Notes under the pieces: generated by a model | Seen by the model: the letters and a program-made list of their open reading frames with translations, nothing else | Told to the model about the DNA's origin: nothing | Databases searched by the model: none | Program-made: the position numbers and the translations under genes | Shown: one piece after another, positions 1 to 64,000 of the stretch | Numbering within the stretch: the first letter of the stretch is position 1 | How the letters are laid out: every line of letters starts with the position of its first letter | Origin: Nitrospirota bacterium | GTDB lineage: Bacteria > Nitrospirota > Nitrospiria > Nitrospirales > Nitrospiraceae | Length of the DNA: 64,000 nucleotides | Direction of reading: 5' to 3' | Assembly (NCBI GenBank): GCA_030645475.1 | Contig: JAUSMA010000014.1 | Location: forward strand, 62,001-126,000

Positions 1-2
1 AA

Positions 3-1313
3 GAAAACTTGGGCCCTGCCTGCTCAGACTGTCACACCGAGAAGAACTGGAAGGAGACGGCTGCGAAGTTCAATCACGACAAGACGCGTTACCCCCTCCG
101 CGGCAAACACATCGACGCCAAGTGCCAAGACTGCCATGCCAATGAGCGGTACAAGAACACGCCGATGGATTGCTTCTCCTGCCATAAGAAGGACGACAAA
201 CACAAAGGACAGGAGGGGACGAAGTGTGAGGAATGCCACGACGACCGGTCATGGAAGAAATCGCCGTTCGACCATAATAAATCGCGTTTCCCGTTGATGG
301 GCAAACATGCCAAGATCGAATGCAAGAAGTGCCACCTGACCCCCGCCTTCAAAGATGCGCCACTAGATTGTTACGCCTGTCACAAGAAAGACGACAAACA
401 CAAAGGGACCTACGGAGAGAAATGCGAGACCTGCCACGCGGAAAGCGATTGGAAGACCATCACCTTCGATCATGACCTGCACTCCAAGTACCCGCTACGA
501 GGCCGGCATATCGCGACAAAATGCGAGTCCTGCCATAAGGGGCACCTCTATAAGGACACTACGCCGGTCGCCTGCTTGGCCTGTCACAAAAAAGACGACA
601 AGCACAAGGGCCAGTTTGCCGAACAATGTGAAACCTGTCACACGGAACGGAATTGGAAACTGCTCCTCTTTGAGCATGACCACGACACAAAATATCCGTT
701 GAGAGGGAAGCACCGAACGACAAGGTGTGAGTCCTGTCACAAAGGGCATCTCTATAAAGACACCACGCCGGTCGCCTGCTTGGCCTGTCACAAAAAAGAC
801 GACAAGCACAAGGGCCAGTTTGCCGAACAATGTGAAACCTGTCACACGGAACGGAATTGGAAACTGCTCCTCTTTGAGCACGACCACGACACAACGTATC
901 CGCTACAAGGCAAACACCGAACCACGACCTGCGAGAGTTGCCATACGGGACGGCTCTATCAAGACAAGACACCCACAGCCTGCTACGCCTGCCATAAGCT
1001 CGACGACGTACACCGGCGCAGGTTGGGCACCGAATGCCAGAGCTGCCATAGCATACGCGACTGGAAGCTCTGGGACTTCGATCACGATACCAGGACCCGA
1101 TTCAAGCTGGAAGGTGGGCACAAAGGAGTCGAATGTGCTGCGTGCCATAAAGATCGGATGGAGGCGAAGGTCAAGACGTCAGCACAATGTGTCAGTTGCC
1201 ATAAGAAAGACGATAAACACGAGGGGAATTACGGCCTGCAATGCGAGCGCTGCCATGACACGTCGATATGGAAGAGCCTCAAGCCCGGAACGGGATCGTT
1301 TCGTTTTCGGTAA
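3..1313 (+). CDS. multiheme c-type cytochrome, 5' end cut by window edge
   Basis: The reading frame is open to the left edge of the window, so the start and any signal peptide lie upstream. I count 19 CXXCH heme-binding motifs in the visible part, arranged as a repeated unit of about 65-68 residues. Each unit reads roughly H-x-YPL-x-GKH, CxxCH, YKD-TP, CxxCHKKDDKHKG, CxxCH and WK, so three hemes per unit. Many extra histidines (FDH, GKH, DKH) could be distal heme ligands. Proteins of this type are exported, hemes are attached in the periplasm, and they carry electrons or form extracellular conduits; that role is inferred. Two adjacent units are nearly identical in DNA (positions 525-932). The gene ends with a heme-free basic tail. 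The exact family and electron partner are not recognisable. Confidence 0.9.
   Translation, partial: ENLGPACSDCHTEKNWKETAAKFNHDKTRYPLRGKHIDAKCQDCHANERYKNTPMDCFSCHKKDDKHKGQEGTKCEECHDDRSWKKSPFDHNKSRFPLMGKHAKIECKKCHLTPAFKDAPLDCYACHKKDDKHKGTYGEKCETCHAESDWKTITFDHDLHSKYPLRGRHIATKCESCHKGHLYKDTTPVACLACHKKDDKHKGQFAEQCETCHTERNWKLLLFEHDHDTKYPLRGKHRTTRCESCHKGHLYKDTTPVACLACHKKDDKHKGQFAEQCETCHTERNWKLLLFEHDHDTTYPLQGKHRTTTCESCHTGRLYQDKTPTACYACHKLDDVHRRRLGTECQSCHSIRDWKLWDFDHDTRTRFKLEGGHKGVECAACHKDRMEAKVKTSAQCVSCHKKDDKHEGNYGLQCERCHDTSIWKSLKPGTGSFRFR
525..932 (+). repeat. tandem 204-bp repeat inside the multiheme cytochrome gene
   Basis: Copy 1 begins at 525 and copy 2 at 729, an offset of 204 bp or 68 codons. 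Positions 561-676 and 765-880 are identical over 116 bp. Differences appear only outside this core, for example at 554, 560 and 677. Identity that includes third codon positions points to recent duplication or gene conversion rather than old repeat divergence. Confidence 0.9.
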
Positions 1314-1358
1314 GCTGTATGCTCTCTGTGAACGCACACAATAGAGAATGGTTAATCC

Positions 1359-2921
1359 ATGTATTACAAAGATATTTCACATATTATTCGCTTCTTTGCT
1401 TTTTCCCTCGTTCTGTTCCTGGCCTACCAGATCTGGATGAAACCAACTTATTTCAGTCCAGTGCCATTGCCTCAACCGTCCGAGGGGACTGCGGCATTTC
1501 CCCCTCCCTCAGACCCTGATCAAATCCTCAGGTCAGAGCATGGGCGGTGGAGCGAGCCGCAAACACGACTCCTAGAATTCAATCAGCCCCCGAACTCGAA
1601 ACTTGGTTCGATTCGCGAGGACCTTGAGAAGGGAAACTACGCTGAGACCGAACGTCATCTACTCGCACTCCCTGAAAAAACGCTCACGAATAGACAAATC
1701 CGTAAATATGTTGCCGCGCTCTGGAATAATCTCGGCATTCAACAGGAAAAGTTCGGTGGGATAGAAGTCTCGGTCAAAGCTTTCAAGCGATCCGTGTCGC
1801 TCGATCCATCGAACCCCGTCGCACACCTCAACTTGACCCAGGCCTACTGGGGGCTACGCGATCCAGCCATGACGCCGCAGTTTCTTGAAACAGTGATCCG
1901 CCTCATCCCTCAGGATCCGTTCCCTCATCTCGCCCTCGCGGATCTCCTGCTGGAGAAAGGCCAGGTCACCGCGGCAGCTACCCACCTGAGCCAAGCCCGC
2001 ACACGAGCAGAGGCCGATGCCACACTGCGGCCTTATCTGAAAAAGCTGACCGCCAAAGCCGAGTTCGCTACTCCAGTAAACCAATCGGTCGTACGCGTAG
2101 CCCCGTCCCTCACATTCGTCGCACCGACTCCCGGCCCACAAAACAGGCAGCCCCCTCCATCCCTTGTAGCACCCGCGAGCCAGGCCCTCACCGTGAGCAT
2201 AGGCCCTTCGGAGGAACGGCCACGACAACTCTCTCCTCCTGAAACCGGGCACTTCACCGTTCAGTTTGACGGATCTCCTGATCAGGAAACCTGGACCCGC
2301 ATGAAGGCAATCCTGGACTATGCGTACGAAGAGGTCACTCAAAAATTTGGCCACGTCCCCTCTAAACCCATAACGGTCATCCTTCATACCAACCAGAAAT
2401 TTTCCGGACCGCCTGGCTCCCCCGCCTGGGCCGATAGCTTGTTTGATCGCGCCTCAGGAGCCATCCACATTCCGACACAGGGTGCGATGGAGGACTTGGG
2501 CTTGTTCAGCCGCATCGTTCGACATGAATTCGTCCATGCCCTTCTCTTTGAGTACATGAAAGGGCGCAGCACCGTAGCGCCCACCTGGCTCATAGAGGGT
2601 CTCGCGATGCACTTAGCGGAGGATCCCTGGGCTGACATGGAAGAGAGCAAACAACCTGGCGCAGCTCTCATTCCACTAACGTCGCTACAAGGAGCATGGG
2701 GAACGCTCCCGAGTGAATCGGTGCTGACCGCCTACCTTGCGGCCAGCTCAGCAACGCAACTTCTTCTGGATCGCTATAGCCTGTACAACGTGCGGCGGGT
2801 GATGAGGGCCCTACAAGAAGGGCAGTCGCTTGACGCGGCCATGCAACAAAAGTTGTCGGTGCCGTATGACCAGTTTCAGCGCCAGTGGGAAAAGACTAGC
2901 AAACAGACAAATAACGGATGA
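1359..2921 (+). CDS. membrane-anchored TPR protein with gluzincin-type (MA clan) metallopeptidase domain
   Basis: The protein has 520 residues. An N-terminal hydrophobic segment (about residues 9-26) looks like a signal anchor. Residues 80-230 contain TPR-like helices, including the KAFKRSVSLDPSNPVAHLNLTQ stretch region. A proline-rich linker follows. The C-terminal part (about 310-510) carries HEFVH at residues 389-393 and WLIEGLAMHLAE with Glu413, the HExxH...E zinc site of peptidase MA-like domains. The catalytic part is therefore probably periplasmic. It begins 45 bp after the cytochrome gene on the same strand and could be cotranscribed with it. No strong ribosome binding site is visible. 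Substrate unknown; a role in envelope or cytochrome maturation would be a guess. Confidence 0.75.
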   Translation: MYYKDISHIIRFFAFSLVLFLAYQIWMKPTYFSPVPLPQPSEGTAAFPPPSDPDQILRSEHGRWSEPQTRLLEFNQPPNSKLGSIREDLEKGNYAETERHLLALPEKTLTNRQIRKYVAALWNNLGIQQEKFGGIEVSVKAFKRSVSLDPSNPVAHLNLTQAYWGLRDPAMTPQFLETVIRLIPQDPFPHLALADLLLEKGQVTAAATHLSQARTRAEADATLRPYLKKLTAKAEFATPVNQSVVRVAPSLTFVAPTPGPQNRQPPPSLVAPASQALTVSIGPSEERPRQLSPPETGHFTVQFDGSPDQETWTRMKAILDYAYEEVTQKFGHVPSKPITVILHTNQKFSGPPGSPAWADSLFDRASGAIHIPTQGAMEDLGLFSRIVRHEFVHALLFEYMKGRSTVAPTWLIEGLAMHLAEDPWADMEESKQPGAALIPLTSLQGAWGTLPSESVLTAYLAASSATQLLLDRYSLYNVRRVMRALQEGQSLDAAMQQKLSVPYDQFQRQWEKTSKQTNNG

Positions 2922-2960
2922 TCGCCTCTGGCCCTGTCGCGCAAAGTAGGGCGGTCATCC
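2916..2960. terminator. hairpin between convergent genes
   Basis: An 11-bp inverted repeat, GGATGATCGCC (2916-2926) with GGCGGTCATCC (2950-2960), has one G-U pair and overlaps the stop codon of the TPR-peptidase gene. There is no T-tract, so it may be a weak bidirectional terminator or a mRNA-stabilising stem. Confidence 0.35.
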
Positions 2961-2979
2961 TCCTTGCGACAGAGTATCT

Positions 2980-3633
2980 CTACCTACCTCCGCCTTTCAG
3001 CCTTACCACCAGAACTCCGTCCCGGATCGTGACGAGCACGGCAGACACGCGTGGATCGTTCGACACTGTTCGGTTCAACTCTTGAATAGCCGCCGTCTTT
3101 TCATCCGGCGGAGGCTGCTTCAGCACATCCCCGTCCCACAGGACGTTATCGATCAGGATCACGCCGGTCGGCGAGAGCAGATCCAACGCCCGCCGGTAGT
3201 AATTCAGATAGCTCACTTTGTCGGCGTCGATAAAGATCAGATCGAACGGTCCCGTGAGCTGCCGCATCGTATCGAGTGCAGGCCCCATGCGAACCTCGAT
3301 CTTCTTGCCAATGGGCGAGCGCGCGAAATACTGGCACGCGAGCGAGGCTGACTCTTCATCGACTTCGCAGGTGATCACCGTTCCATCCGCCGGTAACGCT
3401 TCCGCAAAACAAAGGGCGCTATAGCCGGTGAACGTGCCGATCTCCAGCACCCGCCTGGCACGCACCAACTGCGCCATCATTTTGAGAAAGGCCCCTTCGA
3501 GCGGCCCCACGATCATCTGCGGAGACTCCATGCGCCGCTGCGTCTCTTCCCGCAAGGCGCGGCAGAGGTCGGACTCCGGCATGGAATGGGCCTGGGCATA
3601 GGCTTCGATGTCGGCAGAAACGAGAGTCTTCAT
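2980..3633 (-). CDS. class I SAM-dependent O-methyltransferase (caffeoyl-CoA OMT-like)
   Basis: The 217-residue protein matches the small-molecule O-methyltransferase family (MdmC/CCoAOMT type). Motif I is VLEIGTFTGYSALCFAEALP near residues 62-81 and binds S-adenosylmethionine. The FDLIFIDADKVSYLNYY stretch around residue 130 and the LIDNVLWDGDV stretch around 160 supply the metal-binding Asp/Asn residues of this family. It is cytoplasmic, and the length is normal. It is convergent with the peptidase gene and divergent from the carboxypeptidase gene, with no operon partner. The methyl acceptor cannot be predicted. Confidence 0.88.
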   Translation of the reverse strand: MKTLVSADIEAYAQAHSMPESDLCRALREETQRRMESPQMIVGPLEGAFLKMMAQLVRARRVLEIGTFTGYSALCFAEALPADGTVITCEVDEESASLACQYFARSPIGKKIEVRMGPALDTMRQLTGPFDLIFIDADKVSYLNYYRRALDLLSPTGVILIDNVLWDGDVLKQPPPDEKTAAIQELNRTVSNDPRVSAVLVTIRDGVLVVRLKGGGR

Positions 3634-3743
3634 TCCTCTGGCTCACTCCTGGTTTGAAAACGGCTGGTTCCTTGCGTACACTGCCTCGAACGTGCAGATC
3701 AGCGCGATCATACCATGACGATTCCTGGAGGAGACACCCTACC

Positions 3744-5276
3744 GTGAAGACCCTGAAGACTGTGGAAGATTTGACGACCAGACTCTTGGAGATCCAGCGC
3801 ATTAACAGCGCGGCCGCACTTCTCTCCTGGGATCAAGAGACCTATATGCCAGCCGGCGGAGGCGAAGCCCGTGCCGAGCAGATTTCAACGCTCCAAGGCA
3901 TTGCACACCAGAAGCTTGTCTCACCGGACATTGAACGATTGCTCGTCGCCTGGATCGATTCTGAGACGGGTGAGATTCGTGACAGCCCCGGAGATGCCTG
4001 GGACGAACCCTCTCGCTCCTTACTCCGTGAAGTGTGGCGCGACTATAGTCGCGCAAGAAAGCTCCCCTCCGATTTTGTGGTGACACTCAGCCGGGAATGT
4101 TCGCTGGCGCAACAAGTGTGGGCCGAGGCGAAGAAGGCGAGCAACTTCGCCATGTTTCTTCCCAATCTCAAGACTATTCTGTCGCTCAAACGGCAGGAGG
4201 CCCAGTATCTCGGCTATAAGGACTCGCCCTACGATGCGTTATTGGATATGTACGAACCAGGCTCGACGATTGCCGCGCTCCGCCCGCTGTTCGCACAGGT
4301 GAAGGCACGTCTCGTTCCGCTACTGCAGAAGATTCAGAATAGTTCAGTGCAAGTCGACGATGCCGCGCTCTTCCGCAGCTTCGACGTGACCCGACAGATG
4401 GAATTCGGCCGAATGGTCTTGACTGCCATGGGTTACGACTTCGAACGGGGACGCCTCGATCTGTCAGCCCACCCCTTCACGACCTCCTTTCACCCGACGG
4501 ATGTGCGTGTCACGACGCGTGTCTTCGAACATGACCTGCAATCCTGTTTATTCAGCTGTATCCATGAGGGGGGCCATGGCCTGTACGACCAGGGGCTCGA
4601 TACGCGCTACTACGGGACGCCGCTCGGCGACTCCGTCTCGCTGGGCATTCATGAGAGCCAGTCGCGCATGTGGGAAAACTGCGTGGGCCGCTCGCGATCC
4701 TTCTGGCGCTTTTTTTATCCCCTGCTGCAACAGACGTTTCCTCTGCAATTAGGCGCGCTCGATGGGGAACAATTCTATGCTGCCATCAATCGCGTCAAAC
4801 CATCGATGATTCGAGTCGAAGCCGACGAGCTCACCTACAATCTCCACATCATGCTGCGGTTTGAGATTGAGCAGGATCTCATCGAAGGGCGGACGAATCC
4901 GGAGGACCTGCCGGGGATCTGGAACCGGAAGATGGAAGAATACCTGGGCATCGTCCCCACGAACGATGCGGAAGGAGTGCTGCAAGACGTGCATTGGTCG
5001 TTCGGCGCCTTCGGCTACTTCCCGACCTACACGCTCGGAAACCTCTACTCCGTTCAATTCTACGAACAGGCCCTGCGGGAAATTCCACGGCTGGAGGAAA
5101 AGATTACGGCAGGGCAACTCATCGAGCTGCGGCGCTGGCTCGAGCAGAAGATTCATCGCTGGGGCCGGATGTTCACGCCAGACCATTTGGCCCAGCGCGT
5201 GACGGGAAAGAGCCTCGACCCTGAACCGTTTCTATCGTATGTCGAGAAAAAATATGGCGAGATCTACAAGCTCTAG
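3744..5276 (+). CDS. thermostable carboxypeptidase 1, M32 family (carboxypeptidase Taq type)
   Basis: A metal-dependent cytoplasmic carboxypeptidase of 510 residues, the usual M32 length. The zinc site is HEGGH at residues 274-278, followed by the family HESQSR motif (Glu304) and the C-terminal DVHWSFGAFGYFPTYTLGN block. The frame stays open up to 3654, but that extension runs into the divergent methyltransferase leader. The GTG at 3744 has a GGAGGAG ribosome binding site (3727-3733) at good spacing and fits family N-termini, so I use it. It probably releases C-terminal residues during peptide turnover. It appears monocistronic. Confidence 0.93.
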   Translation: MKTLKTVEDLTTRLLEIQRINSAAALLSWDQETYMPAGGGEARAEQISTLQGIAHQKLVSPDIERLLVAWIDSETGEIRDSPGDAWDEPSRSLLREVWRDYSRARKLPSDFVVTLSRECSLAQQVWAEAKKASNFAMFLPNLKTILSLKRQEAQYLGYKDSPYDALLDMYEPGSTIAALRPLFAQVKARLVPLLQKIQNSSVQVDDAALFRSFDVTRQMEFGRMVLTAMGYDFERGRLDLSAHPFTTSFHPTDVRVTTRVFEHDLQSCLFSCIHEGGHGLYDQGLDTRYYGTPLGDSVSLGIHESQSRMWENCVGRSRSFWRFFYPLLQQTFPLQLGALDGEQFYAAINRVKPSMIRVEADELTYNLHIMLRFEIEQDLIEGRTNPEDLPGIWNRKMEEYLGIVPTNDAEGVLQDVHWSFGAFGYFPTYTLGNLYSVQFYEQALREIPRLEEKITAGQLIELRRWLEQKIHRWGRMFTPDHLAQRVTGKSLDPEPFLSYVEKKYGEIYKL

Positions 5277-5373
5277 GCGAGAGGCGCAGGGCTAGGGGCA
5301 AGCGGCGAGAGCCCACCGAACCTATTGACATCCCCTCGCCAAGCGCCTCGCAACCCTTGCCTCCTCGACGAGG

Positions 5374-5937
5374 CTAATAACCCATCGCCTGATTCAGCTT
5401 GGCGAGCGCCGGCGCAGGCAGCAGAAACTCCGCCTGCACCTCGATTCGTGACGGCACCAGAAGCGTCGTATGGAAGACAATATCGCGAATGGCGATCTTA
5501 AATTCAGGATCCTGAGGCGTACTGAGTTCAACTGATTCGACCGACTGGGTAATGGCTCCGCTATCCTGAGGGCCATAGACCGTCACGACCGCCTTCAAAA
5601 TCTCCATGACCTTCTCGTTCGTCTCAACTCCCTCGATACCCTTCTCCAACAAGGGAATGGCCTCTTCCCGTGCCTGGTCAGACAGGGTGAAGTTTTCCAC
5701 CCGCTCTTTCCGGCGCAGTGAGGTGAGATCGTTGTCGAGATCCTTGCTGAACGCCCCGTAGGCGAACCGGAAAAATTCAAAGTGGAAGCCCTTGAATCCC
5801 TTGCCGAACATTTGCAATTCGCATAAGAAGCAGAGCTGCTGCAGTTTCACATCGCTGAGCAGCCCATGCGGCTCCGCCAGATGCAGGACATAGAGCAGGA
5901 GGGCCCGGTCGACCGTGATTTGATTAGGTTTTCGCAT
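5374..5937 (-). CDS. Panacea/DUF4065-like (SocA-type) protein, orphan
   Basis: A 187-residue soluble protein. The stretch KLQQLCFLCELQMFGKG, then FRFAYGAFSKDLDNDL, resembles the DUF4065/Panacea pattern (KLQKLLYF..., then YGPYS..L..DL) found in SocA-like antitoxins and some phage proteins. The C-terminal 80 residues have no recognisable motif. No toxin-like partner lies beside it: the neighbours are a carboxypeptidase (convergent) and fur (divergent). It could be a solitary adaptor. The family call rests on motif resemblance only. Confidence 0.5.
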   Translation of the reverse strand: MRKPNQITVDRALLLYVLHLAEPHGLLSDVKLQQLCFLCELQMFGKGFKGFHFEFFRFAYGAFSKDLDNDLTSLRRKERVENFTLSDQAREEAIPLLEKGIEGVETNEKVMEILKAVVTVYGPQDSGAITQSVESVELSTPQDPEFKIAIRDIVFHTTLLVPSRIEVQAEFLLPAPALAKLNQAMGY

Positions 5938-6092
5938 TCGCTGATGCCTCGCTCATGCCGTGGTTGGGACGGCACACTATAAACAGCGCCGGAGTTCTCC
6001 GTCAATTCCTCTTCCCCTTCCCGCTCCAGACACAATGCCCCTTGACCGGCTAGGCAGTTTCGTCTTTAATGAGGCCCCATCGGAGGCCCGTC

Positions 6093-6527
6093 ATGGCAGC
6101 GAAGCATGTGAAGGAAATGGAGGCGCTCAAGGAGCACCTCGGCAAACATCAGCTCAAACTCACGCGCCAACGTGAATTGATTCTGAGCGCCTTCCTCCGG
6201 CAAGAACATATTACCGCAGAAGCCATGTACCACCAACTAGCCAAGTCCGATCCGCATCTCGGGCTCGCCACCATCTATCGAACACTCAATCTGTTCTGCG
6301 ATGCCGGTCTTGCACAAGCGCGCCACTTCGGCTCTCAGACGCAGTACGACAACATCGCGCACAAGGGCCACCACGATCACCTGATCTGCACCGGCTGCGA
6401 TAAGATTGTAGAGTTTGAAAACTGCGACATTGAGCGCCTCCAGGAAGAAGTGGCGACCCAGAACGGATTTATCATCAAAACTCATCGACTTGAGCTCTAC
6501 GGCCTCTGTTCTCGCTGCCGCCATTGA
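6093..6527 (+). CDS. fur: Fur-family ferric uptake regulator
   Basis: A 144-residue Fur-family repressor. The winged helix lies in the N-terminal 85 residues (KLTRQRELILSAFL, then GLATIYRTLNLF). The dimer/metal part contains HKGHHDHLICTGC and a terminal CSRCRH, giving two CxxC pairs and the His-rich site typical of Fur/PerR/Zur proteins. I chose ATG 6093 because GGAGG at 6082-6086 sits six bases upstream; an in-frame ATG at 6069 has no site. The family includes Zur and PerR. The downstream iron importer and nearby Fur-box-like sites favour Fur, but iron specificity is inferred. Confidence 0.88.
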   Translation: MAAKHVKEMEALKEHLGKHQLKLTRQRELILSAFLRQEHITAEAMYHQLAKSDPHLGLATIYRTLNLFCDAGLAQARHFGSQTQYDNIAHKGHHDHLICTGCDKIVEFENCDIERLQEEVATQNGFIIKTHRLELYGLCSRCRH

Positions 6528-6574
6528 CGAAACCGCTTTTTTTTAGTATCATTTTGAGACAGCTTATCAATTTC
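6524..6574 (+). promoter_or_regulatory. sigma70-type promoter with possible Fur site before the iron importer
   Basis: TTGACG (6524-6529), a 17-bp spacer and TATCAT (6547-6552) form a good promoter whose -35 overlaps the fur stop codon. A 19-bp window at 6556-6574 matches the E. coli Fur consensus GATAATGATAATCATTATC at 12 of 19 positions. That is weak alone but is placed where a repressor would cover the start site. Confidence 0.55.
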
Positions 6575-6592
6575 AATTCCATAAGGATCCCC

Positions 6593-7636
6593 ATGGCATT
6601 TGTATGCTCTCTCCCAATAATATGGCGACGGACCATGCTCTCCTCTCTCATGCTGCTCGTGGTCGCCTGGATCTTCGTACCCTCCGCCCCGGCCGCCGAT
6701 AAAATCACCATCTACTCCGGCCGCTCGGAACGTCTCATCAAACCGGTGCTCGATGCCTTTACGGCAAGTACCGGAATCCAGGTCGAACTGTTGTCCTCCG
6801 GCACGACGGAATTGGTCAATCGGCTGAAGGCGGAAGGCGAGCGCACTTCGGCCGACCTCCTGATCACGAACGATGCCGGCAGCCTGGAGTTGGCACGGAC
6901 CGCCGGCCTCCTCCGCCCCCTGAACATGAGGGAAATCGAACGGGCCATCCCCGCGCAGTTTCGCGCACCGGACAATGCCTGGGTGGGTCTCTCCGGACGA
7001 TTCTGGATCGTGGTCTACAACACGACCATGGTGAAGCCGGACCAGGTGAAATCGCTCCTCGACCTCGCCGATCCAAAATGGAAAGATAAGATTGCGATTC
7101 CAAATTCTGGCAGTGAATATCTGCAAGCCGGCGTGTCGGTTATTCGCGCCACGCATGGCGAGGAGAAGACCAAACAATTTCTGCAAGGTCTCAAGACCAA
7201 TGCAGATAGCCAGGTCTACCAGAAAAGCTCACAGATCGTGGATGCCGTGGCCAAGGGACAGGTCGCACTGGGCATCGTGAATCACTACTACGTCTATCGT
7301 CATCTTGCCTCGCAACCCACCGCGCCGATCGCCGTGCTGATGCCGGACCAGCAGGAAGGCGGCATGGGGGCGATCATGAATGTCGCCGGTGTCGGCATCA
7401 TCAAGTCAACCAAGCACCTCGACAGTGCGAAGTTGCTCGTGGAATTCCTGGTCGCTCAAGCAGGACAGAAGTTGTTTGCCGATCTCGACAAGGAGTACCC
7501 CCTCCATGCAGATGTGAAAGCAGATCCGGCGCTCGTGGACCGGAAGAGTTTCCGTGCCGCGCTGGTCCCCCTCACCAAGTTGGCTGAATTGCGCGAACCG
7601 ACCCTCACACTGATCGAACAAGTGGGTCTCCGGTAA
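6593..7636 (+). CDS. fbpA: Fe(III) ABC transporter periplasmic binding protein (FbpA/FutA type)
   Basis: The solute-binding protein of a ferric-iron importer, 347 residues from ATG 6593. A signal peptide (hydrophobic about residues 15-29, probable cleavage after SAPAA) is followed by DKITIYSGRSERLI, the usual start of mature FbpA-like proteins. The paired tyrosines in HYYVYRHL correspond to the Tyr-Tyr iron ligands of the family. I chose ATG 6593 because AAGGA (6583-6587) precedes it and because a longer frame from 6524 would place the promoter inside the gene. It is followed by permease and ATPase genes at short spacing, forming one operon downstream of fur. Confidence 0.9.
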   Translation: MAFVCSLPIIWRRTMLSSLMLLVVAWIFVPSAPAADKITIYSGRSERLIKPVLDAFTASTGIQVELLSSGTTELVNRLKAEGERTSADLLITNDAGSLELARTAGLLRPLNMREIERAIPAQFRAPDNAWVGLSGRFWIVVYNTTMVKPDQVKSLLDLADPKWKDKIAIPNSGSEYLQAGVSVIRATHGEEKTKQFLQGLKTNADSQVYQKSSQIVDAVAKGQVALGIVNHYYVYRHLASQPTAPIAVLMPDQQEGGMGAIMNVAGVGIIKSTKHLDSAKLLVEFLVAQAGQKLFADLDKEYPLHADVKADPALVDRKSFRAALVPLTKLAELREPTLTLIEQVGLR

Positions 7637-7651
7637 TCGAAGGAACCCACC

Positions 7652-9235
7652 GTGAACACGATTCGCCGCCAACTGACGTCGCCACTCCAACTCTTCGCCT
7701 TAGCCACGGCTGGCATCATCCTGCTCCCGCTCGGGTACGTCACATCACAAGCCCTCTCCGCTGATCCCGCCGTCTGGAGCCGTTTGTGGGCAACCCGTAT
7801 CCCCGAGCTCCTGTTCAACACCGTCTCACTAGCCGCCAGCGTGGCCGTCATCACCTTGTTCCTCGGCGTGTCGACCGCCTGGCTGGTCACACGTGTGGAA
7901 TTTCCCGGTCGCAGACTATGGGAGGGGGCTCTGGTCCTTCCATTGGCGATGCCGACCTATGTGCTGGCCTACGTCTACTCCTACATTCTTGGGTTCGGCG
8001 GTCCCGTCGAGCATGTCTGGCAACTCCTGGCAGGGCCCCAGGCCAGGATTTTTTCTCCTCATAGTTATTGGGGTGCAACGCTGGTGATGGCGCTGGATAC
8101 GTTTCCCTTCGTCTATCTGCTCAGCCGGAGTGCGCTCCTCAGCATGAACGTGTCCTTCGAAGAAGTGGCGAGGGCCAGCGGCGTCTCTCGCCTCTCGACC
8201 CTCTGGCGCGTCACCCTGCCGCTGATGCGCCCCTCGATTGCCGCCGGTGTCGCGCTCGTCATTTTGTATGTCGTGTCGGACTTCGGCGCGGTCTCCTTGC
8301 TGCGCTACCAGACCCTCACCTATGCCGTGTTCCAGCAGATGACCGGCCGGTCCGACAATACCGCGGCGAGCATCTTGAGCCTCTTACTGGTCGGGCTGGC
8401 GCTGATTTTCCTGATCACGGAACGCTGGTTCCGGCAGAAGAGCCGGTTCTATCAGACCACCGGTCGCTACCGGGCGCCGCAACGGCAGCGTTATGGATGG
8501 ATCGGCACGCTTGCCGTCACAAGCTATCTCGGACTGATCGTCGGCGCAGCCTTCGCACTTCCGGCTGCACTCTTGATTCAATGGAGCCTGTCGCCTGAGG
8601 CACAGGCCACTCTCGACAGCCGCTTCTTCGGATTCGTCTGGAACAGCGGCGTCCTAGCGGCCAGTGCTGCCACCGGCGGCGTCTTAATCGGCTTGCCGCT
8701 CGCCTATCTGGCGAGCCGCCGCCCGACCTTCCTGAATCTAAGCTGCCTCCAGGCTGCCTATGCCGGCTATGTGCTGCCGGGACCGGTTGCCGCCCTAGCT
8801 GTCCTCGTCCTCTTTACCAAACTGGCCCCGATGTTCTATGGCTCAGTCCTGATCCTGATCGTGGCCTACGTGATCCACTTTCTCCCGGCCGGGCTCCAGT
8901 CTCTGGAGCCGGCGCTCCAGCAAATTACGCCAAATCTGGAAGAAGTCGCACGCACGCTCGGCTTTGGAATGCGTGGTACCTGGCGCCGGGTCACCCTGCC
9001 GCTCGTGCGGAACGGATTCGTCGTCGCCTGGGTCTTGATGTTCCTGCAAACGATGAAGGAGTTGCCCGCAACCCTCTTGTTGCGGCCGGTGGGATTCGAC
9101 ACCCTGGCCATTCGCGTCTGGATGGAAGCGAGCGAGGAATATTTTCAACTCGCGGCCCCTTCCGCACTCTTGATCGTCGTACTGAGTCTTCCGGCATTGG
9201 CCTTGTTGGTTTCAAAAGATTGGCGCGCAGCCTAA
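7652..9235 (+). CDS. fbpB: Fe(III) ABC transporter permease (FbpB type, duplicated domain)
   Basis: An inner-membrane permease of 527 residues with two binding-protein-dependent transport domains, so about twelve transmembrane helices. Each half carries an EAA loop that docks the ATPase: EVARASGVSRLSTLWRVTLP in the first half and EVARTLGFGMRGTWRRVTLP in the second. Such fused permeases are typical of FbpB/SfuB iron(III) and thiamine importers. GTG 7652 has AAGGA at 7640-7644. It lies 15 bp after the binding protein gene and 19 bp before the ATPase gene. Substrate assignment depends on the binding protein. Confidence 0.9.
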   Translation: MNTIRRQLTSPLQLFALATAGIILLPLGYVTSQALSADPAVWSRLWATRIPELLFNTVSLAASVAVITLFLGVSTAWLVTRVEFPGRRLWEGALVLPLAMPTYVLAYVYSYILGFGGPVEHVWQLLAGPQARIFSPHSYWGATLVMALDTFPFVYLLSRSALLSMNVSFEEVARASGVSRLSTLWRVTLPLMRPSIAAGVALVILYVVSDFGAVSLLRYQTLTYAVFQQMTGRSDNTAASILSLLLVGLALIFLITERWFRQKSRFYQTTGRYRAPQRQRYGWIGTLAVTSYLGLIVGAAFALPAALLIQWSLSPEAQATLDSRFFGFVWNSGVLAASAATGGVLIGLPLAYLASRRPTFLNLSCLQAAYAGYVLPGPVAALAVLVLFTKLAPMFYGSVLILIVAYVIHFLPAGLQSLEPALQQITPNLEEVARTLGFGMRGTWRRVTLPLVRNGFVVAWVLMFLQTMKELPATLLLRPVGFDTLAIRVWMEASEEYFQLAAPSALLIVVLSLPALALLVSKDWRAA

Positions 9236-9254
9236 TAGGAAGGATTGTGATTTC

Positions 9255-10379
9255 GTGATCTCAGACCATTCCACCGCACCAAGTCCATCCGAGGAGAGCA
9301 CCTTCCAGGGCAACCTCTTTACCCCGGCCTCCTCGGTCTTGGAACTACGCCATGTGTCCTGTTCATATGAAACCGGTCGCCCCGCGGTCAAGGAGATTTC
9401 CTTCGCGGCACGGGAGGGAGAAATTCTCTGTTTGCTCGGCCCTTCCGGCTGTGGCAAAACTACGATTCTGCGCGCGATTGCAGGCTTTGAACCGGTTCGT
9501 TCAGGCCAGATCTTCTTGTCCGGCCTACTCATGTCGTCGCCGGACGTGATGACCCCAACCGAAAACCGGCGGGTCGGCATGGTCTTTCAAGAATACGCAC
9601 TGTTTCCCCACTTGTGCGTGCAGGACAACATCGCCTTTGGGCTCCAACAGCTCACTCGAAACATACGTGCCGCGCGGGTCCAGGAAATGCTGAGGCTCAC
9701 GGGGCTGGAGGGGTTCGAGCGGCGATACCCGCACGAATTATCGGGAGGCCAGCAACAGCGGGTTGCCCTCGCTCGCGCCCTGGTCCAAAACCCCGTCGTA
9801 CTGCTGCTCGATGAGCCCTTCAGCAATCTGGACCCAGACATGGCCGGGCGCATGCGCCAGGAATTGCACGAACTGCTCCGCCGGACGAAGACAACAACCG
9901 TGCTCGTCACACATGACCATGACGAGGCGTTTGCCATGGCCGATCGAATCGCCGTGCTCAACCAAGGGCGTTTGGAGCAATTCGACACCCCGGAAATGAT
10001 CTACCACATGCCGGCGACGCCGTTCGTGGCCGATTTTGTCGGCCAAGCGGACTTCATTCCCGGAACCGTATCCCGCGGCATGGTCCAGACAGAACTGGGA
10101 GAGTTTCCTGACACGATCGGGTGCAAAGACGACACGGCAGTCGTCGTCATGATCAGGCCGGACGACATTCACCTCGTGCCCACGGAAGGCGCCCGCGCTC
10201 GCGTCCTCTCCCGTCAATTCCGCGGCTCTGAAAATCTGTACACCGTCAGACTCCCCTCCGGTCAAATCGTCCATAGCAGTCAGAGCTCTACGAGCGTATA
10301 TCAAGCAGGTACAACCGTAGAGCTTCGTGTCTTGGCGACCCATACGGTGCTCTTTCGGCAAGAAAAATCCGCGAGCTAG
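9255..10379 (+). CDS. fbpC: Fe(III) ABC transporter ATP-binding protein (FbpC type)
   Basis: The cytoplasmic ATPase of the iron importer, 374 residues. Walker A GPSGCGKTT is at 62-70, the signature LSGGQ at 162-166 and Walker B LLLDEP at 183-188, followed by the HDHDEAFAMADR switch region. The C-terminal 110 residues (MIRPDDIHLV, then a second beta-rich block) are a TOBE-like regulatory domain as in FbpC and PotA. The GTG start has an AGGAAGGA site at about 9238-9245. The first 30 residues are longer than usual, so a slightly later start is possible. It is the last gene of the fbp operon; the dispersed repeat begins two bases after its stop. Confidence 0.9.
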   Translation: MISDHSTAPSPSEESTFQGNLFTPASSVLELRHVSCSYETGRPAVKEISFAAREGEILCLLGPSGCGKTTILRAIAGFEPVRSGQIFLSGLLMSSPDVMTPTENRRVGMVFQEYALFPHLCVQDNIAFGLQQLTRNIRAARVQEMLRLTGLEGFERRYPHELSGGQQQRVALARALVQNPVVLLLDEPFSNLDPDMAGRMRQELHELLRRTKTTTVLVTHDHDEAFAMADRIAVLNQGRLEQFDTPEMIYHMPATPFVADFVGQADFIPGTVSRGMVQTELGEFPDTIGCKDDTAVVVMIRPDDIHLVPTEGARARVLSRQFRGSENLYTVRLPSGQIVHSSQSSTSVYQAGTTVELRVLATHTVLFRQEKSAS

Positions 10380-10380
10380 C

Positions 10381-10579
10381 AGGATGCTGAAAAAGTCCGC
10401 CAGCGTCGTTCCCTGCCTTCGCCGAAGCGGCTTCGCGCAGGCAGGTCGCATCGTTCAGGCCATCAACGTACCCTACGGGTACGCCTCAGGCCTTCGCTCG
10501 CTGCGGCCTTGCTTGGGACAAGGCGCGCTCGGCACGCCAGGGTTGGGCGGGTGAGAAGTCTGGCCTTTTTGAGCATCCT
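10381..10579. repeat. dispersed palindromic repeat (REP/MITE-like), copy 1
   Basis: The element is 199 bp and bounded by imperfect inverted ends: AGGATGCTGAAAAAG at the left and CTTTTTGAGCATCCT at the right (14 of 15 complementary). Inside are smaller palindromes, including CGTACCCTACGGGTACG. The core CGTACCCTACGGGTACGCCTCAG followed by CTGCGGCCTTGC recurs in inverted orientation at 56045-56169. It has no coding capacity of its own. As it is transcribed after fbpC it may fold as a 3' stem. Confidence 0.8.
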
Positions 10580-10790
10580 GCGAGAGTGCACTCCTCTTGT
10601 CTCAGGGGTGCAGACCGTCGAAATTCTTACGTGCAAAAATAGATTTCCCGAAGCCTGCGAAAGGTCAACTGGTCCGGCCGATCACGCGAGAGCATTGACA
10701 GGCTTTTTCACGATCTGGCATTGATAGATCCTCACGACTGGTCCAACCTTACCGGCCCGTGAATCACAGAGAGAAAGTGAGACCTCGCCT
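10580..10790 (+). other. non-coding stretch before exbB
   Basis: No gene is visible. A perfect -35 hexamer TTGACA occurs at 10695-10700, but no convincing -10 follows at 16-19 bp, so the exbB promoter is not clearly located. I found no Fur box here. The exbB leader ends in a purine-rich GAGAAAGTGAGA stretch. Confidence 0.4.
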
Positions 10791-11222
10791 ATGAACGCAT
10801 TACAAAACCTGGTCGATTACGGAATCATCGGCCTCTTACTGGCACTCAGCCTCTGGACCGTCGCCGTTGCGGTGGAACGGTGGCTCTTTTACCGCCGTGT
10901 CGATCTCGCGCAATACCCCACCAACCTAGGGCTGGAAATGGCGCTCACCAAACATCTAGTCATCATCGGCACGGTAGCCGCAAACGCTCCCTACATCGGC
11001 TTGCTGGGGACCGTGCTCGGGATCATGCTCACCTTCCATACGATGGGAACCTCCGGCACCATGGCGGTCAATGCCATCATGATCGGACTCAGCCTTGCGC
11101 TCAAAGCCACGGCGGTCGGACTACTGGTCGCCATTCCCTGTGTCGTCATGAACAATGTACTCAGGCGGAAGGTGACCGAACTCCTCGCCCAACACAAGGA
11201 ACGCCATGCAACGAGACATTGA
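10791..11222 (+). CDS. exbB: TonB-system energiser ExbB (short, ExbB2 type)
   Basis: An inner-membrane proton-channel subunit of 143 residues. Three hydrophobic segments are visible: about residues 10-30, 55-80 (IGTVAANAPYIGLLGTVLGIMLTF) and 95-125. The GLLGTVLG motif is shared by the MotA/TolQ/ExbB family. The length fits the short ExbB2 form of Helicobacter/Campylobacter-type systems rather than the 220-240 residue E. coli ExbB. With ExbD it would harvest proton motive force for TonB. Its end overlaps the exbD start, consistent with translational coupling. Confidence 0.9.
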   Translation: MNALQNLVDYGIIGLLLALSLWTVAVAVERWLFYRRVDLAQYPTNLGLEMALTKHLVIIGTVAANAPYIGLLGTVLGIMLTFHTMGTSGTMAVNAIMIGLSLALKATAVGLLVAIPCVVMNNVLRRKVTELLAQHKERHATRH

Positions 11223-11580
11223 TCAGATCAACGTCATCCCCCTTGTGGATGTGATGCTGGTCCTGTTGGTCATCGTCCTGACCACCGCCACGTTCATCAG
11301 CAGTGGACAGATTCCCGTCAATTTAGCGAAGGCAAAAGAGGTCGGCGATCGCAAAGAGACCCCCGTCGTAATCACCCTCACTGCCGACGGTGCGCTTTTT
11401 CTCAACGACCATGCCATTCCTGAGGGAGGGCTTCCCAATGCTCTGGCCACGGAACCTCGAGAGTCGGCTGTCGTCGTGCGGGCAGACAAGGTCACCTTGC
11501 TCGAACGATTCGTGTCTGTGGTGGATGAAGTACGGGGCCTGGGGTTTCAACAGGTCAGTCTGGAGGTTATTCGCCTGTGA
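11206..11580 (+). CDS. exbD: TonB-system protein ExbD
   Basis: A 124-residue ExbD/TolR protein. It has a single N-terminal transmembrane helix with the essential aspartate in NVIPLVDVMLVLLVIVL, followed by a periplasmic domain. It forms the energising complex with ExbB and TonB. The start overlaps the exbB end by 17 bp, and the stop overlaps the tonB start by four bases (GTGA), so the three genes are a tight operon. The membrane aspartate and periplasmic domain are as expected. Confidence 0.9.
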   Translation: MQRDIDQINVIPLVDVMLVLLVIVLTTATFISSGQIPVNLAKAKEVGDRKETPVVITLTADGALFLNDHAIPEGGLPNALATEPRESAVVVRADKVTLLERFVSVVDEVRGLGFQQVSLEVIRL

Positions 11581-12557
11581 TCGCTGCCGAACCACATCGA
11601 TCAGGGACCAGGAAAGAGGCGCATAGCCTTGGATGGCTCGTCTCCATCCTCTTGCATGGTACCGTGGCGCTCATCGCACTCATACTGATGACACAGGCCC
11701 AACTCTCGCCCCAAGACGAACCCTTCAAGTGGAATGTCGCCATGGTGTCGCCGACACAACCGGCGACACACACGACATCGCCTCCCCATCAATCCACACC
11801 TCACTCAGTTCCACCTTCACCCCCTACTCCCGCCGCTCCCATGCAGCAGAATGCGCCGACACAGCCCCTCGCAGCACCTCAGCCCCTTGCGCAACAGACG
11901 ACTCCGGCGATTGCTGAGCGAACGACCGTTACTCCCCTGGTTGCGGAGCCTCCCACACCAATGCCACTCGAACCAGTGCCGCCCTCACAGTCAGCCGCTC
12001 ATACCGCACGACCAGCCGAGCCCATCAGGCATGAGGCTGTGGCACCAAGAGCTCCCGAAGCTTCACCGATTCAGAAACCAGCCGAGGAGCCGCCAACCGT
12101 GCCAGTGCCATCCGATACACATCCAGCGCCATCGACCCCACCCGCGACTCCCGTTTCACCACCGATCCAGACGGCCACCCTTTCCCCGACACCAGCACCC
12201 CTGACTGACGCAGCGCCCGCTCAGACTGCCGCCATCTCTCAGGCACCAGCAAACGCACCGATGAAGCGCGACTATGGCTGGCTCTCAGAAGCAATTTTAC
12301 GACGGGTAGAAGAGCTGAAGCGCTATCCTGCCTCAGCTCGGGCGGAGCGAGCTGAAGGAAAAGTCGTGGTGAAGGCCGTGATCAGCGAGGACGGAAATAT
12401 CAGCGAGATGGAAGTCTTTCAGAGCTCCGGGCATCCCGGTCTCGACAAGGCCGCGATGGACACCATGAAACAGGCAGCACCCTTTCACTTGCCTCACCCA
12501 TTGGGCCAGCCACGCATGACCATCAAGATTCCGATGAGTTATCGTTTGGATCGGTAG
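11577..12557 (+). CDS. tonB: TonB energy-transducing protein, first copy
   Basis: A 326-residue TonB. The N-terminal membrane helix (about 18-40) contains the SxxxH motif (Ser23, His27) needed for coupling to ExbB. A long proline/alanine/threonine-rich spacer (about 50-225) spans the periplasm. The C-terminal domain (about 235-326) has the family RYPASAR motif and GKVVVKAVISEDGNISEMEV, and it contacts TonB boxes of outer-membrane receptors. GTG 11577 overlaps the exbD stop. No receptor gene is adjacent; the nearest is at 30531, beside a second tonB. Confidence 0.9.
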   Translation: MIAAEPHRSGTRKEAHSLGWLVSILLHGTVALIALILMTQAQLSPQDEPFKWNVAMVSPTQPATHTTSPPHQSTPHSVPPSPPTPAAPMQQNAPTQPLAAPQPLAQQTTPAIAERTTVTPLVAEPPTPMPLEPVPPSQSAAHTARPAEPIRHEAVAPRAPEASPIQKPAEEPPTVPVPSDTHPAPSTPPATPVSPPIQTATLSPTPAPLTDAAPAQTAAISQAPANAPMKRDYGWLSEAILRRVEELKRYPASARAERAEGKVVVKAVISEDGNISEMEVFQSSGHPGLDKAAMDTMKQAAPFHLPHPLGQPRMTIKIPMSYRLDR

Positions 12558-12590
12558 ATCGAACGGGAAGCGGGAAGGATCCTGCCCATT

Positions 12591-12899
12591 TCAACAATCC
12601 TGCTGCTGCCAGTCTCTCAGAATCTCTTTTCGATCGAAGGTCAGCACATAGGCACGGCAAAAGGATGAACGGGCCGTACCTGCGTAGCCGGAGTTGGCGC
12701 TCCCGCGGTCAAAGTACGTCCAGACTACGTGATGGTCCAGACGCTCCTCAACCTTATGGGGCGAGCCATAACGCTTCGCCACCCGTTCGGCCGTGGCTTC
12801 ATTGATACGATCTTTGAAATAGTGGGTTTCGATCTCCGAACAGGCGCCGACTGCCCCTAGGGTACAGAGAAGTAGAAGCTGCTGAACCGTCCGCATCAT
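12591..12899 (-). CDS. small lipoprotein of unknown function
   Basis: A 102-residue protein with a lipoprotein signal: hydrophobic LLLLCTLGAVGAC puts the lipidated cysteine at residue 20. The mature part is 82 residues and ends with the pair FCRAYVLTFDRKEILRDWQQQDC, whose cysteines could form a disulfide. The ATG overlaps the end of apbE, so the two genes are probably translated from one message and act in the same compartment. I do not recognise the family. Confidence 0.7.
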   Translation of the reverse strand: MMRTVQQLLLLCTLGAVGACSEIETHYFKDRINEATAERVAKRYGSPHKVEERLDHHVVWTYFDRGSANSGYAGTARSSFCRAYVLTFDRKEILRDWQQQDC

Positions 12900-13948
12900 T
12901 GGCCCTGCCCTCTGCCATCCGATTGCCCTGGAAACCGAACCCGATTCTGTAACCCTGAAGAAAGAAACAGGCGGCCATCAGCACCGACGATAATGGCTTC
13001 AACATCCGGCAGCCGTTCGACGAGTTCCATACCCCGCTCCGGCCCCATGACAAAGATGCCCGTATCGAGTCCATCCGCCCAGACCCCTTCTTTGGCAATC
13101 ACCGTCACACTTTGGCAGCCACGGGCCGGCTGAAGCGTATTCGGATCCAGAATGTGATGATACCGGACCCCGTCACGCTCGAAAAATCGTTCATAGTCGC
13201 CCGCCGTTGAAATCGCTTCATCTTCCAAGTCGATAAAGACAAGAACCGCTCCCTCTTTGCGCGGATGCTGAATGCCGACGGGGAACTTTCTTCCGCCCGG
13301 CAGCTGGCCGAATGTTTTGATATCCCCCGAGAGCGCCACCACTCCAGCCAATGCCCCAGCCTGCTTCATCGCTATGACCGCGTGATCCGCGGCAAAGCCC
13401 TTTCCGATTCCGCCGACATCGATCCGCATACCAGGCTTTTCTAGATAGAGCGTCTGCTCATGCAGATCGGCCAGAATCGCCTGCAAATCCACCAAGGAAT
13501 GAAGCGCCGCTAACTCAGCCTCTGTCGGTATGCGTTGGTCTTCAGTGACGCGCCATAGATCGACGGCTGGACCGATGGCAATATTGAATCCACCACCGGT
13601 TAACTCTGCCGCCTGCTTTGCACGCTGGACGACCGTCCAGGTCTCAAGGCTCACAGCGACCGGCCTGATTCCCGCCGAAACATTCACGCGAGAAAGCTCG
13701 CTGCTTGGGATCCAGGTGCTCAGGAGTTGCTCAAGGCGCTTCACTTCTTGGAAACCCGCATTGATTGCCCTGTTCGCGTCCTGATCGGTGGGCGCTACAG
13801 CCGTGATCGACACGAACGTTCCCATATGGATCTGCGTCCGCTTCACCACCACGGAGGGAGAGCCAGGTGACAGCCTAACGCACCCGGATTCCATCATCAG
13901 AAGGAGGGAGAGACAGCATGAGGATGCAATTGTTCGAACCATAGACAT
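12896..13948 (-). CDS. apbE: FAD:protein FMN transferase ApbE (lipoprotein)
   Basis: ApbE transfers FMN from FAD onto a threonine of exported target proteins. The protein has 350 residues from ATG 13948, chosen because AGGAGG lies six bases upstream (13955-13960). A lipoprotein signal ends at ESGC. Family motifs are visible: MGTFVSITA near the mature start, GGIGKGFAADHAV, ALSGDIKTFG, HHILDPNTLQPA and WADGLDTGIFVMG, which holds the metal-binding aspartate. A likely substrate is encoded at 16508 (FMN-binding domain with an SGAT motif). It is divergent from the Fur-box operon. A -10 TATAAT on the minus strand at 14099-14094 may drive it. Confidence 0.93.
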   Translation of the reverse strand: MSMVRTIASSCCLSLLLMMESGCVRLSPGSPSVVVKRTQIHMGTFVSITAVAPTDQDANRAINAGFQEVKRLEQLLSTWIPSSELSRVNVSAGIRPVAVSLETWTVVQRAKQAAELTGGGFNIAIGPAVDLWRVTEDQRIPTEAELAALHSLVDLQAILADLHEQTLYLEKPGMRIDVGGIGKGFAADHAVIAMKQAGALAGVVALSGDIKTFGQLPGGRKFPVGIQHPRKEGAVLVFIDLEDEAISTAGDYERFFERDGVRYHHILDPNTLQPARGCQSVTVIAKEGVWADGLDTGIFVMGPERGMELVERLPDVEAIIVGADGRLFLSSGLQNRVRFPGQSDGRGQGQ

Positions 13949-14093
13949 GAGCAGCCTCCTACCTGACATACCGTAAACGATCGCAAGGAGAGCCATGAAT
14001 ACGGCTTCGCCTCACCAAATCCTGAGCCAGCCAACGAGGTCCGAGGCCCCGACACCTGATCGATCGCAAGGCCTACTGAGCCATCATGGCAGA

Positions 14094-14099
14094 ATTATA
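14094..14099 (-). promoter_or_regulatory. candidate -10 box for the apbE operon
   Basis: A perfect TATAAT is read on the minus strand, 146 bp upstream of the apbE start. The -35 region 16-18 bp upstream is poor. It lies close to the divergent Fur-controlled promoter, so the two could share control. Confidence 0.35.
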
Positions 14100-14158
14100 G
14101 GCAATCTCCCGCAAGAAAGCATGCGCTCCACCCTCCAAAAATCGTATGCAGGCCCCCC

Positions 14159-14199
14159 TTGACAACCGAGGCCCTGTCAGGATATTAATAATCGTTCTC
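14159..14199 (+). promoter_or_regulatory. promoter with strong Fur box
   Basis: TTGACA at 14159-14164 and TATTAA at 14183-14188 (18-bp spacer) form the promoter. The 19-bp site GATATTAATAATCGTTCTC at 14181-14199 matches the E. coli Fur consensus at 15 of 19 positions, counted by hand, and covers the -10. By chance one would expect fewer than one such match in the window. It should repress the following operon when iron is sufficient. Confidence 0.8.
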
Positions 14200-14228
14200 A
14201 ATTTCATTTAGATCAACAGGCACTCACA

Positions 14229-14420
14229 ATGGTCACAACAAAATCTCCTACATCACAGACCCATCATAGCGACGAAACACGCTGCGAGTGCGGACAGCTC
14301 ATGGCCAAGGTACGGGGGCAAGGCCTCGAGTTGAAATGCAAACGCTGCAAACGGATTGTTGTCATCCCCTTCACGTCCATTGAAGGATGGACGGATCTCA
14401 CGTCTCGCAATGCGTCATGA
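14229..14420 (+). CDS. Com-like small zinc-ribbon protein, copy 1
   Basis: A 63-residue protein with Cys19-x-Cys21 and Cys37-xx-Cys40, a CxC/CxxC zinc ribbon resembling the Mu Com family. Com is an RNA-binding translational activator of mom. The core RCECGQL...GLELKCKRCKR...IPF shares 23 of 37 residues with the protein at 22264. It is the first gene after the strong Fur box and precedes a porin. Such genes beside iron-regulated porins suggest a post-transcriptional or structural role, but that is conjecture. Start ATG 14229 fits the promoter position; no clear ribosome binding site is seen. Confidence 0.75.
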   Translation: MVTTKSPTSQTHHSDETRCECGQLMAKVRGQGLELKCKRCKRIVVIPFTSIEGWTDLTSRNAS

Positions 14421-14479
14421 TCATGAAAGGAGGCTATCACGCATCTCTCGTGCGAGCAGTCACTATGGAACATCAACAC

Positions 14480-14506
14480 GACCAGAGACCGCCGAGTCCC
14501 GAGTCA
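14480..14506 (+). promoter_or_regulatory. leader motif before porin 1
   Basis: GACCAGAG at 14480-14487 and GAGTCCCGAGTCA at 14494-14506 recur with identical spacing before the second porin (17885-17911). The second part contains the direct repeat GAGTC-CC-GAGTC. It lies in the 5' leader, 33 bp before the porin start, and could be an RNA or DNA control site or just inherited duplicate sequence. Confidence 0.5.
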
Positions 14507-14538
14507 GACCACAACCCTACTCACCGTGGAGGATACCG

Positions 14539-16002
14539 ATGAAGATCCGGTCAATCCTCGGGGCTCTTATCATCGCCAGCTTGCCGGTCATGCCGGCTTT
14601 GGCAGAGAACATGACCCCGGAGGACATTAAGAAGCTCGTCGACGAAGCCGTCAACAAACGGATGCAGGAACATGAACGCCGAGAAAGCCCCATGGAACGA
14701 GCCATGGAAAAGAAAGAAGGCCAGCCAGGTGCCGTCCAATACCCCACTGCGACCGGACCAATGACCGATATCAGGGTCGAGCGGAAGGGAGAAGAAAAGG
14801 TCGCCTTAGGCTTCGGTTCAACCGGGTCAGGAAAACTGATCTATGCCAAGCCCTTCTTGAGCGCCCCGAAGGCCACAGTCGGTGGCTACGCCGACGTCAT
14901 GTACAACAGCCTATCGCGTCAGAACCTGGACAACCCCAGCCGGAACTCCTTCGGTCAGCAGAGGCTGGTGCCCTTTATCTATGCGGACATCACCGATCAT
15001 ATCAAGTTCGCCACGGAAATCGAGATAGAGCGCGGCGGAACGAATGCTCCGCAAGGCACTGACGGCTCCATGCAGATTGAATTCGCGCAAATCGACTACT
15101 TGGTCCACGAGGCCGTCAATCTCCGTGCCGGTATCCTCCTCATGCCGGTGGGCAAGTTCAACTTGTTGCACGACTCACCGTTGAACGATCTCGTCGATCG
15201 ACCAATGGTCTCGAGGATCGTCATCCCCAGCACCTGGTTCGAGGCGGGCGCCGGCATCTACGGCACCCTCTATCCTTCCTCCCAGTCCAAGCTGGATTAT
15301 GAAGTCTATGCGGTTAACGGCATGAGTCAGACAGCAGGCTCAATTACCGATGCGGGAGTGCGAGGCGCGCGAGGCAGTGTCTCTCGGGATCGCGACGATA
15401 ACAAGGCCGTCGTCGGCCGCCTTGCCTTCAGCCCGATGCTCGGGATTGAAGTGGCAGGGTCCGGTTATCATGGTGCCTACAAACCCTCCGCTGGGGCCAT
15501 CGGAACCGGAAGGATCAGCATATTCGCGCTCGACTGGACTCTCCAAAAAGGGCCGTTCGAAATCATCGGTGAGTCCGCCTGGTCCAGAATCAGCAACAAC
15601 AATGCAACTGGTACCGCCGGGAGCGGGATCGGGCCAGCCGGCATGCAGGGCTACTACATTCAGGGGAACTACCATTTCATGCCGGACTTCCTGAAGAAAT
15701 GGGCCCCAAGCCATTTCTCAGATGCCTCAACCTTCACGGCGGTTGTGCGCTGGGAACATGTCGATACCGACACCGACGATCGCACTCGAAACGCTCCTAA
15801 TACTTTAGGGAATCGTCGGGAACTCGAACGGTTGACGCTCGGAATGAATTTTCGACCGATCGAGGACACCGTGTTCAAGTTCGACTGGCAATTCAATACC
15901 CAGAAAAATGCAACAGGCCTAGTCAACGCTGGAGACCTTGGCAGCGCAAATAGTCCGATGAATGGAAACGGATTCCTGATTCAAGCAGCGACATACTTCT
16001 AG
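14539..16002 (+). CDS. outer-membrane porin, OprO/OprP-like family, paralogue 1
   Basis: A 487-residue precursor. It has a signal peptide (MKIRSILGALIIASLPVMPALA), then a short coiled-coil (about 25-60, MQEHERRE region) as in trimeric anchoring porins, then a 16-strand-like barrel with alternating hydrophobic residues and the C-terminal phenylalanine (ATYF) typical of outer-membrane barrels. The VALGFGSTGSGKLIYAKPF stretch and LLMPVGKFNLLHDSPLNDL are shared with the paralogue at 17945. I chose ATG 14539 for its GGAGGA site at 14528-14533; a longer open frame overlaps the zinc-ribbon gene. Substrate uncertain: the family is called phosphate-selective, but the Fur context suggests an iron-related ligand or general diffusion. 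Confidence 0.85.
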   Translation: MKIRSILGALIIASLPVMPALAENMTPEDIKKLVDEAVNKRMQEHERRESPMERAMEKKEGQPGAVQYPTATGPMTDIRVERKGEEKVALGFGSTGSGKLIYAKPFLSAPKATVGGYADVMYNSLSRQNLDNPSRNSFGQQRLVPFIYADITDHIKFATEIEIERGGTNAPQGTDGSMQIEFAQIDYLVHEAVNLRAGILLMPVGKFNLLHDSPLNDLVDRPMVSRIVIPSTWFEAGAGIYGTLYPSSQSKLDYEVYAVNGMSQTAGSITDAGVRGARGSVSRDRDDNKAVVGRLAFSPMLGIEVAGSGYHGAYKPSAGAIGTGRISIFALDWTLQKGPFEIIGESAWSRISNNNATGTAGSGIGPAGMQGYYIQGNYHFMPDFLKKWAPSHFSDASTFTAVVRWEHVDTDTDDRTRNAPNTLGNRRELERLTLGMNFRPIEDTVFKFDWQFNTQKNATGLVNAGDLGSANSPMNGNGFLIQAATYF

Positions 16003-16016
16003 ATATTGATATTATG

Positions 16017-16047
16017 GGTGCTCCCCACCATCCTGGTGGGGAGCACC
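16017..16047 (+). terminator. perfect 13-bp hairpin between porin and lipoprotein genes
   Basis: GGTGCTCCCCACC (16017-16029) and its exact complement (16035-16047) enclose a five-base loop. There is no T-tract, so it is more likely a stabiliser, partial terminator or processing site than a full stop. It could keep porin message more abundant than the downstream genes. Confidence 0.55.
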
Positions 16048-16067
16048 GGACAGGGATCGAGGTTTTC

Positions 16068-16523
16068 ATGTATTGTACTCGGCTCAGCCTCTTCATTATG
16101 GCCGGTTTCCTGACAGCATGCGCCTCCATGAGCGGCATGCAGCAGCGATTTGCCGTTTGCAGCTATGACCATGCCTGGGAAGCCGCTCTTGAAGCAGTCA
16201 AGGATCGCGCAATCAATACGAATGACAAAGATGCCGGTCTCATCGTCACCGGCTGGCTGGAAATCCCGATGCCGGGACGGACCTTTGGTGCCCTCCAACG
16301 CGACGTGGGGGACAGCAAAGATCGGTCCCGTATTACGCTTTCGGTCAAACGGCTCGACGACGTGACGAAGATCAACTTCGTAGAAGAGCGGCAACGATGG
16401 GCGTTCCGAGGCGGCTCTCGTCTCTTTGGCTGGGCCTCGACAGACCCGTCCGACGACGTCATGCGTGACGTGCAGAATCGCCTAGATGCCAAACTGAAGG
16501 AGCACGGATGTTCACTAACCTGA
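16068..16523 (+). CDS. lipoprotein of unknown function
   Basis: A 151-residue lipoprotein precursor. LFIMAGFLTAC places the lipidated cysteine at residue 18. The mature part has a beta-rich segment (AGLIVTGWLEIPMPGR, then RSRITLSVKRLDDVTKINFVEE) faintly reminiscent of BamC-like assembly lipoproteins, and it ends CSLT. I use ATG 16068 because upstream starts fall inside the 13-bp hairpin. The gene overlaps the FMN-binding protein gene by 16 bp, so the products probably work together. Family not recognised with confidence. Confidence 0.65.
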   Translation: MYCTRLSLFIMAGFLTACASMSGMQQRFAVCSYDHAWEAALEAVKDRAINTNDKDAGLIVTGWLEIPMPGRTFGALQRDVGDSKDRSRITLSVKRLDDVTKINFVEERQRWAFRGGSRLFGWASTDPSDDVMRDVQNRLDAKLKEHGCSLT

Positions 16524-17194
16524 GTGCGTACCGCACCATTGTCATTGTTGGCTTATTCACATTTTCACCACTTCCAGCCCTGGCTGGTGAGAAAATCTGG
16601 GACAGTGAGCTGCGCCGCTATGTCACGGAAGACGACTTTAAATACGAAGAGTTCATGACAGAAGAACAAGCCCTCAAAACGGTCATGCCTAAATCTCAGC
16701 AGGTACGCAAGGAACTGATTCGGCTCACCGCCGAGAAAAAAGAGCTGATCGAACAGCGGATCGGATGGAAATTTCCTGAGGATTCGTTCGAACTCTACAT
16801 CGGTCAAACCGGCGACAAGATCGACGGCTATGCCATGGTTCACAATACCATCGGCAAATATAAGCCCATGACCTACATGGTCGGGGTCGATGCCAAGGGT
16901 ACCTGCACCGATGTGGAACTCCTCGTATTTCGGGACGCCAAAGGCAGTGAAGTCAGGACAAAGCGTTTCAACGCTCAGTACGACGGCAAAACGGTGACGG
17001 ATCCGATTCGGATCAATAAGGACATCATCAACATCAGCGGAGCGACCATGTCCGTTCGCTCCATGAGCGCCGGCGTCAAGCGAGTCCTCGTCCTCGTGGA
17101 TGAGTTTTATTTAAAACCGGCAGGGTTGGGCAGCGATACAGTCGCATCCCGCAAGAGTGACAAGGGCTTTTTCACCTCAATATTCGGCAACTAA
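16508..17194 (+). CDS. exported FMN-binding domain protein, predicted ApbE substrate
   Basis: A 228-residue protein with a signal peptide (about 1-26, cleavage near PALAG). The C-terminal half resembles the FMN-binding domain of NqrC/RnfG. In INISGATMSVRS, Thr180 of the SGAT sequence is the expected site where ApbE attaches FMN by a phosphodiester bond. The middle section (VHNTIGKYKPMTYMVGVDAKG) fits the same fold. No cytochrome motif is present. It overlaps the upstream lipoprotein gene and lies 24 bp before a four-helix membrane protein gene, forming an electron-transfer module controlled from the Fur promoter. The electron donor and acceptor are unknown. Confidence 0.82.
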   Translation: MFTNLSAYRTIVIVGLFTFSPLPALAGEKIWDSELRRYVTEDDFKYEEFMTEEQALKTVMPKSQQVRKELIRLTAEKKELIEQRIGWKFPEDSFELYIGQTGDKIDGYAMVHNTIGKYKPMTYMVGVDAKGTCTDVELLVFRDAKGSEVRTKRFNAQYDGKTVTDPIRINKDIINISGATMSVRSMSAGVKRVLVLVDEFYLKPAGLGSDTVASRKSDKGFFTSIFGN

Positions 17195-17218
17195 GAGAAG
17201 AGGACCGAGCGTCCCACT

Positions 17219-17737
17219 ATGAAAAATTTCAATCAACGATTCAAAATTCGTGACTCCGATCGCCACATTAGAATGCTCTACACACAGTTCTTACTGCTGA
17301 TGTTGATCGGATTTTTATTTTCATTCTTTTGGGCCCATAGCATGACCAGCTTATCTCCTCAGGGCATTGCCGACCATTACCGCGGATCGGACGCCACCTT
17401 CGGCGAACCGATGTCGTTCCGTGAATTAGCCGAGATCACACACTTCCATTTATTTACCATGCCGGTGGTATTCATGATTCTCGTCCATGTCCTATTTTTG
17501 ACCAACGCCAGCCCCACAATGAAAGTGTGGCTCTCATGGCTGTCCTTCGCCGGCGTGGGGCTCGATCTCCTGTCTCCTTGGCTCATCAGCTATGTCTCGC
17601 CTATCTTCGTATTGACCATGCTGACCGGCGATACGCTCATGATGGCGACCTTTCTCATCATGATGTGGATTCCCCTGTATGAAATGTGGATTTTGAAACA
17701 GCCGCTCATGTCCGGCAAACGCCCTGACCCGACATGA
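17219..17737 (+). CDS. four-helix membrane protein, putative redox partner of the FMN protein
   Basis: A 172-residue protein with hydrophobic helices at about 20-39, 76-95, 103-125 and 128-151. Helix 2 begins THFHLFTMPVVFMILVH, placing His75, His77 and His90 where a membrane cytochrome could hold heme b. That is speculative. It contains no cysteine pair or known cofactor motif. Directly downstream of the flavoprotein gene, it could pass electrons from the quinone pool to the FMN domain, as membrane partners do in known flavinylation gene clusters. I do not recognise the family. Confidence 0.6.
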   Translation: MKNFNQRFKIRDSDRHIRMLYTQFLLLMLIGFLFSFFWAHSMTSLSPQGIADHYRGSDATFGEPMSFRELAEITHFHLFTMPVVFMILVHVLFLTNASPTMKVWLSWLSFAGVGLDLLSPWLISYVSPIFVLTMLTGDTLMMATFLIMMWIPLYEMWILKQPLMSGKRPDPT

Positions 17738-17787
17738 CCGGGTAGCAGTGCGCACACAGTCTATCTCGGCCAGAGGTTTTTCACCCA

Positions 17788-17826
17788 GAGCCCAAGATCA
17801 CGAGAGTGGTCTTGGGCTTTGTGTTT
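17788..17826 (+). terminator. intrinsic terminator after the Fur-controlled operon
   Basis: GCCCAAGATCAC (17790-17801), a GAGA tetraloop and GTGGTCTTGGGC (17806-17817) form a 12-bp stem with one G-U pair, followed by TTTGTGTTT. It is a strong rho-independent terminator between the membrane protein gene and the second porin. Confidence 0.85.
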
Positions 17827-17884
17827 ACTGCCCAATGTTCATGATGAAAGGAGTGAGCGTAACAAGGTTATTCAACCACACATA

Positions 17885-17911
17885 GACCAGAGGCCTCAGA
17901 GTCCCGAGTCA
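17885..17911 (+). promoter_or_regulatory. leader motif before porin 2
   Basis: GACCAGAG at 17885-17892 and GAGTCCCGAGTCA at 17899-17911 repeat the motif pair of the first porin leader at the same 14-base offset. Upstream, CAATG, TCATGAT and GAAAGGAG also match the sequence around the end of the Com-like gene at 14420, as if this porin copy once had such a gene before it. Confidence 0.5.
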
Positions 17912-17944
17912 CTATCTACTTCGTAACAATGCAGGAGAACGTCT

Positions 17945-19462
17945 ATGAAGACGACATTACGACTCGGAGCGCTCATCATCGCATTGTGGCCTGACCTGTC
18001 GGTATTTGCCGACGACACAATACTGGAGAAACGCCTTAAACAGGTCGAAGACGAGCTTCGACAGCACCGCGAGACGATCAAGCAATACCAGGAACATGAA
18101 CGCCGGGAAGGCGCCGGCAATCGACCAGAAGGATCTGCGGGACCGGCTGAGGAACCGGGAATAGGATCGCTCCCAGAGGTCGGGCGTGAGCGACGTGCCG
18201 ATCAACCGCAGACACTGTCATTCGGGTCAACCGGATCGGGTCGGCTCGTCTATGCCAAGCCGTTCGTCACCGCGCCAAAAGCAATCGTCGGCGGCTATGC
18301 AGATGCCACCTTCCGCGCTCAAAGAAAGGGGACCATCGAGAATGGTTATTCAACCATCCGCAATGGCCAGGGAATCACCAACAATTTCGACCAACAACGA
18401 TTTGTCCCCTTTATTTACGGTGACATTACCGAACACCTCAAGTTCGCCGCAGAGATTGAGATCGAACACGGGATTCGCGAGGAAGGCGGGCCTGATCGCG
18501 AAATCGAATTCGGACTTGAATTCGCACATTTCGACTACTTGATCAAGGAAGCCATCAATTTTCGGGCAGGCATCCTTCTCTTGCCTATCGGAAAATTCAA
18601 CCTGCTGCACGACTCCCCCTTGAACGATTTGACGGATCGCCCCCTCGTCAGCCAATTCATCATTCCCACCACAGTGTCGGAAACTGGAGCCGGGTTCTAC
18701 GGAACGTTTTACCCAGGAACCACGAGCAAGGTCGACTATGAGCTCTATGTGAGCACTGGCCCCTGCGGTCATGAACCGGACGGAACTCCAACGATCAATG
18801 AAGAAAGTGGGACCAGAGGAGCCCGTCAGCGGAAATGCGGAGCCGACGACGGCTTCGATATCAATAACGGCAAAGCGGTTACCGGTCGGCTCGCATATAG
18901 CCCCTTTCTCGGTGTTGAAATTGCCGGGTCTGGATACTACGGCAATGCCTCACCCAGCAGCTACAACCCCCTGAGCATAACCGCACTCGATTGGACGCTC
19001 CAACGAGGACCATTTGAAATCATCGGCGAAGCAGCATGGGCCTATGCCCGAGGCAATTCCAGAGCCATCCCGAATAATCAATTGGGGTTCGCACCAGGAT
19101 CACTCCTTACTAGTCTCGGCGGTAGCAGCCTCGGCATCGCCCCTCAGCGCATGGACGGTCTCTATATTCAAGGCAACTATCATTTCATGCCTGAATGGCT
19201 GTCGAAACTATCACCTAAACGATTCGGACCTGGCTCAACATTCACAGCCGTCTTTCGCTACGACCGGGTAAATACCAACCTGGATAATAAACAGGGCGGG
19301 TTTGGAGAGCTTGAGCAATATTCATTCGGGGTCAACTATCGCCCCATCGAAGATGCCGTCATTAAAGCAAGCTACCAGTATCAACCCAAGGCCTTTGACC
19401 CGAACTCTGCGTCGAGAATTCACAACAGTGCGCTGGTGCTCTCCATAGCCACGTACTTCTAA
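17945..19462 (+). CDS. outer-membrane porin, OprO/OprP-like family, paralogue 2
   Basis: A 505-residue precursor closely related to the porin at 14539. It has a signal peptide (LGALIIALWPDLSVFA), a coiled-coil (about 27-57, LEKRLKQVEDELRQHRETIKQYQEHERR), the SFGSTGSGRLVYAKPF block, LLLPIGKFNLLHDSPLNDLTDRPLVSQFIIP, and the same SIATYF ending. A loop insertion with two cysteines (GPCGHEPDG...RQRKCGADDG, about residues 274-299) is absent from paralogue 1 and may form a surface disulfide. ATG 17945 follows GGAGA. It is followed at 62 bp by an HD-GYP gene and then a peroxidase gene on the same strand. Confidence 0.86.
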   Translation: MKTTLRLGALIIALWPDLSVFADDTILEKRLKQVEDELRQHRETIKQYQEHERREGAGNRPEGSAGPAEEPGIGSLPEVGRERRADQPQTLSFGSTGSGRLVYAKPFVTAPKAIVGGYADATFRAQRKGTIENGYSTIRNGQGITNNFDQQRFVPFIYGDITEHLKFAAEIEIEHGIREEGGPDREIEFGLEFAHFDYLIKEAINFRAGILLLPIGKFNLLHDSPLNDLTDRPLVSQFIIPTTVSETGAGFYGTFYPGTTSKVDYELYVSTGPCGHEPDGTPTINEESGTRGARQRKCGADDGFDINNGKAVTGRLAYSPFLGVEIAGSGYYGNASPSSYNPLSITALDWTLQRGPFEIIGEAAWAYARGNSRAIPNNQLGFAPGSLLTSLGGSSLGIAPQRMDGLYIQGNYHFMPEWLSKLSPKRFGPGSTFTAVFRYDRVNTNLDNKQGGFGELEQYSFGVNYRPIEDAVIKASYQYQPKAFDPNSASRIHNSALVLSIATYF

Positions 19463-19524
19463 GAAAATGAAAACCGGCGGTCCTCGAAGACCGTCGGCCA
19501 GACGAGACGCATTCGACAAAAACT

Positions 19525-20259
19525 ATGACGACCAAGGATCAAGCCAAAACTGCATCTCCGCTAACACACATCTTGTCTATGCTGCACAAGATTGATCGCC
19601 TTCGCCTACCCGCTTCCTCTCGCCGCGACGTCGAAAGTATCCTCGTTCGACAAGTGACCAAGGAGTTGGATCACGCCCTCCCCTGGCAGCAGGGGCACGG
19701 GCGACGAACCGCAGCGCTCGCAGTGAGCATGGGCAAACGTGCTGGGCTTTCCCATGAGGCCCTGCATCAGCTCAAGCTTGCTTCCCTGCTTCATGACATT
19801 GGTCTCCTGACACTTCCTCCACACATCTTTTCAGAACGTCGCCCCTTGGAGGCCGAAACCTATATCGCCATACAATGCCACCCGAGAGTCGGAGCAGAAC
19901 TCCTCGAACCCTTTCACTTTCTTCGAGAAGCCCGCGTCTTCATCGCCCATCACCACGAACGATGGGATGGGTCAGGCTACCCCTACGGAATCAGGGGGCG
20001 ATTCATCCCGCTCGAAGCCAGGATCCTTTCCATTGCGGACGCCTTCGATGCGATCGAAGTGCCGGAGATCGAGGCCCCAGCCATCCGGACCAAAGTAGCC
20101 TACCGAATTCTGAGAGTTTCAGCAGGAACGCAATTTGACCGTGAGCTTATTGAGGTGTGCGGCCACTGCCTTGAGCAGCCGGATCATCGTCCCCTAATAG
20201 CACCATCGGTTTCGCGCCATGATGTTGTGTCAGACCTATTTCATGAGGAATCGCCATGA
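19525..20259 (+). CDS. stand-alone HD-GYP domain protein
   Basis: A 244-residue cytoplasmic protein lacking a receiver or sensor domain. HD-GYP motifs are present: HGRRTA near residue 58, LLHDIG near 90, CHPRVGAELL near 117, and HHHERWDGSGYPYGIRG near 141. They match the metal ligands of cyclic-di-GMP phosphodiesterases. The segment after ADAFDA, normally S-x-RPYR, is replaced by EVPEIEAPAIRTK, so substrate recognition may differ. The C-terminal 35 residues are unique. The stop overlaps the peroxidase ATG (ATGA), giving coupled expression. Activity is plausible but not certain. Confidence 0.8.
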   Translation: MTTKDQAKTASPLTHILSMLHKIDRLRLPASSRRDVESILVRQVTKELDHALPWQQGHGRRTAALAVSMGKRAGLSHEALHQLKLASLLHDIGLLTLPPHIFSERRPLEAETYIAIQCHPRVGAELLEPFHFLREARVFIAHHHERWDGSGYPYGIRGRFIPLEARILSIADAFDAIEVPEIEAPAIRTKVAYRILRVSAGTQFDRELIEVCGHCLEQPDHRPLIAPSVSRHDVVSDLFHEESP

Positions 20260-22019
20260 ACCATCACACGTTCCCAGCAATGCCTAGTCTTTCCATCGCA
20301 TTCTTCGTGCTGGTTGCAGCAGTGACGACCAATGGCTGCTCAGCCGGAGGCAATTCATCCGGTGGATCTTCTAGTCCACTGACAACCGGGACTCCAGGAG
20401 CCGAACAAGCAGTCGGTGAACGACTGTTTCTTGAAACCAGATTCGCGCAAGCCTTCAAAGTGTTCTTGGATAATGGCGGCAACGTGAACGATCCGAACAC
20501 CGACGACGCGGTCGTGAGAACAGTAGAAACCTCGACGCCCGGCTCGCCGATACCCGGTTCAATTAACCCAGGTCCATTCAACGGTCTGTCGATAAATTGC
20601 CGTGCCTGTCACATGGTTGATGATGTGTTGACAGCGCCAGGTGGCGGGATGCGGACTTATGCCGACTTCGCGCGCCGGAGTCCAATTCCGGCGAGGGCCG
20701 ATGGGAAGACTCACGCACCTCGCAATTCACCTGCGCTGGTCAATTCTACTCTGGATCGAACCGGCGGAGTTCTGTTCCATTTCGATGCGGAGTTCAACTC
20801 AATGGAGGATTTGATCGCGGCCACGTTCACAGGGAGGAACTTCGGATGGCTCCCCGGTGAACGCCCACAGGCCATCACTCATCTCGCACAAGTGGTGCGA
20901 GGCGACAATGGAACCGGCGACCTGGCACAGCAATTTGACGGATTATCGTATCGACTTCTTTTTACAGGGACGAACTCCGCCATCCCCGACGACTTCCGCC
21001 TGCCGCCTCAATTCCGCGCCTTTGTGGGATCGGGCACCGATCAGGAGATATTCGACGCCGTGGTGAAAGTGGTCACCGCCTACGTCAACGGGCTGCTTTT
21101 CTCGCAAACAGAAGACAGTGGAGCCCCCATCCGCTCACCGTTCGATGTCTTCCTAGAAGTCAACGGGCTTCCCCAGCAGCCGAACCCGAACGAAACTGAA
21201 CTCGATTATAGCCGGCGCTTACGGGCCTTAATCAACGCGCCAGGGTTCAGCCCGCAATTCGTGACGTCCAACCCGAACCGGACGGATGGCCAATTTCAGT
21301 TCCATCCCTCGCAGAACTTCGAATTCGGAGCGGCTGAGCTGGCAGGGTTAAAGATGTTTCTGGCAGAGCCGGCGGCGCTTCCCGCTTCACCTGGTGAATT
21401 GACTGCGGGGACGATCGGCAACTGTATCAGCTGCCATGCTGCGCCGAACTTCACGGATTTCAAGCTACACAATACCGGCACTGCGCAAAATGAATATGAT
21501 GCCATTCACGGAGCCAACCAGTTCGCAGGACTATCGATTCCAAACCTGGTGACCCGCAATGGAAACTACAATCAGTTTCTCCCTGCGACCGAGCTCCACC
21601 CTGCGGCAGCAGAGCCCTTCCGGGCAATCCCACTTCTGGCAGATCCAGCATTGACCGACCTTGGAGTCTGGAATATTTTTGCCAATCCCGACATGCCTGG
21701 CCCCCAGGCAAAAATTCGAACCATCTTATGCGATGACCAACAGCCCTGCCCGCTATCGGACAGTGTCCTGCTCGATCGGGCTATCGCGCGGTTTAGAACC
21801 CCCGGTCTTCGGGATCTGAGCCACTCTGCTCCCTACATGCATACGGGACAGTTCGACACATTGGACGACATCATCGGGTTCTATCGAGGAGTCTCCTCGC
21901 AAGCCCGTGCGGGGTCACTGCGAAACGGCGCCTCCCAACTCCAAGGCATCGCGCTGACAGCCGGCGATGTCACGTCGCTGGTTGCATTTTTAAAATCGCT
22001 GAACGAGGACTACCAATAG
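20256..22019 (+). CDS. diheme cytochrome c peroxidase/MauG-like lipoprotein
   Basis: A 587-residue exported protein. FFVLVAAVTTNGC is a lipoprotein signal with Cys28. Two heme motifs are visible: NCRACH (115-119) and NCISCH in the second half, followed by the family motif RTPGLRDLSHSAPYMHTGQFDTLDDIIGFYRG. It would use c-type cytochromes to reduce peroxide or carry out a MauG-like oxidation. Larger than classic CcpA (about 340 residues), it belongs to the long MauG-like branch. It is coupled to the HD-GYP gene and the second porin, so a role in oxidative protection during iron-related stress is an inference. Confidence 0.85.
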   Translation: MNHHTFPAMPSLSIAFFVLVAAVTTNGCSAGGNSSGGSSSPLTTGTPGAEQAVGERLFLETRFAQAFKVFLDNGGNVNDPNTDDAVVRTVETSTPGSPIPGSINPGPFNGLSINCRACHMVDDVLTAPGGGMRTYADFARRSPIPARADGKTHAPRNSPALVNSTLDRTGGVLFHFDAEFNSMEDLIAATFTGRNFGWLPGERPQAITHLAQVVRGDNGTGDLAQQFDGLSYRLLFTGTNSAIPDDFRLPPQFRAFVGSGTDQEIFDAVVKVVTAYVNGLLFSQTEDSGAPIRSPFDVFLEVNGLPQQPNPNETELDYSRRLRALINAPGFSPQFVTSNPNRTDGQFQFHPSQNFEFGAAELAGLKMFLAEPAALPASPGELTAGTIGNCISCHAAPNFTDFKLHNTGTAQNEYDAIHGANQFAGLSIPNLVTRNGNYNQFLPATELHPAAAEPFRAIPLLADPALTDLGVWNIFANPDMPGPQAKIRTILCDDQQPCPLSDSVLLDRAIARFRTPGLRDLSHSAPYMHTGQFDTLDDIIGFYRGVSSQARAGSLRNGASQLQGIALTAGDVTSLVAFLKSLNEDYQ

Positions 22020-22059
22020 GAGCGCTCGAAAGAGCATAGACCGTGCAGCCGGTGACCGA

Positions 22060-22140
22060 CACACCGGCCACGGAGTGGGAGTGCCATCCCACTTCGCAGG
22101 CGGGGGCCCTCACGTCCTCCTGAGGCCCTCCGCCCCACCT
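22060..22140 (+). ncRNA. structured RNA-like element A (two hairpins, UCCUCCU loop)
   Basis: Hairpin 1 is AGTGGGA/TCCCACT (22074-22080, 22087-22093). Hairpin 2 spans 22099-22134, with ends GGCGG and CCGCC, a 13-bp stem with two mismatches and loop bases TCCTCCT at 22115-22121. Hairpin 2 matches the element at 34549-34584 at 34 of 36 positions. The loop is complementary to Shine-Dalgarno sequences. Element A lies in the leader of the Com-like gene at 22264. The strand is inferred as plus. No known RNA family was recognised. Confidence 0.6.
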
Positions 22141-22212
22141 TATTGAATTGAGTTGTCCGTCCTGATTCGCCCGTCGATCAGGATAGACTAGGCCAAAGGA
22201 CAGAAAGTCCAG

Positions 22213-22250
22213 AGCCCATGGTTGTTCAACAGCCATGGGCTTTTGTTTTC
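22213..22250 (+). terminator. strong hairpin with T-tract directly before a gene (possible attenuator)
   Basis: AGCCCATGG and CCATGGGCT form a 9-bp stem whose loop can pair further (TGTT with AACA), followed by TTTTGTTTTC ending at 22250. The ribosome binding site of the Com-like gene starts at 22253, so readthrough of this terminator would decide expression of the next gene. Upstream lie CCTGAT/ATCAGG and GGAC/GTCC stems that could be part of a switching leader. Confidence 0.7.
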
Positions 22251-22263
22251 ATAGGAGTATCCC

Positions 22264-22434
22264 GTGGAGAGACACACCCAGGAACGACCCGACGGCCATG
22301 ACATCCGCTGCGCGTGCGGGCAACTCCTGGCGAGATGGACACGTAACGGACTGGAACTCAAGTGCAAGCGCTGCCGACGGCTCCTGCACATACCATTTGA
22401 ATCGATTGGGGGCAGGCCCCCCTATCGGACGTAG
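22264..22434 (+). CDS. Com-like small zinc-ribbon protein, copy 2
   Basis: A 56-residue protein from GTG 22264, with AGGAG at 22253-22257 six bases upstream. Cys16-x-Cys18 and Cys34-xx-Cys37 form the same zinc ribbon as the protein at 14229 (23 of 37 core residues identical), ending LLHIPFESIGG. The flanks have diverged, which shows that the ribbon is what is conserved. It is the first gene after the attenuator-like hairpin and lies upstream of an AraC regulator and an efflux operon. Function unknown; nucleic-acid binding is suggested only by similarity to phage Mu Com. Confidence 0.7.
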   Translation: MERHTQERPDGHDIRCACGQLLARWTRNGLELKCKRCRRLLHIPFESIGGRPPYRT

Positions 22435-22490
22435 GCGATCGACAGTCATACGCACCCGATGCTTGACGCAGGGTATATAGACCAGAGGAT

Positions 22491-23144
22491 ATGAATCCTG
22501 AGCCCAACATGACCCAGGCACGGCCCCTACTCGTTGGTCAGGCGGCCTGGCAGGAGCGAAAACACCCTAGAGGTGTCCGATCATCCATGGCAAAACCGGC
22601 ACACTCGATGATGCTGCCTGACCGTATGAAAACGCTGCTTGCGCAGCTTCGTCGGCATGCTCCGCATGCAGCCGAACAACTCTTGAATGCTCAAACGGAG
22701 CGTGAGGTCCGGGATGTGATCTGTCAATTGTTCGACCTCACCTCCGTGCCGACAGACGCACATGACGCCACAGTCACACCGAAGAATCTTCCTCTGCACA
22801 TCGCGCAATACATTGACCTCAATCTGCCCAAAGGACTGACCCTCAAGACGTTGGCGCAGTTCCTCGGTTATTCGGAGAAATACTGTTCCGACTTCTTTCA
22901 ATCGACCATGGGGGAGTCTTTTTCTTCCTATCTCAAACATCGTCGACTGGAGAGAGCCACGCTCCTGCTCGCCGCCACAGAGAAAAGCATGGCTGAAATC
23001 GCGGCGGCGCTGGGATTCAGCGATCAATTCGCCTTCAGCCATTTCTTCAAACGCGCCACCGGCCAATCGCCGGTTCACTTTCGATTGCAGCACAGTCAGC
23101 ACCAACACCGTTCCCCCTTACTTTTGCCGGAAGGATCCCGATGA
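22491..23144 (+). CDS. AraC-family transcriptional regulator
   Basis: A 217-residue DNA-binding protein. The C-terminal 100 residues are an AraC/XylS double helix-turn-helix: LTLKTLAQFLGYSEKYCSDFF for the first helix pair and MAEIAAALGFSDQFAFSHFFKRATGQSPVHFR for the second. The N-terminal 85 residues are helical with no cupin, so the inducer is unclear. ATG 22491 follows AGAGG closely; ATG 22509 is an alternative. The stop overlaps the membrane-fusion protein start (ATGA), so it probably regulates this export operon. Confidence 0.87.
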   Translation: MNPEPNMTQARPLLVGQAAWQERKHPRGVRSSMAKPAHSMMLPDRMKTLLAQLRRHAPHAAEQLLNAQTEREVRDVICQLFDLTSVPTDAHDATVTPKNLPLHIAQYIDLNLPKGLTLKTLAQFLGYSEKYCSDFFQSTMGESFSSYLKHRRLERATLLLAATEKSMAEIAAALGFSDQFAFSHFFKRATGQSPVHFRLQHSQHQHRSPLLLPEGSR

Positions 23145-24400
23145 CAGGCGCACCGATACGCGATGCCGATGTGTCCGTCCTGACCTTGCCGCGAGACGAA
23201 GCCCCTCGCACTCCACGCCCGCCACGGTCATGGCTCAAATGGGTGACGGCAGGAATCGCCGCAGGCTGTTCTCTAACAGCATTATATTGGTATGCACCCC
23301 GCTCATCGTCCTTGCCGGAAGTGGACACGGTACCGATGCGTGTCGTTGGCAGACAGACCCTGACCTCACCTCTCACCGCAAGCGGCTACGTGGTGGCACA
23401 GCGCCAGGCCTCTGTGGCTTCCAAAGGGACCGGACGCCTCGAATATCTCGGCGTCACAGTCGGAAGCCATGTCAAGACGGGAGACATCATTGCACGAGTC
23501 CAGCAAGACGACGTGCAGGCGATCCACAACCAGGTTCGCGCACGCCTGAACGTAGCCAAAGCAGCCTTGGCAAATGCGCAAGCAGAATTACGGGATGCTC
23601 AACTGAGCTATACCCGCACCAAAGCTCTGTTGCCGAATCAATTCGTCTCGCAAGCCGAGTTCGATACGGCCTCGACGCGCCTCCGGCGGGCTGAAGCGGC
23701 CGTGCGGTCGTCCGCAGCCGCGATTACCGCCGCTGAAGCGGACGTGCAAACCGCCGATGTGATGCTGGAAAACACGCTGATTCGGGCTCCGTTCGAGGGA
23801 ACAGTCCTCAAGAAGTTCGCCGAGATCGGTGAAGTCGTCGCGCCCATGGCCGGCTCTGCCAGTTCGCGCGGAGCGGTGGTGCTCATCACGGACATGACAT
23901 CGCTCTCGGTCGAGACCGAGATCTCGGAATCCTCGATCTCTCAGATCGAGCAAGGCCAATCGGCCGATATCACCCTAGATGCAGTGCAAGGCAAGCATTA
24001 CCCCGCGACGGTCGACCAAATCGTGCCGACTGCCGACCGATCCAAGGGCACAGTGCTGGCGAAAGTTCGCTTCGTCGAGCGTGACGATCGCGTACTCCCG
24101 GAAATGAGTGCCAAGGTTTCCTTCACACCGGTCGCTCGATCGAGCGATTCGGCACAACCTCGGCTGTTTGTTCCTTCGTCCGCACTCGTGCAGAAAAACG
24201 GCCGACCCGTCCTCTATGTACTCGAAAACGAGACCGCCCGTGAAGTCTCCGTAGAAGAAGTGTCCATGAGCGGTGGAGACAGCGAGGTCCGCGGGATGCT
24301 GGCGGCATCGGCACAAGTGATCCTCGCGCCACCGTCATCGCTACAATCGGGCATGAAAGTCCGTCTCCGAATATCCCAGCAAGAGGAGCATCAGCCATGA
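23141..24400 (+). CDS. periplasmic adaptor (HlyD/MacA-type membrane fusion protein)
   Basis: A 419-residue membrane fusion protein. A transmembrane segment lies at about 33-52. The lipoyl-like halves (SGYVVAQRQASVASKGTGRLEYLGVTVGSHVKTGDIIARV, and later NTLIRAPFEGTVLKKFAEIGEVV) flank a long helical hairpin (about 115-215). A beta-barrel and membrane-proximal domain follow. It would bridge the inner-membrane ABC components with an outer-membrane channel. No TolC gene is in the window. It overlaps its neighbours by four bases on both sides. Confidence 0.9.
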   Translation: MTGAPIRDADVSVLTLPRDEAPRTPRPPRSWLKWVTAGIAAGCSLTALYWYAPRSSSLPEVDTVPMRVVGRQTLTSPLTASGYVVAQRQASVASKGTGRLEYLGVTVGSHVKTGDIIARVQQDDVQAIHNQVRARLNVAKAALANAQAELRDAQLSYTRTKALLPNQFVSQAEFDTASTRLRRAEAAVRSSAAAITAAEADVQTADVMLENTLIRAPFEGTVLKKFAEIGEVVAPMAGSASSRGAVVLITDMTSLSVETEISESSISQIEQGQSADITLDAVQGKHYPATVDQIVPTADRSKGTVLAKVRFVERDDRVLPEMSAKVSFTPVARSSDSAQPRLFVPSSALVQKNGRPVLYVLENETAREVSVEEVSMSGGDSEVRGMLAASAQVILAPPSSLQSGMKVRLRISQQEEHQP

Positions 24401-25077
24401 ATCAGCCTGTCGTTGAATTCCAACGTGTCTCCAAATCCTATTTTCGAGAGGAACAAGAGATACCGGTCCTAAAAGATTTCAGCTTGTCCGTTCCACGGGG
24501 ACAATTTCTTGCCATCATGGGACCGTCTGGATCCGGCAAAACCACGATCCTCAATCTGGTCGCAGGCCTAGACCGTCCCACTCAGGGCACCATCCACGCA
24601 GCCGGTCTTGCCGTCTCGCAGCAAGGGGAGTCGGATCTCGCCAGATGGCGGGCCCGGCACATCGGCTTCATATTCCAATTCTACAATCTCATTCCGGTAT
24701 TAACCGCAGCGGAAAACGTGGAACTGCCGCTACTGCTCAGCACGCTGACACGACGAGAGCGATTCACGCATGTCCAGGCAGCCCTCGGTCTTGTCGGGTT
24801 GCATGATCGGGTCCATCATTACCCCCGTCAGTTGTCGGGGGGACAGGAACAGCGAGTCGGGATCGCGCGTGCCATCGTCAGCGACCCCACAATCTTATTG
24901 GCGGATGAACCCACCGGCAACCTCGATCGAACCGCAGCCGAAGCCATCATGGCGCTTCTCTCGCGGCTGCATCACGAACTCAACAAGACGATCCTCATGG
25001 TGACCCACGATCCACGGGCCGCGGACTATGCCCAGGAGACTCTCCATTTCGACAAAGGAACGGTGACGCGCTCATGA
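24397..25077 (+). CDS. ABC transporter ATP-binding protein (MacB/LolD type)
   Basis: A 226-residue ATPase. Walker A is GPSGSGKTT (42-50), the signature LSGGQ (146-150), and Walker [13 protein letters not shown] (166-177). These are the marks of the LolD/MacB/FtsE group, which drive mechanotransmission rather than substrate passage. It pairs with the two FtsX-like permeases that follow, and the stop overlaps the next start. Substrate unknown; in other bacteria such complexes export siderophores, lipids or peptides, and the iron-related context favours metallophore export without proof. Confidence 0.92.
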
Positions 25078-26243
25078 CGCTTGGAACATTGATCGTTCGC
25101 AATCTCCGGCGGCATTCCCTGCGCGTCGTACTGACGGCACTCGGCATCGCCACCGTCATCCTCGCTTTCAACCTCATCGTCACAACGGTTCGTGCCTGGT
25201 ACGCGGGCGTCGAGGCCTCAATCCCCAACAGACTGATCGCTCGCCATGCCGCCTCGCTGTCCATTCATCTTCCGCTCGCCTATCGAGACCGTATCGCCAC
25301 GCTGGATGGAGTGACCGGCGTCACCTACGCCAACTGGTTCGGCGGTGTATACCGTGACGCCAAGGGATTTTTCCCTCAGTTCGCCGTCGAACCGGCTTCG
25401 TTTCTGGATCTCCACTCCGAACTGTCGATAACGGACGAAGAGCGCCACGCCTTTCTCAGCGATCGGCGTGGCTGTGTGATCGGCCGTCGGCTGGCGGCGC
25501 TGTACGGCTGGAAAGTCGGAGACGTGATCGCGCTCAAGGGCACGATCTATCCCGGAGACTGGGAATTCGTCGTGCGAGGGATATACCGCGGCAACGACAG
25601 TGCCACGGATGAAACCTGGATGCTGCTGCGCTGGGATTACATGAACGAACGCCGGCAGCAAATAGACCCCGATCGGGCCGGCACGGTCGGCTGGTACGTC
25701 ATCCGCATCGCCGATCCGTCCCTTGCCGGGCGTGTGAGCCGGGCGGTGGATGCGGAATTCGGCAATTCCACGGCAGAGACCAGAACGGAAACCGAGCAAG
25801 CGTTTCAAGCCGGATTCGTCGCCATGTCCGGGGCCATTATCAGCGCGCTGAAACTTCTGGCGATCGTGCTGAACGGCGTCACGCTGCTGGTGCTCGCCAA
25901 TACCCTCGTCATGGCGGTGCGCGAGCGCACGAAGGAATTGGCTGTGCTGCGAACGCTCGGCTTTCGGCCAAGCCACCTGGCGGGCTTGGTCACGGGAGAA
26001 GCGCTGCTCATTGCAGGGATCGGCTCTGCCCTGGGCATCGCGATCACAATCCCCGCCTCGCACTTCTATGGGGTGCTCGTTGCCGCCAAACTGGGAAACT
26101 TCTTCCAACATCTGACATTGCACCTAAGCACACTACTGTTGAGCGCATCGGTCACGCTCTGCATCGCCGTCTGCGCAGCGGTATTCCCCATTCTTGCACT
26201 CTTGCGCGATAAGATCGCGGAGGACTTGCATAACGCCGGATAG
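25074..26243 (+). CDS. FtsX-like ABC permease (first)
   Basis: A 389-residue MacB/DevC-type permease. One N-terminal helix (about 14-39) is followed by a periplasmic domain of about 220 residues (MacB_PCD-like), then three C-terminal helices (about 265-295, 315-345, 350-380) including the typical ERTKELAVLRTLGFRPSHL cytoplasmic loop. It overlaps the ATPase gene and is followed at 11 bp by a second permease. The two would form a heterodimer. Confidence 0.9.
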   Translation: MTLGTLIVRNLRRHSLRVVLTALGIATVILAFNLIVTTVRAWYAGVEASIPNRLIARHAASLSIHLPLAYRDRIATLDGVTGVTYANWFGGVYRDAKGFFPQFAVEPASFLDLHSELSITDEERHAFLSDRRGCVIGRRLAALYGWKVGDVIALKGTIYPGDWEFVVRGIYRGNDSATDETWMLLRWDYMNERRQQIDPDRAGTVGWYVIRIADPSLAGRVSRAVDAEFGNSTAETRTETEQAFQAGFVAMSGAIISALKLLAIVLNGVTLLVLANTLVMAVRERTKELAVLRTLGFRPSHLAGLVTGEALLIAGIGSALGIAITIPASHFYGVLVAAKLGNFFQHLTLHLSTLLLSASVTLCIAVCAAVFPILALLRDKIAEDLHNAG

Positions 26244-26254
26244 GATCCTGATCC

Positions 26255-27427
26255 ATGAAACTTCTTTTGGCCTACAGTGTTCGAAACGTCTGGGTGCGGA
26301 GCAATACGGCGGCGCTGACCGTAGCCGGGCTGGCACTGGTCAGCTTGATTCTGCTGGCGGTCCTCATGCTGGGAAATGGGTTGAACCGGGCGCTGGTTGA
26401 AAGCGGTTCACCGAAGAACGTCCTGCTGCTGCGCAAAGGCGCGACCACGGAAATCTCGAGTGGGATCTACCGCGACCAAGCGCATATCGTGCGCACACTC
26501 GCTGACGTCGCACAAGCTACTGGCGGCGCCCCCCTGGCTATTCCTGAATTGGTTGTCTTGATCAGCCTCGCAAAAGATGGAGCCGATACCCCTGCGAATG
26601 TCGTCGTCCGAGGCACGCAACCGGAGGCATTCCTCCTGCGGCCACAGGTTCGGCTGAGACAGGGGCGCGCCTGGCAACCAGGCACGACGGAAATCGTCAT
26701 CGGCGCGCAAGTCGCCAAGCGATTTCTCCGCGACGGCATCGGCTCTCACCTGCGCATAGGAAAACGGGAGTGGCTCGTCGTTGGCATCACGGAGGCTCAG
26801 GGAACAGCCTTCGAATCGGAAATCTGGGGAGATGTCGACCAACTCATGTCCACCTATGGACGGGATTCCTATTCGTCCTTAACGCTGCGCCTGCCCGCCC
26901 CCTCCGCCTTCCAAGGCATCGAGGACGCGATCGGATCGGACACGCGCCTCCTCCTCCAAGTGAAGCGGGAGCGCGACTACTATCAGGAGAAATCAGTCGC
27001 GATGTCGACCTTCATTCGTCTTCTCGGACTTACTTTTACTATCATCTTCGCGTTCGGCGCCATTCTGGGAGGCACCATGACCATGTACGGAGCGGTCGCG
27101 TCTCGCACCAGAGAAATCGGCATGCTCCGCGCGTTGGGATTTCCCCGGCGGAAAATACTCGCCGCGTTTCTCCTTGAGTCTCTCATGCTCGGAGCCTTCG
27201 CGGGCCTGCTCGCCATCGGGGGAGGCATGGCATTGCAGTTTGTCACACTTTCAACGATGAACTTCAGTACCTTTTCAGAACTCGCATTTCGCCTGACACT
27301 GACCCCTGCATCCGCGCTGATCACGATGGGGTTCGCGTTGGGCATCAGCATCGTCGGGGGAATCCCTCCGGCAATTCGAGCCGCCCGTCTTCCTGTAACC
27401 GCCGCATTGCGCGCCCCAGGCCGGTAG
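26255..27427 (+). CDS. FtsX-like ABC permease (second)
   Basis: A 390-residue permease with the same layout as its neighbour: one N-terminal helix (about 18-42), a large periplasmic domain, and three C-terminal helices with loop SRTREIGMLRALGFPRRKIL. It is the last gene of the exporter operon. Sequence divergence from the first permease suggests an asymmetric heterodimer. A Fur-box-like site begins 115 bp after its stop and starts the next operon. Confidence 0.9.
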   Translation: MKLLLAYSVRNVWVRSNTAALTVAGLALVSLILLAVLMLGNGLNRALVESGSPKNVLLLRKGATTEISSGIYRDQAHIVRTLADVAQATGGAPLAIPELVVLISLAKDGADTPANVVVRGTQPEAFLLRPQVRLRQGRAWQPGTTEIVIGAQVAKRFLRDGIGSHLRIGKREWLVVGITEAQGTAFESEIWGDVDQLMSTYGRDSYSSLTLRLPAPSAFQGIEDAIGSDTRLLLQVKRERDYYQEKSVAMSTFIRLLGLTFTIIFAFGAILGGTMTMYGAVASRTREIGMLRALGFPRRKILAAFLLESLMLGAFAGLLAIGGGMALQFVTLSTMNFSTFSELAFRLTLTPASALITMGFALGISIVGGIPPAIRAARLPVTAALRAPGR

Positions 27428-27541
27428 CGCCTATTCCCTCCCATCCCAGCAACTTCTTTCTCCCTGAGCCACGATTTCAGGAAACAGAACATGCACACCT
27501 GGCGACCAGACATGGGCAAGGCAAAACCAAATCATGTATAT

Positions 27542-27560
27542 GATTTTGAGAATTGATATC
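27542..27560 (+). promoter_or_regulatory. Fur box before the tonB2-chelatase-receptor operon
   Basis: GATTTTGAGAATTGATATC matches the E. coli Fur consensus at 13 of 19 positions, counted by hand. By chance a few such matches are expected in 64 kb, but this one lies in the 188-bp gap before a TonB/receptor operon. TATGAT (27539-27544) may be its -10; no good -35 was found. Confidence 0.6.
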
Positions 27561-27615
27561 ATCATAGACCGAGGAGCTCGCCCGTCGGTTCACATACAGG
27601 AATCCATATATCGCC

Positions 27616-28752
27616 ATGACCGCGCCGACACATCACCCCCGACATCTGTTGCCAGCCTGGGGCTTCTCGTTATCCATTCACGCAATCGTGATGGGCATTG
27701 CGATCTCGCTGCTTCACGATCTTCCCAGACCACAGCCTCCTGTGCTGCGCATGGAGTTCCTCTTAACCGATCCCAAGAGTGTGACTGACGCAGCGCCCCC
27801 CCAAGACACCGCCACCGAACCGCCCTCCCCCGCAATGCCATCCTCCCCCCGCACGACCAGCACCTCGCCTACGCGCGTGATCGAGCAACGGACTCCCATC
27901 GAGTCTTCGATCGTTCAACGGATGGTGAACCCAGTCGCTACGGCTACCGTGGTACAGCGAGAAAAGAATCCGTCGGCCACGATGCACGATTCCACTCCCA
28001 TAGAAAAGCCTGCGCCAATTGAACAACAGCTTGAAACCCTGCCGCCTGTGACCGAATCCAGCAAGCCTGCCACCATGAATACCGCCGAGGCGATTGAACG
28101 CCCGGTCCTGACCGCATTCGCACACGTTACAGCGAGTCCTGCTGCGGAGCCAATTATCAAAAGCCTCCAAGATGGCATGTCGCATTCTTCATTTGCTGCA
28201 TCCGAGAGCGCTCAGGATACAACTGAGACTACTAAGAGCCTCTTATCGGATTCAGTCAATTCACCTGCTTCATCTCCCATTGACCACGCTCCCTCATCGC
28301 AGCCGACGAGCCAATCTTCCGCCACCGCGCCTCAACCAGGGCCTCAGACCGGCAACTCTTCGTCGCCCATGTCACAAATGGATTCAGGTTTACCTGCTAC
28401 CACTCCGCAACAAACTGTCGTGATGAACCATCCCGCTATCACGCGGACCATTCCATCGAGGCCGGACTATGGATGGCTGAATGAATTACTGAAACGTCGG
28501 ATCATGAGCCTGCAAGCCTATCCTCGCCTGGCACGCATGCAGGGATGGGAAGGTGTCGTCGTCGTCAAGGCCAGGATCAAGAGCGACGGCAGCTTGCTCG
28601 ACGCGGTCGTCACGGAAAGCTCGGGATACGCCTCCTTAGATGAAGACGCACTGAAGCTTATGCAGCGCGCCTGTCCCATTCGCCTACAGCAGGACCTTGG
28701 TCAATCACAGATCGATGTGCTGATCCCGATTCACTACAGACTCGAACGATGA
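27616..28752 (+). CDS. TonB family protein, second copy
   Basis: A 378-residue TonB. The N-terminal helix (about 14-33) has SxxxH (Ser18, His22). A long Pro/Ser/Thr-rich spacer spans about 45-280. The C-terminal domain has LQAYPRLARMQGWEGVVVVKARI and ESSGYASLDEDALKLMQRA. It lacks adjacent exbB/exbD and probably shares those at 10791-11580. It starts the operon that includes chelatases and the receptor, so it may be dedicated to that receptor. Its stop is next to the first chelatase gene. Confidence 0.88.
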   Translation: MTAPTHHPRHLLPAWGFSLSIHAIVMGIAISLLHDLPRPQPPVLRMEFLLTDPKSVTDAAPPQDTATEPPSPAMPSSPRTTSTSPTRVIEQRTPIESSIVQRMVNPVATATVVQREKNPSATMHDSTPIEKPAPIEQQLETLPPVTESSKPATMNTAEAIERPVLTAFAHVTASPAAEPIIKSLQDGMSHSSFAASESAQDTTETTKSLLSDSVNSPASSPIDHAPSSQPTSQSSATAPQPGPQTGNSSSPMSQMDSGLPATTPQQTVVMNHPAITRTIPSRPDYGWLNELLKRRIMSLQAYPRLARMQGWEGVVVVKARIKSDGSLLDAVVTESSGYASLDEDALKLMQRACPIRLQQDLGQSQIDVLIPIHYRLER

Positions 28753-28769
28753 AGAAAGGAAATACCTCC

Positions 28770-30458
28770 ATGTTCAAACAATCGATATCGGTCATCACAG
28801 CAGTGATGATGCTCGGTGCAAATTGGATCCCGGCCGACGCTGCCCCCTCGAAGATCGGATTTCTCGTGGTTGCTTCCGACCGAGGCTTTCTCGGCAATCG
28901 GGAACTCCGATCTCTTCTGGACGAATTTAAGAAATCCTACCCGGCCACACTAGCGTTGGTCGGGGGAAACTACTCCGGCGTAGAAGGCGAATATGCCGCA
29001 TACCTCACCCGTGCGGCCCAGGAGCTGAAGCAAGCAGGCGCCACCGAGATCGTTGCGATTCCCCTGTTTCTTTCCGAAGCCGATCCACTGCTCAAACGAG
29101 TCATGCCGCTGGTTCCCGCTTACACCGGCGGTCTTCCCGTCCGATGGGCCCCGGCGATGGCGCACGATTATCTCATCGGCCAGATCGTGCTCGATCGTGT
29201 GGAGGCCTTGAGCGAACATCCCGAATCGGAACGTTTGATCGTGGTCGCCACCGGCGCGCTCGATAGCGCCAGCGAGAAGGCGATTCGAACAGACGCCGAA
29301 CAGCTCGTCCAATACGTCGCACGATATAAGCATTTTCGAGAGGCCGAGGCCGTCGTCTACTACGATCGCGAAGCGGAGAACGCAGAGCAGAAAAATGCAG
29401 AGATCAAAGCGCGCTTGTTGGCCCAGATGGCCAAGCAAGGCCGTACGTTACTGGTGCCTGCCTTCATCGGACCCAAGTTCGACCATGCCATGTCCCTCAG
29501 CAGTTGGCTCGACGGTCAATTCAAGCAGACACAGGTCGCCTACAAACCGGAGGAATTACTCCCCCACCCCAATGCGCTGCTCTGGCTGAAGAAAACCGCG
29601 AACCGAGAAACGCCTCTGACGGCAAGCCAAATCGGTGTCGTGATCATGCCGCACGGATCGACCCAACCGTGGAACGATGCCGTAGAAAGCACGATCCAAC
29701 CCCTCATGGAGAAATATCCGATCGAGATGGCCTACGGCATGAGCGATCCATACATCATTCAAGATGCCGTCTCGCGATTGGAGCAGCGCGGGATCAGACG
29801 AATCGTCTTCGTCCGGATGTATGCCTTGGACCATCAAATGAAACCGACGACCGACTACATTCTGGGTTTGACTGAGCATGCTCCTGCCGACGGTCACGGC
29901 AGCGGACATAGCCAAACATCCGTCGCACCCCCTCAAGTCCGCACAGCCACGCTGTTTTCGACGTTTGGAGGCTATGAGCAGAACCAAGAGATTGCGCTCG
30001 TCCTTCATAAGCGGATTGCCGAGCTCAGCAAAGACCCCAGAAATGAGACCGTGCTGCTGCTCGCACATGGAGAAGCCACAGACGAAGGCAACGACAAATG
30101 GCTGGCCGTCATGAGCCAGAACATCGACCGACTCCGGCAGGACCCGCACTGCGCCAAGCTGAAAACGATCAGGGCGCTTACGGTCCGCGAAGACTGGCCC
30201 AAAGAACGTGAGAAAGCCGTCGCGGGCGTTCGTGCCACGATCGAGGAAGCCAGCAAGCATGGACGTGTCCTCGTAATCGCCAACCGGCTGTATGGCTCCG
30301 GTCCCTATAAATCGATGCTCAAGGGATTGACCTACGAGATCAACGAGAAAGGACTGGTCGATCCCGTTCTGACCGATTGGCTGCGGGACGGCATGACACG
30401 CATAACGGCTGAACTGATCCCGTCAAAGAGCGAGCAACCGGCGCAGGCGCATCCCTAG
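28770..30458 (+). CDS. exported tandem CbiX/CbiK-like chelatase
   Basis: A 562-residue precursor from ATG 28770 (AAGGA upstream). Signal peptide SISVITAVMMLGANWIPADA, then two chelatase-like units. Unit 1 (about 29-275) has its conserved strands ending VVASDRG and VVATGALD, without the catalytic histidine. Unit 2 (about 288-545) keeps His295 in IMPHGSTQP and His433 in LLLAHGEA. In CbiX-type enzymes the HGS histidine takes part in inserting cobalt or iron into sirohydrochlorin. A His-rich linker (DGHGSGH) sits within unit 2. An exported chelatase between TonB and a TonB-dependent receptor points to periplasmic metal or tetrapyrrole handling. Whether it chelates or only binds is open. Confidence 0.8.
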   Translation: MFKQSISVITAVMMLGANWIPADAAPSKIGFLVVASDRGFLGNRELRSLLDEFKKSYPATLALVGGNYSGVEGEYAAYLTRAAQELKQAGATEIVAIPLFLSEADPLLKRVMPLVPAYTGGLPVRWAPAMAHDYLIGQIVLDRVEALSEHPESERLIVVATGALDSASEKAIRTDAEQLVQYVARYKHFREAEAVVYYDREAENAEQKNAEIKARLLAQMAKQGRTLLVPAFIGPKFDHAMSLSSWLDGQFKQTQVAYKPEELLPHPNALLWLKKTANRETPLTASQIGVVIMPHGSTQPWNDAVESTIQPLMEKYPIEMAYGMSDPYIIQDAVSRLEQRGIRRIVFVRMYALDHQMKPTTDYILGLTEHAPADGHGSGHSQTSVAPPQVRTATLFSTFGGYEQNQEIALVLHKRIAELSKDPRNETVLLLAHGEATDEGNDKWLAVMSQNIDRLRQDPHCAKLKTIRALTVREDWPKEREKAVAGVRATIEEASKHGRVLVIANRLYGSGPYKSMLKGLTYEINEKGLVDPVLTDWLRDGMTRITAELIPSKSEQPAQAHP

Positions 30459-30530
30459 GCTGCCCGCCATCCGATGAAGGAACGATTCACAAACACACCG
30501 GGTTTATCACACACACAAAGGATCTGTTGC

Positions 30531-32606
30531 ATGAAGCTGCTAGAGAAGAACTGTCCCCCGAATGTTCCGTTGCTGCTCGTTGTCCTGACTGTTTCGCTCC
30601 TCCAGATCGCCCCACCACCAGTGCAGGCCGCAGAAGAGCCTCCGGTACCCGCGACCGACTCTTCCCAAGGCAATTCCGACCAACGATCATCGACGCTTCC
30701 CTCCGCCGCCACAGGACAGAACGGTCTCCGTGTCGACGATATTGTCATCACCGGGACCTGGACGCCACACGCGCAGAAGGACTCTCCGGTCGAGATTGAG
30801 CGGATCACGTCGAAAATGCTGGGACAAGCCGGGGCAACGGGCATACGGCAAGTCTTGCAGGACGTTCCCGCCATCGAGTTACGCCGGAGCGCGGGCGGAT
30901 TCCAAAACTTTCAAATTCAGGGTCTGGAAAGCAAGCACACGCTGTTTCTGGTCAATGGCCAGGAGCTCATCGGTTCAGTCGAAGGCGCCACATTTTCGCG
31001 AGATTTGCTGGCCTCCCCGGAAATCGAATCGATCGAAATCGTCAAAGGTGGAGCCTCTGTGCAGTACGGAAGCGACGCCATCGGCGGCGTCATCAATATC
31101 CGCACGAGAAAAGCCACTCAGCCGGTGGGCGCCACTCTCATCGGCCAATACGGTCGTTTCAACACCGTGACGACATTCGCTGCACCTGAATTCCGAAGCG
31201 CGGATGGGAAATTCGGCGGATACATCTCGGCCGGGGTCTCCAAGTCGGACGGAGTTGACTACACGCAGAACACACCTGCCACTAATGGCGATCCCAACTT
31301 TTCCACCAAAACCGTGAGCGGAAATTTCGACTATGCCCTTTCGAATTCCGCCAAGCTCTCCCTCTACACACACTACACCGACGATGACCGCGTGAGCCGC
31401 GGAGGGGCCACCTCCGCTTCCACGAGAACCCAGACAACCAGCAACAATGAGCGTGCCCAAACCGTACTCCGTTGGGACTGGAGTCCTGACGCGGTGTCTA
31501 CGTTGTCTTTCTGGGGCCACCACCAGACCTTTCAGAACGATTCACGAACCAACATTTTGAGCAACGGAGTTCAGAATAGGCTCTCGCGATTTACGCAAGA
31601 GCTCTGGGAACCACAATTCCAATACACGAGACAACTCGGGCAGCACCAGCTCTTCACAGTCGGCGGCGAACACGATATCCGCAAGATTCGCGGACAGAAT
31701 TTCTCCAACGGGAGCCCCATCCTCAATCTTACAGAGTCGGCAGGATGGTTCCAAGATGAGATCTCGGTTCTCCCCTGGATGGATATCCTCCTCGGCAGTC
31801 GCTACACCACGAACAGCGAGGCCGGAGGGTTCTGGAGTCCCCAAACGACCCTTCTTCTCAAGCCCGGAAACTTTCGGGGACGATTTACCTATACACGCGG
31901 TTTCCGAAGTCCTGGCCTGGACGAACTCAGCGCCTCCTTCATCGAGGGAGGATTTGCTGGAGTCGTCGGCAACGCCAATCTGGAGCCTGAAAAGTCGACG
32001 AGTTATACCGGGAATCTCGAATACTATTTCCCACGGGGCAAGATCGGAGCATCGCTCTTCCGCCATGAAGTGAGCAATCTCATCCAATTTATTGGAGGAA
32101 CCTGCTCAGGCTCCGACCTTGCAAATTTGCCGGGTATTGCAGCCCCCAATTGCCTCAAAGCACAGAACATTGCGGCCACAACGAGCCAAGGGTTCGAGTT
32201 GGAGGCGGGTGCCAGACCCGTAGATTGGCTGTCCTTCGAAACCGGCTACATGTACCTCGACTCCAAAGACGACAATACCGGGCAATACCTCTTCAATCGT
32301 TCCCGGCATGCGTGGAAAACACGGATGAACGTCGAGTACGAGGGATGGAACTTCACCACTCGCGTTCGCTACTTCTCCTCTTTTGGGTTCACCGATGCCA
32401 ATTCGAACGGACGAATCGATCGGAACCCGAGCGAGCTTGCACCCTCAAATATTCAGGTGGACATGCGGCTCTCTAAAACTCTGAAGAACGGGATCGAATT
32501 GTATCTTGGCGCCGACAATATTACAGAGTCGCGGGTCCCAGTCAGCACATCTTTTCCTCTGGAAGGCCAGCATCTCTACTACGTGGGCATGAAGATGACG
32601 ATGTAA
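30531..32606 (+). CDS. TonB-dependent outer-membrane receptor
   Basis: A 691-residue receptor. Signal peptide about 1-34, then a TonB box-like DDIVITGT (69-76), the plug with IRQVLQDVPAIELRRSAGGF and VQYGSDAIGGVINIR, and a 22-strand barrel ending YYVGMKMTM. The plug and TonB box put it in the siderophore/heme/cobalamin receptor family. I chose ATG 30531 for its AAGGA site and for the signal peptide; an in-frame ATG at 30474 lacks both. It sits between two exported chelatases, so the ligand may be a metallated tetrapyrrole or metal chelate. No FRAP/NPNL heme-receptor motif was recognised. Confidence 0.9.
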   Translation: MKLLEKNCPPNVPLLLVVLTVSLLQIAPPPVQAAEEPPVPATDSSQGNSDQRSSTLPSAATGQNGLRVDDIVITGTWTPHAQKDSPVEIERITSKMLGQAGATGIRQVLQDVPAIELRRSAGGFQNFQIQGLESKHTLFLVNGQELIGSVEGATFSRDLLASPEIESIEIVKGGASVQYGSDAIGGVINIRTRKATQPVGATLIGQYGRFNTVTTFAAPEFRSADGKFGGYISAGVSKSDGVDYTQNTPATNGDPNFSTKTVSGNFDYALSNSAKLSLYTHYTDDDRVSRGGATSASTRTQTTSNNERAQTVLRWDWSPDAVSTLSFWGHHQTFQNDSRTNILSNGVQNRLSRFTQELWEPQFQYTRQLGQHQLFTVGGEHDIRKIRGQNFSNGSPILNLTESAGWFQDEISVLPWMDILLGSRYTTNSEAGGFWSPQTTLLLKPGNFRGRFTYTRGFRSPGLDELSASFIEGGFAGVVGNANLEPEKSTSYTGNLEYYFPRGKIGASLFRHEVSNLIQFIGGTCSGSDLANLPGIAAPNCLKAQNIAATTSQGFELEAGARPVDWLSFETGYMYLDSKDDNTGQYLFNRSRHAWKTRMNVEYEGWNFTTRVRYFSSFGFTDANSNGRIDRNPSELAPSNIQVDMRLSKTLKNGIELYLGADNITESRVPVSTSFPLEGQHLYYVGMKMTM

Positions 32607-32642
32607 TTGGACTGCGAACGTTTCTTTCACTGGAGGTGCTCT

Positions 32643-33581
32643 ATGTTGTTCCTCATCATGTTGTTCATTGCCCTGCCTCTCGTAGTCGGTCCTGACGACC
32701 TGCTCGCGGCAGGTGCCCCCTCGCCGCAAGACAGCGGTCAGCAAAAGATCGGGGTCTTGCTGGTCAATCACGGATCTCGGTCCGTTACGTGGCGTCAATC
32801 GCTCTTGAACCTCGAAGCGCAAGTCGCCTCGCCAATATTGGCGCACTCGACCGTCAAGGGTCTGAAAACCGCTTTTATGGAATATACGGAACCGTCTATC
32901 GCCACCCGCATGAAGGAGTTCGACCGGGAAGGGTTTACGGATATCATCATTGTGCCGGTGTTCCTCACCGTCAGCCCGCACACGTTCGACGATATTCCGA
33001 CCATTGTGGGCTTGAAAGAGGATGCGCATTCCATGCAGCAACTCAAGATCGAAAATATCGAACGCTACACCTCGAAGGCCAAACCTCACATCACCCCGCC
33101 GCTCGACTTTACGGATATCCTTCAGCAAAACCTGCTGAGACGAGTGACCGCCCTCTCGAAGAATCCGGCCCAGGAAGGGCTGGTCCTCATCGGATACGGC
33201 GATGAGACCTACGACAAGGAGTGGGTCGAACTGTTCGATAAGGCGGCAGACTACGTTCGGCAACACACAGGGATTGCCGGGTACTCCTATGGCTGGTGCG
33301 GTCACATCGCAAACTATAAGCCTGAAGAAACGACCGCGGCAATCAATACCGTGCTCAAGAATGCGCGCACGGCCCTCGTGATCCCCGTACTCGTCGCGCA
33401 CGATGAACAGTTTCAAATCAAGATTATCGGCGATGGGATTGCCAAAGTGCCCGACAACAAGAGCCGGGTCCTCTATAAACCGGATTCGATCCTGCCCGAT
33501 CCGAATGTCGAGCGCTGGGTGGTCTCTGTGACGGATGAGTATCTGCGCAAGGTTCAGCCGCGGATATCCCGAGCCAACTGA
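32643..33581 (+). CDS. exported CbiK/CbiX-like chelatase
   Basis: A 312-residue precursor from ATG 32643 (GGAGG at 32632-32636). The signal peptide is LFLIMLFIALPLVVGPDDLLAAG. The mature part is a single full chelatase unit: IGVLLVNHGSRS holds the catalytic-type His43, and the second half has GLVLIGYGDETYDKEW, where a tyrosine stands in place of the histidine. Further histidines are in VSPHTFDD, GWCGH and VAHDEQ and could hold a metal. Periplasmic CbiK from Desulfovibrio is a precedent for an exported cobalt/iron chelatase. The stop overlaps the PepSY gene start by one base. Confidence 0.78.
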   Translation: MLFLIMLFIALPLVVGPDDLLAAGAPSPQDSGQQKIGVLLVNHGSRSVTWRQSLLNLEAQVASPILAHSTVKGLKTAFMEYTEPSIATRMKEFDREGFTDIIIVPVFLTVSPHTFDDIPTIVGLKEDAHSMQQLKIENIERYTSKAKPHITPPLDFTDILQQNLLRRVTALSKNPAQEGLVLIGYGDETYDKEWVELFDKAADYVRQHTGIAGYSYGWCGHIANYKPEETTAAINTVLKNARTALVIPVLVAHDEQFQIKIIGDGIAKVPDNKSRVLYKPDSILPDPNVERWVVSVTDEYLRKVQPRISRAN

Positions 33582-34177
33582 TGCTGGGATGGACAAGAAA
33601 TAGATTCCGCTGGCCGGAACGGGAAGCCCTGGCGCGGTTTAACCTGGCCGCGCACAGAGATATTGGATACATCTGTGCCTCCCTCATTCTCGCCTATTGT
33701 GTATCGGGCATCGCCCTCAACCACATTGGCGATTGGAACCCGGACTTCGTGATTTCGAAACGAACGATTTCCTTACCTCGTTCGTATGAGAAGACCGCCA
33801 TAACACAAGAAGCGATCAGCGATTTTGGAACGCTCGTGAATGAAGAGACCTACAAAGTCTATGACTTCCCGACCCCCGATCAAGTGAAGATCTACTATGA
33901 CAACGCCTCGCTGCATCTCAATTTTTCGACCGGGAAAGGGACCTATGAGAAAGTGGCGAGGCGACCAGTGTTGTACCAAGCCAACGCCTTGCACCTCAAT
34001 CGTCTCAAAGGCTGGAAATGGGCTTCGGACGTCTTCGCGCTCATCCTCATTATTCTCAGCCTAACCGGGCTCTTCGTCTTACGGGGAAAGCATGGGATGG
34101 CTCGGCGAGGTAAATGGCTGGTAGCGGCCGGGATGCTGCCGCCATTGCTGGCCCTGCTGATCTTCGAGCTCAAATAG
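33581..34177 (+). CDS. PepSY-associated transmembrane protein
   Basis: A 198-residue inner-membrane protein. The N-terminal helix (about 27-49, IGYICASLILAYCVSGIALNH) is preceded by His25 and contains His48. A PepSY-like segment follows (about 75-130), then two C-terminal helices (about 148-167 and 179-196) with His138 just before. This H...H layout is that of PepSY_TM proteins, some of which act as ferric reductases or heme b carriers. It is the last membrane component of the TonB2-chelatase-receptor operon. A reductive iron release role is plausible, not shown. Confidence 0.8.
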   Translation: MLGWTRNRFRWPEREALARFNLAAHRDIGYICASLILAYCVSGIALNHIGDWNPDFVISKRTISLPRSYEKTAITQEAISDFGTLVNEETYKVYDFPTPDQVKIYYDNASLHLNFSTGKGTYEKVARRPVLYQANALHLNRLKGWKWASDVFALILIILSLTGLFVLRGKHGMARRGKWLVAAGMLPPLLALLIFELK

Positions 34178-34225
34178 GCAACCAGTACTTTCAATCGCAA
34201 GAGCAACCGAACGAGGGAACATGAA

Positions 34226-34417
34226 ATGACCTGCAGAAAATGCAATGGGCTACTGATCTCTGAAAGAGTCTTGGATTTCTATGCTCACATAGAGCGCTGG
34301 AAATGCATCAACTGCGGAGCATCGGCCTCGATCAATTCATCCTCTTCAGCTCACGACAGACTCGACCGGAATGCTTCCACCTTGGAGAAAACTGCTCCTG
34401 GCCATAACCGGCGTTAG
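34226..34417 (+). CDS. small CxxC/CxxC zinc-ribbon protein, third in island
   Basis: A 63-residue protein with Cys3-xx-Cys6 and Cys27-xx-Cys30, likely binding one zinc. GAGG lies about eight bases before ATG 34226. Its spacing (CxxC-x20-CxxC) differs from the Com-like pair at 14229 and 22264, so it is only loosely related. It ends the chelatase-receptor operon and is followed by RNA-like element B. Function not recognised. Confidence 0.6.
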   Translation: MTCRKCNGLLISERVLDFYAHIERWKCINCGASASINSSSSAHDRLDRNASTLEKTAPGHNRR

Positions 34418-34438
34418 CAACTGGCATCGGCGAGAACG

Positions 34439-34466
34439 TTGACATGCACATCATAACTAAGAGAAT
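34439..34466 (+). promoter_or_regulatory. candidate promoter for RNA element B
   Basis: TTGACA (34439-34444), a 16-bp spacer and GAGAAT (34461-34466) could start a transcript just upstream of the two-hairpin element at 34505. The -35 is perfect and the -10 matches four of six positions. If real, element B is an independent small RNA. Confidence 0.35.
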
Positions 34467-34504
34467 CATGCGGCCTTCAGGCTGAAAGATCGGTCTCCTG
34501 CTCA

Positions 34505-34590
34505 CATACACCAGCCCTGAAGTGGGAGTTGTGCCTTCCCACTTCAGGGGCGGGGACCCTCTCGTCCTCCTGAGGCCCTCCGCCCTCTCA
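34505..34590 (+). ncRNA. structured RNA-like element B (two hairpins, UCCUCCU loop)
   Basis: Hairpin 1 is a perfect 13-bp stem CCCTGAAGTGGGA (34515-34527) with its complement (34537-34549) around a nine-base loop. Hairpin 2 (34549-34584) matches that of element A at 34 of 36 positions, with loop TCCTCCT at 34565-34571. It lies after the zinc-ribbon gene at 34226, in the gap between convergent operons. A short ATAGGG/CCCTAT stem follows at 34605-34619 without a T-tract. No known RNA family was recognised. Confidence 0.6.
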
Positions 34591-34637
34591 TTCGAACAGG
34601 GATAGGGAAACCCTATAGCGCCACGAGGAAAGATCCG

Positions 34638-35108
34638 CTACTTCTTGATCTGCTCGGCGAGATACCGGTCGAGGCCAACCTGACCGATCGTCCTGAGCTG
34701 GGTCTCAAACCAATCGACATGCTCCTCCGAGTCGACCACCATGTCTTCCATCAAGTGGCGGGTTGTGAAATCTCCACCCTTGGCACAATGGACAATGGCT
34801 TTTCGGAGGGACTCGACATCTTCACGTTCAAATCCCAGATCTGCCTTGAACAGGTCTTCCACCGTGCGCCCCGCCCCCACCTGATCGAGATGCGCGACAT
34901 CCGGGGTCCCGTCCAAATAGAGAATGTGATCGATCAGGCCGGAGGAATGACTGACTTCCTCTTGCGCCAAATGGCTGAAGTGTTCATGCAGTCGCTCATA
35001 ACCCCAATTCTTACACATGGCCGCATGCAGCAGGTATTGGTGTACGGCCGTCAGCTCCGACTTCAAGACCTGATTGAGGAACTCGACGACGCCTTCCTTG
35101 GCTTTCAT
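34638..35108 (-). CDS. bfr: bacterioferritin subunit, heme ligand lost
   Basis: A 156-residue ferritin-like subunit. Using E. coli Bfr numbering, it keeps Glu18 (KSELTAVHQ), Glu51, His54 and His130, but position 52, the heme-binding methionine, is valine. Glu94 is lysine and Glu127 is serine, so the ferroxidase site is also not fully standard. The C-terminal IGQVGLDRYLAEQIKK is typical. A longer reading frame reaches 35273, but ATG 35108 fits the family N-terminus MKAKEG. It lies eight bases after the other bacterioferritin gene, in the same operon, so a mixed 24-mer is likely. Confidence 0.88.
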   Translation of the reverse strand: MKAKEGVVEFLNQVLKSELTAVHQYLLHAAMCKNWGYERLHEHFSHLAQEEVSHSSGLIDHILYLDGTPDVAHLDQVGAGRTVEDLFKADLGFEREDVESLRKAIVHCAKGGDFTTRHLMEDMVVDSEEHVDWFETQLRTIGQVGLDRYLAEQIKK

Positions 35109-35116
35109 GATCGCCC

Positions 35117-35593
35117 TCAGCTCTCTTTCTTGATCTGTTCGGCGAGATAGTTCTCCAGGCCGACCTGCTTGATCGTTTCCATCTGCGTTTCGATCCAGTC
35201 GATATGCACATCGACATCCTTCGCCATATCTTCGAACATGTGGCGGGTCGTGAAATCCAGAACCTTCGTGCAATGGACGATGCCTTCGTTCAGCAATGTC
35301 AGCATTTCCTGCTCAGCTTTGAGGTCGAGCTTGAGCTGCTCAGGAACCGTTTCCCCCACCTGGACGGTATTCATGCGTTGTACGTTCGGCACACCTTCCA
35401 GATAGAGAATGTGCCCGATAAGTTCATCGGCATCCTTCATCTCGTCGATGCTGCGCTCCCGCACTGTATGCTGGAGCCGCTCATAGCCCCAGTTCTCACA
35501 CATCTTGGCATGGACGAAATATTGATTGATCGCGGTCAGATCTGCGGTCAGCACCTTATTCAGGACGTTGACGACACCCTCTTTTGCTTTCAT
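35117..35593 (-). CDS. bfr: bacterioferritin subunit, heme-binding, degraded ferroxidase site
   Basis: A 158-residue ferritin-like subunit, first gene of the pair. It retains Met52 (SIDEMKDAD), the heme ligand, and Glu51, Glu94 and His130. Three ferroxidase positions are changed relative to E. coli Bfr: Glu18 is Asp, His54 is Asp and Glu127 is Val. Its loss pattern complements that of the downstream gene. Paired bfr genes of Neisseria, Pseudomonas putida and Magnetospirillum show comparable division of labour. A good promoter lies about 120 bp upstream. Confidence 0.9.
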   Translation of the reverse strand: MKAKEGVVNVLNKVLTADLTAINQYFVHAKMCENWGYERLQHTVRERSIDEMKDADELIGHILYLEGVPNVQRMNTVQVGETVPEQLKLDLKAEQEMLTLLNEGIVHCTKVLDFTTRHMFEDMAKDVDVHIDWIETQMETIKQVGLENYLAEQIKKES

Positions 35594-35675
35594 GGTTTCT
35601 CCCCTTTCTTACGTTGGATTGGCCCTCATCGTTAGGGGCGCACATGTGGGTCATCTAAGCCGAAGGCTCAGGCAG

Positions 35676-35717
35676 GACACATACATTCATTATCGGCACC
35701 TGCAGGCCATTCGTCAA
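35676..35717 (-). promoter_or_regulatory. bacterioferritin promoter with half Fur-like site
   Basis: On the minus strand TTGACG (35717-35712), a 17-bp spacer and GATAAT (35694-35689) form a near-consensus promoter. From 35694 downward the sequence starts with GATAATGA, a perfect half Fur box, and matches 12 of 19 positions over the full site. Whether Fur acts here is uncertain. Confidence 0.6.
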
Positions 35718-35845
35718 CCAAGCGGCAGGAGACAAGGCCGTCCATCAGCCGGCACCGATGACATGAATGTTCACTGTCGATTCAATCGAGGAGGCGAAGA
35801 AAGGGGCGAGACAACAGCCGTTGATCGAAATGGCGTGAACGATGC

Positions 35846-38224
35846 TTACCCGGCCTCGCGATAGCCGCATTCTTCGTCGCGGCATTGGACGCTTCGTCCA
35901 ACTTGTTTGGTCACTTTTTCAATGAGAAACGGGGCGCTGCAGGTCGGGCAGGCCTTGTTGATCGGACGATCCCACATGGCATATTCGCATGCCGGATATT
36001 TGCTGCAGGCAAAAAATGCCCGCGCGCCCTTCTTGGTGCGCTTCTGAACGAGATCGCCACCGCAGCCTGGCTGTGGGCATTTCACGCCCAGCGCAAGCGG
36101 CTTGGTCGTCTTGCATTCCGGGTACGCAGAGCAGGCAATGAACTTGCCAAATCGTCCAGTCTTCACCACCATCGGACTGCTGCATTTCTCGCACTTCTCA
36201 TCCGTCGTCAGCTCAATCTTCGGAACGATCTTAATGGTGCCATCCTCGAGCTTCTCGAAGTTCTGCGTGTTCTTGCAGGGCGGCTTGTCCTTATAGGCAG
36301 GGCAGGCGAGAAACTTTCCATTCCGTCCCCACTTAATCTCCATCATCTTGCCGCACTTCTCGCAGGGAAGATCCGTCGGTGGCTCCACCGTGTCCTTGGG
36401 GCCGGGAATGGTCTTGGCCTTCTCCAGATCCGTGGTGAAGGTCCCGTAAAACTCCCGCACGGCCGTCACCCAGGGTTTGTTGCCTTCTTCGACTGCGTCC
36501 AACTCCTCCTCCATGTGCGAGGTGAAGTCGACGTTGATCAGATCCGGAAATCCCTTCAGCAGGAAATCGTTGACAGTCCTCCCGGTTTCGGTGGGACCGA
36601 ACCGCCCATCCACCTTCTCGGCATACTTGCGATCCTGAATCGTGGAAATGATGCTCGCGTACGTGGATGGCCGACCAATGCCTTTTTCTTCCAATTCCTT
36701 GATCAGCAAGGCTTCGTTATACCGTGGCGGCGGCTGGGTGAAATGCTGTTTCGAGAGGACGCCCGGAACCGTCTGCCCCTCCAACGACACAAGCTGTAAC
36801 TTCTCTCCCTCGTTCAGCATCGGCAACTGACGTTCCGCCTCGTCTTCAACCTCCTGCTCGCCTTTTTGCTTCTGTGCGAGCAATTCCTTATCGACTCCCT
36901 CCATATAGACGATCGTATGGCCGGGAAACTTCACGACGGTGCCGGTCGAGCGGAAGAGAAACTTCTCCTTCGTCTTGACGGGGCTCGAGTCGACGCGAGT
37001 CACGTCGAAGATCGCGGGAACCATCTGCGAGGCAATAAATCGATTCCAGATCAACTGGTACAGCCGATACACATCCAGCTCTAAGTACTGCTTGATCGAT
37101 TCCGGATCACGGGACGCCGACGTGGGGCGAATCGCTTCATGTGCTTCCTGGGCCGCTTTCTGCGTTTTATACAGGTTCGGCGTGGCGGGCAAATACTCGG
37201 CCCCGAACCGCTCCTGGATCACCTGACGCGCTTCGTTCATCGCCTCGGCCGAGATACGAGGAGAGTCGGTTCTCATGTAGGTAATGAGACCGGTCTGGCC
37301 TTCCGCCCCGATTTCGATGCCTTCATAGAGCTTCTGCGCCAACGTCATCGTTTTCTTCGACGAGAAATGCAGCTTGCGCGCCGCTTCCTGTTGCAGCCGG
37401 CTGGTGATGAAGGGGGCGACCGGATTCCGTTTCTTTTCTTTTCGCTCAATCGAATCGACGACGAACTCTTTCCCCTGGATGGCATCGACGATGCGCTGCG
37501 CGTCGGTCGCGGTCTCAATCGATGCGTCCTGTCCATTGACCTTCTGTAGCTTGGCCTCGAACGACGGAGGGTTGGTCCCGGACAACAGCACGGCAATCGA
37601 CCAGTACTCTTCCGCCCGAAACGCTTCTCGTTCCTGTTCCCGTTCGCAAATCAATCGCATCGCCACGGACTGAACCCGACCCATGCTAAGTCCGCGCCGC
37701 ACCTTGGTCCAGAGTAATTGGCTGCCTTGATAACCGACGATCCGATCCAGCACCCGGCGGGCCTGCTGCGCATTCACCAGTTTCATATCGACTTGCCCGG
37801 GCGACTGCAGTGCGCGCTTAATGGCCGATTCCGTGATTTCATTGAAGAGGACCCGGAACACCTTGCCCCCTGGTTGATCCTTCGATTTAGACTTGGGTTT
37901 GGACTTCGACTTTGATTTTGGCTTCTCGAGCAATTCCTGTTCGAGATGCCAGGCGATGGCTTCGCCTTCTCGATCGGGGTCCGACGCAAGATACACTTTG
38001 TCGGCCTCTTCCGCCTTTTTCTTAATATCCGCCAAAACCTTCGACTTCCCCTTGATCGTCACATATTGGGGCTCAAAATCGTGCTCCAGGTCAACGCCAA
38101 GCTTGCTGGTGGGAAGATCCTTAATATGTCCGACCGAGGCCATGACGGTATAGCCACGCCCCAGATACTTACTGATGGTGCGCGCTTTCGTCGGGGACTC
38201 GACAATGATGAGTGACTTGGCCAT
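35846..38224 (-). CDS. topA: DNA topoisomerase I
   Basis: A 792-residue type IA topoisomerase that relaxes negative supercoils. The N-terminal TOPRIM domain begins KSLIIVESPTKARTISKYLG and contains the acidic ASDPDREGEAIAWH. The active-site tyrosine is in GLITYMRTDSPRIS. The C-terminal 200 residues carry four Cys4 zinc ribbons (CEKCGKMM, CEKCSSPM, CPQPGCGG and CPTCSAPF starts). A lysine/serine-rich insertion (KPKSKSKSKPKSKSKD, about 97-112) is a low-complexity linker. The gene follows dprA at 75 bp on the same strand. Confidence 0.97.
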   Translation of the reverse strand: MAKSLIIVESPTKARTISKYLGRGYTVMASVGHIKDLPTSKLGVDLEHDFEPQYVTIKGKSKVLADIKKKAEEADKVYLASDPDREGEAIAWHLEQELLEKPKSKSKSKPKSKSKDQPGGKVFRVLFNEITESAIKRALQSPGQVDMKLVNAQQARRVLDRIVGYQGSQLLWTKVRRGLSMGRVQSVAMRLICEREQEREAFRAEEYWSIAVLLSGTNPPSFEAKLQKVNGQDASIETATDAQRIVDAIQGKEFVVDSIERKEKKRNPVAPFITSRLQQEAARKLHFSSKKTMTLAQKLYEGIEIGAEGQTGLITYMRTDSPRISAEAMNEARQVIQERFGAEYLPATPNLYKTQKAAQEAHEAIRPTSASRDPESIKQYLELDVYRLYQLIWNRFIASQMVPAIFDVTRVDSSPVKTKEKFLFRSTGTVVKFPGHTIVYMEGVDKELLAQKQKGEQEVEDEAERQLPMLNEGEKLQLVSLEGQTVPGVLSKQHFTQPPPRYNEALLIKELEEKGIGRPSTYASIISTIQDRKYAEKVDGRFGPTETGRTVNDFLLKGFPDLINVDFTSHMEEELDAVEEGNKPWVTAVREFYGTFTTDLEKAKTIPGPKDTVEPPTDLPCEKCGKMMEIKWGRNGKFLACPAYKDKPPCKNTQNFEKLEDGTIKIVPKIELTTDEKCEKCSSPMVVKTGRFGKFIACSAYPECKTTKPLALGVKCPQPGCGGDLVQKRTKKGARAFFACSKYPACEYAMWDRPINKACPTCSAPFLIEKVTKQVGRSVQCRDEECGYREAG

Positions 38225-38299
38225 GAAGACTCCGATTCGCTACGAGGGTGACCCTCTCATCCGTACCAAATAATACACATCCGTGCAACTGTTCGATAA

Positions 38300-39490
38300 T
38301 TATGTTCGAAGATACCGCTGTCCCGGCAGCTGTACGACTTGCTGTCGAAGCTCCAAGGACAAGAGCGCGGCCATCACGGTGGGCACCGGCATCCCTGTGG
38401 CAACGATCACGTCGTCCACGGTGAGCGGATCGTACGACAAGGCATCATACACCAGCTGTTCTTCTTTACCCAACTGATCGCTGGGCCCCTTCTTCGTCTG
38501 AAAAGGTTGCAGGCGCAGGCGTAGCGCCGGCTCCAGCTGCGGCAGCACCGCATCGAGGACATCCTGCGCCCGCTCGATCAAGGCCGCACCATCTTTGAGC
38601 AAGGCGTTCGTCCCGCGACTGGTGTCCTGCTTCACAAAACCAGGAACAGCAAAGACCTCTCGGCCTTGCTCAGCGGCCAGTCTCGCGGTAATCAACGATC
38701 CGCTGTTGATGGCCGCCTCTGTGACGATCACCCCCAGGGACAGACCGCTGATAATACGATTTCGCCGTGGAAAGTGGTGGCTATGGGGAGGCGCGCCCAC
38801 CGGCGCCTCAGATAGGATGGCCCCGCGTTCCTCAATCTGTCGGCGCAATCGGTCATGTTCCGGCGGATAGGTTCGATCGATTCCGCAGCCAAGAACGGCA
38901 ACTGTGCGCCCCTGCGCAGCAAGAGCGCCACGGTGGGCTGCCGCATCGACGCCGCGCGCAAGACCGCTCACCACAGTCATGCCCGCTGCCGCCAAATCGT
39001 GGCTGAGCTCTTCAGTCATGGCACGCCCGGCTGCCGTTGCCAGCCTGGCGCCTACGATGGCGATCGCCAGCTCATCCTGCTCCGTCAATGTGCCGGTGAT
39101 ATACAAGAGGGGTGGAGGATCCGCAATCATCTTCAGCCGCGCGGGATAGGTGAGGTCCAACACGCTCCGGACTTCAATATGCGCACGCTCGATCGCCCGG
39201 ATCTCCCGCTCAAGGGTCCGGCAGGCAGCACCATCAGGTCCACGCCGGATCGCGTCCGCCAGCTCCAGGCTGCACCCGCGTTGAATCAATTCATCACGGG
39301 AGGCGCCCAGGACAGCTTCTGGTGAGTGCCAGGCCCGAACGAGTCGAAGAACCGTCAGGTCCCCTACTCCATCGATCGCTTGCAGGCGGAGCCAGGACTC
39401 TAACCGAGCCCTAGTCATAGGCTGGCTCGAAGAAGGCCTCGCGACCTCAGCGGAGGAGTCCGCAGGTACAGAGTGGCTAGAAGGCGGCAT
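38300..39490 (-). CDS. dprA: DNA-protecting protein DprA
   Basis: A 396-residue DprA, which loads RecA on incoming single-stranded DNA during natural transformation. The N-terminal SAM-like region includes LRLQAIDGVGDLTVLRL, then the Rossmann core with AIVGARLATAAGRAMTEELSHDL, SGLARGVDAAAHRGAL, GCGIDRTYPPEH, FPRRNRIISGLSLGVIVTEAAINSGSLITARLA. The C-terminal winged helix ends the protein. The frame is open to 39592, overlapping rng; I use ATG 39490, with ATG 39418 as an alternative that better matches shorter homologues. It lies between rng and topA. Confidence 0.93.
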   Translation of the reverse strand: MPPSSHSVPADSSAEVARPSSSQPMTRARLESWLRLQAIDGVGDLTVLRLVRAWHSPEAVLGASRDELIQRGCSLELADAIRRGPDGAACRTLEREIRAIERAHIEVRSVLDLTYPARLKMIADPPPLLYITGTLTEQDELAIAIVGARLATAAGRAMTEELSHDLAAAGMTVVSGLARGVDAAAHRGALAAQGRTVAVLGCGIDRTYPPEHDRLRRQIEERGAILSEAPVGAPPHSHHFPRRNRIISGLSLGVIVTEAAINSGSLITARLAAEQGREVFAVPGFVKQDTSRGTNALLKDGAALIERAQDVLDAVLPQLEPALRLRLQPFQTKKGPSDQLGKEEQLVYDALSYDPLTVDDVIVATGMPVPTVMAALLSLELRQQVVQLPGQRYLRT

Positions 39491-39519
39491 AGGCCTCGTC
39501 GCATGGAAAACTGCAATCG

Positions 39520-41040
39520 TTACAGCACTGCGAGATCGTACTGTTCCAGATGCAAGTGTTCGTCCGGCATGACAATGATTTTTGCGGCACACTCGCGCTC
39601 CACGGCCTCAAGACCAGGCCGCTCTTCATCTTGCATCAGCCCGACGACTGAGGGATGGGCGCCGACGACGATCCGTTGCGGCTCGGGACCGCTGCCGATT
39701 CGGCGGACATCGCGGAAGATCTCATAGACCACTGTGGTCGGAGACTTCGTATAACCTCGTCCTTCGCAATAGTGACAGGGCTCTGAGAGCGAACGCAGGA
39801 GGTCCTCTCGCACCCGTTCACGAGAAATCTCGATCAACCCCAAGTCGGAAATTCTAGACACTCTAGTGCGGGCCTTGTCGGTGGACATCGCGTCGAGCAA
39901 CGCGTGATAGACCTTGTCGCGATTTTTCTCCCGTTCCATATCGATGAAGTCGACGATGATGATCCCGCCGATTCCGCGCAACTTCATCTGATAGGCCACT
40001 TCTTTCGCAGCCTCCAGATTATTCCGAAGAATCGTCTCCTCCTGATCGCGCTTTCCCACGAACCGGCCGGTATTGACGTCGATGACGGTCATCGCCTCCG
40101 TATGGTCGATCACGAGATGCCCGCCGGACTTGAGCCAGACTTTGCGGCTGAGCGCCCGCGCCATTTCCTGCTCCACGCCCAGATGATCGAACAGGCTTTC
40201 CTCTTTGTCGTAGAAGTGAATGCGCGAGGTCTGTTCAGGAGAGAATCGCTGCACGAAGTCACGGACGGCCTGATATTCCTCCCGCGAGTCGATCCAGAGT
40301 CGATCGACTTTCTTTCCGAACAGATCGCGCACGACGCGGAAGCTCAAGCTCAAGTCGGCATGGAGCAACGCCGGGGCCCCCTTCTGCTCACGCTTCGACA
40401 GAATGTCCTGCCAGAGCACATGCAAAAAGTCGACGTCGGATCGCAATTCGTCTTCTTTGACCCCTTCACTCACCGTACGGACAATGTAGCCACAGCCGGG
40501 ATGCCGGACACGCTTCATAATGTCCTTGAGCCTGGCGCGCTCCTCGTCACGGGCGATCCGGCGAGACACGCCGATGTGCTCCACGTTGGGCATGAAGACG
40601 AGATACCGGCCCGGGAGCGACACATAGGTCGTCACCCGTGAGCCTTTGGTGCCGATAGGTCCCTTGGAGATCTGCACCATCAGCTCCTGCCCTTCACTCA
40701 GCAACTGCTCGATCGGCTTGGAGCTTTGACGACGGGGGCCCAGCATATCCCCATCTTTGTCGGCATCCTTGTCGTCTTCATCCGCATCGACAAGCGTGTC
40801 GCCCGGCTCGGAGTCCAACGACAGATCCGACACGTGCATGAAGGCCGCCTTCTCAAGGCCGATATCCACAAAGGCCGCCTGCATGCCAGGCAAGACCTTC
40901 GCGACTTTTCCCTTATAAATGTTTCCGACGAAGTCCTTGTGCTTGGCGCGATCTCCGAAAAGATCCGTCACGACTCCGCCGTCCAAGACCGCCACGCGAG
41001 TTTCCTCGCGTGCGACTGTAATGGCAATTTCTACTCCCAT
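39520..41040 (-). CDS. rng: ribonuclease G/E family endoribonuclease
   Basis: A 506-residue RNase G-type enzyme that cuts single-stranded RNA, processing 16S rRNA and mRNA. An S1-like domain occupies about 35-125 (NIYKGKVAKVLPGMQAAFVDIGLEKAAFMHVSDL). An acidic insertion within S1 (DEDDKDADKDGDM) is unusual. The catalytic acids are in MTVIDVNTGRFVG and IVDFIDMERE, and the zinc-link CHYCEGRGYTKSP follows. No RNase E scaffold is present, so rng is the better name. ATG 41040 fits homologues. It follows the rod-shape operon after 171 bp. Confidence 0.93.
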   Translation of the reverse strand: MGVEIAITVAREETRVAVLDGGVVTDLFGDRAKHKDFVGNIYKGKVAKVLPGMQAAFVDIGLEKAAFMHVSDLSLDSEPGDTLVDADEDDKDADKDGDMLGPRRQSSKPIEQLLSEGQELMVQISKGPIGTKGSRVTTYVSLPGRYLVFMPNVEHIGVSRRIARDEERARLKDIMKRVRHPGCGYIVRTVSEGVKEDELRSDVDFLHVLWQDILSKREQKGAPALLHADLSLSFRVVRDLFGKKVDRLWIDSREEYQAVRDFVQRFSPEQTSRIHFYDKEESLFDHLGVEQEMARALSRKVWLKSGGHLVIDHTEAMTVIDVNTGRFVGKRDQEETILRNNLEAAKEVAYQMKLRGIGGIIIVDFIDMEREKNRDKVYHALLDAMSTDKARTRVSRISDLGLIEISRERVREDLLRSLSEPCHYCEGRGYTKSPTTVVYEIFRDVRRIGSGPEPQRIVVGAHPSVVGLMQDEERPGLEAVERECAAKIIVMPDEHLHLEQYDLAVL

Positions 41041-41211
41041 ACCCACCCCTTCCATTCAGGAGAACCGCCGAGCCGATGTGCAGGACGAACGCGGGGGAAT
41101 CCCCAGGTTCCGGCCTCCACTCGACACCTCATCGGCTGACGGTCCACACCATACATAATATTTGCACTTGCTCGATCCCGATTGATTCGAGACCGCACAA
41201 TCACCCGCTCG

Positions 41212-42327
41212 CTAAAAAAAACTTAATCGACGACGTTTGACATTCAAGAGCAGGCCGAGCGACGCCATTGTCATAATCGTCGCGCTCCCGCCGTAACTCA
41301 TGAGCGGAAGGGGAATGCCCACAATGGGAAACATCCCTGCCGTCATTCCGATATTGACCACCACGCAAAAACACAACATACAGATGATCCCGACCGCCAG
41401 CAGCGCCCCGAGCTGATCCTTCGCGCGCGCGACAATTTCCAATGACAGCCAGATCAACGTCACAAACAAGATCAAGAGCGCCAACACTCCGATAAATCCC
41501 CATTCCTCGGCAAAAACAGAAAAGACAAAGTCCGTGTGCCCCTCGGGCAAAAACTTCAATTGGCTTTGGGTCCCTCCGTAGAGGCCCTTCCCTGTCAGCT
41601 CTCCCGCGCCAATGGCAATTCTCGATTGGAGCGCATGGTATCCCTTGCCTCCAGGATCGTAGGCCGGATCGACAAAGGCCATAATGCGCTGCCGCTGATA
41701 ATCATGCAATGACCCCCACATCATCTCCCAGGCAAAGGGAAATAACATCAGCGAAAACAGGAGGATCACACCCAATGCCTTCGACCGCATCCCCACCATC
41801 AACAACATTGCGGCATAGACTGCCAAGAAGCTCAATCCGCTCCCTAGGTCCGGCTGCTTCAGGATCAGGAGCAGTCCCGGCAGGACCAATAACCCAGGGA
41901 GCACCACTCGCTGAAGCCAACCGACCCGTGGCGCCTTTGAATAGTAGTGCGCCAAGGTCACAATGAGCACCAGCTTCGCGAACTCCGATGGCTGGAACGC
42001 GAATGGCCCCATCGGGATCCACCGTTGCGCACCCCGGCTGCTTTTCCCCTCAAACAGCACCACCGCCAGCAGGACGAGGATGATGGCATAGGCAGGATAC
42101 GCTAACCGGGCGATTCGATGATAGTCCGAGAGCCACATCACCAGAAATGCGACCGTGCCGAGCACGATCCACACGATCTGTTTGGCATAAAACGGGAACG
42201 CAACGCCTTGGTCATGCGTCACGCTATAAATCGACAGAACGCCGACCCCCAGGATGACAAAGATCAGCCCGATAAAACGGAAGTCGAAATTGTCGAAGCC
42301 CCGGCTATTGATCACCCGATCGATCAT
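41212..42327 (-). CDS. rodA: peptidoglycan glycosyltransferase RodA
   Basis: A 371-residue SEDS-family polymerase with about ten transmembrane helices, which extends glycan strands during elongation. Family motifs include SRGAQRWIPMGPFAFQPSEFAKL (the catalytic region with the conserved SEFAK), LVLPGLLLILKQPDLGSGL, and the C-terminal GIPLPLMSYGGSATIM. It overlaps the upstream PBP2 gene by four bases, so the polymerase and transpeptidase are made together. Confidence 0.97.
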   Translation of the reverse strand: MIDRVINSRGFDNFDFRFIGLIFVILGVGVLSIYSVTHDQGVAFPFYAKQIVWIVLGTVAFLVMWLSDYHRIARLAYPAYAIILVLLAVVLFEGKSSRGAQRWIPMGPFAFQPSEFAKLVLIVTLAHYYSKAPRVGWLQRVVLPGLLVLPGLLLILKQPDLGSGLSFLAVYAAMLLMVGMRSKALGVILLFSLMLFPFAWEMMWGSLHDYQRQRIMAFVDPAYDPGGKGYHALQSRIAIGAGELTGKGLYGGTQSQLKFLPEGHTDFVFSVFAEEWGFIGVLALLILFVTLIWLSLEIVARAKDQLGALLAVGIICMLCFCVVVNIGMTAGMFPIVGIPLPLMSYGGSATIMTMASLGLLLNVKRRRLSFF

Positions 42328-44204
42328 CTCGTTTCCTGTCCTCCGGCATCCGCTTCCCGCGCCACGGCACCATCCGGCACAGCGGCAGGAGCGGGGAGAT
42401 TCAACTTCACATAGGTCTCGATCAGCACTTTGGCGAGGGGGGCCGAAGCGGACCCTCCGTGGCCCATATGTTCACCCAGCACCGCAACGGCAATCGTGGG
42501 CGCGTCGACCGGGGCGAAGGCCACAAACCAGGCATGATCGCGAAACTTCTTGGGAATATCTTTTTCCGCCTTTTTGTCTTTCCCCAACGCCGTCGTCTGC
42601 GCCGTACCGGTCTTTCCGGCAATGGTCACCAACGCCGACTTCGCCCGCGTGGCTGTGCCCTCTGTCACCACCCCGGCCAACGCCTCTTTGATCAATGGCA
42701 GAATTTCAGGCCTCAGCTTCAAGGTGCGCTTAGGGACCGCAGGTCTTTCTTCAAGTGCTCCGGTCGCCCGATCCATCACGGCCCTGACCAATCGCGGACG
42801 AAAGGTCACGCCATCGTTTGCAACCGTACCGATCAAACTCGCCATCTGGAGCGGGGTCACGTTGACATAACCCTGTCCAATCGATGCCGAGATCGTTTCG
42901 CCCGGCAACCAGGGCTCATTCTTGGCTTTCTGCTTCCAAGCCGAAGAAGGCACGATTCCAATCCGTTCTGACGGCAGCTCGATCCCTGTCTCCTCACCCA
43001 ACCCGAACATATGGGCGAAGGAGGCCATCGTCTCAATCCCCATCCGCTGTCCGACCGTGTAGAAATACACATCGCACGATTGTATGAGCGCGCGCCGGAG
43101 ATCGACCGAGCCATGCCCGCCGGCCTTCCAGTCGTGATAGAGCCGCCGCCCGAACTGATACCCTCCATTACAATGAATCGTCGTCGACGGCGTGACCGTA
43201 TTGGACTCTAACGCTGCAGCGGCCATCATCACTTTGAAGACTGAGCCAGGCGGGTACTGGCCTTGCGAGGCGCGATTGTTCAATGGGCGCCCTTCATTTT
43301 GCACGATCTCTGCCCATTGTTTCGGCGTGAGTTCCCGCGAAAGGACATTCGGATCGAAACCGGGACGGCTGGCCATGGCCAAGACATCACCCGTCCTGGG
43401 ATCAAGCGCGACAATCGCACCCGACTCCTCCCCCAAGAGGCTTTCCGCCACTTTTTGCAGCCGCACATCGATCGTGAGGTATAAATTATCCCCGGCATGG
43501 GCCTGCTCCACAACCACGGTTCGTTTCTCGTGGCCTAACGCATCGACTTCAATACTTTTCTGCCCGGCCTGCCCGCGCACGAGCCGGTCGAAAAATTTCT
43601 CTACGCCATATTGCCCGACAATGCTGCCCTGGTGCAGGTCGGCAAACTCAGGTTTTTCTAACTGCTCGGGCGAGACCTCCCCGACGTACCCCAACAGATG
43701 CGAGGCCGTGACGCCGCCGGGGTAGTTCCGCTGCGATTCGACTTGCACCATCACGCCCGGCAAATCCAGACGGTGCGACTCGATGAGTGTCGCCTCTCGA
43801 AGCGAGAGACGATCCTTCACCTTGCGCGGCAGTTGTTTGCTGCCGCGAGCCGTCAGCTTCTTCCTCACGAGGGCCTCGTCCAGGCCCAAGAGATTGGTCA
43901 GTTGCTCGATGAGAAGCTCGCGATTCTTGACGTCTTCGAGCGAGACATAGAGGGTAAAACTGGGGACATTGTTCGCCAGCAACACTCCGTTGCGATCGTA
44001 GATCAGGCCTCGAGCCGGCTCCATGATGACGGAACGTGTACGGTTGTTCTCGGAGAGATCGCGGTAGTAGGGACCTTCACGAATCTGCAAATGCCAGAGC
44101 CGTAACGCCAATAAGGCCACGACGAGCAGCAACCCCACGCGCAGAATAATCAGCCGGCGTTGGAGCTCACCAAGTTCAGAATCGTGCAGACCAGCTGTTG
44201 CCAT
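42324..44204 (-). CDS. mrdA: penicillin-binding protein 2
   Basis: A 626-residue class B penicillin-binding protein that cross-links peptidoglycan during elongation. It has a cytoplasmic tail and membrane helix (about 16-40), a dimerisation domain, and the transpeptidase with SxxK in PPGSVFKVMMA, SCD in IQSCDVYFY and KTG in AGKTGTAQ. All three catalytic motifs are intact. It acts with RodA and MreC. Confidence 0.97.
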   Translation of the reverse strand: MATAGLHDSELGELQRRLIILRVGLLLVVALLALRLWHLQIREGPYYRDLSENNRTRSVIMEPARGLIYDRNGVLLANNVPSFTLYVSLEDVKNRELLIEQLTNLLGLDEALVRKKLTARGSKQLPRKVKDRLSLREATLIESHRLDLPGVMVQVESQRNYPGGVTASHLLGYVGEVSPEQLEKPEFADLHQGSIVGQYGVEKFFDRLVRGQAGQKSIEVDALGHEKRTVVVEQAHAGDNLYLTIDVRLQKVAESLLGEESGAIVALDPRTGDVLAMASRPGFDPNVLSRELTPKQWAEIVQNEGRPLNNRASQGQYPPGSVFKVMMAAAALESNTVTPSTTIHCNGGYQFGRRLYHDWKAGGHGSVDLRRALIQSCDVYFYTVGQRMGIETMASFAHMFGLGEETGIELPSERIGIVPSSAWKQKAKNEPWLPGETISASIGQGYVNVTPLQMASLIGTVANDGVTFRPRLVRAVMDRATGALEERPAVPKRTLKLRPEILPLIKEALAGVVTEGTATRAKSALVTIAGKTGTAQTTALGKDKKAEKDIPKKFRDHAWFVAFAPVDAPTIAVAVLGEHMGHGGSASAPLAKVLIETYVKLNLPAPAAVPDGAVAREADAGGQETR

Positions 44205-44246
44205 GACTCACAATCACTATTCCAGCACATCCATCAAAGAAACGGG

Positions 44247-44738
44247 TTATTCGGTTCTCAGGCGGGTCACATCAAATCGTTGGGAGAGCAGCCAATAGAG
44301 CCCCGCCCCAACCGCCCCGTCAAAACAAGCCTGAGGTAGGACGATCGATTCCACGATCCCCCACATTTGAGACATGTCGATATTTTTGAAATTGGCCAAG
44401 GCCAGCAACCCACTCGCCACGGATACCAGCAGCAACCCCACACCCAACGAGATCGACGTCACCTGCGACACCTGCCGCCCCAAGAACCCGGCCAAGAGCC
44501 CAACGCCACCGTACGTGAGAAGACTGAGCCAGAGTTCACCGGCCGAAAACAGGCTCAGCACCCATCCGATCGCGAGCCCCAGGAGAAGGCCTTCCATTTC
44601 GCCGGCGAAAAGCCCGATAAACACGGCAGTCATAAGCCCAAGATCTGGCTTGATATTCCACACACTCACATGCGGCAGCACCGTCGTTTGCAGGGGAACG
44701 AGCAGTAGCACCAACGTCAGATAGAAGAGAAATTTCAT
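44247..44738 (-). CDS. mreD: rod shape-determining protein MreD
   Basis: A 163-residue inner-membrane protein with five or six hydrophobic helices and few charged residues, consistent with MreD of the elongation complex. It overlaps mreC by four bases and precedes mrdA by 42 bp. Sequence conservation in MreD is low, so the call depends mainly on topology and gene order (mreB-mreC-mreD-mrdA-rodA). Confidence 0.9.
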   Translation of the reverse strand: MKFLFYLTLVLLLVPLQTTVLPHVSVWNIKPDLGLMTAVFIGLFAGEMEGLLLGLAIGWVLSLFSAGELWLSLLTYGGVGLLAGFLGRQVSQVTSISLGVGLLLVSVASGLLALANFKNIDMSQMWGIVESIVLPQACFDGAVGAGLYWLLSQRFDVTRLRTE

Positions 44739-45616
44739 GGCGACGGCTTTCCGGGAAGATCCATTCCTCCCATCGCCTTCGTCGACTGTCCGTACGATGC
44801 CTGAATCACCAACACTTCCTCGACCCGGCCGACATCGACTTCCGGCATGAGCTCAGCCGATTGAAACAATGCGCCTTCCTGCTTGTCGATATGTGTAATC
44901 GTGCCGAGTGCGAGGCCGCGCGGGAAACCTCCGACCAGACCCGACGTCACGACCCGATCGCCATCGCGAAGCGTCGAGAGCAACGGAATATATTTCAACT
45001 GGGCCAGCCCCTGCTGGGTCCCTTCCACAATACCTTCGTCTCTTGTCCGCTGAATGAGACCGGCAATGGCGTTGTTCGGATCCGTGATCAAGAGCACCAC
45101 CGAGGATGCGCCCGTCGTTTTCACCACACGCCCGACGACGCCAGCGGGCGTGATCACCCCCATGTCCGGCTTGATTCCGTCGCTCTCGCCCTTATTGAGG
45201 ATGATGGCACGATAGCGGTTCGTGGCATCACGCCCGATGACTTGCGCGGCCACCATGGTCGGAAGCGCTTGCTCCTTAAATTGCAGCAAGGCCGTCAATC
45301 GTTCAGTGGCGGCAGCCGACTCGCGCAACTGGCTGTTTTGCCCGCGCAACGACTCCATGTCTTTCCGTAATTGCAGATTCTCTTCCCGGACCCCTTGCAA
45401 CGCCACATACTGCTGCCACCGATCGGCGATGCCCGTATCGATCGATGCAACGGCCTCAAGCGGAACACGCACGACGTGTCCGACTGGCCCATCCAGATAT
45501 TGTAAGAGTCCTTGGATTTGACCGGGAAGCAGGAAAAGCGCCGCCACGAGCAATGCGAAGCAGGCAAACGCCAGACGTCTGGCACCGGAGGAAAAACGAG
45601 AGTTTACCATCCACAT
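44735..45616 (-). CDS. mreC: rod shape-determining protein MreC
   Basis: A 293-residue bitopic protein. The N-terminal helix is about 13-33; a coiled-coil follows (about 75-115, REENLQLRKDMESLRGQNSQLRE), then a double beta-barrel periplasmic domain with AQVIGRDATNRYRAIILNKGESDGI and VVTSGLVGGFPRGLALG. It organises the elongasome with MreB, MreD, PBP2 and RodA. ATG 45610 is an alternative start two codons in. Confidence 0.95.
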   Translation of the reverse strand: MWMVNSRFSSGARRLAFACFALLVAALFLLPGQIQGLLQYLDGPVGHVVRVPLEAVASIDTGIADRWQQYVALQGVREENLQLRKDMESLRGQNSQLRESAAATERLTALLQFKEQALPTMVAAQVIGRDATNRYRAIILNKGESDGIKPDMGVITPAGVVGRVVKTTGASSVVLLITDPNNAIAGLIQRTRDEGIVEGTQQGLAQLKYIPLLSTLRDGDRVVTSGLVGGFPRGLALGTITHIDKQEGALFQSAELMPEVDVGRVEEVLVIQASYGQSTKAMGGMDLPGKPSP

Positions 45617-45637
45617 AAGGAAGTGAGGGATGGAGCC

Positions 45638-46705
<1,068 letters not shown>

Positions 46706-46724
46706 TCAACCTCTGACGGCGCGC

Positions 46725-47183
46725 TCAGTCGGGCAACGCCAGTCGACCCGCATCTAGCACCTGAGTACCGGCTATCTCGTCACCAAGACGCCGCCCCTGT
46801 TCGTTCCCAATGATCAAGACCCCTTCGAGCGCCATGATAGCGACCGATACAATCCATCCCACATACGGGACGGCAAAAGCTAATTGCGCGACCGCAAAGG
46901 GCAAATTGCGAATAATGGATTCCCGAAATCCTGCAGCCTCACGCCGGTCTGGGAGCACCGTCTGGAGACCGATCAACCGTTTCCCGATGCTGCGCCCGCC
47001 GGCAAATCCATCAGCAATCAGTATATACGCCAATCCTGCCAGAAAACCTACTGGCACGATCATTTGATCGGCTGCTGCCACGATGAATACGTCGATGAGC
47101 TTGGCAATACATCGGTTCAGGACCTGCGCCTTCGGATAGATCCCGGCACCGACTGAATGACCTCCGCGAACCTCCTCGGCCAA
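46725..47183 (-). CDS. RDD-family membrane protein
   Basis: A 152-residue protein with three predicted helices (about 32-60, 100-120, 122-140) and the RDD-type NRCIAKLIDVFIVAAADQMI and FAGGRSIGKRLIGLQTV blocks. TTG 47183 has AAGGAG five bases upstream (47194-47189) and a clear promoter. RDD proteins have been proposed as transporters, but the function is unknown here. It begins the transcription unit that runs into mreB. Confidence 0.82.
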   Translation of the reverse strand: MAEEVRGGHSVGAGIYPKAQVLNRCIAKLIDVFIVAAADQMIVPVGFLAGLAYILIADGFAGGRSIGKRLIGLQTVLPDRREAAGFRESIIRNLPFAVAQLAFAVPYVGWIVSVAIMALEGVLIIGNEQGRRLGDEIAGTQVLDAGRLALPD

Positions 47184-47207
47184 GTGCTCTCCTTACAATA
47201 GTGGCAA

Positions 47208-47236
47208 AGTATAACAAATCACATTACCTAGCACAA
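47208..47236 (-). promoter_or_regulatory. promoter for RDD-mreBCD-mrdA-rodA operon
   Basis: On the minus strand TTGTGC (47236-47231), a 17-bp spacer and TATACT (47213-47208) lie 25 bp before the RDD gene start. Confidence 0.6.
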
Positions 47237-47343
47237 ACAAAGACCACTCTCCCGCAGATCGACATGACGAATGCGGCGTCTTGCTTCACGGACAGAGACC
47301 GTGCTCAATCCTGAAATCTCAACGCTGGAAGCGCGGTCGTCCC

Positions 47344-47372
47344 TTGCCTTTACACAGATCCCTGAGTACAAT
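47344..47372 (+). promoter_or_regulatory. promoter for the PpiD/SurA-N-like gene
   Basis: TTGCCT (47344-47349), a 17-bp spacer and TACAAT (47367-47372) precede the gene at 47403, which also has GAGGA at 47392-47396. Confidence 0.65.
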
Positions 47373-47402
47373 CCGTTTGCACGAACTTTCTGAGGAATTG
47401 TC

Positions 47403-48101
47403 ATGATCAAATTGATGCGTGAAGCGTCCCATAGTTATCCCTGGCTCCTCAAGTCCATCATGGGGATTATCGCCCTCGCCTTCGTCATCACCATGGGCTG
47501 GTGGGGATTTGGCGAACAGTCCGGCGCCGTCGTGGCCTCAGTCGGAGACCTCACCGTATCCCGCGACGAGTTTCGACGGGCCTACGAAAATACCTACCGC
47601 TTCTACAAGGATAAAGTTCCCGGAGAGTTCAAGGACGAAACGATCAAGCAGTTTGTTGTGGATCAACTCATCGATAATCGGACCTGGCTCATCGCGGCCA
47701 AAAACATGGGCCTCACCGTGGCGGACGAGGATCTGCGCGAAGTCATCATGCAGATCCCCGACTTTCAAAAAAACGGCGCATTTGACCCGGAGATCTACAA
47801 ACGACTCCTGGCAGCGAACCATCTGACGCCCGCGATATTTGAAGCCATGGAAGCGAAAGAAGTGCTGAGCAACAAAGCCCGGCTGGTCATCCGTGACGCC
47901 GTAGCCCTGACCCCCGCCGAACTTGCCGAGGCACAGGCCCTCACTGTGCGGCAAACGGAGTCGGACCCGGCAAAGGCCGCCGCTGCCAAGGACCGTGCGT
48001 TACAGGACGTCCTCTTTCAAAAGCAACAACGCGCGCTGATGGCCTATACCGAATCGCTCAAAACGACGCTACCCATCACCATTCACCGCGAGCTCTTGTA
48101 A
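47403..48101 (+). CDS. membrane-anchored SurA/PpiD N-terminal-domain chaperone lacking PPIase domain
   Basis: A 232-residue protein. A helix at about 15-35 (SIMGIIALAFVITMGWWGFG) anchors it in the inner membrane, facing the periplasm. Residues 40-165 match the SurA_N_3 chaperone fold of PpiD-like proteins (SVGDLTVSRDEFRRAYENTYRFY, then LIDNRTWLIAAKNMGLTVADEDLREVI). The parvulin domain (about 100 residues) that follows in PpiD is missing; the C-terminal 60 residues are helical and end TLPITIHRELL. It probably helps fold exported proteins. It is divergent from the rod-shape operon and convergent with queA. Confidence 0.78.
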   Translation: MIKLMREASHSYPWLLKSIMGIIALAFVITMGWWGFGEQSGAVVASVGDLTVSRDEFRRAYENTYRFYKDKVPGEFKDETIKQFVVDQLIDNRTWLIAAKNMGLTVADEDLREVIMQIPDFQKNGAFDPEIYKRLLAANHLTPAIFEAMEAKEVLSNKARLVIRDAVALTPAELAEAQALTVRQTESDPAKAAAAKDRALQDVLFQKQQRALMAYTESLKTTLPITIHRELL

Positions 48102-48182
48102 CAAACAGGCACGTAGCCTGAGGCTAAACGTTTCCTCGCGACACCTCTTTCCACTAGCCGCTTGCCCATCGCCCCTCACCGC

Positions 48183-49202
48183 CTACACAATCAGCATCGC
48201 ATCGCCATAACTGTAAAAACGATACCGCTCGCGAACTGCCTCGGCATAGGCCTCTCGAAGAAATTCCGTCCCGGCCAACGCGGAAACCAGCATCAACAAT
48301 GTGGTGCGCGGCAGGTGAAAATTCGTGAAGAGCGCGTCGATCACCTTGAATGAATACCCTGGCGTCATGAAGATGTCCGTCTCGCCTCGATAGGGCCTGA
48401 CCTGGCCGTCAGCACGAGCCGCCGTTTCGAGCGCACGCACCGCGGTAGTCCCGACCGCGACGATCCGTCCACCAGCCGCCCGCGCATGTTCGATGGCACG
48501 AACCGCCTCTGCCCCAACCTCGATCCATTCTGCGCCCATCTGATGGTCTTCGATGTGATCGACCTTCACCGGCTTGAAGGTTCCGATACCGACATGGAGC
48601 GTGACGCTCGTGAGACCGATTCCTCGCCGTTGCAGCCTTGCCAGCAACTCCTCGGTAAAATGGAGCCCGGCCGTCGGTGCGGCAATCGCACCTTCATGTT
48701 GCGCAAACAGCGTTTGGTACCATTCCCGATCTTGATCAGTCGGTGCTCGTTTTAAATAGGGCGGAAGCGGCATTCGGCCATGCTCCCGTAACCATTCAAC
48801 GAACGGAACCGGACTCTCCACCCGCACCGTGGTTCTGGCCGAGCCACGCTCGATCACCACCGCAGAGGCCGCTGCATCCATCTCGATGGTCTGTCCTGGA
48901 CGAAACGTTCCCTTGATCAACACTTCCCATGTCGCATCCCCAAGATCTTTCACAAAAAGGATCTCGACCTCCGCACTGGAAGGACGCTTCCGTCCAACCA
49001 CGCGCGCGGCCAACACCTTCGTATTGTTGACCACGAGGAGATCGCCGGGCTGAAGCAGCTCAGGCAAGTCGTCAACGCGTCGATGGGCAAGCGACTGTGT
49101 GTGCGGCTGCAGAACGAGCAGCCTCGCATGATCGCGTGGAAGAACCGGATGCGTCGCAATCAACGAGGAGTCGAACGGAAAGTCGAACTCGGAGAGCTGC
49201 AT
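48183..49202 (-). CDS. queA: S-adenosylmethionine:tRNA ribosyltransferase-isomerase QueA
   Basis: A 339-residue enzyme that converts 7-aminomethyl-7-deazaguanine in tRNA to epoxyqueuosine by transferring ribose from SAM. Start MQLSEFDFPFDSSLIA and the blocks DDLPELLQPGDLLVVNNTKVL, PLPPYLKR, APTAGLHFT and IDALFTNFHLPRTTLLMLVSA are characteristic. Length is normal. ATG overlaps the last base of the spoIID-like gene. It is the last gene of the long minus-strand series. Confidence 0.97.
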   Translation of the reverse strand: MQLSEFDFPFDSSLIATHPVLPRDHARLLVLQPHTQSLAHRRVDDLPELLQPGDLLVVNNTKVLAARVVGRKRPSSAEVEILFVKDLGDATWEVLIKGTFRPGQTIEMDAAASAVVIERGSARTTVRVESPVPFVEWLREHGRMPLPPYLKRAPTDQDREWYQTLFAQHEGAIAAPTAGLHFTEELLARLQRRGIGLTSVTLHVGIGTFKPVKVDHIEDHQMGAEWIEVGAEAVRAIEHARAAGGRIVAVGTTAVRALETAARADGQVRPYRGETDIFMTPGYSFKVIDALFTNFHLPRTTLLMLVSALAGTEFLREAYAEAVRERYRFYSYGDAMLIV

Positions 49203-50431
49203 CAGGAAGACGGCGGGGTCGGAGGTTTAGTCAACGTCATATTCTGCAATTCCGTGCCGGGGTAGTAATACCGAAGAATCGTCGAGAAGGGGTACCCCAG
49301 CTCGGCCAGTTCTTTTGCGCCCCACTGACACATGCCGACGGCGTGCCCTGCACCAAATCCCGACAACACCACCTCTCGCCCGATCGACTCGATGGCAAAC
49401 TGCGTACTGGGGATAATGGTGTAGCCGACCGCTTTCCGCAACTCTTCGCCTCGAAGGATGAGCTCCCCCCCGGAGTGCAGGATGCGCAGCGTCGCGACTC
49501 GCCCTCCGCGGCTGAATGAAAGCGGGGTCATCGTCGCAATCGTTCCCACGGAAAATCCCTGCTGCCGCAAGTTCTGTTCAAGAGTATCGACTTTGAAGGA
49601 GGATTTCCATTGATAGTAGGGCGAGGCAAGGTCAAAGGGACATTCTACGCCCTTCAGATAGGGATACTCCTTGGACCACACATTCATGGCATCTTCTGTC
49701 AGTCCGGCCGCCGTCGATGAGAACGCAGCATAGATCGGCGCATCCTCATAGGTGACGACAAGCCCGCGAGTGTCTTCGACTGCGCGAAGAATCCCGGCAT
49801 CAACCCCCTGCTTGCCCCGATAGACTTGGTCTTGCACCGTCGCCGCCACGTCGTAGTCGCGTGTCGCGCTCAACATCTGTTGATAGAGCGCATAGGTTCG
49901 AGCCGCGACCGCCTGGGCCTTCAGCATCTCAGGATGCCAGGCCGAACTGACCTCTGCTGGCACGACCCCTTTCACGTATTCTTCAAAATCGACCCGGTTG
50001 ATAACGAGAAACCCTTTCCCTTTCCGCACAAGGTGAATAAGGCCACCCACCGAGATCGCCACGCCGGAATCGCCAGAGGATACCGCCGCCCCGTGAGACT
50101 TCCTGGTAGGCCGCGGGAAGGTCAACGTGAGGCCTTGTTCTCCACCCTGCAGCGTCAACCGCTCCGTCGGCACAGGGACGCCGTTCAAAAGGAAGCCATG
50201 CTCCCCGACTTGAACATGGACCAACGTGCGCAGCGTCTGGCTATGCCCTTTGGCATCCGTCACCCACAGAGGGCGGTCTGCACGGACATCGAACTGTGAG
50301 ACATTCGCTGACAACAGGACACGAATCGACTGCGCAGCCTCCGTGGCAGAGGACAGGCCGAGAAGACAGGCTCCGACCGCGATAGCCTGGCACAATGCAC
50401 CCTTGAATGACTTCACCGACGAAATATCCAT
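49202..50431 (-). CDS. SpoIID/LytB-domain protein (exported)
   Basis: A 409-residue protein from ATG 50431. A signal peptide (about 8-31, ALCQAIAVGACLLGLSSATEA) is followed by a beta-rich N-terminal part and then the SpoIID region: FEEYVKGVVPAEVSSAWHPEMLKAQAVAARTYAL and the final GFGAGHAVGMCQWGAKELAELGYPFSTILRYYYPGT. SpoIID proteins are lytic transglycosylases in sporulating bacteria; outside them, relatives act on or bind peptidoglycan. The start overlaps the DUF2905 gene by 19 bp, and a longer frame would run across that gene, so I use 50431. Confidence 0.88.
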   Translation of the reverse strand: MDISSVKSFKGALCQAIAVGACLLGLSSATEAAQSIRVLLSANVSQFDVRADRPLWVTDAKGHSQTLRTLVHVQVGEHGFLLNGVPVPTERLTLQGGEQGLTLTFPRPTRKSHGAAVSSGDSGVAISVGGLIHLVRKGKGFLVINRVDFEEYVKGVVPAEVSSAWHPEMLKAQAVAARTYALYQQMLSATRDYDVAATVQDQVYRGKQGVDAGILRAVEDTRGLVVTYEDAPIYAAFSSTAAGLTEDAMNVWSKEYPYLKGVECPFDLASPYYQWKSSFKVDTLEQNLRQQGFSVGTIATMTPLSFSRGGRVATLRILHSGGELILRGEELRKAVGYTIIPSTQFAIESIGREVVLSGFGAGHAVGMCQWGAKELAELGYPFSTILRYYYPGTELQNMTLTKPPTPPSS

Positions 50432-50667
50432 GATACGAGAAAGAATACCAGACTCAGAAGGATGCTGAGGAGCAGACTGGTCGCGAGGGGAAACGAGAAG
50501 CTGAAGTTGTCTCGCCGAATGGAGATGTCCCCGGGCAACTTCCCGAACCATCCCAAGAGACTCCCAGCTCCAGGAACAGGATCGATGATCAACAGCAACA
50601 GACCGGCCAAGGCGATGCACAGCCCTACGATCACGAGGACTTTCCCGAGACTCCCCCACTCAGCCAT
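50413..50667 (-). CDS. DUF2905 family small membrane protein
   Basis: An 84-residue protein with two helices (about 7-28 and 59-81) separated by GSLLGWFGKLPGDISIRRDNFSFSFP, the typical DUF2905 motif (GxLPGDI). Function unknown. It overlaps asd upstream (TGATG) and the SpoIID-like gene downstream, so it is tightly coupled. Confidence 0.85.
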   Translation of the reverse strand: MAEWGSLGKVLVIVGLCIALAGLLLLIIDPVPGAGSLLGWFGKLPGDISIRRDNFSFSFPLATSLLLSILLSLVFFLVSWIFRR

Positions 50668-51683
50668 CAGCCTTTGGCCAAATGCTCAGCGATTTGCACC
50701 GCATTGAGAGCGGCCCCTTTACGCAAATTATCCGCCACCACCCACAGATTGAGACCGTTCGAGATCGACTCATCTTCACGAATGCGGCCGACATAGACCT
50801 CGTCCTTCCCCGCAACCTCCAACGGCATGGGGTAGATCTGATGGGCCGGATCGTCATACAGCAACACGCCTGGCGCCGTCGACAGAATGGCGCGGGCCTC
50901 GTTCACCGACAGTTTTTTCTCAGTCTCAATATTGATGGCTTCCGAATGCCCGACATACACCGGAACCCGCACCGTCGTCGCCGTCACCTGAATCGACTGA
51001 TCGCCCATGATCTTTCTCGTCTCATGGAGCATCTTCATCTCTTCTTTTGTATAGCCTGACGGAAGAAAGTCATCGATCTGCGGCAAGCAGTTGAAGGCGA
51101 TCTGAAAAGGATAGACCTTGGGACTCGCCTCTTTGAAGCTCAACAGGTCTTGGCACTCCGTCATCAACTCATCCATGGCATCCTTCCCCGTGCCGGACAC
51201 GGATTGAAAGGTCGTCACGACAATTCGTTTAATCCTGGCCCGATCATGGAGGGGTTTCAAGGCCACGACCATTTGAATCGTGGAACAGTTCGGATTGGCA
51301 ATGATGCCCTTATGCCGTGGGATATCGTGCGGGTTCACCTCAGGCACCACCAGCGGCACCTCAAGAGTCATCCGCCAGGCTGCGCTGTTATCGATCACCA
51401 CCGCACCGGCCTTCACCGCAATCGGCGCGAACTCTCGGCTGAGCTCCGCCCCGGCAGAAAAGAGCGCGATGTCCACGCCGGCAAACGAATCCTTCGTCAA
51501 GACTTCAATCGGGATCTCCTTCTCTTGGAATGTCACCGTGCCGCCGGCAGAACGAGCCGATGCAAGAGGGACCAGCCGTGAGACGGGAAACTCTCGCTCC
51601 TCTAGCACCTCGATCATTTCAGTCCCGACTGCCCCGGTCGCACCGACAATCGCCACCACATACCCTGATTGTTTCTTTTTCAT
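50667..51683 (-). CDS. asd: aspartate-semialdehyde dehydrogenase
   Basis: A 338-residue NADP-dependent enzyme that reduces aspartyl phosphate to aspartate semialdehyde for lysine, methionine, threonine and diaminopimelate synthesis. The nucleotide-binding start is VAIVGATGAVGTEMIEVLEER; the active-site cysteine is in IANPNCSTIQMV; the second conserved block is QSVSGTGKDAMDEL. Length normal. It lies 18 bp after the NHL-repeat gene. Confidence 0.96.
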   Translation of the reverse strand: MKKKQSGYVVAIVGATGAVGTEMIEVLEEREFPVSRLVPLASARSAGGTVTFQEKEIPIEVLTKDSFAGVDIALFSAGAELSREFAPIAVKAGAVVIDNSAAWRMTLEVPLVVPEVNPHDIPRHKGIIANPNCSTIQMVVALKPLHDRARIKRIVVTTFQSVSGTGKDAMDELMTECQDLLSFKEASPKVYPFQIAFNCLPQIDDFLPSGYTKEEMKMLHETRKIMGDQSIQVTATTVRVPVYVGHSEAINIETEKKLSVNEARAILSTAPGVLLYDDPAHQIYPMPLEVAGKDEVYVGRIREDESISNGLNLWVVADNLRKGAALNAVQIAEHLAKG

Positions 51684-51701
51684 TCTGAGCCTCGATCCTG
51701 C

Positions 51702-52916
51702 CTACAGCGCGATCTCGCGAATACGATGATTGAACGTATCGGCCACGAACAGATACCCCGCACGAGCCATCACGATTCCAAACGGGTAACTCAAGCTGGC
51801 GTCGAGAGCCGCGCGATCGTCGCCCCCATAGCTTGCCACACCAACACCGGCAATGCGCGTAATACGTCCGGTCGCGCGATCCCATCGGCGGACCAGATGG
51901 TTGTCCGAATCGGTAAAAAACAGGTTCCCCGCTTCGTCCAACACGATTCCGGATGGCCGTGACAGACTGCGGCTGGGCGGCTCATCCGGCCCCTGATACT
52001 TATACTCTCCACCGTCACCCGCCACGGTGCTGATGAGGCCAGTGCCGAGATCGACCGCTCGAATCCTTCCACTAAAGCTATCGGCAATGACTAACGTGCC
52101 ATCTGCCGTCAGCGCCAACCCGCCGGGACCGGCCAGACCGGTTTCGGTGGCAGCCATGCCGTCTCCATTGTACGCAGCCGTTCCCATCCCCGCGACCGTA
52201 CGAATCACTCCGGTCGCGAGATCGACCGCCCTCACGCGATTATTATTCTGATCGGCAATGTAGAGGTAGCCTGCATCACTCACGGCCAAGGCAACCGGTT
52301 CATTCAAGCCGGCCTCCACGGCTAATCCCCCGTCTCCGGAATATCGAGGTTGTCCAAGGCCCGCGACCGTCGTGATCACACCCGTCACCGCATCCACACG
52401 CCGCACTCGATGGTTCAGCGTATCGGCAATATAGAGATGCCCTCTCCGATCGACCACCACCGCTGTCGGAAAATTCAACAGGGCGTGATCGGCCGGGCCG
52501 CCGTCTCCGCTGAAACGTTTTGCCTGCGCCGTGCCAGCCACGACATACCGAACGGTCCCGCTCAAGTCGGTCTGTTGCGTGAACGCATGCGAATGGACGG
52601 CGTCGCTTTCGGCAAAAGGATCGGCGCTCGATCCTTCCGCTGCTGGAGGGGGCGGAACTGGCGCAGCCTCCGGTCCAACGCCCTGGACGCAGCCCGCAAC
52701 CGTCCTGATGCAGCCGGTCTTTCTGTCGATCCTCCGAATGACATGATTCTCAGAGTCGGCAATGAACAAGTTCCCCTCTCCATCGAGAGTCAGACTCTTG
52801 GGTTCATTGAGGCAGGCCGCGAGGGCCGCGGCTCCGTCACCGGACCAGCCAGGCTCTCCGGTGCCGGCGAGGGTTCGAATCAATCCAACGTTGAGGTGTA
52901 CAGTCATCGAGTCCAC
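51702..52916 (-). CDS. NHL-repeat beta-propeller protein
   Basis: A 404-residue protein with six NHL repeats (for example GNLFIADSENHVIRRID, GHLYIADTLNHRVRRVD, YLYIADQNNNRVRAVD), which should fold into a beta-propeller. A proline/serine insertion (about residues 83-118) interrupts the second repeat. No signal peptide is visible at MDSMTVHLNVG. The function is unknown. It sits between leuB (8 bp away) and asd, an odd location for a non-enzymatic propeller protein. Confidence 0.85.
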   Translation of the reverse strand: MDSMTVHLNVGLIRTLAGTGEPGWSGDGAAALAACLNEPKSLTLDGEGNLFIADSENHVIRRIDRKTGCIRTVAGCVQGVGPEAAPVPPPPAAEGSSADPFAESDAVHSHAFTQQTDLSGTVRYVVAGTAQAKRFSGDGGPADHALLNFPTAVVVDRRGHLYIADTLNHRVRRVDAVTGVITTVAGLGQPRYSGDGGLAVEAGLNEPVALAVSDAGYLYIADQNNNRVRAVDLATGVIRTVAGMGTAAYNGDGMAATETGLAGPGGLALTADGTLVIADSFSGRIRAVDLGTGLISTVAGDGGEYKYQGPDEPPSRSLSRPSGIVLDEAGNLFFTDSDNHLVRRWDRATGRITRIAGVGVASYGGDDRAALDASLSYPFGIVMARAGYLFVADTFNHRIREIAL

Positions 52917-52924
52917 AAGCCTGG

Positions 52925-53998
52925 CTAGTTCAGGTTTCGCAAGATCGCCTCACCCATTTCCGTCGTACTGACGAGACGGGTCCCCTGGCTATGAATATCT
53001 TTGGTGCGATAACCAAGTTCGAGAGTTTTCACGATCGCCTGCTCGATGGCTGCCGCTTCCTGATCCAGCCTGAACCCATACGACAGCATCATGGCCGCCG
53101 AGGCAATCGTCGCGATGGGATTCGCGACATTCTTTCCGGCAATGTCCGGCGCGCTGCCGTGAATCGGTTCGAACAGCCCGACCTGCGCACCGATACTGGC
53201 CGACGGCAACATGCCGATGGAGCCGGTTAACATGGCCGCTTCATCGCTCAGAATATCGCCGAAGATATTATTGCAGAGCATCACATCGAACTGACGCGGG
53301 TTGCGGACAAGCTGCATCGCGGCGTTGTCGACATAGATATGGCTCAGCTCCACATCCTGATAACCCTTATGGGTCTCGATGACGACTCGACGCCAGAGTT
53401 CGGACGACTCCAGCACGTTCGCTTTGTCAACGGACATCACTTTGCTCCGACGTTTTCTCGCCGCTTCGAACGCCACTTTCGCGATGCGCGCGATTTCTTC
53501 AGTCGTATAGACCTCGGTGTTGAACCCTCGTTCGCTCCCGTTCGGCAGCTTCTCGATACCTTTCGGCTTCCCGAAATAAATGCCGCCCGTCAGTTCCCGG
53601 ATGACGAGGATGTCGATGCCCTCGATGACCTCGCGTTTGAGCGTGGAGGCATCGGCCAACATCGGGTACAACTTCGCCGGCCGCAAATTCGCATAGAGGC
53701 CCAGGTGTTCCCGCAAACCCAGCAGCGCGCGTTCCGGCCGCAAACTGTATTCCAGCCCTTCCCACTTGGGGCCGCCGACTGCACCGAGCAAGACGGCATC
53801 GCTCTGTTTGGCCAGAGTCAACGTCTCCTGTGGAAGCGGGACGCCGACTTTGTCGATGGCCTGGCCACCGACATCGCCGGACACGAACTCGAACTGATGC
53901 TGGAACTTCTCAGCTATGGCCTTCAGCACCTTCACGGCTTCAGGAACGATCTCTCGGCCTACTCCATCGCCAGCTAATACCGCAATCTTCGCCTTCAC
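52925..53998 (-). CDS. leuB: 3-isopropylmalate dehydrogenase
   Basis: A 357-residue enzyme that oxidatively decarboxylates 3-isopropylmalate in leucine synthesis. Motifs: [95 protein letters not shown]. Length normal. GTG start at 53998. Confidence 0.97.
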
Positions 53999-54039
53999 AG
54001 AGCACTCTCCCTCGTTACGCGTGATGAACGCATCAGCCT

Positions 54040-54402
54040 CTATTCCAGAACTTCTTCATCCTCTAGCCGCCAAGCGGGATCGACCAGGCAAAGAAACTCG
54101 ATGGCAGTGGATCCACTATTCTCTAACGACTGCCTAGCCCCTGGAGGCACATACACAGTGGCGCCGGCTTCAACTGCGACAGCCGAATCGTCCACCGTCA
54201 ATATTCCTCGACCGGCGATGATGTAGTAGACCTCGGACGAGGTCAGCCTGTGCCATTTCGACCGACCGCCTGGAGCCAAGGTTCCATGCGCCAGGCTATA
54301 CCCAAGTGTGAGCGGCTGCTTCGCCGGATGCAGAAGCTCGCGGAGGACGGTGTGATCGCCGGCCAGAAACTCCGGCCGATCCCCCAGGGTGACATGAACC
54401 AC
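54040..54402 (-). CDS. cupin-domain protein
   Basis: About 120 residues in a single cupin fold ([48 protein letters not shown]). One cupin metal-site histidine is plain (WHR); the second motif has Gln instead of His (ARQSLEN). The frame is open to 54420 (TTG), but GTG 54402 has GAGG six bases upstream, so I chose it. It sits between leuA and leuB. A sugar- or metal-binding role is typical of the fold but not shown. Confidence 0.8.
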
Positions 54403-54474
54403 CGCGCACCTCACAGCCAACGAAAAAGTCCCGCCTCCAGGCCGGAGCCGGTGACTTTACCGTGGCCACTTTCC

Positions 54475-56022
54475 TTAAATCAAGTTCACCTTCTGCTCGC
54501 CCTGCGCCTGCTTTCCCGCCAAATACAATAGCTTGTTCAACGCGTTGAGATAGGCACGGGCGGACGCCATGATGATGTCTGTATCCGCTCCATGGCCCGA
54601 TACGGTGCGCCCATCCTCTTGAACCTTGACCGAGACTTCACCCTGAGCATCGGTCCCCCCCGTGATCGCCTTCACGACATACATGAGGAGCGTGCTCTTC
54701 GTCTGCGTGATCGCGGCAATGGTCCGATAGACGGCATCCACGGGCCCATCGCCTGTCCCCGTCTGAACGATCGTTCGTCCGTCGATCTCAAGTTCGACCG
54801 TCGCGGTCGGTACTTGATCCGTTCCGCTGGCCGCATGGAACGACTTCAAGGTGATCCGATCGGCCATTTTGATCAACTCTTCGGAGACAATCACTTCGAG
54901 ATCCTCTTCGTAGATCTCCTTCTTCTGGTCGGCCAGCTTCTTGAACCGCTCGAACGCGTGGTTCACCTCTTCGTCCGAGAGCGTATAGCCCAGCTCTACC
55001 AGTCTCTGGCGAAACGCATGCCGTCCTGAAAGCTTCCCCATGACCATCTTGCCCTCGACCAGCCCGATCGTCTCCGGCTTCATAATTTCATAGGTCGTCT
55101 TGTCCTTCAGCAGCCCGTCCTGGTGAATGCCGGACGTATGGGCAAAGGCATTCGCCCCGACGATCGCCTTATTCGGCTGCACCACCATGCCGGTGATCTT
55201 GCTGACCAATCGGCTGGTCTTCGAAATCTCTTCGGTATGAATCTTCGTGTCGGCTTGATAGAAGTCTTTCCTGGTCCTGAGTCCCATGACGATTTCTTCC
55301 AACGCCGTATTCCCTGCCCGCTCACCGATCCCATTGATCGTGCACTCGACCTGGCCCGCTCCTTCGAACACCGCAGCCAAACTATTCCCCACTGCAAGGC
55401 CGAGGTCGTTGTGGCAATGGACTGAGATCACCGCCTTCGCACTGTTGGACACCTGCTCGCGAATACCTCGAATAAGCCGTCCAAACTCTTGTGGCACCGC
55501 ATAACCGACCGTATCGGGAATATTGATCGTCCCGGCTCCTGCGGCAATCACCGCTTCAATGACCTCATAGAGATAGGCGGGATCGGAGCGACTGGCATCC
55601 ATAGGAGAAAACTCCACATCGTCGACATAGCCCCTCGCTCGTTGTACCATCTCCACCGCGCGCTTCTTCGCCTCGTCTCGCGTCATGCGAAACTGATGTT
55701 TCAAGTGAATATCCGACGTCGAGAGAAACGTATGAATGCGGACCTTTGGCGCCCCCTTTAAGGCCTCCCAGGCTCGATCGATATCCTCTGGGCGTGCTCG
55801 CGCCAAGCTACAAATCGTCGGCCCCTCCACCTCCTGCGCGATCCGCCGCACCGCTTCAAAATCTCCGGGCGAACTGTATGCAAATCCGGCTTCGATGATA
55901 TCGACCCCTAACCGCGCCAGCTGCTTCGCCACCATGATCTTCTCTTCTACATTCATGCTGGCGCCGGGAGATTGCTCTCCGTCACGCAAGGTCGTATCGA
56001 AAATTTTGATTATCCTGGTCAT
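54475..56022 (-). CDS. leuA: 2-isopropylmalate synthase
   Basis: A 515-residue enzyme catalysing the first committed step of leucine synthesis, acetyl-CoA plus 2-ketoisovalerate. The catalytic domain starts [18 protein letters not shown]; metal/substrate motifs include [39 protein letters not shown]. The C-terminal LeuA dimer domain (about 385-500), which senses leucine, is present. Transcription is under T-box control with a dispersed repeat between terminator and start. AGAGAGG precedes the ATG. Confidence 0.97.
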
Positions 56023-56044
56023 GACTTCACCTCTCTTCTCTGGT

Positions 56045-56169
56045 GAGATTGCTCAAAATACTTTTCCCGCAAGGCCGCAGGAAGCGGGACGACTGAGGCG
56101 TACCCGTAGGGTACGTCGCAGGGAGGCACGCGACCGAGAACGCTGAGGGAAAGCATTTTCAGCAATCTC
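56045..56169. repeat. dispersed palindromic repeat (REP/MITE-like), copy 2
   Basis: 125 bp with inverted ends GAGATTGCTCAAAATACTTT (56045-56064) and its near complement ending at 56169. The core, CGTACCCTACGGGTACGCCTCAG on the minus strand, matches the copy at 10381. The element lies in the leuA 5' untranslated region, between the T-run of the T-box terminator and the start codon. Confidence 0.8.
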
Positions 56170-56170
56170 A

Positions 56171-56428
56171 AATAAAAAAACCTCCATCCCTACGCCCAGG
56201 GACGGAGGCTTGAGAAGCTCCGTGGTACCACCCTGATTTAGCCATGAACAACGCGCTCGCTGCTCACGACCCTTCATTGCGCCCGGTCACGGGGGCGAAA
56301 CGGAATCCATTACTCGGGTTTCACGGATTCTGGCTCAGAGGCGAGTTCGGCGCCGCACAGGCTGGTTTGCACCATTCACCAGCTCTCTCACTGCTATGCG
56401 AATCGCGTACTACTCCTCGTCGCAGCCA
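56171..56428 (-). promoter_or_regulatory. T-box riboswitch, leucine type
   Basis: Read on the minus strand, GAGAGAGCTGGTGAATGGTG is the distal part of stem I, GAACTC (56348-56343) contains specifier CUC for leucine, and the T-box GGGTGGTACCACGG (56233-56220) holds UGGU, which fits an A discriminator (ACCA end) as in tRNA-Leu. The terminator CCTCCGTCCC/GGGATGGAGG with a T-run (56208-56174) follows. Uncharged tRNA-Leu should let transcription pass into leuA. Confidence 0.93.
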
Positions 56429-56441
56429 CGAACAATTCAAT

Positions 56442-57233
56442 TCAGACTGACTGCTCGGTCTTGGCCGGTGAACGCTTCCCGGACATTTTTGCAACAAGCC
56501 CGACGAGCCGTTCTGCCGGACCGAGCAAGGCATACCCGGCGAATATGACAAACAACATGACCGGGGGCCAGGCGGCGACGAGCATGAGTGCGAGAATTCC
56601 CCACACGAGATACGTAATGTGCCGCCCGCCGCGAAACTTCAGATCTTTAAAGCTTCGATACTTAATGGTGCTGACCATCAAGAATGAAAGAGTCAGGGTC
56701 ACAATCAGGACCAGAAGAGGCTTCACTTCCGTACCAATCCTGACGCTATAGTGATCGAAAATCACGAGTGAAGCCACGACCCCCGCCGCCGCAGGAATGG
56801 CGAGCCCGGTAAAATACTTGCCGTCCGACGTAGCGACAGTCGAATTAAATCGAGCCAACCGAACTGCCCCCATCGCGACATAGGCAAACATCACCGCAAT
56901 ACCAAATGTCCCCTGTCCGCTCAGGGCCCAAGAGTAAATCAAGAGGCCGGGGGCGACTCCGAACGACACCACGTCTGACAACGAGTCGTATTCGAGACCG
57001 AAATGGCTGGTGCTGTTCGTTAACCGCGCCGACTTTCCATCAAGCACGTCGAAGATCATAGCCACCAGAATGGCGACGGCTGCGACCATGTAGTTCGCAT
57101 TGAACACCGATAATATCGAAAAGACACCGCAGAGCAGATTCCCTGTCGTGAACAGATTCGGAATCAGGTGCATGGCGGCCTTACGCCGTTTCCCATCTCT
57201 GCCGAATGATTGACGCAGCGCAGTAGTTTTCAT
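56442..57233 (-). CDS. pssA: CDP-diacylglycerol-serine O-phosphatidyltransferase
   Basis: A 263-residue membrane enzyme making phosphatidylserine. The CDP-alcohol phosphotransferase motif is DVLDGKSARLTNSTSHFGLEYDSLSD (DG-x2-AR-x8-G-x3-D-x3-D). About eight helices. It overlaps psd by four bases, so both steps from CDP-diacylglycerol to phosphatidylethanolamine are encoded together. The T-box leader of leuA begins just after its stop. Confidence 0.95.
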   Translation of the reverse strand: MKTTALRQSFGRDGKRRKAAMHLIPNLFTTGNLLCGVFSILSVFNANYMVAAVAILVAMIFDVLDGKSARLTNSTSHFGLEYDSLSDVVSFGVAPGLLIYSWALSGQGTFGIAVMFAYVAMGAVRLARFNSTVATSDGKYFTGLAIPAAAGVVASLVIFDHYSVRIGTEVKPLLVLIVTLTLSFLMVSTIKYRSFKDLKFRGGRHITYLVWGILALMLVAAWPPVMLFVIFAGYALLGPAERLVGLVAKMSGKRSPAKTEQSV

Positions 57234-57880
57234 GGCAATTCTCCCAAGATGGTTTGGCCACCTTTGACTCGATCGCCGACTGCAACTTTCAGAACCGTCC
57301 CGAGAGGAAGAAACGTATCCATCCGCGATCCGAATCGAATCAGCCCAAACCGCTCACCGAGTATGGCCCGATCCCCGGCTGAAATCCAACAGACAATCCG
57401 CCTGGCAATTAATCCGGCCACCTGCACACAAAGCACCTTTGCGCCCTGAGCCGTCCGAATCATTAACGCATTTTGTTCGTTTCGCAACGTGGCATCAGGT
57501 CTGCTGGCCACGAGAAACAAACCCGGCTGATACTGCACCTCCTCGACGACCCCTTCGCAGGGAATCCGATTAATATGCACATCGAATACGTTCAAGAAGA
57601 TGGTGACGCGGATGCTGCGATCCTTGATGAATCGAGGTTCGAACTCCTCTTCGATGGCGATGACTTTTCCGTCACCGGATGCCACGAGGAGACGAGGCCC
57701 CTGAGGGATCACTCGATGGGGGTTGCGGAAAAACCAGGCGACAAACAGCGTCAGAATCGCCCCACCCACCGCGATGAAAGCCCAACCAAGCATTCCTGCT
57801 AGCAGTGTAACGCCAACAGCAGCCCCGATGAAGGGAATTCCTTCTTTGGCAAACGGGATGCCGACGGCACGATCTGCCAC
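57230..57880 (-). CDS. psd: phosphatidylserine decarboxylase proenzyme
   Basis: A 216-residue short-form (archaeal-like, about 210 residue) decarboxylase. Self-cleavage at Gly-Ser in LIRFGSRMDTFLPLG would create the pyruvoyl group. N-terminal helices at about 14-47 anchor it. VFLNVFDVHINRIPCEGVVEEV is the catalytic His/Asp region in the family. GTG 57880 has GAGG five bases upstream. It lies 18 bp after ilvC. Confidence 0.93.
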   Translation of the reverse strand: MADRAVGIPFAKEGIPFIGAAVGVTLLAGMLGWAFIAVGGAILTLFVAWFFRNPHRVIPQGPRLLVASGDGKVIAIEEEFEPRFIKDRSIRVTIFLNVFDVHINRIPCEGVVEEVQYQPGLFLVASRPDATLRNEQNALMIRTAQGAKVLCVQVAGLIARRIVCWISAGDRAILGERFGLIRFGSRMDTFLPLGTVLKVAVGDRVKGGQTILGELP

Positions 57881-57898
57881 AAAGACCTCAATTCTTTC

Positions 57899-58915
<1,017 letters not shown>

Positions 58916-58976
58916 TCACTCCTTGGGTAATAGTCGTATCAGGAAACTGATGGGACGATTGGGTCCGAGGTGACGC

Positions 58977-59495
58977 CTATTCGCGGGCAACTTTTTTCGT
59001 CTGCAGGCTCGTCGAGCGAATCGACTCACGGGCGACCGCGACCCGTCCGGTCCTGGTGAGCTCTTTGATGCCGAGTGGTTGCAGCAGGTTGATGATCGCT
59101 TCGATCTTGTGAGGATCCCCGGTCACTTCAATCGTGTAGGTTGCCGGTGTGGAGTCGATGACATTGGCCCGGAAAATATCGGCAATCCGTAACGCTTCTG
59201 CGCGATCTTCCGGCCGCGTATGCACTTTGATGAGTGCAGTCTCCCGCGAGACAAAATCGCTCTCATTCAAATCCACGACCTTGATGACGTCGATCAGTTT
59301 GTTGAGCTGTTTCACGATCTGTTCGATGATCCGATCGTCTCCGGAGGTGACGATGGTCATCTGCGACATGGACGGATCGAGCGTCGGCGCCACGGAGAGA
59401 CTTTCGATGTTGAACCCACGACCGCTGAACAAGCCGGCGACGCGAGACAGCGAGCCAAACTTATTCTCTACCGTTATCGAAATAATGTGTTCCAT
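58977..59495 (-). CDS. ilvH: acetolactate synthase small (regulatory) subunit
   Basis: About 172 residues with an ACT domain start MEHIISITVENKFGSLSRVAGLFSGRGFN and the family LIKVHTRPEDRAEALRIADIFRANVID. The ACT domain binds valine and confers feedback inhibition. The frame is open to GTG 59516; TTG 59501 has GGAG six bases upstream and is a real alternative. I give ATG 59495 because it fits family N-termini. It follows ilvB closely. Confidence 0.95.
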   Translation of the reverse strand: MEHIISITVENKFGSLSRVAGLFSGRGFNIESLSVAPTLDPSMSQMTIVTSGDDRIIEQIVKQLNKLIDVIKVVDLNESDFVSRETALIKVHTRPEDRAEALRIADIFRANVIDSTPATYTIEVTGDPHKIEAIINLLQPLGIKELTRTGRVAVARESIRSTSLQTKKVARE

Positions 59496-59519
59496 ACCCA
59501 ATCTGTACTCCGACACCGT

Positions 59520-61295
59520 TTAGGCCGTGAGGATCGTGTCCGAATCCTTCGGCGTCACTTGCCCGGATCCTGCCTGCTTACTTTTCAAGGCTGGAGGATC
59601 TTCCAGGAGCATCTCATGATTACAACCGCCGGCGGGGATCATCGGATAGACGTTCTCATATCGATACGTCGGCACATCGACGATCACCGGCTTGTTCACG
59701 GCAATCGCTGCCTTCAAGACATCATCGATTTCAGAAGGCTTACTGGCCCGAAGACCGACAGCTCCGTAGGCTTCCGCCAACTTCACAAAGTCCGGCGTTG
59801 TTTCCAGATCGCTCGACGCATACCGTCCTTCGTAGAAAAGATCCTGCCATTGACGGACCATTCCATGAAACCGGTTATTGAGCACGATAATCTTCACCGG
59901 CAACTTATGCACGACGGCTGTCGCCATTTCCTGCATATTCATCTGGATACTGCCGTCGCCAGCGATACAGAGCACCAACCGGCCTGGGAATGCCGCCTGC
60001 GCCCCCATGGCGGCAGGAAACCCGAACCCCATGGTCCCAAGCCCCCCCGAAGTCAACCAGCGGTTCGGCTTGGCCAACTTAAAATACTGGGCGGCCCACA
60101 TCTGATGTTGCCCCACATCAGTCGACACAATCGGGTCCAGATCTTTTGTCAGTTCATAGAGCCGCTTGATCACGTACTGCGGTTTGGTCGGACCATCAGC
60201 GGCCTGTTGATAGGCAAGAGGATTGGCCTGTTGCCATTCACGAAGCTGATTCCACCAAGGCTTGCGCAATTCGCGTTGATCGCCGTTCACCGTGGCACGA
60301 AGAATCTGGAGTAACTCGCGAAGCACGGTCTTACAATCGCCAACGATCGGGATATCGACATTCACATTCTTCCGAATCGAGGTCGGATCGATATCGATGT
60401 GGATGACCTTGGCATGCGGGCAAAACTCAGAAACCTTTCCCGTCACACGATCATCAAACCGTGCCCCAATGGCCACAACCAGATCGGAATAATGCATCGC
60501 CATATTCGCACAATAGGTGCCATGCATGCCCAACATACCCAGGGACTGAGGGTGCTCGCCAGGGAAAGCCCCGAGACCCATCAAGGTCATGTCGACCGGC
60601 ATATGGGTCAGCTCAGCCAACTCCAGTAACTCTTGTGATGCACCCGAGAAGATGACGCCGCCACCGACGTACAGGATCGGCTTCTTCGCCTTCGTCATGG
60701 CCTCAGCCGCTTGCTTAATCTGCCACTTATTGCCTTCATAGACGGGGTTATAACTGCGGATTGAGACGGAACTCGGATAGGTAAATTCCGCCTTGTCCAT
60801 CGATACGTCTTTGGGAATGTCGACGAGCACCGGACCTGGACGCCCTGTCGTCGCAATGTAGAACGCTTCTTTGATCGTCGTCGCCAAATCGGCGACATTC
60901 TTCACGAGAAAGTTGTACTTGGTGCAAGGACGGCTCAAGCCGATATTGTCCGCTTCTTGGAATGCGTCATTCCCAATCAGGCTCGTCGGCACTTGCCCGG
61001 TAAAGCAGACCATCGGCACCGAATCCATGTAGGCATCAGCCAACGCCGTGATGACATTGGTCATGCCTGGCCCTGAGGTCACAAGACAGACCCCAGCCTT
61101 ACCTGTTGCCTTAGCATAGCCTTCCGCCATATGGCCCGCACCCTGTTCATGACGAGTGAGGACCACCTCAATATCTTTCTGCTGGTGAAGCATGTCGAAA
61201 ATCTTCAATACGACACCACCGGGAAGCGCAAAAACCGTTTTCACGCCTTCCCGCTTGAGGCATTCGATGAGGATTTCAGCACCTGTGAGCTTCAT
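59520..61295 (-). CDS. ilvB: acetolactate synthase large (catalytic) subunit
   Basis: A 591-residue thiamine-diphosphate enzyme, first gene of the branched-chain series. N-terminal MKLTGAEILIECLKREGVKTVFALPGG; ThDP-binding region GDGSIQMNMQEMATAVVHKLPVKIIVLNN; the QEADNIGLSRPCTKYNFLVK stretch binds substrate/FAD. ATG 61295 has GGAGG seven bases upstream. A promoter candidate is at 61440-61469. Confidence 0.98.
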   Translation of the reverse strand: MKLTGAEILIECLKREGVKTVFALPGGVVLKIFDMLHQQKDIEVVLTRHEQGAGHMAEGYAKATGKAGVCLVTSGPGMTNVITALADAYMDSVPMVCFTGQVPTSLIGNDAFQEADNIGLSRPCTKYNFLVKNVADLATTIKEAFYIATTGRPGPVLVDIPKDVSMDKAEFTYPSSVSIRSYNPVYEGNKWQIKQAAEAMTKAKKPILYVGGGVIFSGASQELLELAELTHMPVDMTLMGLGAFPGEHPQSLGMLGMHGTYCANMAMHYSDLVVAIGARFDDRVTGKVSEFCPHAKVIHIDIDPTSIRKNVNVDIPIVGDCKTVLRELLQILRATVNGDQRELRKPWWNQLREWQQANPLAYQQAADGPTKPQYVIKRLYELTKDLDPIVSTDVGQHQMWAAQYFKLAKPNRWLTSGGLGTMGFGFPAAMGAQAAFPGRLVLCIAGDGSIQMNMQEMATAVVHKLPVKIIVLNNRFHGMVRQWQDLFYEGRYASSDLETTPDFVKLAEAYGAVGLRASKPSEIDDVLKAAIAVNKPVIVDVPTYRYENVYPMIPAGGCNHEMLLEDPPALKSKQAGSGQVTPKDSDTILTA

Positions 61296-61402
61296 GATAG
61301 AACCTCCATCCATCCCGCCGGTGAAAACCGAACGGAGGAATCGGCACGATAGGCGGCGTTGCGGCTTATCCTAAATAGACCGGACACGAATCCCATGATA
61401 AC

Positions 61403-61469
61403 TCAGAACGTTCTGAAAAATCAGGGATAAAGATGTATGATCCTAGCATCACATATTTCATCGCGTCAA
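61403..61469 (-). promoter_or_regulatory. ilvB promoter and downstream palindrome
   Basis: On the minus strand TTGACG (61469-61464), an 18-bp spacer and TAGGAT (61445-61440) form a promoter. A perfect 14-bp palindrome TCAGAACGTTCTGA lies at 61403-61416, just after the expected start site, and could be an operator or a hairpin. The regulator is unknown. Confidence 0.5.
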
Positions 61470-61570
61470 TAGTGCGGCATACCACGCCCACTGCTCGCTG
61501 ACAGTCTCCCTCCCCACATGATATCGTTCAAATCATCCAGCACATGCTGTTGGCCCTGAGTCGTCACTCC

Positions 61571-61879
61571 ATGAACATGCCAGTCCATGTGACCATTCTC
61601 TCTCGTGAAGACTGCCATCTCTGCCATGTCATCTTCCGTATCGCAGTGCATCTCCAGGCAGAGCTGAACATCACCACAAAAAAAGTGGACGTTGAGGGCG
61701 ATAGCGCTTTGACGGAACGTTATGGATCGAGAGTTCCCGTCGTCCTCATCGACGAGGTCGAACACTTCTCAGGGAAAGTGACAGAGGGGGAGCTCCGTCG
61801 AGCGATAAAAAAAGCGCGGTGGAGAAGACCTATAAGCCGGATTCTGTCCCGTCTGGGATGTGGTCCCAAGCGGGGGTGA
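61571..61879 (+). CDS. glutaredoxin/thioredoxin-fold protein (DUF836-like)
   Basis: About 102 residues. The thioredoxin-fold motif is CHLC near residue 15 (ILSREDCHLCHVIF), then the cis-proline block RVPVVLIDEVEHFSGKVTEGELRRAI. A short basic tail follows. It probably exchanges disulfides or binds a small electrophile. The frame is open to 61544. The 3' end overlaps rnpB by 59 bp in antisense, including the rnpB terminator region. Confidence 0.8.
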   Translation: MNMPVHVTILSREDCHLCHVIFRIAVHLQAELNITTKKVDVEGDSALTERYGSRVPVVLIDEVEHFSGKVTEGELRRAIKKARWRRPISRILSRLGCGPKRG

Positions 61880-62250
61880 TCATTTCTCTGGGATCCGAGT
61901 TGCCTCGAACCTCAAGCGACCTACCCGAAGACCTCGGCCGGGCCAGCCGGTCGCCGACTCTCCGAGGAAAGCCGACAGATGTCTTCCTATTTGGCCTTGC
62001 ATCGGGCGACGCTTACCGTGCCAGTGATGTTACCACCACCGCGGTGGGCTCTTACCCCGCCGTTTCACCCTTACCTGATCCTCAGCGACAAGATTTGCAC
62101 CTCATCGCCTTGGCCATCGGCGGTTTGTTCTCTGTGGTGCTGGTGTCGGATCGCTCCGCCTGGGAGTTACCCAGCGCCCTGCCCATGAAGTCCGGACTTT
62201 CCTCTAAGAGCGTTGCCGCCCCAAGCGATCACCCGGTCTTCTCCCTCGCG
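61821..62250 (-). ncRNA. rnpB: RNase P RNA (class A)
   Basis: Read on the minus strand it has GAGGAAAGTCCGGACT near the 5' end, GGGTAACTCCCAGG, GGGTGAAACGGCGGGGTAAGAGC, GGACAGAATCCGGCTTATAGG at the 3' end, and P1 pairing GGAGAAGACC with GGTCTTCTCC (62244-62235 and 61830-61821). All are diagnostic of bacterial RNase P RNA. A T-run on the minus strand (61813-61807) ends the transcript. Size about 430 nt. Confidence 0.97.
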
Positions 62251-62257
62251 CGATCAG

Positions 62258-62286
62258 AGTATAGAAAGGGGACACCACGGATGCAA
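62258..62286 (-). promoter_or_regulatory. rnpB promoter
   Basis: TTGCAT (62286-62281), a 17-bp spacer and TATACT (62263-62258), read on the minus strand, start transcription about eight bases before the RNA's P1 stem. Confidence 0.7.
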
Positions 62287-62343
62287 GTCCGTACCCTTAT
62301 GCTCCTGCCATCCGAAGCAAACGTGTCCTGCCAGAAGACTGAA

Positions 62344-63207
62344 TTAGCGCAGCGTCGGCAATGCCAAGGCCTGCGCAGCCTGTTTCGATTGGAAAATCCC
62401 CATCGCCTCCGGCATCCACTGTTTCAGCTGATCGATTCTGGTCTCATTACTCGGATGAGTCGACATGAACTCTGAAGGACCACCACCGCCCGACAACTGC
62501 GCCATCCGCTCCCAAAGGGACACGGACTCACGTGGATCGTACCCCGCATCGGCAGCAAGGAGAATTCCGATGTAGTCCGCTTCCGATTCATGCTTCCGAC
62601 TGAACGGCAACAAGACTCCTACCTGGGCACCCGCACCAAGCGCCGCCATTGCGGCTTGAGACATCATCCCGCCGCCGCCAGCCGCTCCTGCCGCGGCTCC
62701 AGCCACCTGTAAGGCCGCATTCGTCAATTGCCCCTGGCTCATCCGTTCGGCCCCGTGACGGGCAAGCGCATGCACAACTTCATGTCCCATGACCGCTGCC
62801 AATCCAGCCTCAGTCCGTGCCACTGGGAAAATTCCTGTATAAACCGCAATCTTGCCTCCGGGTAATGCGAAGGCATTCATGGTTTTATCGTCTTTGATGA
62901 CGATCACTTCCCACTGAAACTGCTGGGCCATTTCAGCATATTTTGAACGTTTCGCAGCCTCAATAATTCGTGCAGCTACCCGCTTCACTGGCTCAATCTC
63001 TCGAGGATCTTGCGACTGTCGAAGCTTGGGGTCGGTCTTCACCTGACTATAGGCCTGCGCGCCCATCTGCATTTCTTGTGGCACGGATGTGATCAGCAAC
63101 TGTGACCGACCCGTATAGGGATTCGTCTCGCATCCGCTGACCGCCAGCAGTCCGAATCCCGCCACCACCAACAATCCTCTGTGCAAGAAGGACGTCCATG
63201 CCTGCAT
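62344..63207 (-). CDS. M48-family metalloprotease, lipoprotein
   Basis: A 287-residue precursor with lipoprotein signal VVAGFGLLAVSGC. The catalytic HExxH is HEVVH in AAVMGHEVVHALARHGAERMS, and a later glutamate in FSRKHESEADYIGILLA completes the gluzincin zinc site. It resembles periplasmic YggG/LoiP-type proteases for quality control of outer-membrane proteins. AGGAGG precedes the ATG. Divergent from the RNase HIII gene. Confidence 0.93.
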   Translation of the reverse strand: MQAWTSFLHRGLLVVAGFGLLAVSGCETNPYTGRSQLLITSVPQEMQMGAQAYSQVKTDPKLRQSQDPREIEPVKRVAARIIEAAKRSKYAEMAQQFQWEVIVIKDDKTMNAFALPGGKIAVYTGIFPVARTEAGLAAVMGHEVVHALARHGAERMSQGQLTNAALQVAGAAAGAAGGGGMMSQAAMAALGAGAQVGVLLPFSRKHESEADYIGILLAADAGYDPRESVSLWERMAQLSGGGGPSEFMSTHPSNETRIDQLKQWMPEAMGIFQSKQAAQALALPTLR

Positions 63208-63305
63208 CGCACTTCCTCCTAAAAATCACCCGTCGTCTACGAGTGTAAAAATTGACCGTCCCTTGAGGCTCTGTTAGATTACCGCGCCGCAATGAAAATC
63301 TCTAC

Positions 63306-63983
63306 TTGAGTGACAAGCCTGTGGCCACGACAACAGCAACAGCCAAGATAGAGCGGATCGGTATCGATGAGTCCGGCAAGGGAGATTATTTTGGTCCTCT
63401 CGTCATTGCCGCTGTCTTCGTCGACGCGACGACGCAGGCCGAACTAGCCCTCATGAACGTTCGGGACAGCAAGAAGATCTCCGACGGACGTATCCTCGAC
63501 ATGGCTCCCGATATCCGGATGATTTGCCCCCACAGCATTATCGCGATCGGCCCACAACGATACAACGAACTCTATGCGAAAATCCGGAATTTGAATCGCC
63601 TGCTGGCCTGGGGCCATGCGAAAGCGCTGGAGACATTACTGGAAAAGGTTTCCTGCAGCCGCGCGATTGCAGACCAGTTTGGCGACGAGCGACTGATTCT
63701 GAATGTGCTCCAAGAGAAAGGGCGCACCATCCTACTCGAGCAACGGCATAAAGCTGAGTCCGATCTGGCCGTGGCTGCGGCCTCGATCCTCGCCCGTGCC
63801 GAATTCCTGCTCCGATTGAAACGGCTCTCGGACGAGATCGGTACGACGCTGCCGAAAGGCGCATCACCCGCCGTTGAACTGGCCGGACGGATGATTGTGA
63901 AGAAGCATGGGGAAGAGCGCTTAGGGTCGGTCGCGAAGCTGCACTTTAAAACGACTCAGTCGGTACTGGGGAAAACGGACTAA
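63306..63983 (+). CDS. rnhC: short RNase HIII-like ribonuclease
   Basis: A 225-residue RNase H type 2 enzyme cutting RNA in RNA-DNA hybrids. IGIDESGKGDYFGPLVIAAV is the RNase HIII signature, with its catalytic Asp and Glu; a further acid is in ESDLAVAAASILARAEF. Typical RNase HIII (about 300 residues) has an N-terminal TBP-like substrate-binding domain, absent here. The frame is closed upstream by TGA at 63264, so it is not hidden. TTG 63306 lacks a clear ribosome binding site; GTG 63321 is an alternative. Confidence 0.85.
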   Translation: MSDKPVATTTATAKIERIGIDESGKGDYFGPLVIAAVFVDATTQAELALMNVRDSKKISDGRILDMAPDIRMICPHSIIAIGPQRYNELYAKIRNLNRLLAWGHAKALETLLEKVSCSRAIADQFGDERLILNVLQEKGRTILLEQRHKAESDLAVAAASILARAEFLLRLKRLSDEIGTTLPKGASPAVELAGRMIVKKHGEERLGSVAKLHFKTTQSVLGKTD

Positions 63984-64000
63984 ACCGACTCGCCGATCTC

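Follow-up and report, generated by a model that had tools for sequence, protein, structure and literature searches.

A ten-gene operon of Nitrospira encodes two predicted exported proteins of the class II chelatase type, here called A and B, which directly flank a TonB-dependent receptor (TBDR), and we regard it with high confidence as a periplasmic iron/tetrapyrrole system. Our results suggest that Nitrospira frees iron in the periplasm from heme, or from a ring like it, and does so without heme oxygenase. We give about an even chance to the specific proposal that the operon serves iron acquisition through the periplasmic processing of an imported metal-tetrapyrrole, most likely heme, from which the iron is removed. 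Of the original prediction, the export, the chelatase fold, the gene order and a periplasmic role with a metal and a tetrapyrrole are supported. A conserved Fur-box-like site, the heme-type TBDRs and HmuY proteins that neighbour relatives of A, and Fur and ferritin neighbours point more closely to iron, and probably to heme.

Organisation and putative iron control of the operon

The operon lies on the + strand of the window, by which we mean the whole 64,000-nucleotide stretch analysed. It begins with an AraC-family regulator (22491..23144; PF12833, 3.7e-21), whose gene overlaps by 4 bases that of a HlyD/MacA-type membrane fusion protein (23141..24400; PF16576, 8.8e-18); both are conserved in orthologous operons. 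A MacB/LolD-type ABC ATPase (24397..25077; PF00005, 2.2e-36), two FtsX/MacB-type permeases (25074..26243; PF02687, 9.8e-13 and PF12704, 2.9e-7; and 26255..27427; PF12704, 1e-17 and PF02687, 1.7e-14) and TonB (27616..28752; PF03544, 1.5e-14 and TIGR01352, 2.1e-16) precede A (28749..30458), the TBDR (30474..32606; PF00593, 5e-36 and PF07715, 5e-20), B (32643..33581) and a PepSY-type membrane protein (33581..34177; PF16357, PepSY_TM_like_2, 8.7e-17, above the cut-off), a candidate inner-membrane reductase. Neighbouring genes overlap or lie no more than 15 bases apart; there are 36 bases before the ATG of B, and the exception is a 188-bp gap before tonB. The flanking of a TBDR by two CbiX-like proteins, with tonB upstream and a PepSY protein downstream, had been predicted and is confirmed by Pfam matches. 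The operon is larger than had been listed, as it also takes in the upstream genes of an efflux pump and the AraC gene, and A, which had been taken for one chelatase unit, has four lobes.

The gap before tonB contains a Fur-box-like site, GATTTTGAGAATTGATATC (27542..27560, +), within an island of conserved alignment. It matches at 13 of 19 positions, a score reached by 31 of 1000 shuffles and thus weak taken alone. Five of the orthologous gaps score 15/19, a value reached in each case by 0-2 of 1000 shuffles, and one more scores 12/19, so that a site of 12-15/19 is kept in seven operons inside the conserved island, and the operon looks iron-controlled. The same window also encodes Fur, an FbpA-like binding protein among FbpABC-like genes, and a bacterioferritin-like protein convergent with the operon (35117..35593, - strand; PF00210, 4.8e-31). 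A second open reading frame similar to the bacterioferritin-like one is listed at 34638-35273. A structured RNA upstream of the AraC gene was considered as a riboswitch of the operon and rejected, as it also follows di-heme-peroxidase-like genes in other genomes.

Fold, active-site residues and export of proteins A and B

Protein A comprises 569 residues from 28749, or 562 from the in-frame ATG at 28770, so the predicted 562-residue start is plausible. It matches the CbiX family PF01903 at 27.9 bits (cut-off 22; 3e-6), and its AlphaFold2 model, built with 31 sequences, has a pLDDT of 88.3, a pTM of 0.86 and four alpha/beta lobes. The best fold match of the N-terminal half (residues 35-291) is SirB (5zt7; Z 20.5 over 230 residues at 3.0 A; Foldseek E 4.4e-5), followed by ferrochelatases at a Z of about 18, the periplasmic CbiK of Desulfovibrio vulgaris (2xvx; Z 16.8) and FetB of Porphyromonas gingivalis (9b86; Z 16.3). 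Judged from the model, A therefore has the bilobal alpha/beta fold of class II chelatases. Profile comparison with hhalign shows the two halves of A to be homologues of each other that align colinearly (P 99.6, E 5e-25), indicating that A is a fused, internally duplicated bilobal chelatase with four lobes, and each half is also a homologue of B (P 98.5 and 97.2). The lobes of the C-terminal half are assigned by profile match and secondary structure. No dedicated family model for the four-lobe protein was found in the Pfam and NCBIfam scans, and the literature searched contains no description of the A family as a fused double class II chelatase.

The only invariant histidines in the alignment of 31 A homologues are His302 in lobe 3 (MPHG; codon 29652..29654, +) and His440 in lobe 4 (AHG; codon 30066..30068, +). 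As these lie in different lobes, and as the second chelatase histidine is conserved in no lobe of the 31 sequences, the canonical catalytic pair is missing from A. Further invariant positions are G303, G441, Arg356, Arg513 and Asp44, the last of which occupies the histidine position of lobe 1. The prediction that both proteins are CbiX/CbiK-type enzymes is not supported in that form, since A is duplicated into four lobes and has lost the canonical pair. The predicted HGS motifs are likewise found, as HGS/HGE at residues 302-304 and 440-442 of A and as HGS at residues 43-45 of B.

Protein B is a two-lobe CbiX/CfbA-like protein of 312 residues, a plausible length given the GGAGG that precedes its ATG at 32643; the frame is also open from a TTG at 32607. 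It matches PF01903 at 59.3 bits (cut-off 22; 5.2e-16) and the solved nickelochelatase CfbA (6m25) with an E of 1.4e-9, or 5.7e-11 with a profile. SirB is also matched by sequence, and the closest sequences are CfbA and CbiX. With a pLDDT of 59.8, the predicted model of B is of low confidence, and the fold of B is therefore assigned from sequence and not from the model; the chelatase fold, which was to be checked by profile search and structure prediction, is thus upheld for A by the AlphaFold2 model with its SirB match and for B by sequence. His43 (HGSR; codon 32769..32771, +) aligns with the first chelatase histidine of CfbA and His113 (SPHTFDDIP; codon 32979..32981, +) with the second (GIHTTRDIP). 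Both are invariant in nine B homologues and lie in the first lobe at positions aligned to the catalytic ones of CfbA. Judged by this alignment, B keeps the canonical chelatase histidine pair.

The export of A and B to the periplasm is supported by a hydrophobic, signal-peptide-like N-terminus in 31/31 A and 9/9 B homologues, as called by a simple hydrophobicity rule and not by SignalP, in agreement with the signal peptides originally predicted in both proteins. No lipobox was found in the 31 A and 9 B sequences. Other CbiX relatives in the phylum have the catalytic domain at the N-terminus, without a hydrophobic segment.

Distribution and candidate ligands

Among 296 sampled Nitrospirota genomes, A occurs in 21 and close orthologues of B in nine, all of which also have A. 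About 10 further Nitrospira genomes share the order A-TBDR-B-PepSY, which excludes chance and shows the arrangement to be conserved beyond the source genome. In six of them A and B are separated by extra genes and the TBDR is a different one; where scanned, the extra genes encode a PEP-CTERM protein and a winged-helix regulator. Wherever B was seen among the loci examined, it belonged to this operon and was accompanied by PepSY. A is found without B in several phyla, usually near a TBDR, and three A-TBDR operons (L038, L093 and L107) have neither B nor PepSY. Relatives of A beyond the Nitrospira operon occur in Manganitrophaceae, Nitrospina, Scalindua, Latescibacterota and Aliifodinibius, in gamma- and betaproteobacterial MAGs and in one deltaproteobacterial MAG. 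A TBDR gene lies within 2.5 kb of A on the same strand in 11 of 19 clusters (60% identity), a count made with a TBDR profile built partly from the counted loci themselves. The home genome has only five plug-domain TBDRs in 3.75 Mb, so that adjacency of A and a TBDR by chance is unlikely.

The best models for the window TBDR are those of heme-type receptors, TIGR01785 (TonB-hemin; 137.3, below the cut-off of 316.85) and TIGR01786 (121, below 323.75). It scores 81 against the siderophore receptor model TIGR01783, below the cut-off of 223.5, and 98.8 against the B12 receptor model, far below 599.7. A histidine between the FRSP and NANL boxes is absent from the window TBDR. The heme-ligand histidine between the FRAP/NPNL boxes is absent from its family and present in the HmuY-linked receptors of L100/L105, and heme is therefore a candidate ligand for the window receptor and not a proven one. 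The TBDRs adjoining A in L099, L101 and L102 pass both of the curated heme/hemoglobin receptor cut-offs. Furthermore, an A-TBDR-HmuY order is found in L098, L100 and L048/L105 (PF14064, 2e-19 to 9e-19), HmuY being a lipoprotein that is absent from the window operon, and Fur adjoins A in L103. Genes for a siderophore-type receptor and a FecI-type sigma factor lie near A in L094, and L102 has a similar sigma-factor/TBDR/PepSY group. Canonical heme oxygenase (PF01126) was not found in 11 A-bearing genomes. FeoB was dropped as an iron route, since the genomes with A give only weak PF02421 matches, which resemble other GTPases. From these gene neighbourhoods and receptor matches, heme appears to be the best-supported ligand for the A family and a candidate only for the window operon.

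Proposed mechanism, alternatives and known systems

We propose that the TBDR and TonB would bring heme or a related metalloporphyrin through the outer membrane into the periplasm, where A would receive and bind the imported ring. B, with its canonical two-histidine site, would then strip the iron, the direction of metal transfer being our proposal, and the PepSY protein, as a putative reductase, may aid B by reducing Fe(III) to Fe(II). The freed iron could enter by other importers, such as those encoded by the FbpABC-like genes in the window, and then be stored in bacterioferritin, whilst the toxic left-over porphyrin would be expelled by the MacAB-like HlyD-ABC-FtsX pump, whose presumed substrate it is. 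In operons without B and PepSY, A may work alone or with other partners. Several points stand against the heme-iron reading, namely that the window TBDR falls below the cut-offs, that A lacks the histidine pair, that siderophore-type receptors or TBDR arrays lie near its relatives and that the window operon has no HmuY; with these weighed, we hold the reading to be evenly balanced. The fuller claim, of a complete heme-iron system free of heme oxygenase in which a new double-chelatase family acts with B, PepSY, the TBDR and a porphyrin pump from one Fur-controlled operon, falls somewhat short of that. The A family would in that case be one found in nitrifiers and their relatives (Nitrospira, Nitrospina, Manganitrophaceae, Scalindua, some Proteobacteria and Balneolota).

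The residues of A lend themselves to another interpretation, in which the chelatase fold of A, and possibly that of B as well, has been reused for a tetrapyrrole carrier without catalytic activity in the periplasm. Heme would be bound between lobes, for instance by H302 and H440, and passed on with its metal in place. A has lost the second catalytic histidine in lobes 3 and 4 and every chelatase histidine of its N-terminal half, whilst keeping one histidine in each of lobes 3 and 4 together with the invariant Arg356 and Arg513, and its fold matches include the apo structure of P. gingivalis FetB titled 'without heme group' (9b86). The full chelatase pair of B and the joint B/PepSY module nevertheless suggest chemistry, and we consider a pure carrier role unlikely. 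The gene types also match those of a siderophore route. In Pseudomonas aeruginosa, release and recycling of pyoverdine involve a TBDR, the PepSY-type reductase FpvG, the MacAB-like pump PvdRT-OpmQ and periplasmic iron release. By analogy, the TBDR would import a ferric siderophore, PepSY would reduce it, A and B would take the metal and the MacAB-like pump would recycle the apo-siderophore. The TBDR, PepSY reductase, HlyD/MacB pump and AraC regulator all have a place in such a scheme, which also draws on the FecI-type sigma-factor genes and siderophore TBDRs near A in L094, on the similar group in L102 and on the position of A at the edge of large TBDR arrays in G149, G187, G208 and G249. We nonetheless judge it distinctly unlikely: the chelatase fold binds tetrapyrroles and not siderophores, the window TBDR scores lower against the siderophore model than against TIGR01785, the HmuY-linked cassettes point to heme, and none of the window's open reading frames is recognisable as a gene for siderophore biosynthesis. 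Pyoverdine recycling differs further in its siderophore ligand and in having no chelatase-fold proteins.

Since B is nearest to CfbA and CbiX in sequence, and class II chelatases take Co and Ni as well as Fe (PMC7689651), the operon might instead salvage cobalt, nickel or corrinoids, with metal entering or leaving a ring of the sirohydrochlorin or corrin type at a site outside the cytoplasm. We find this improbable, as the window contains no cobalamin riboswitch, its TBDR stays far below the B12 receptor cut-off, and the gene context is one of iron (Fur, FbpABC-like genes, ferritin and HmuY). The view that A and B are ordinary cytoplasmic siroheme or cobalamin chelatases, with N-terminal segments that are not export signals, could appeal to the phylum's CbiX relatives, which begin at the catalytic domain, and to the predicted nature of the export signals of A and B. 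The hydrophobic segment in all 31 A and nine B homologues, unlike those relatives, and the one other CbiX-family match in the home genome (L002) make this view scarcely credible.

The heme-iron reading has precedents of two already known kinds, an exported chelatase paired with a TBDR and periplasmic heme demetallation. The first is the Iht locus of P. gingivalis, where the TBDR IhtA accompanies an exported CbiK-like lipoprotein, IhtB, that is proposed to take iron from heme (PMC10913741). In view of it, the earlier statement that no described system with this exact arrangement was known is only partly right. FetB, which is probably the same protein as IhtB, given their described roles, has been reported to exchange the metal of porphyrins (review PMC13402209). 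The Nitrospira operon resembles the Iht locus in setting a TBDR next to an exported protein of class II chelatase fold. It differs in that the lipoprotein IhtB comes together with an ABC importer (IhtC-E), whereas A and B have no lipobox, and in its four-lobe A, its two chelatase-like proteins, and its efflux pump, TonB and PepSY protein. The second precedent is the Bacteroidetes Hmu system (HmuY-HmuR-HmuS), in which HmuY and a heme TBDR act with a chelatase-like protein, HmuS, needed for iron removal from heme in the periplasm (PMC10100974). The A-TBDR-HmuY cassettes of L098, L100 and L105 are similar, although HmuS is of the CobN/ChlH type (class I) and A and B are of class II; the CobN/ChlH domain PF02514 has no match in A or B at an E of 1 or below.

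The D. vulgaris cobaltochelatase CbiK-P (2xvx/2xvz) is likewise an exported class II chelatase and a fold match to the N-terminal half of A, but is a single bilobal unit, in contrast to A as a fused pair without the histidine pair and to B, which is CfbA/CbiX-like in sequence. SirB and CbiX-L, which provide the best fold match of A and a bilobal plan similar to that of B, are cytoplasmic biosynthetic enzymes, unlike the duplicated, exported A without a catalytic pair. HrtBA is a porphyrin/heme efflux type. The HlyD protein, ABC ATPase and FtsX-type permeases are like those of MacAB/HrtBA-type efflux, except that the ATPase and the two permeases are separate genes here and the substrate is a proposed one; MacAB-TolC of Escherichia coli expels protoporphyrin IX (PMC4263509). 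The literature searched, which included few subscription papers, describes no CbiX/TBDR system in Nitrospira, nor the A-TBDR-B arrangement with pump and PepSY or the widespread A-TBDR(-HmuY) cassette.

How Gram negative bacteria that use no heme oxygenase free the iron of heme outside the cytoplasm has been discussed mainly for HmuS and IhtB/FetB in Bacteroidetes. The operon, which belongs to environmental nitrifiers and is based on class II chelatases, would be an independent version, and its natural variants (A alone, A with HmuY, and A with B and PepSY) separate the roles of the parts. Our results also put forward a concrete hypothesis on what the four-lobe A family does and on how heme might supply Nitrospira with iron.

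RNA and genes preceding the operon

Upstream of the AraC gene, the first gene of the operon, lies a region of strongly structured RNA (22030-22250, + strand; folding z -7.4), the 3' end of which is an intrinsic terminator. This RNA is 72-78% conserved and is located 5' of AraC in several orthologous loci, and it has no match in Rfam at E <= 1. The home genome holds only two copies, i.e. that at 22030-22250 and a partial copy of 78 nt (34508-34585) immediately 3' of the gene encoding the PepSY-type membrane protein. In other Nitrospira, a related RNA motif is found 3' of di-heme-peroxidase-like genes.

A cluster encoding ApbE, two porin-like proteins, an FMN-binding protein, an HD-domain-like protein and a cytochrome-peroxidase-like lipoprotein (12896-22019) precedes the operon, and parts of it are also present 5' of AraC in relatives. 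Besides the operon, the window holds genes for Fur, an FbpABC-like iron ABC importer and a second TonB (6069-10379 and 11577-12557), and a palindromic Fur-box-like site (14181-14199) is situated 5' of a porin gene.

Copies of the A gene and receptor arrays

One Nitrospirota genome (locus L112, 5694-7484 and 8947-10680) carries two tandem copies of the gene encoding A, the exported four-lobe class II chelatase-like protein, and at three other loci (L110, L118 and L120) the frame of this gene is broken. Four genomes (G149, G187, G208 and G249) contain large clusters of approximately 10-25 TonB-dependent receptor genes each (for instance G149 contig 1, 3801352-3853266). An A-family gene lies at the edge of these clusters or close to it.

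Variant operons and a probable comammox genome

In variant operons, additional genes lie between A and B, the exported CbiX/CfbA-like protein: one encodes a PEP-CTERM protein, another a winged-helix (Trans_reg_C) protein (locus L031, 8196-8903 and 4248-5660; locus L035, 10741-11385 and 13865-15490). The operon at L031, in the Nitrospira MAG G206, is directly adjoined by an ammonia monooxygenase subunit B gene (1-1247; PF04744, 9e-152), and therefore G206 is probably a comammox organism.
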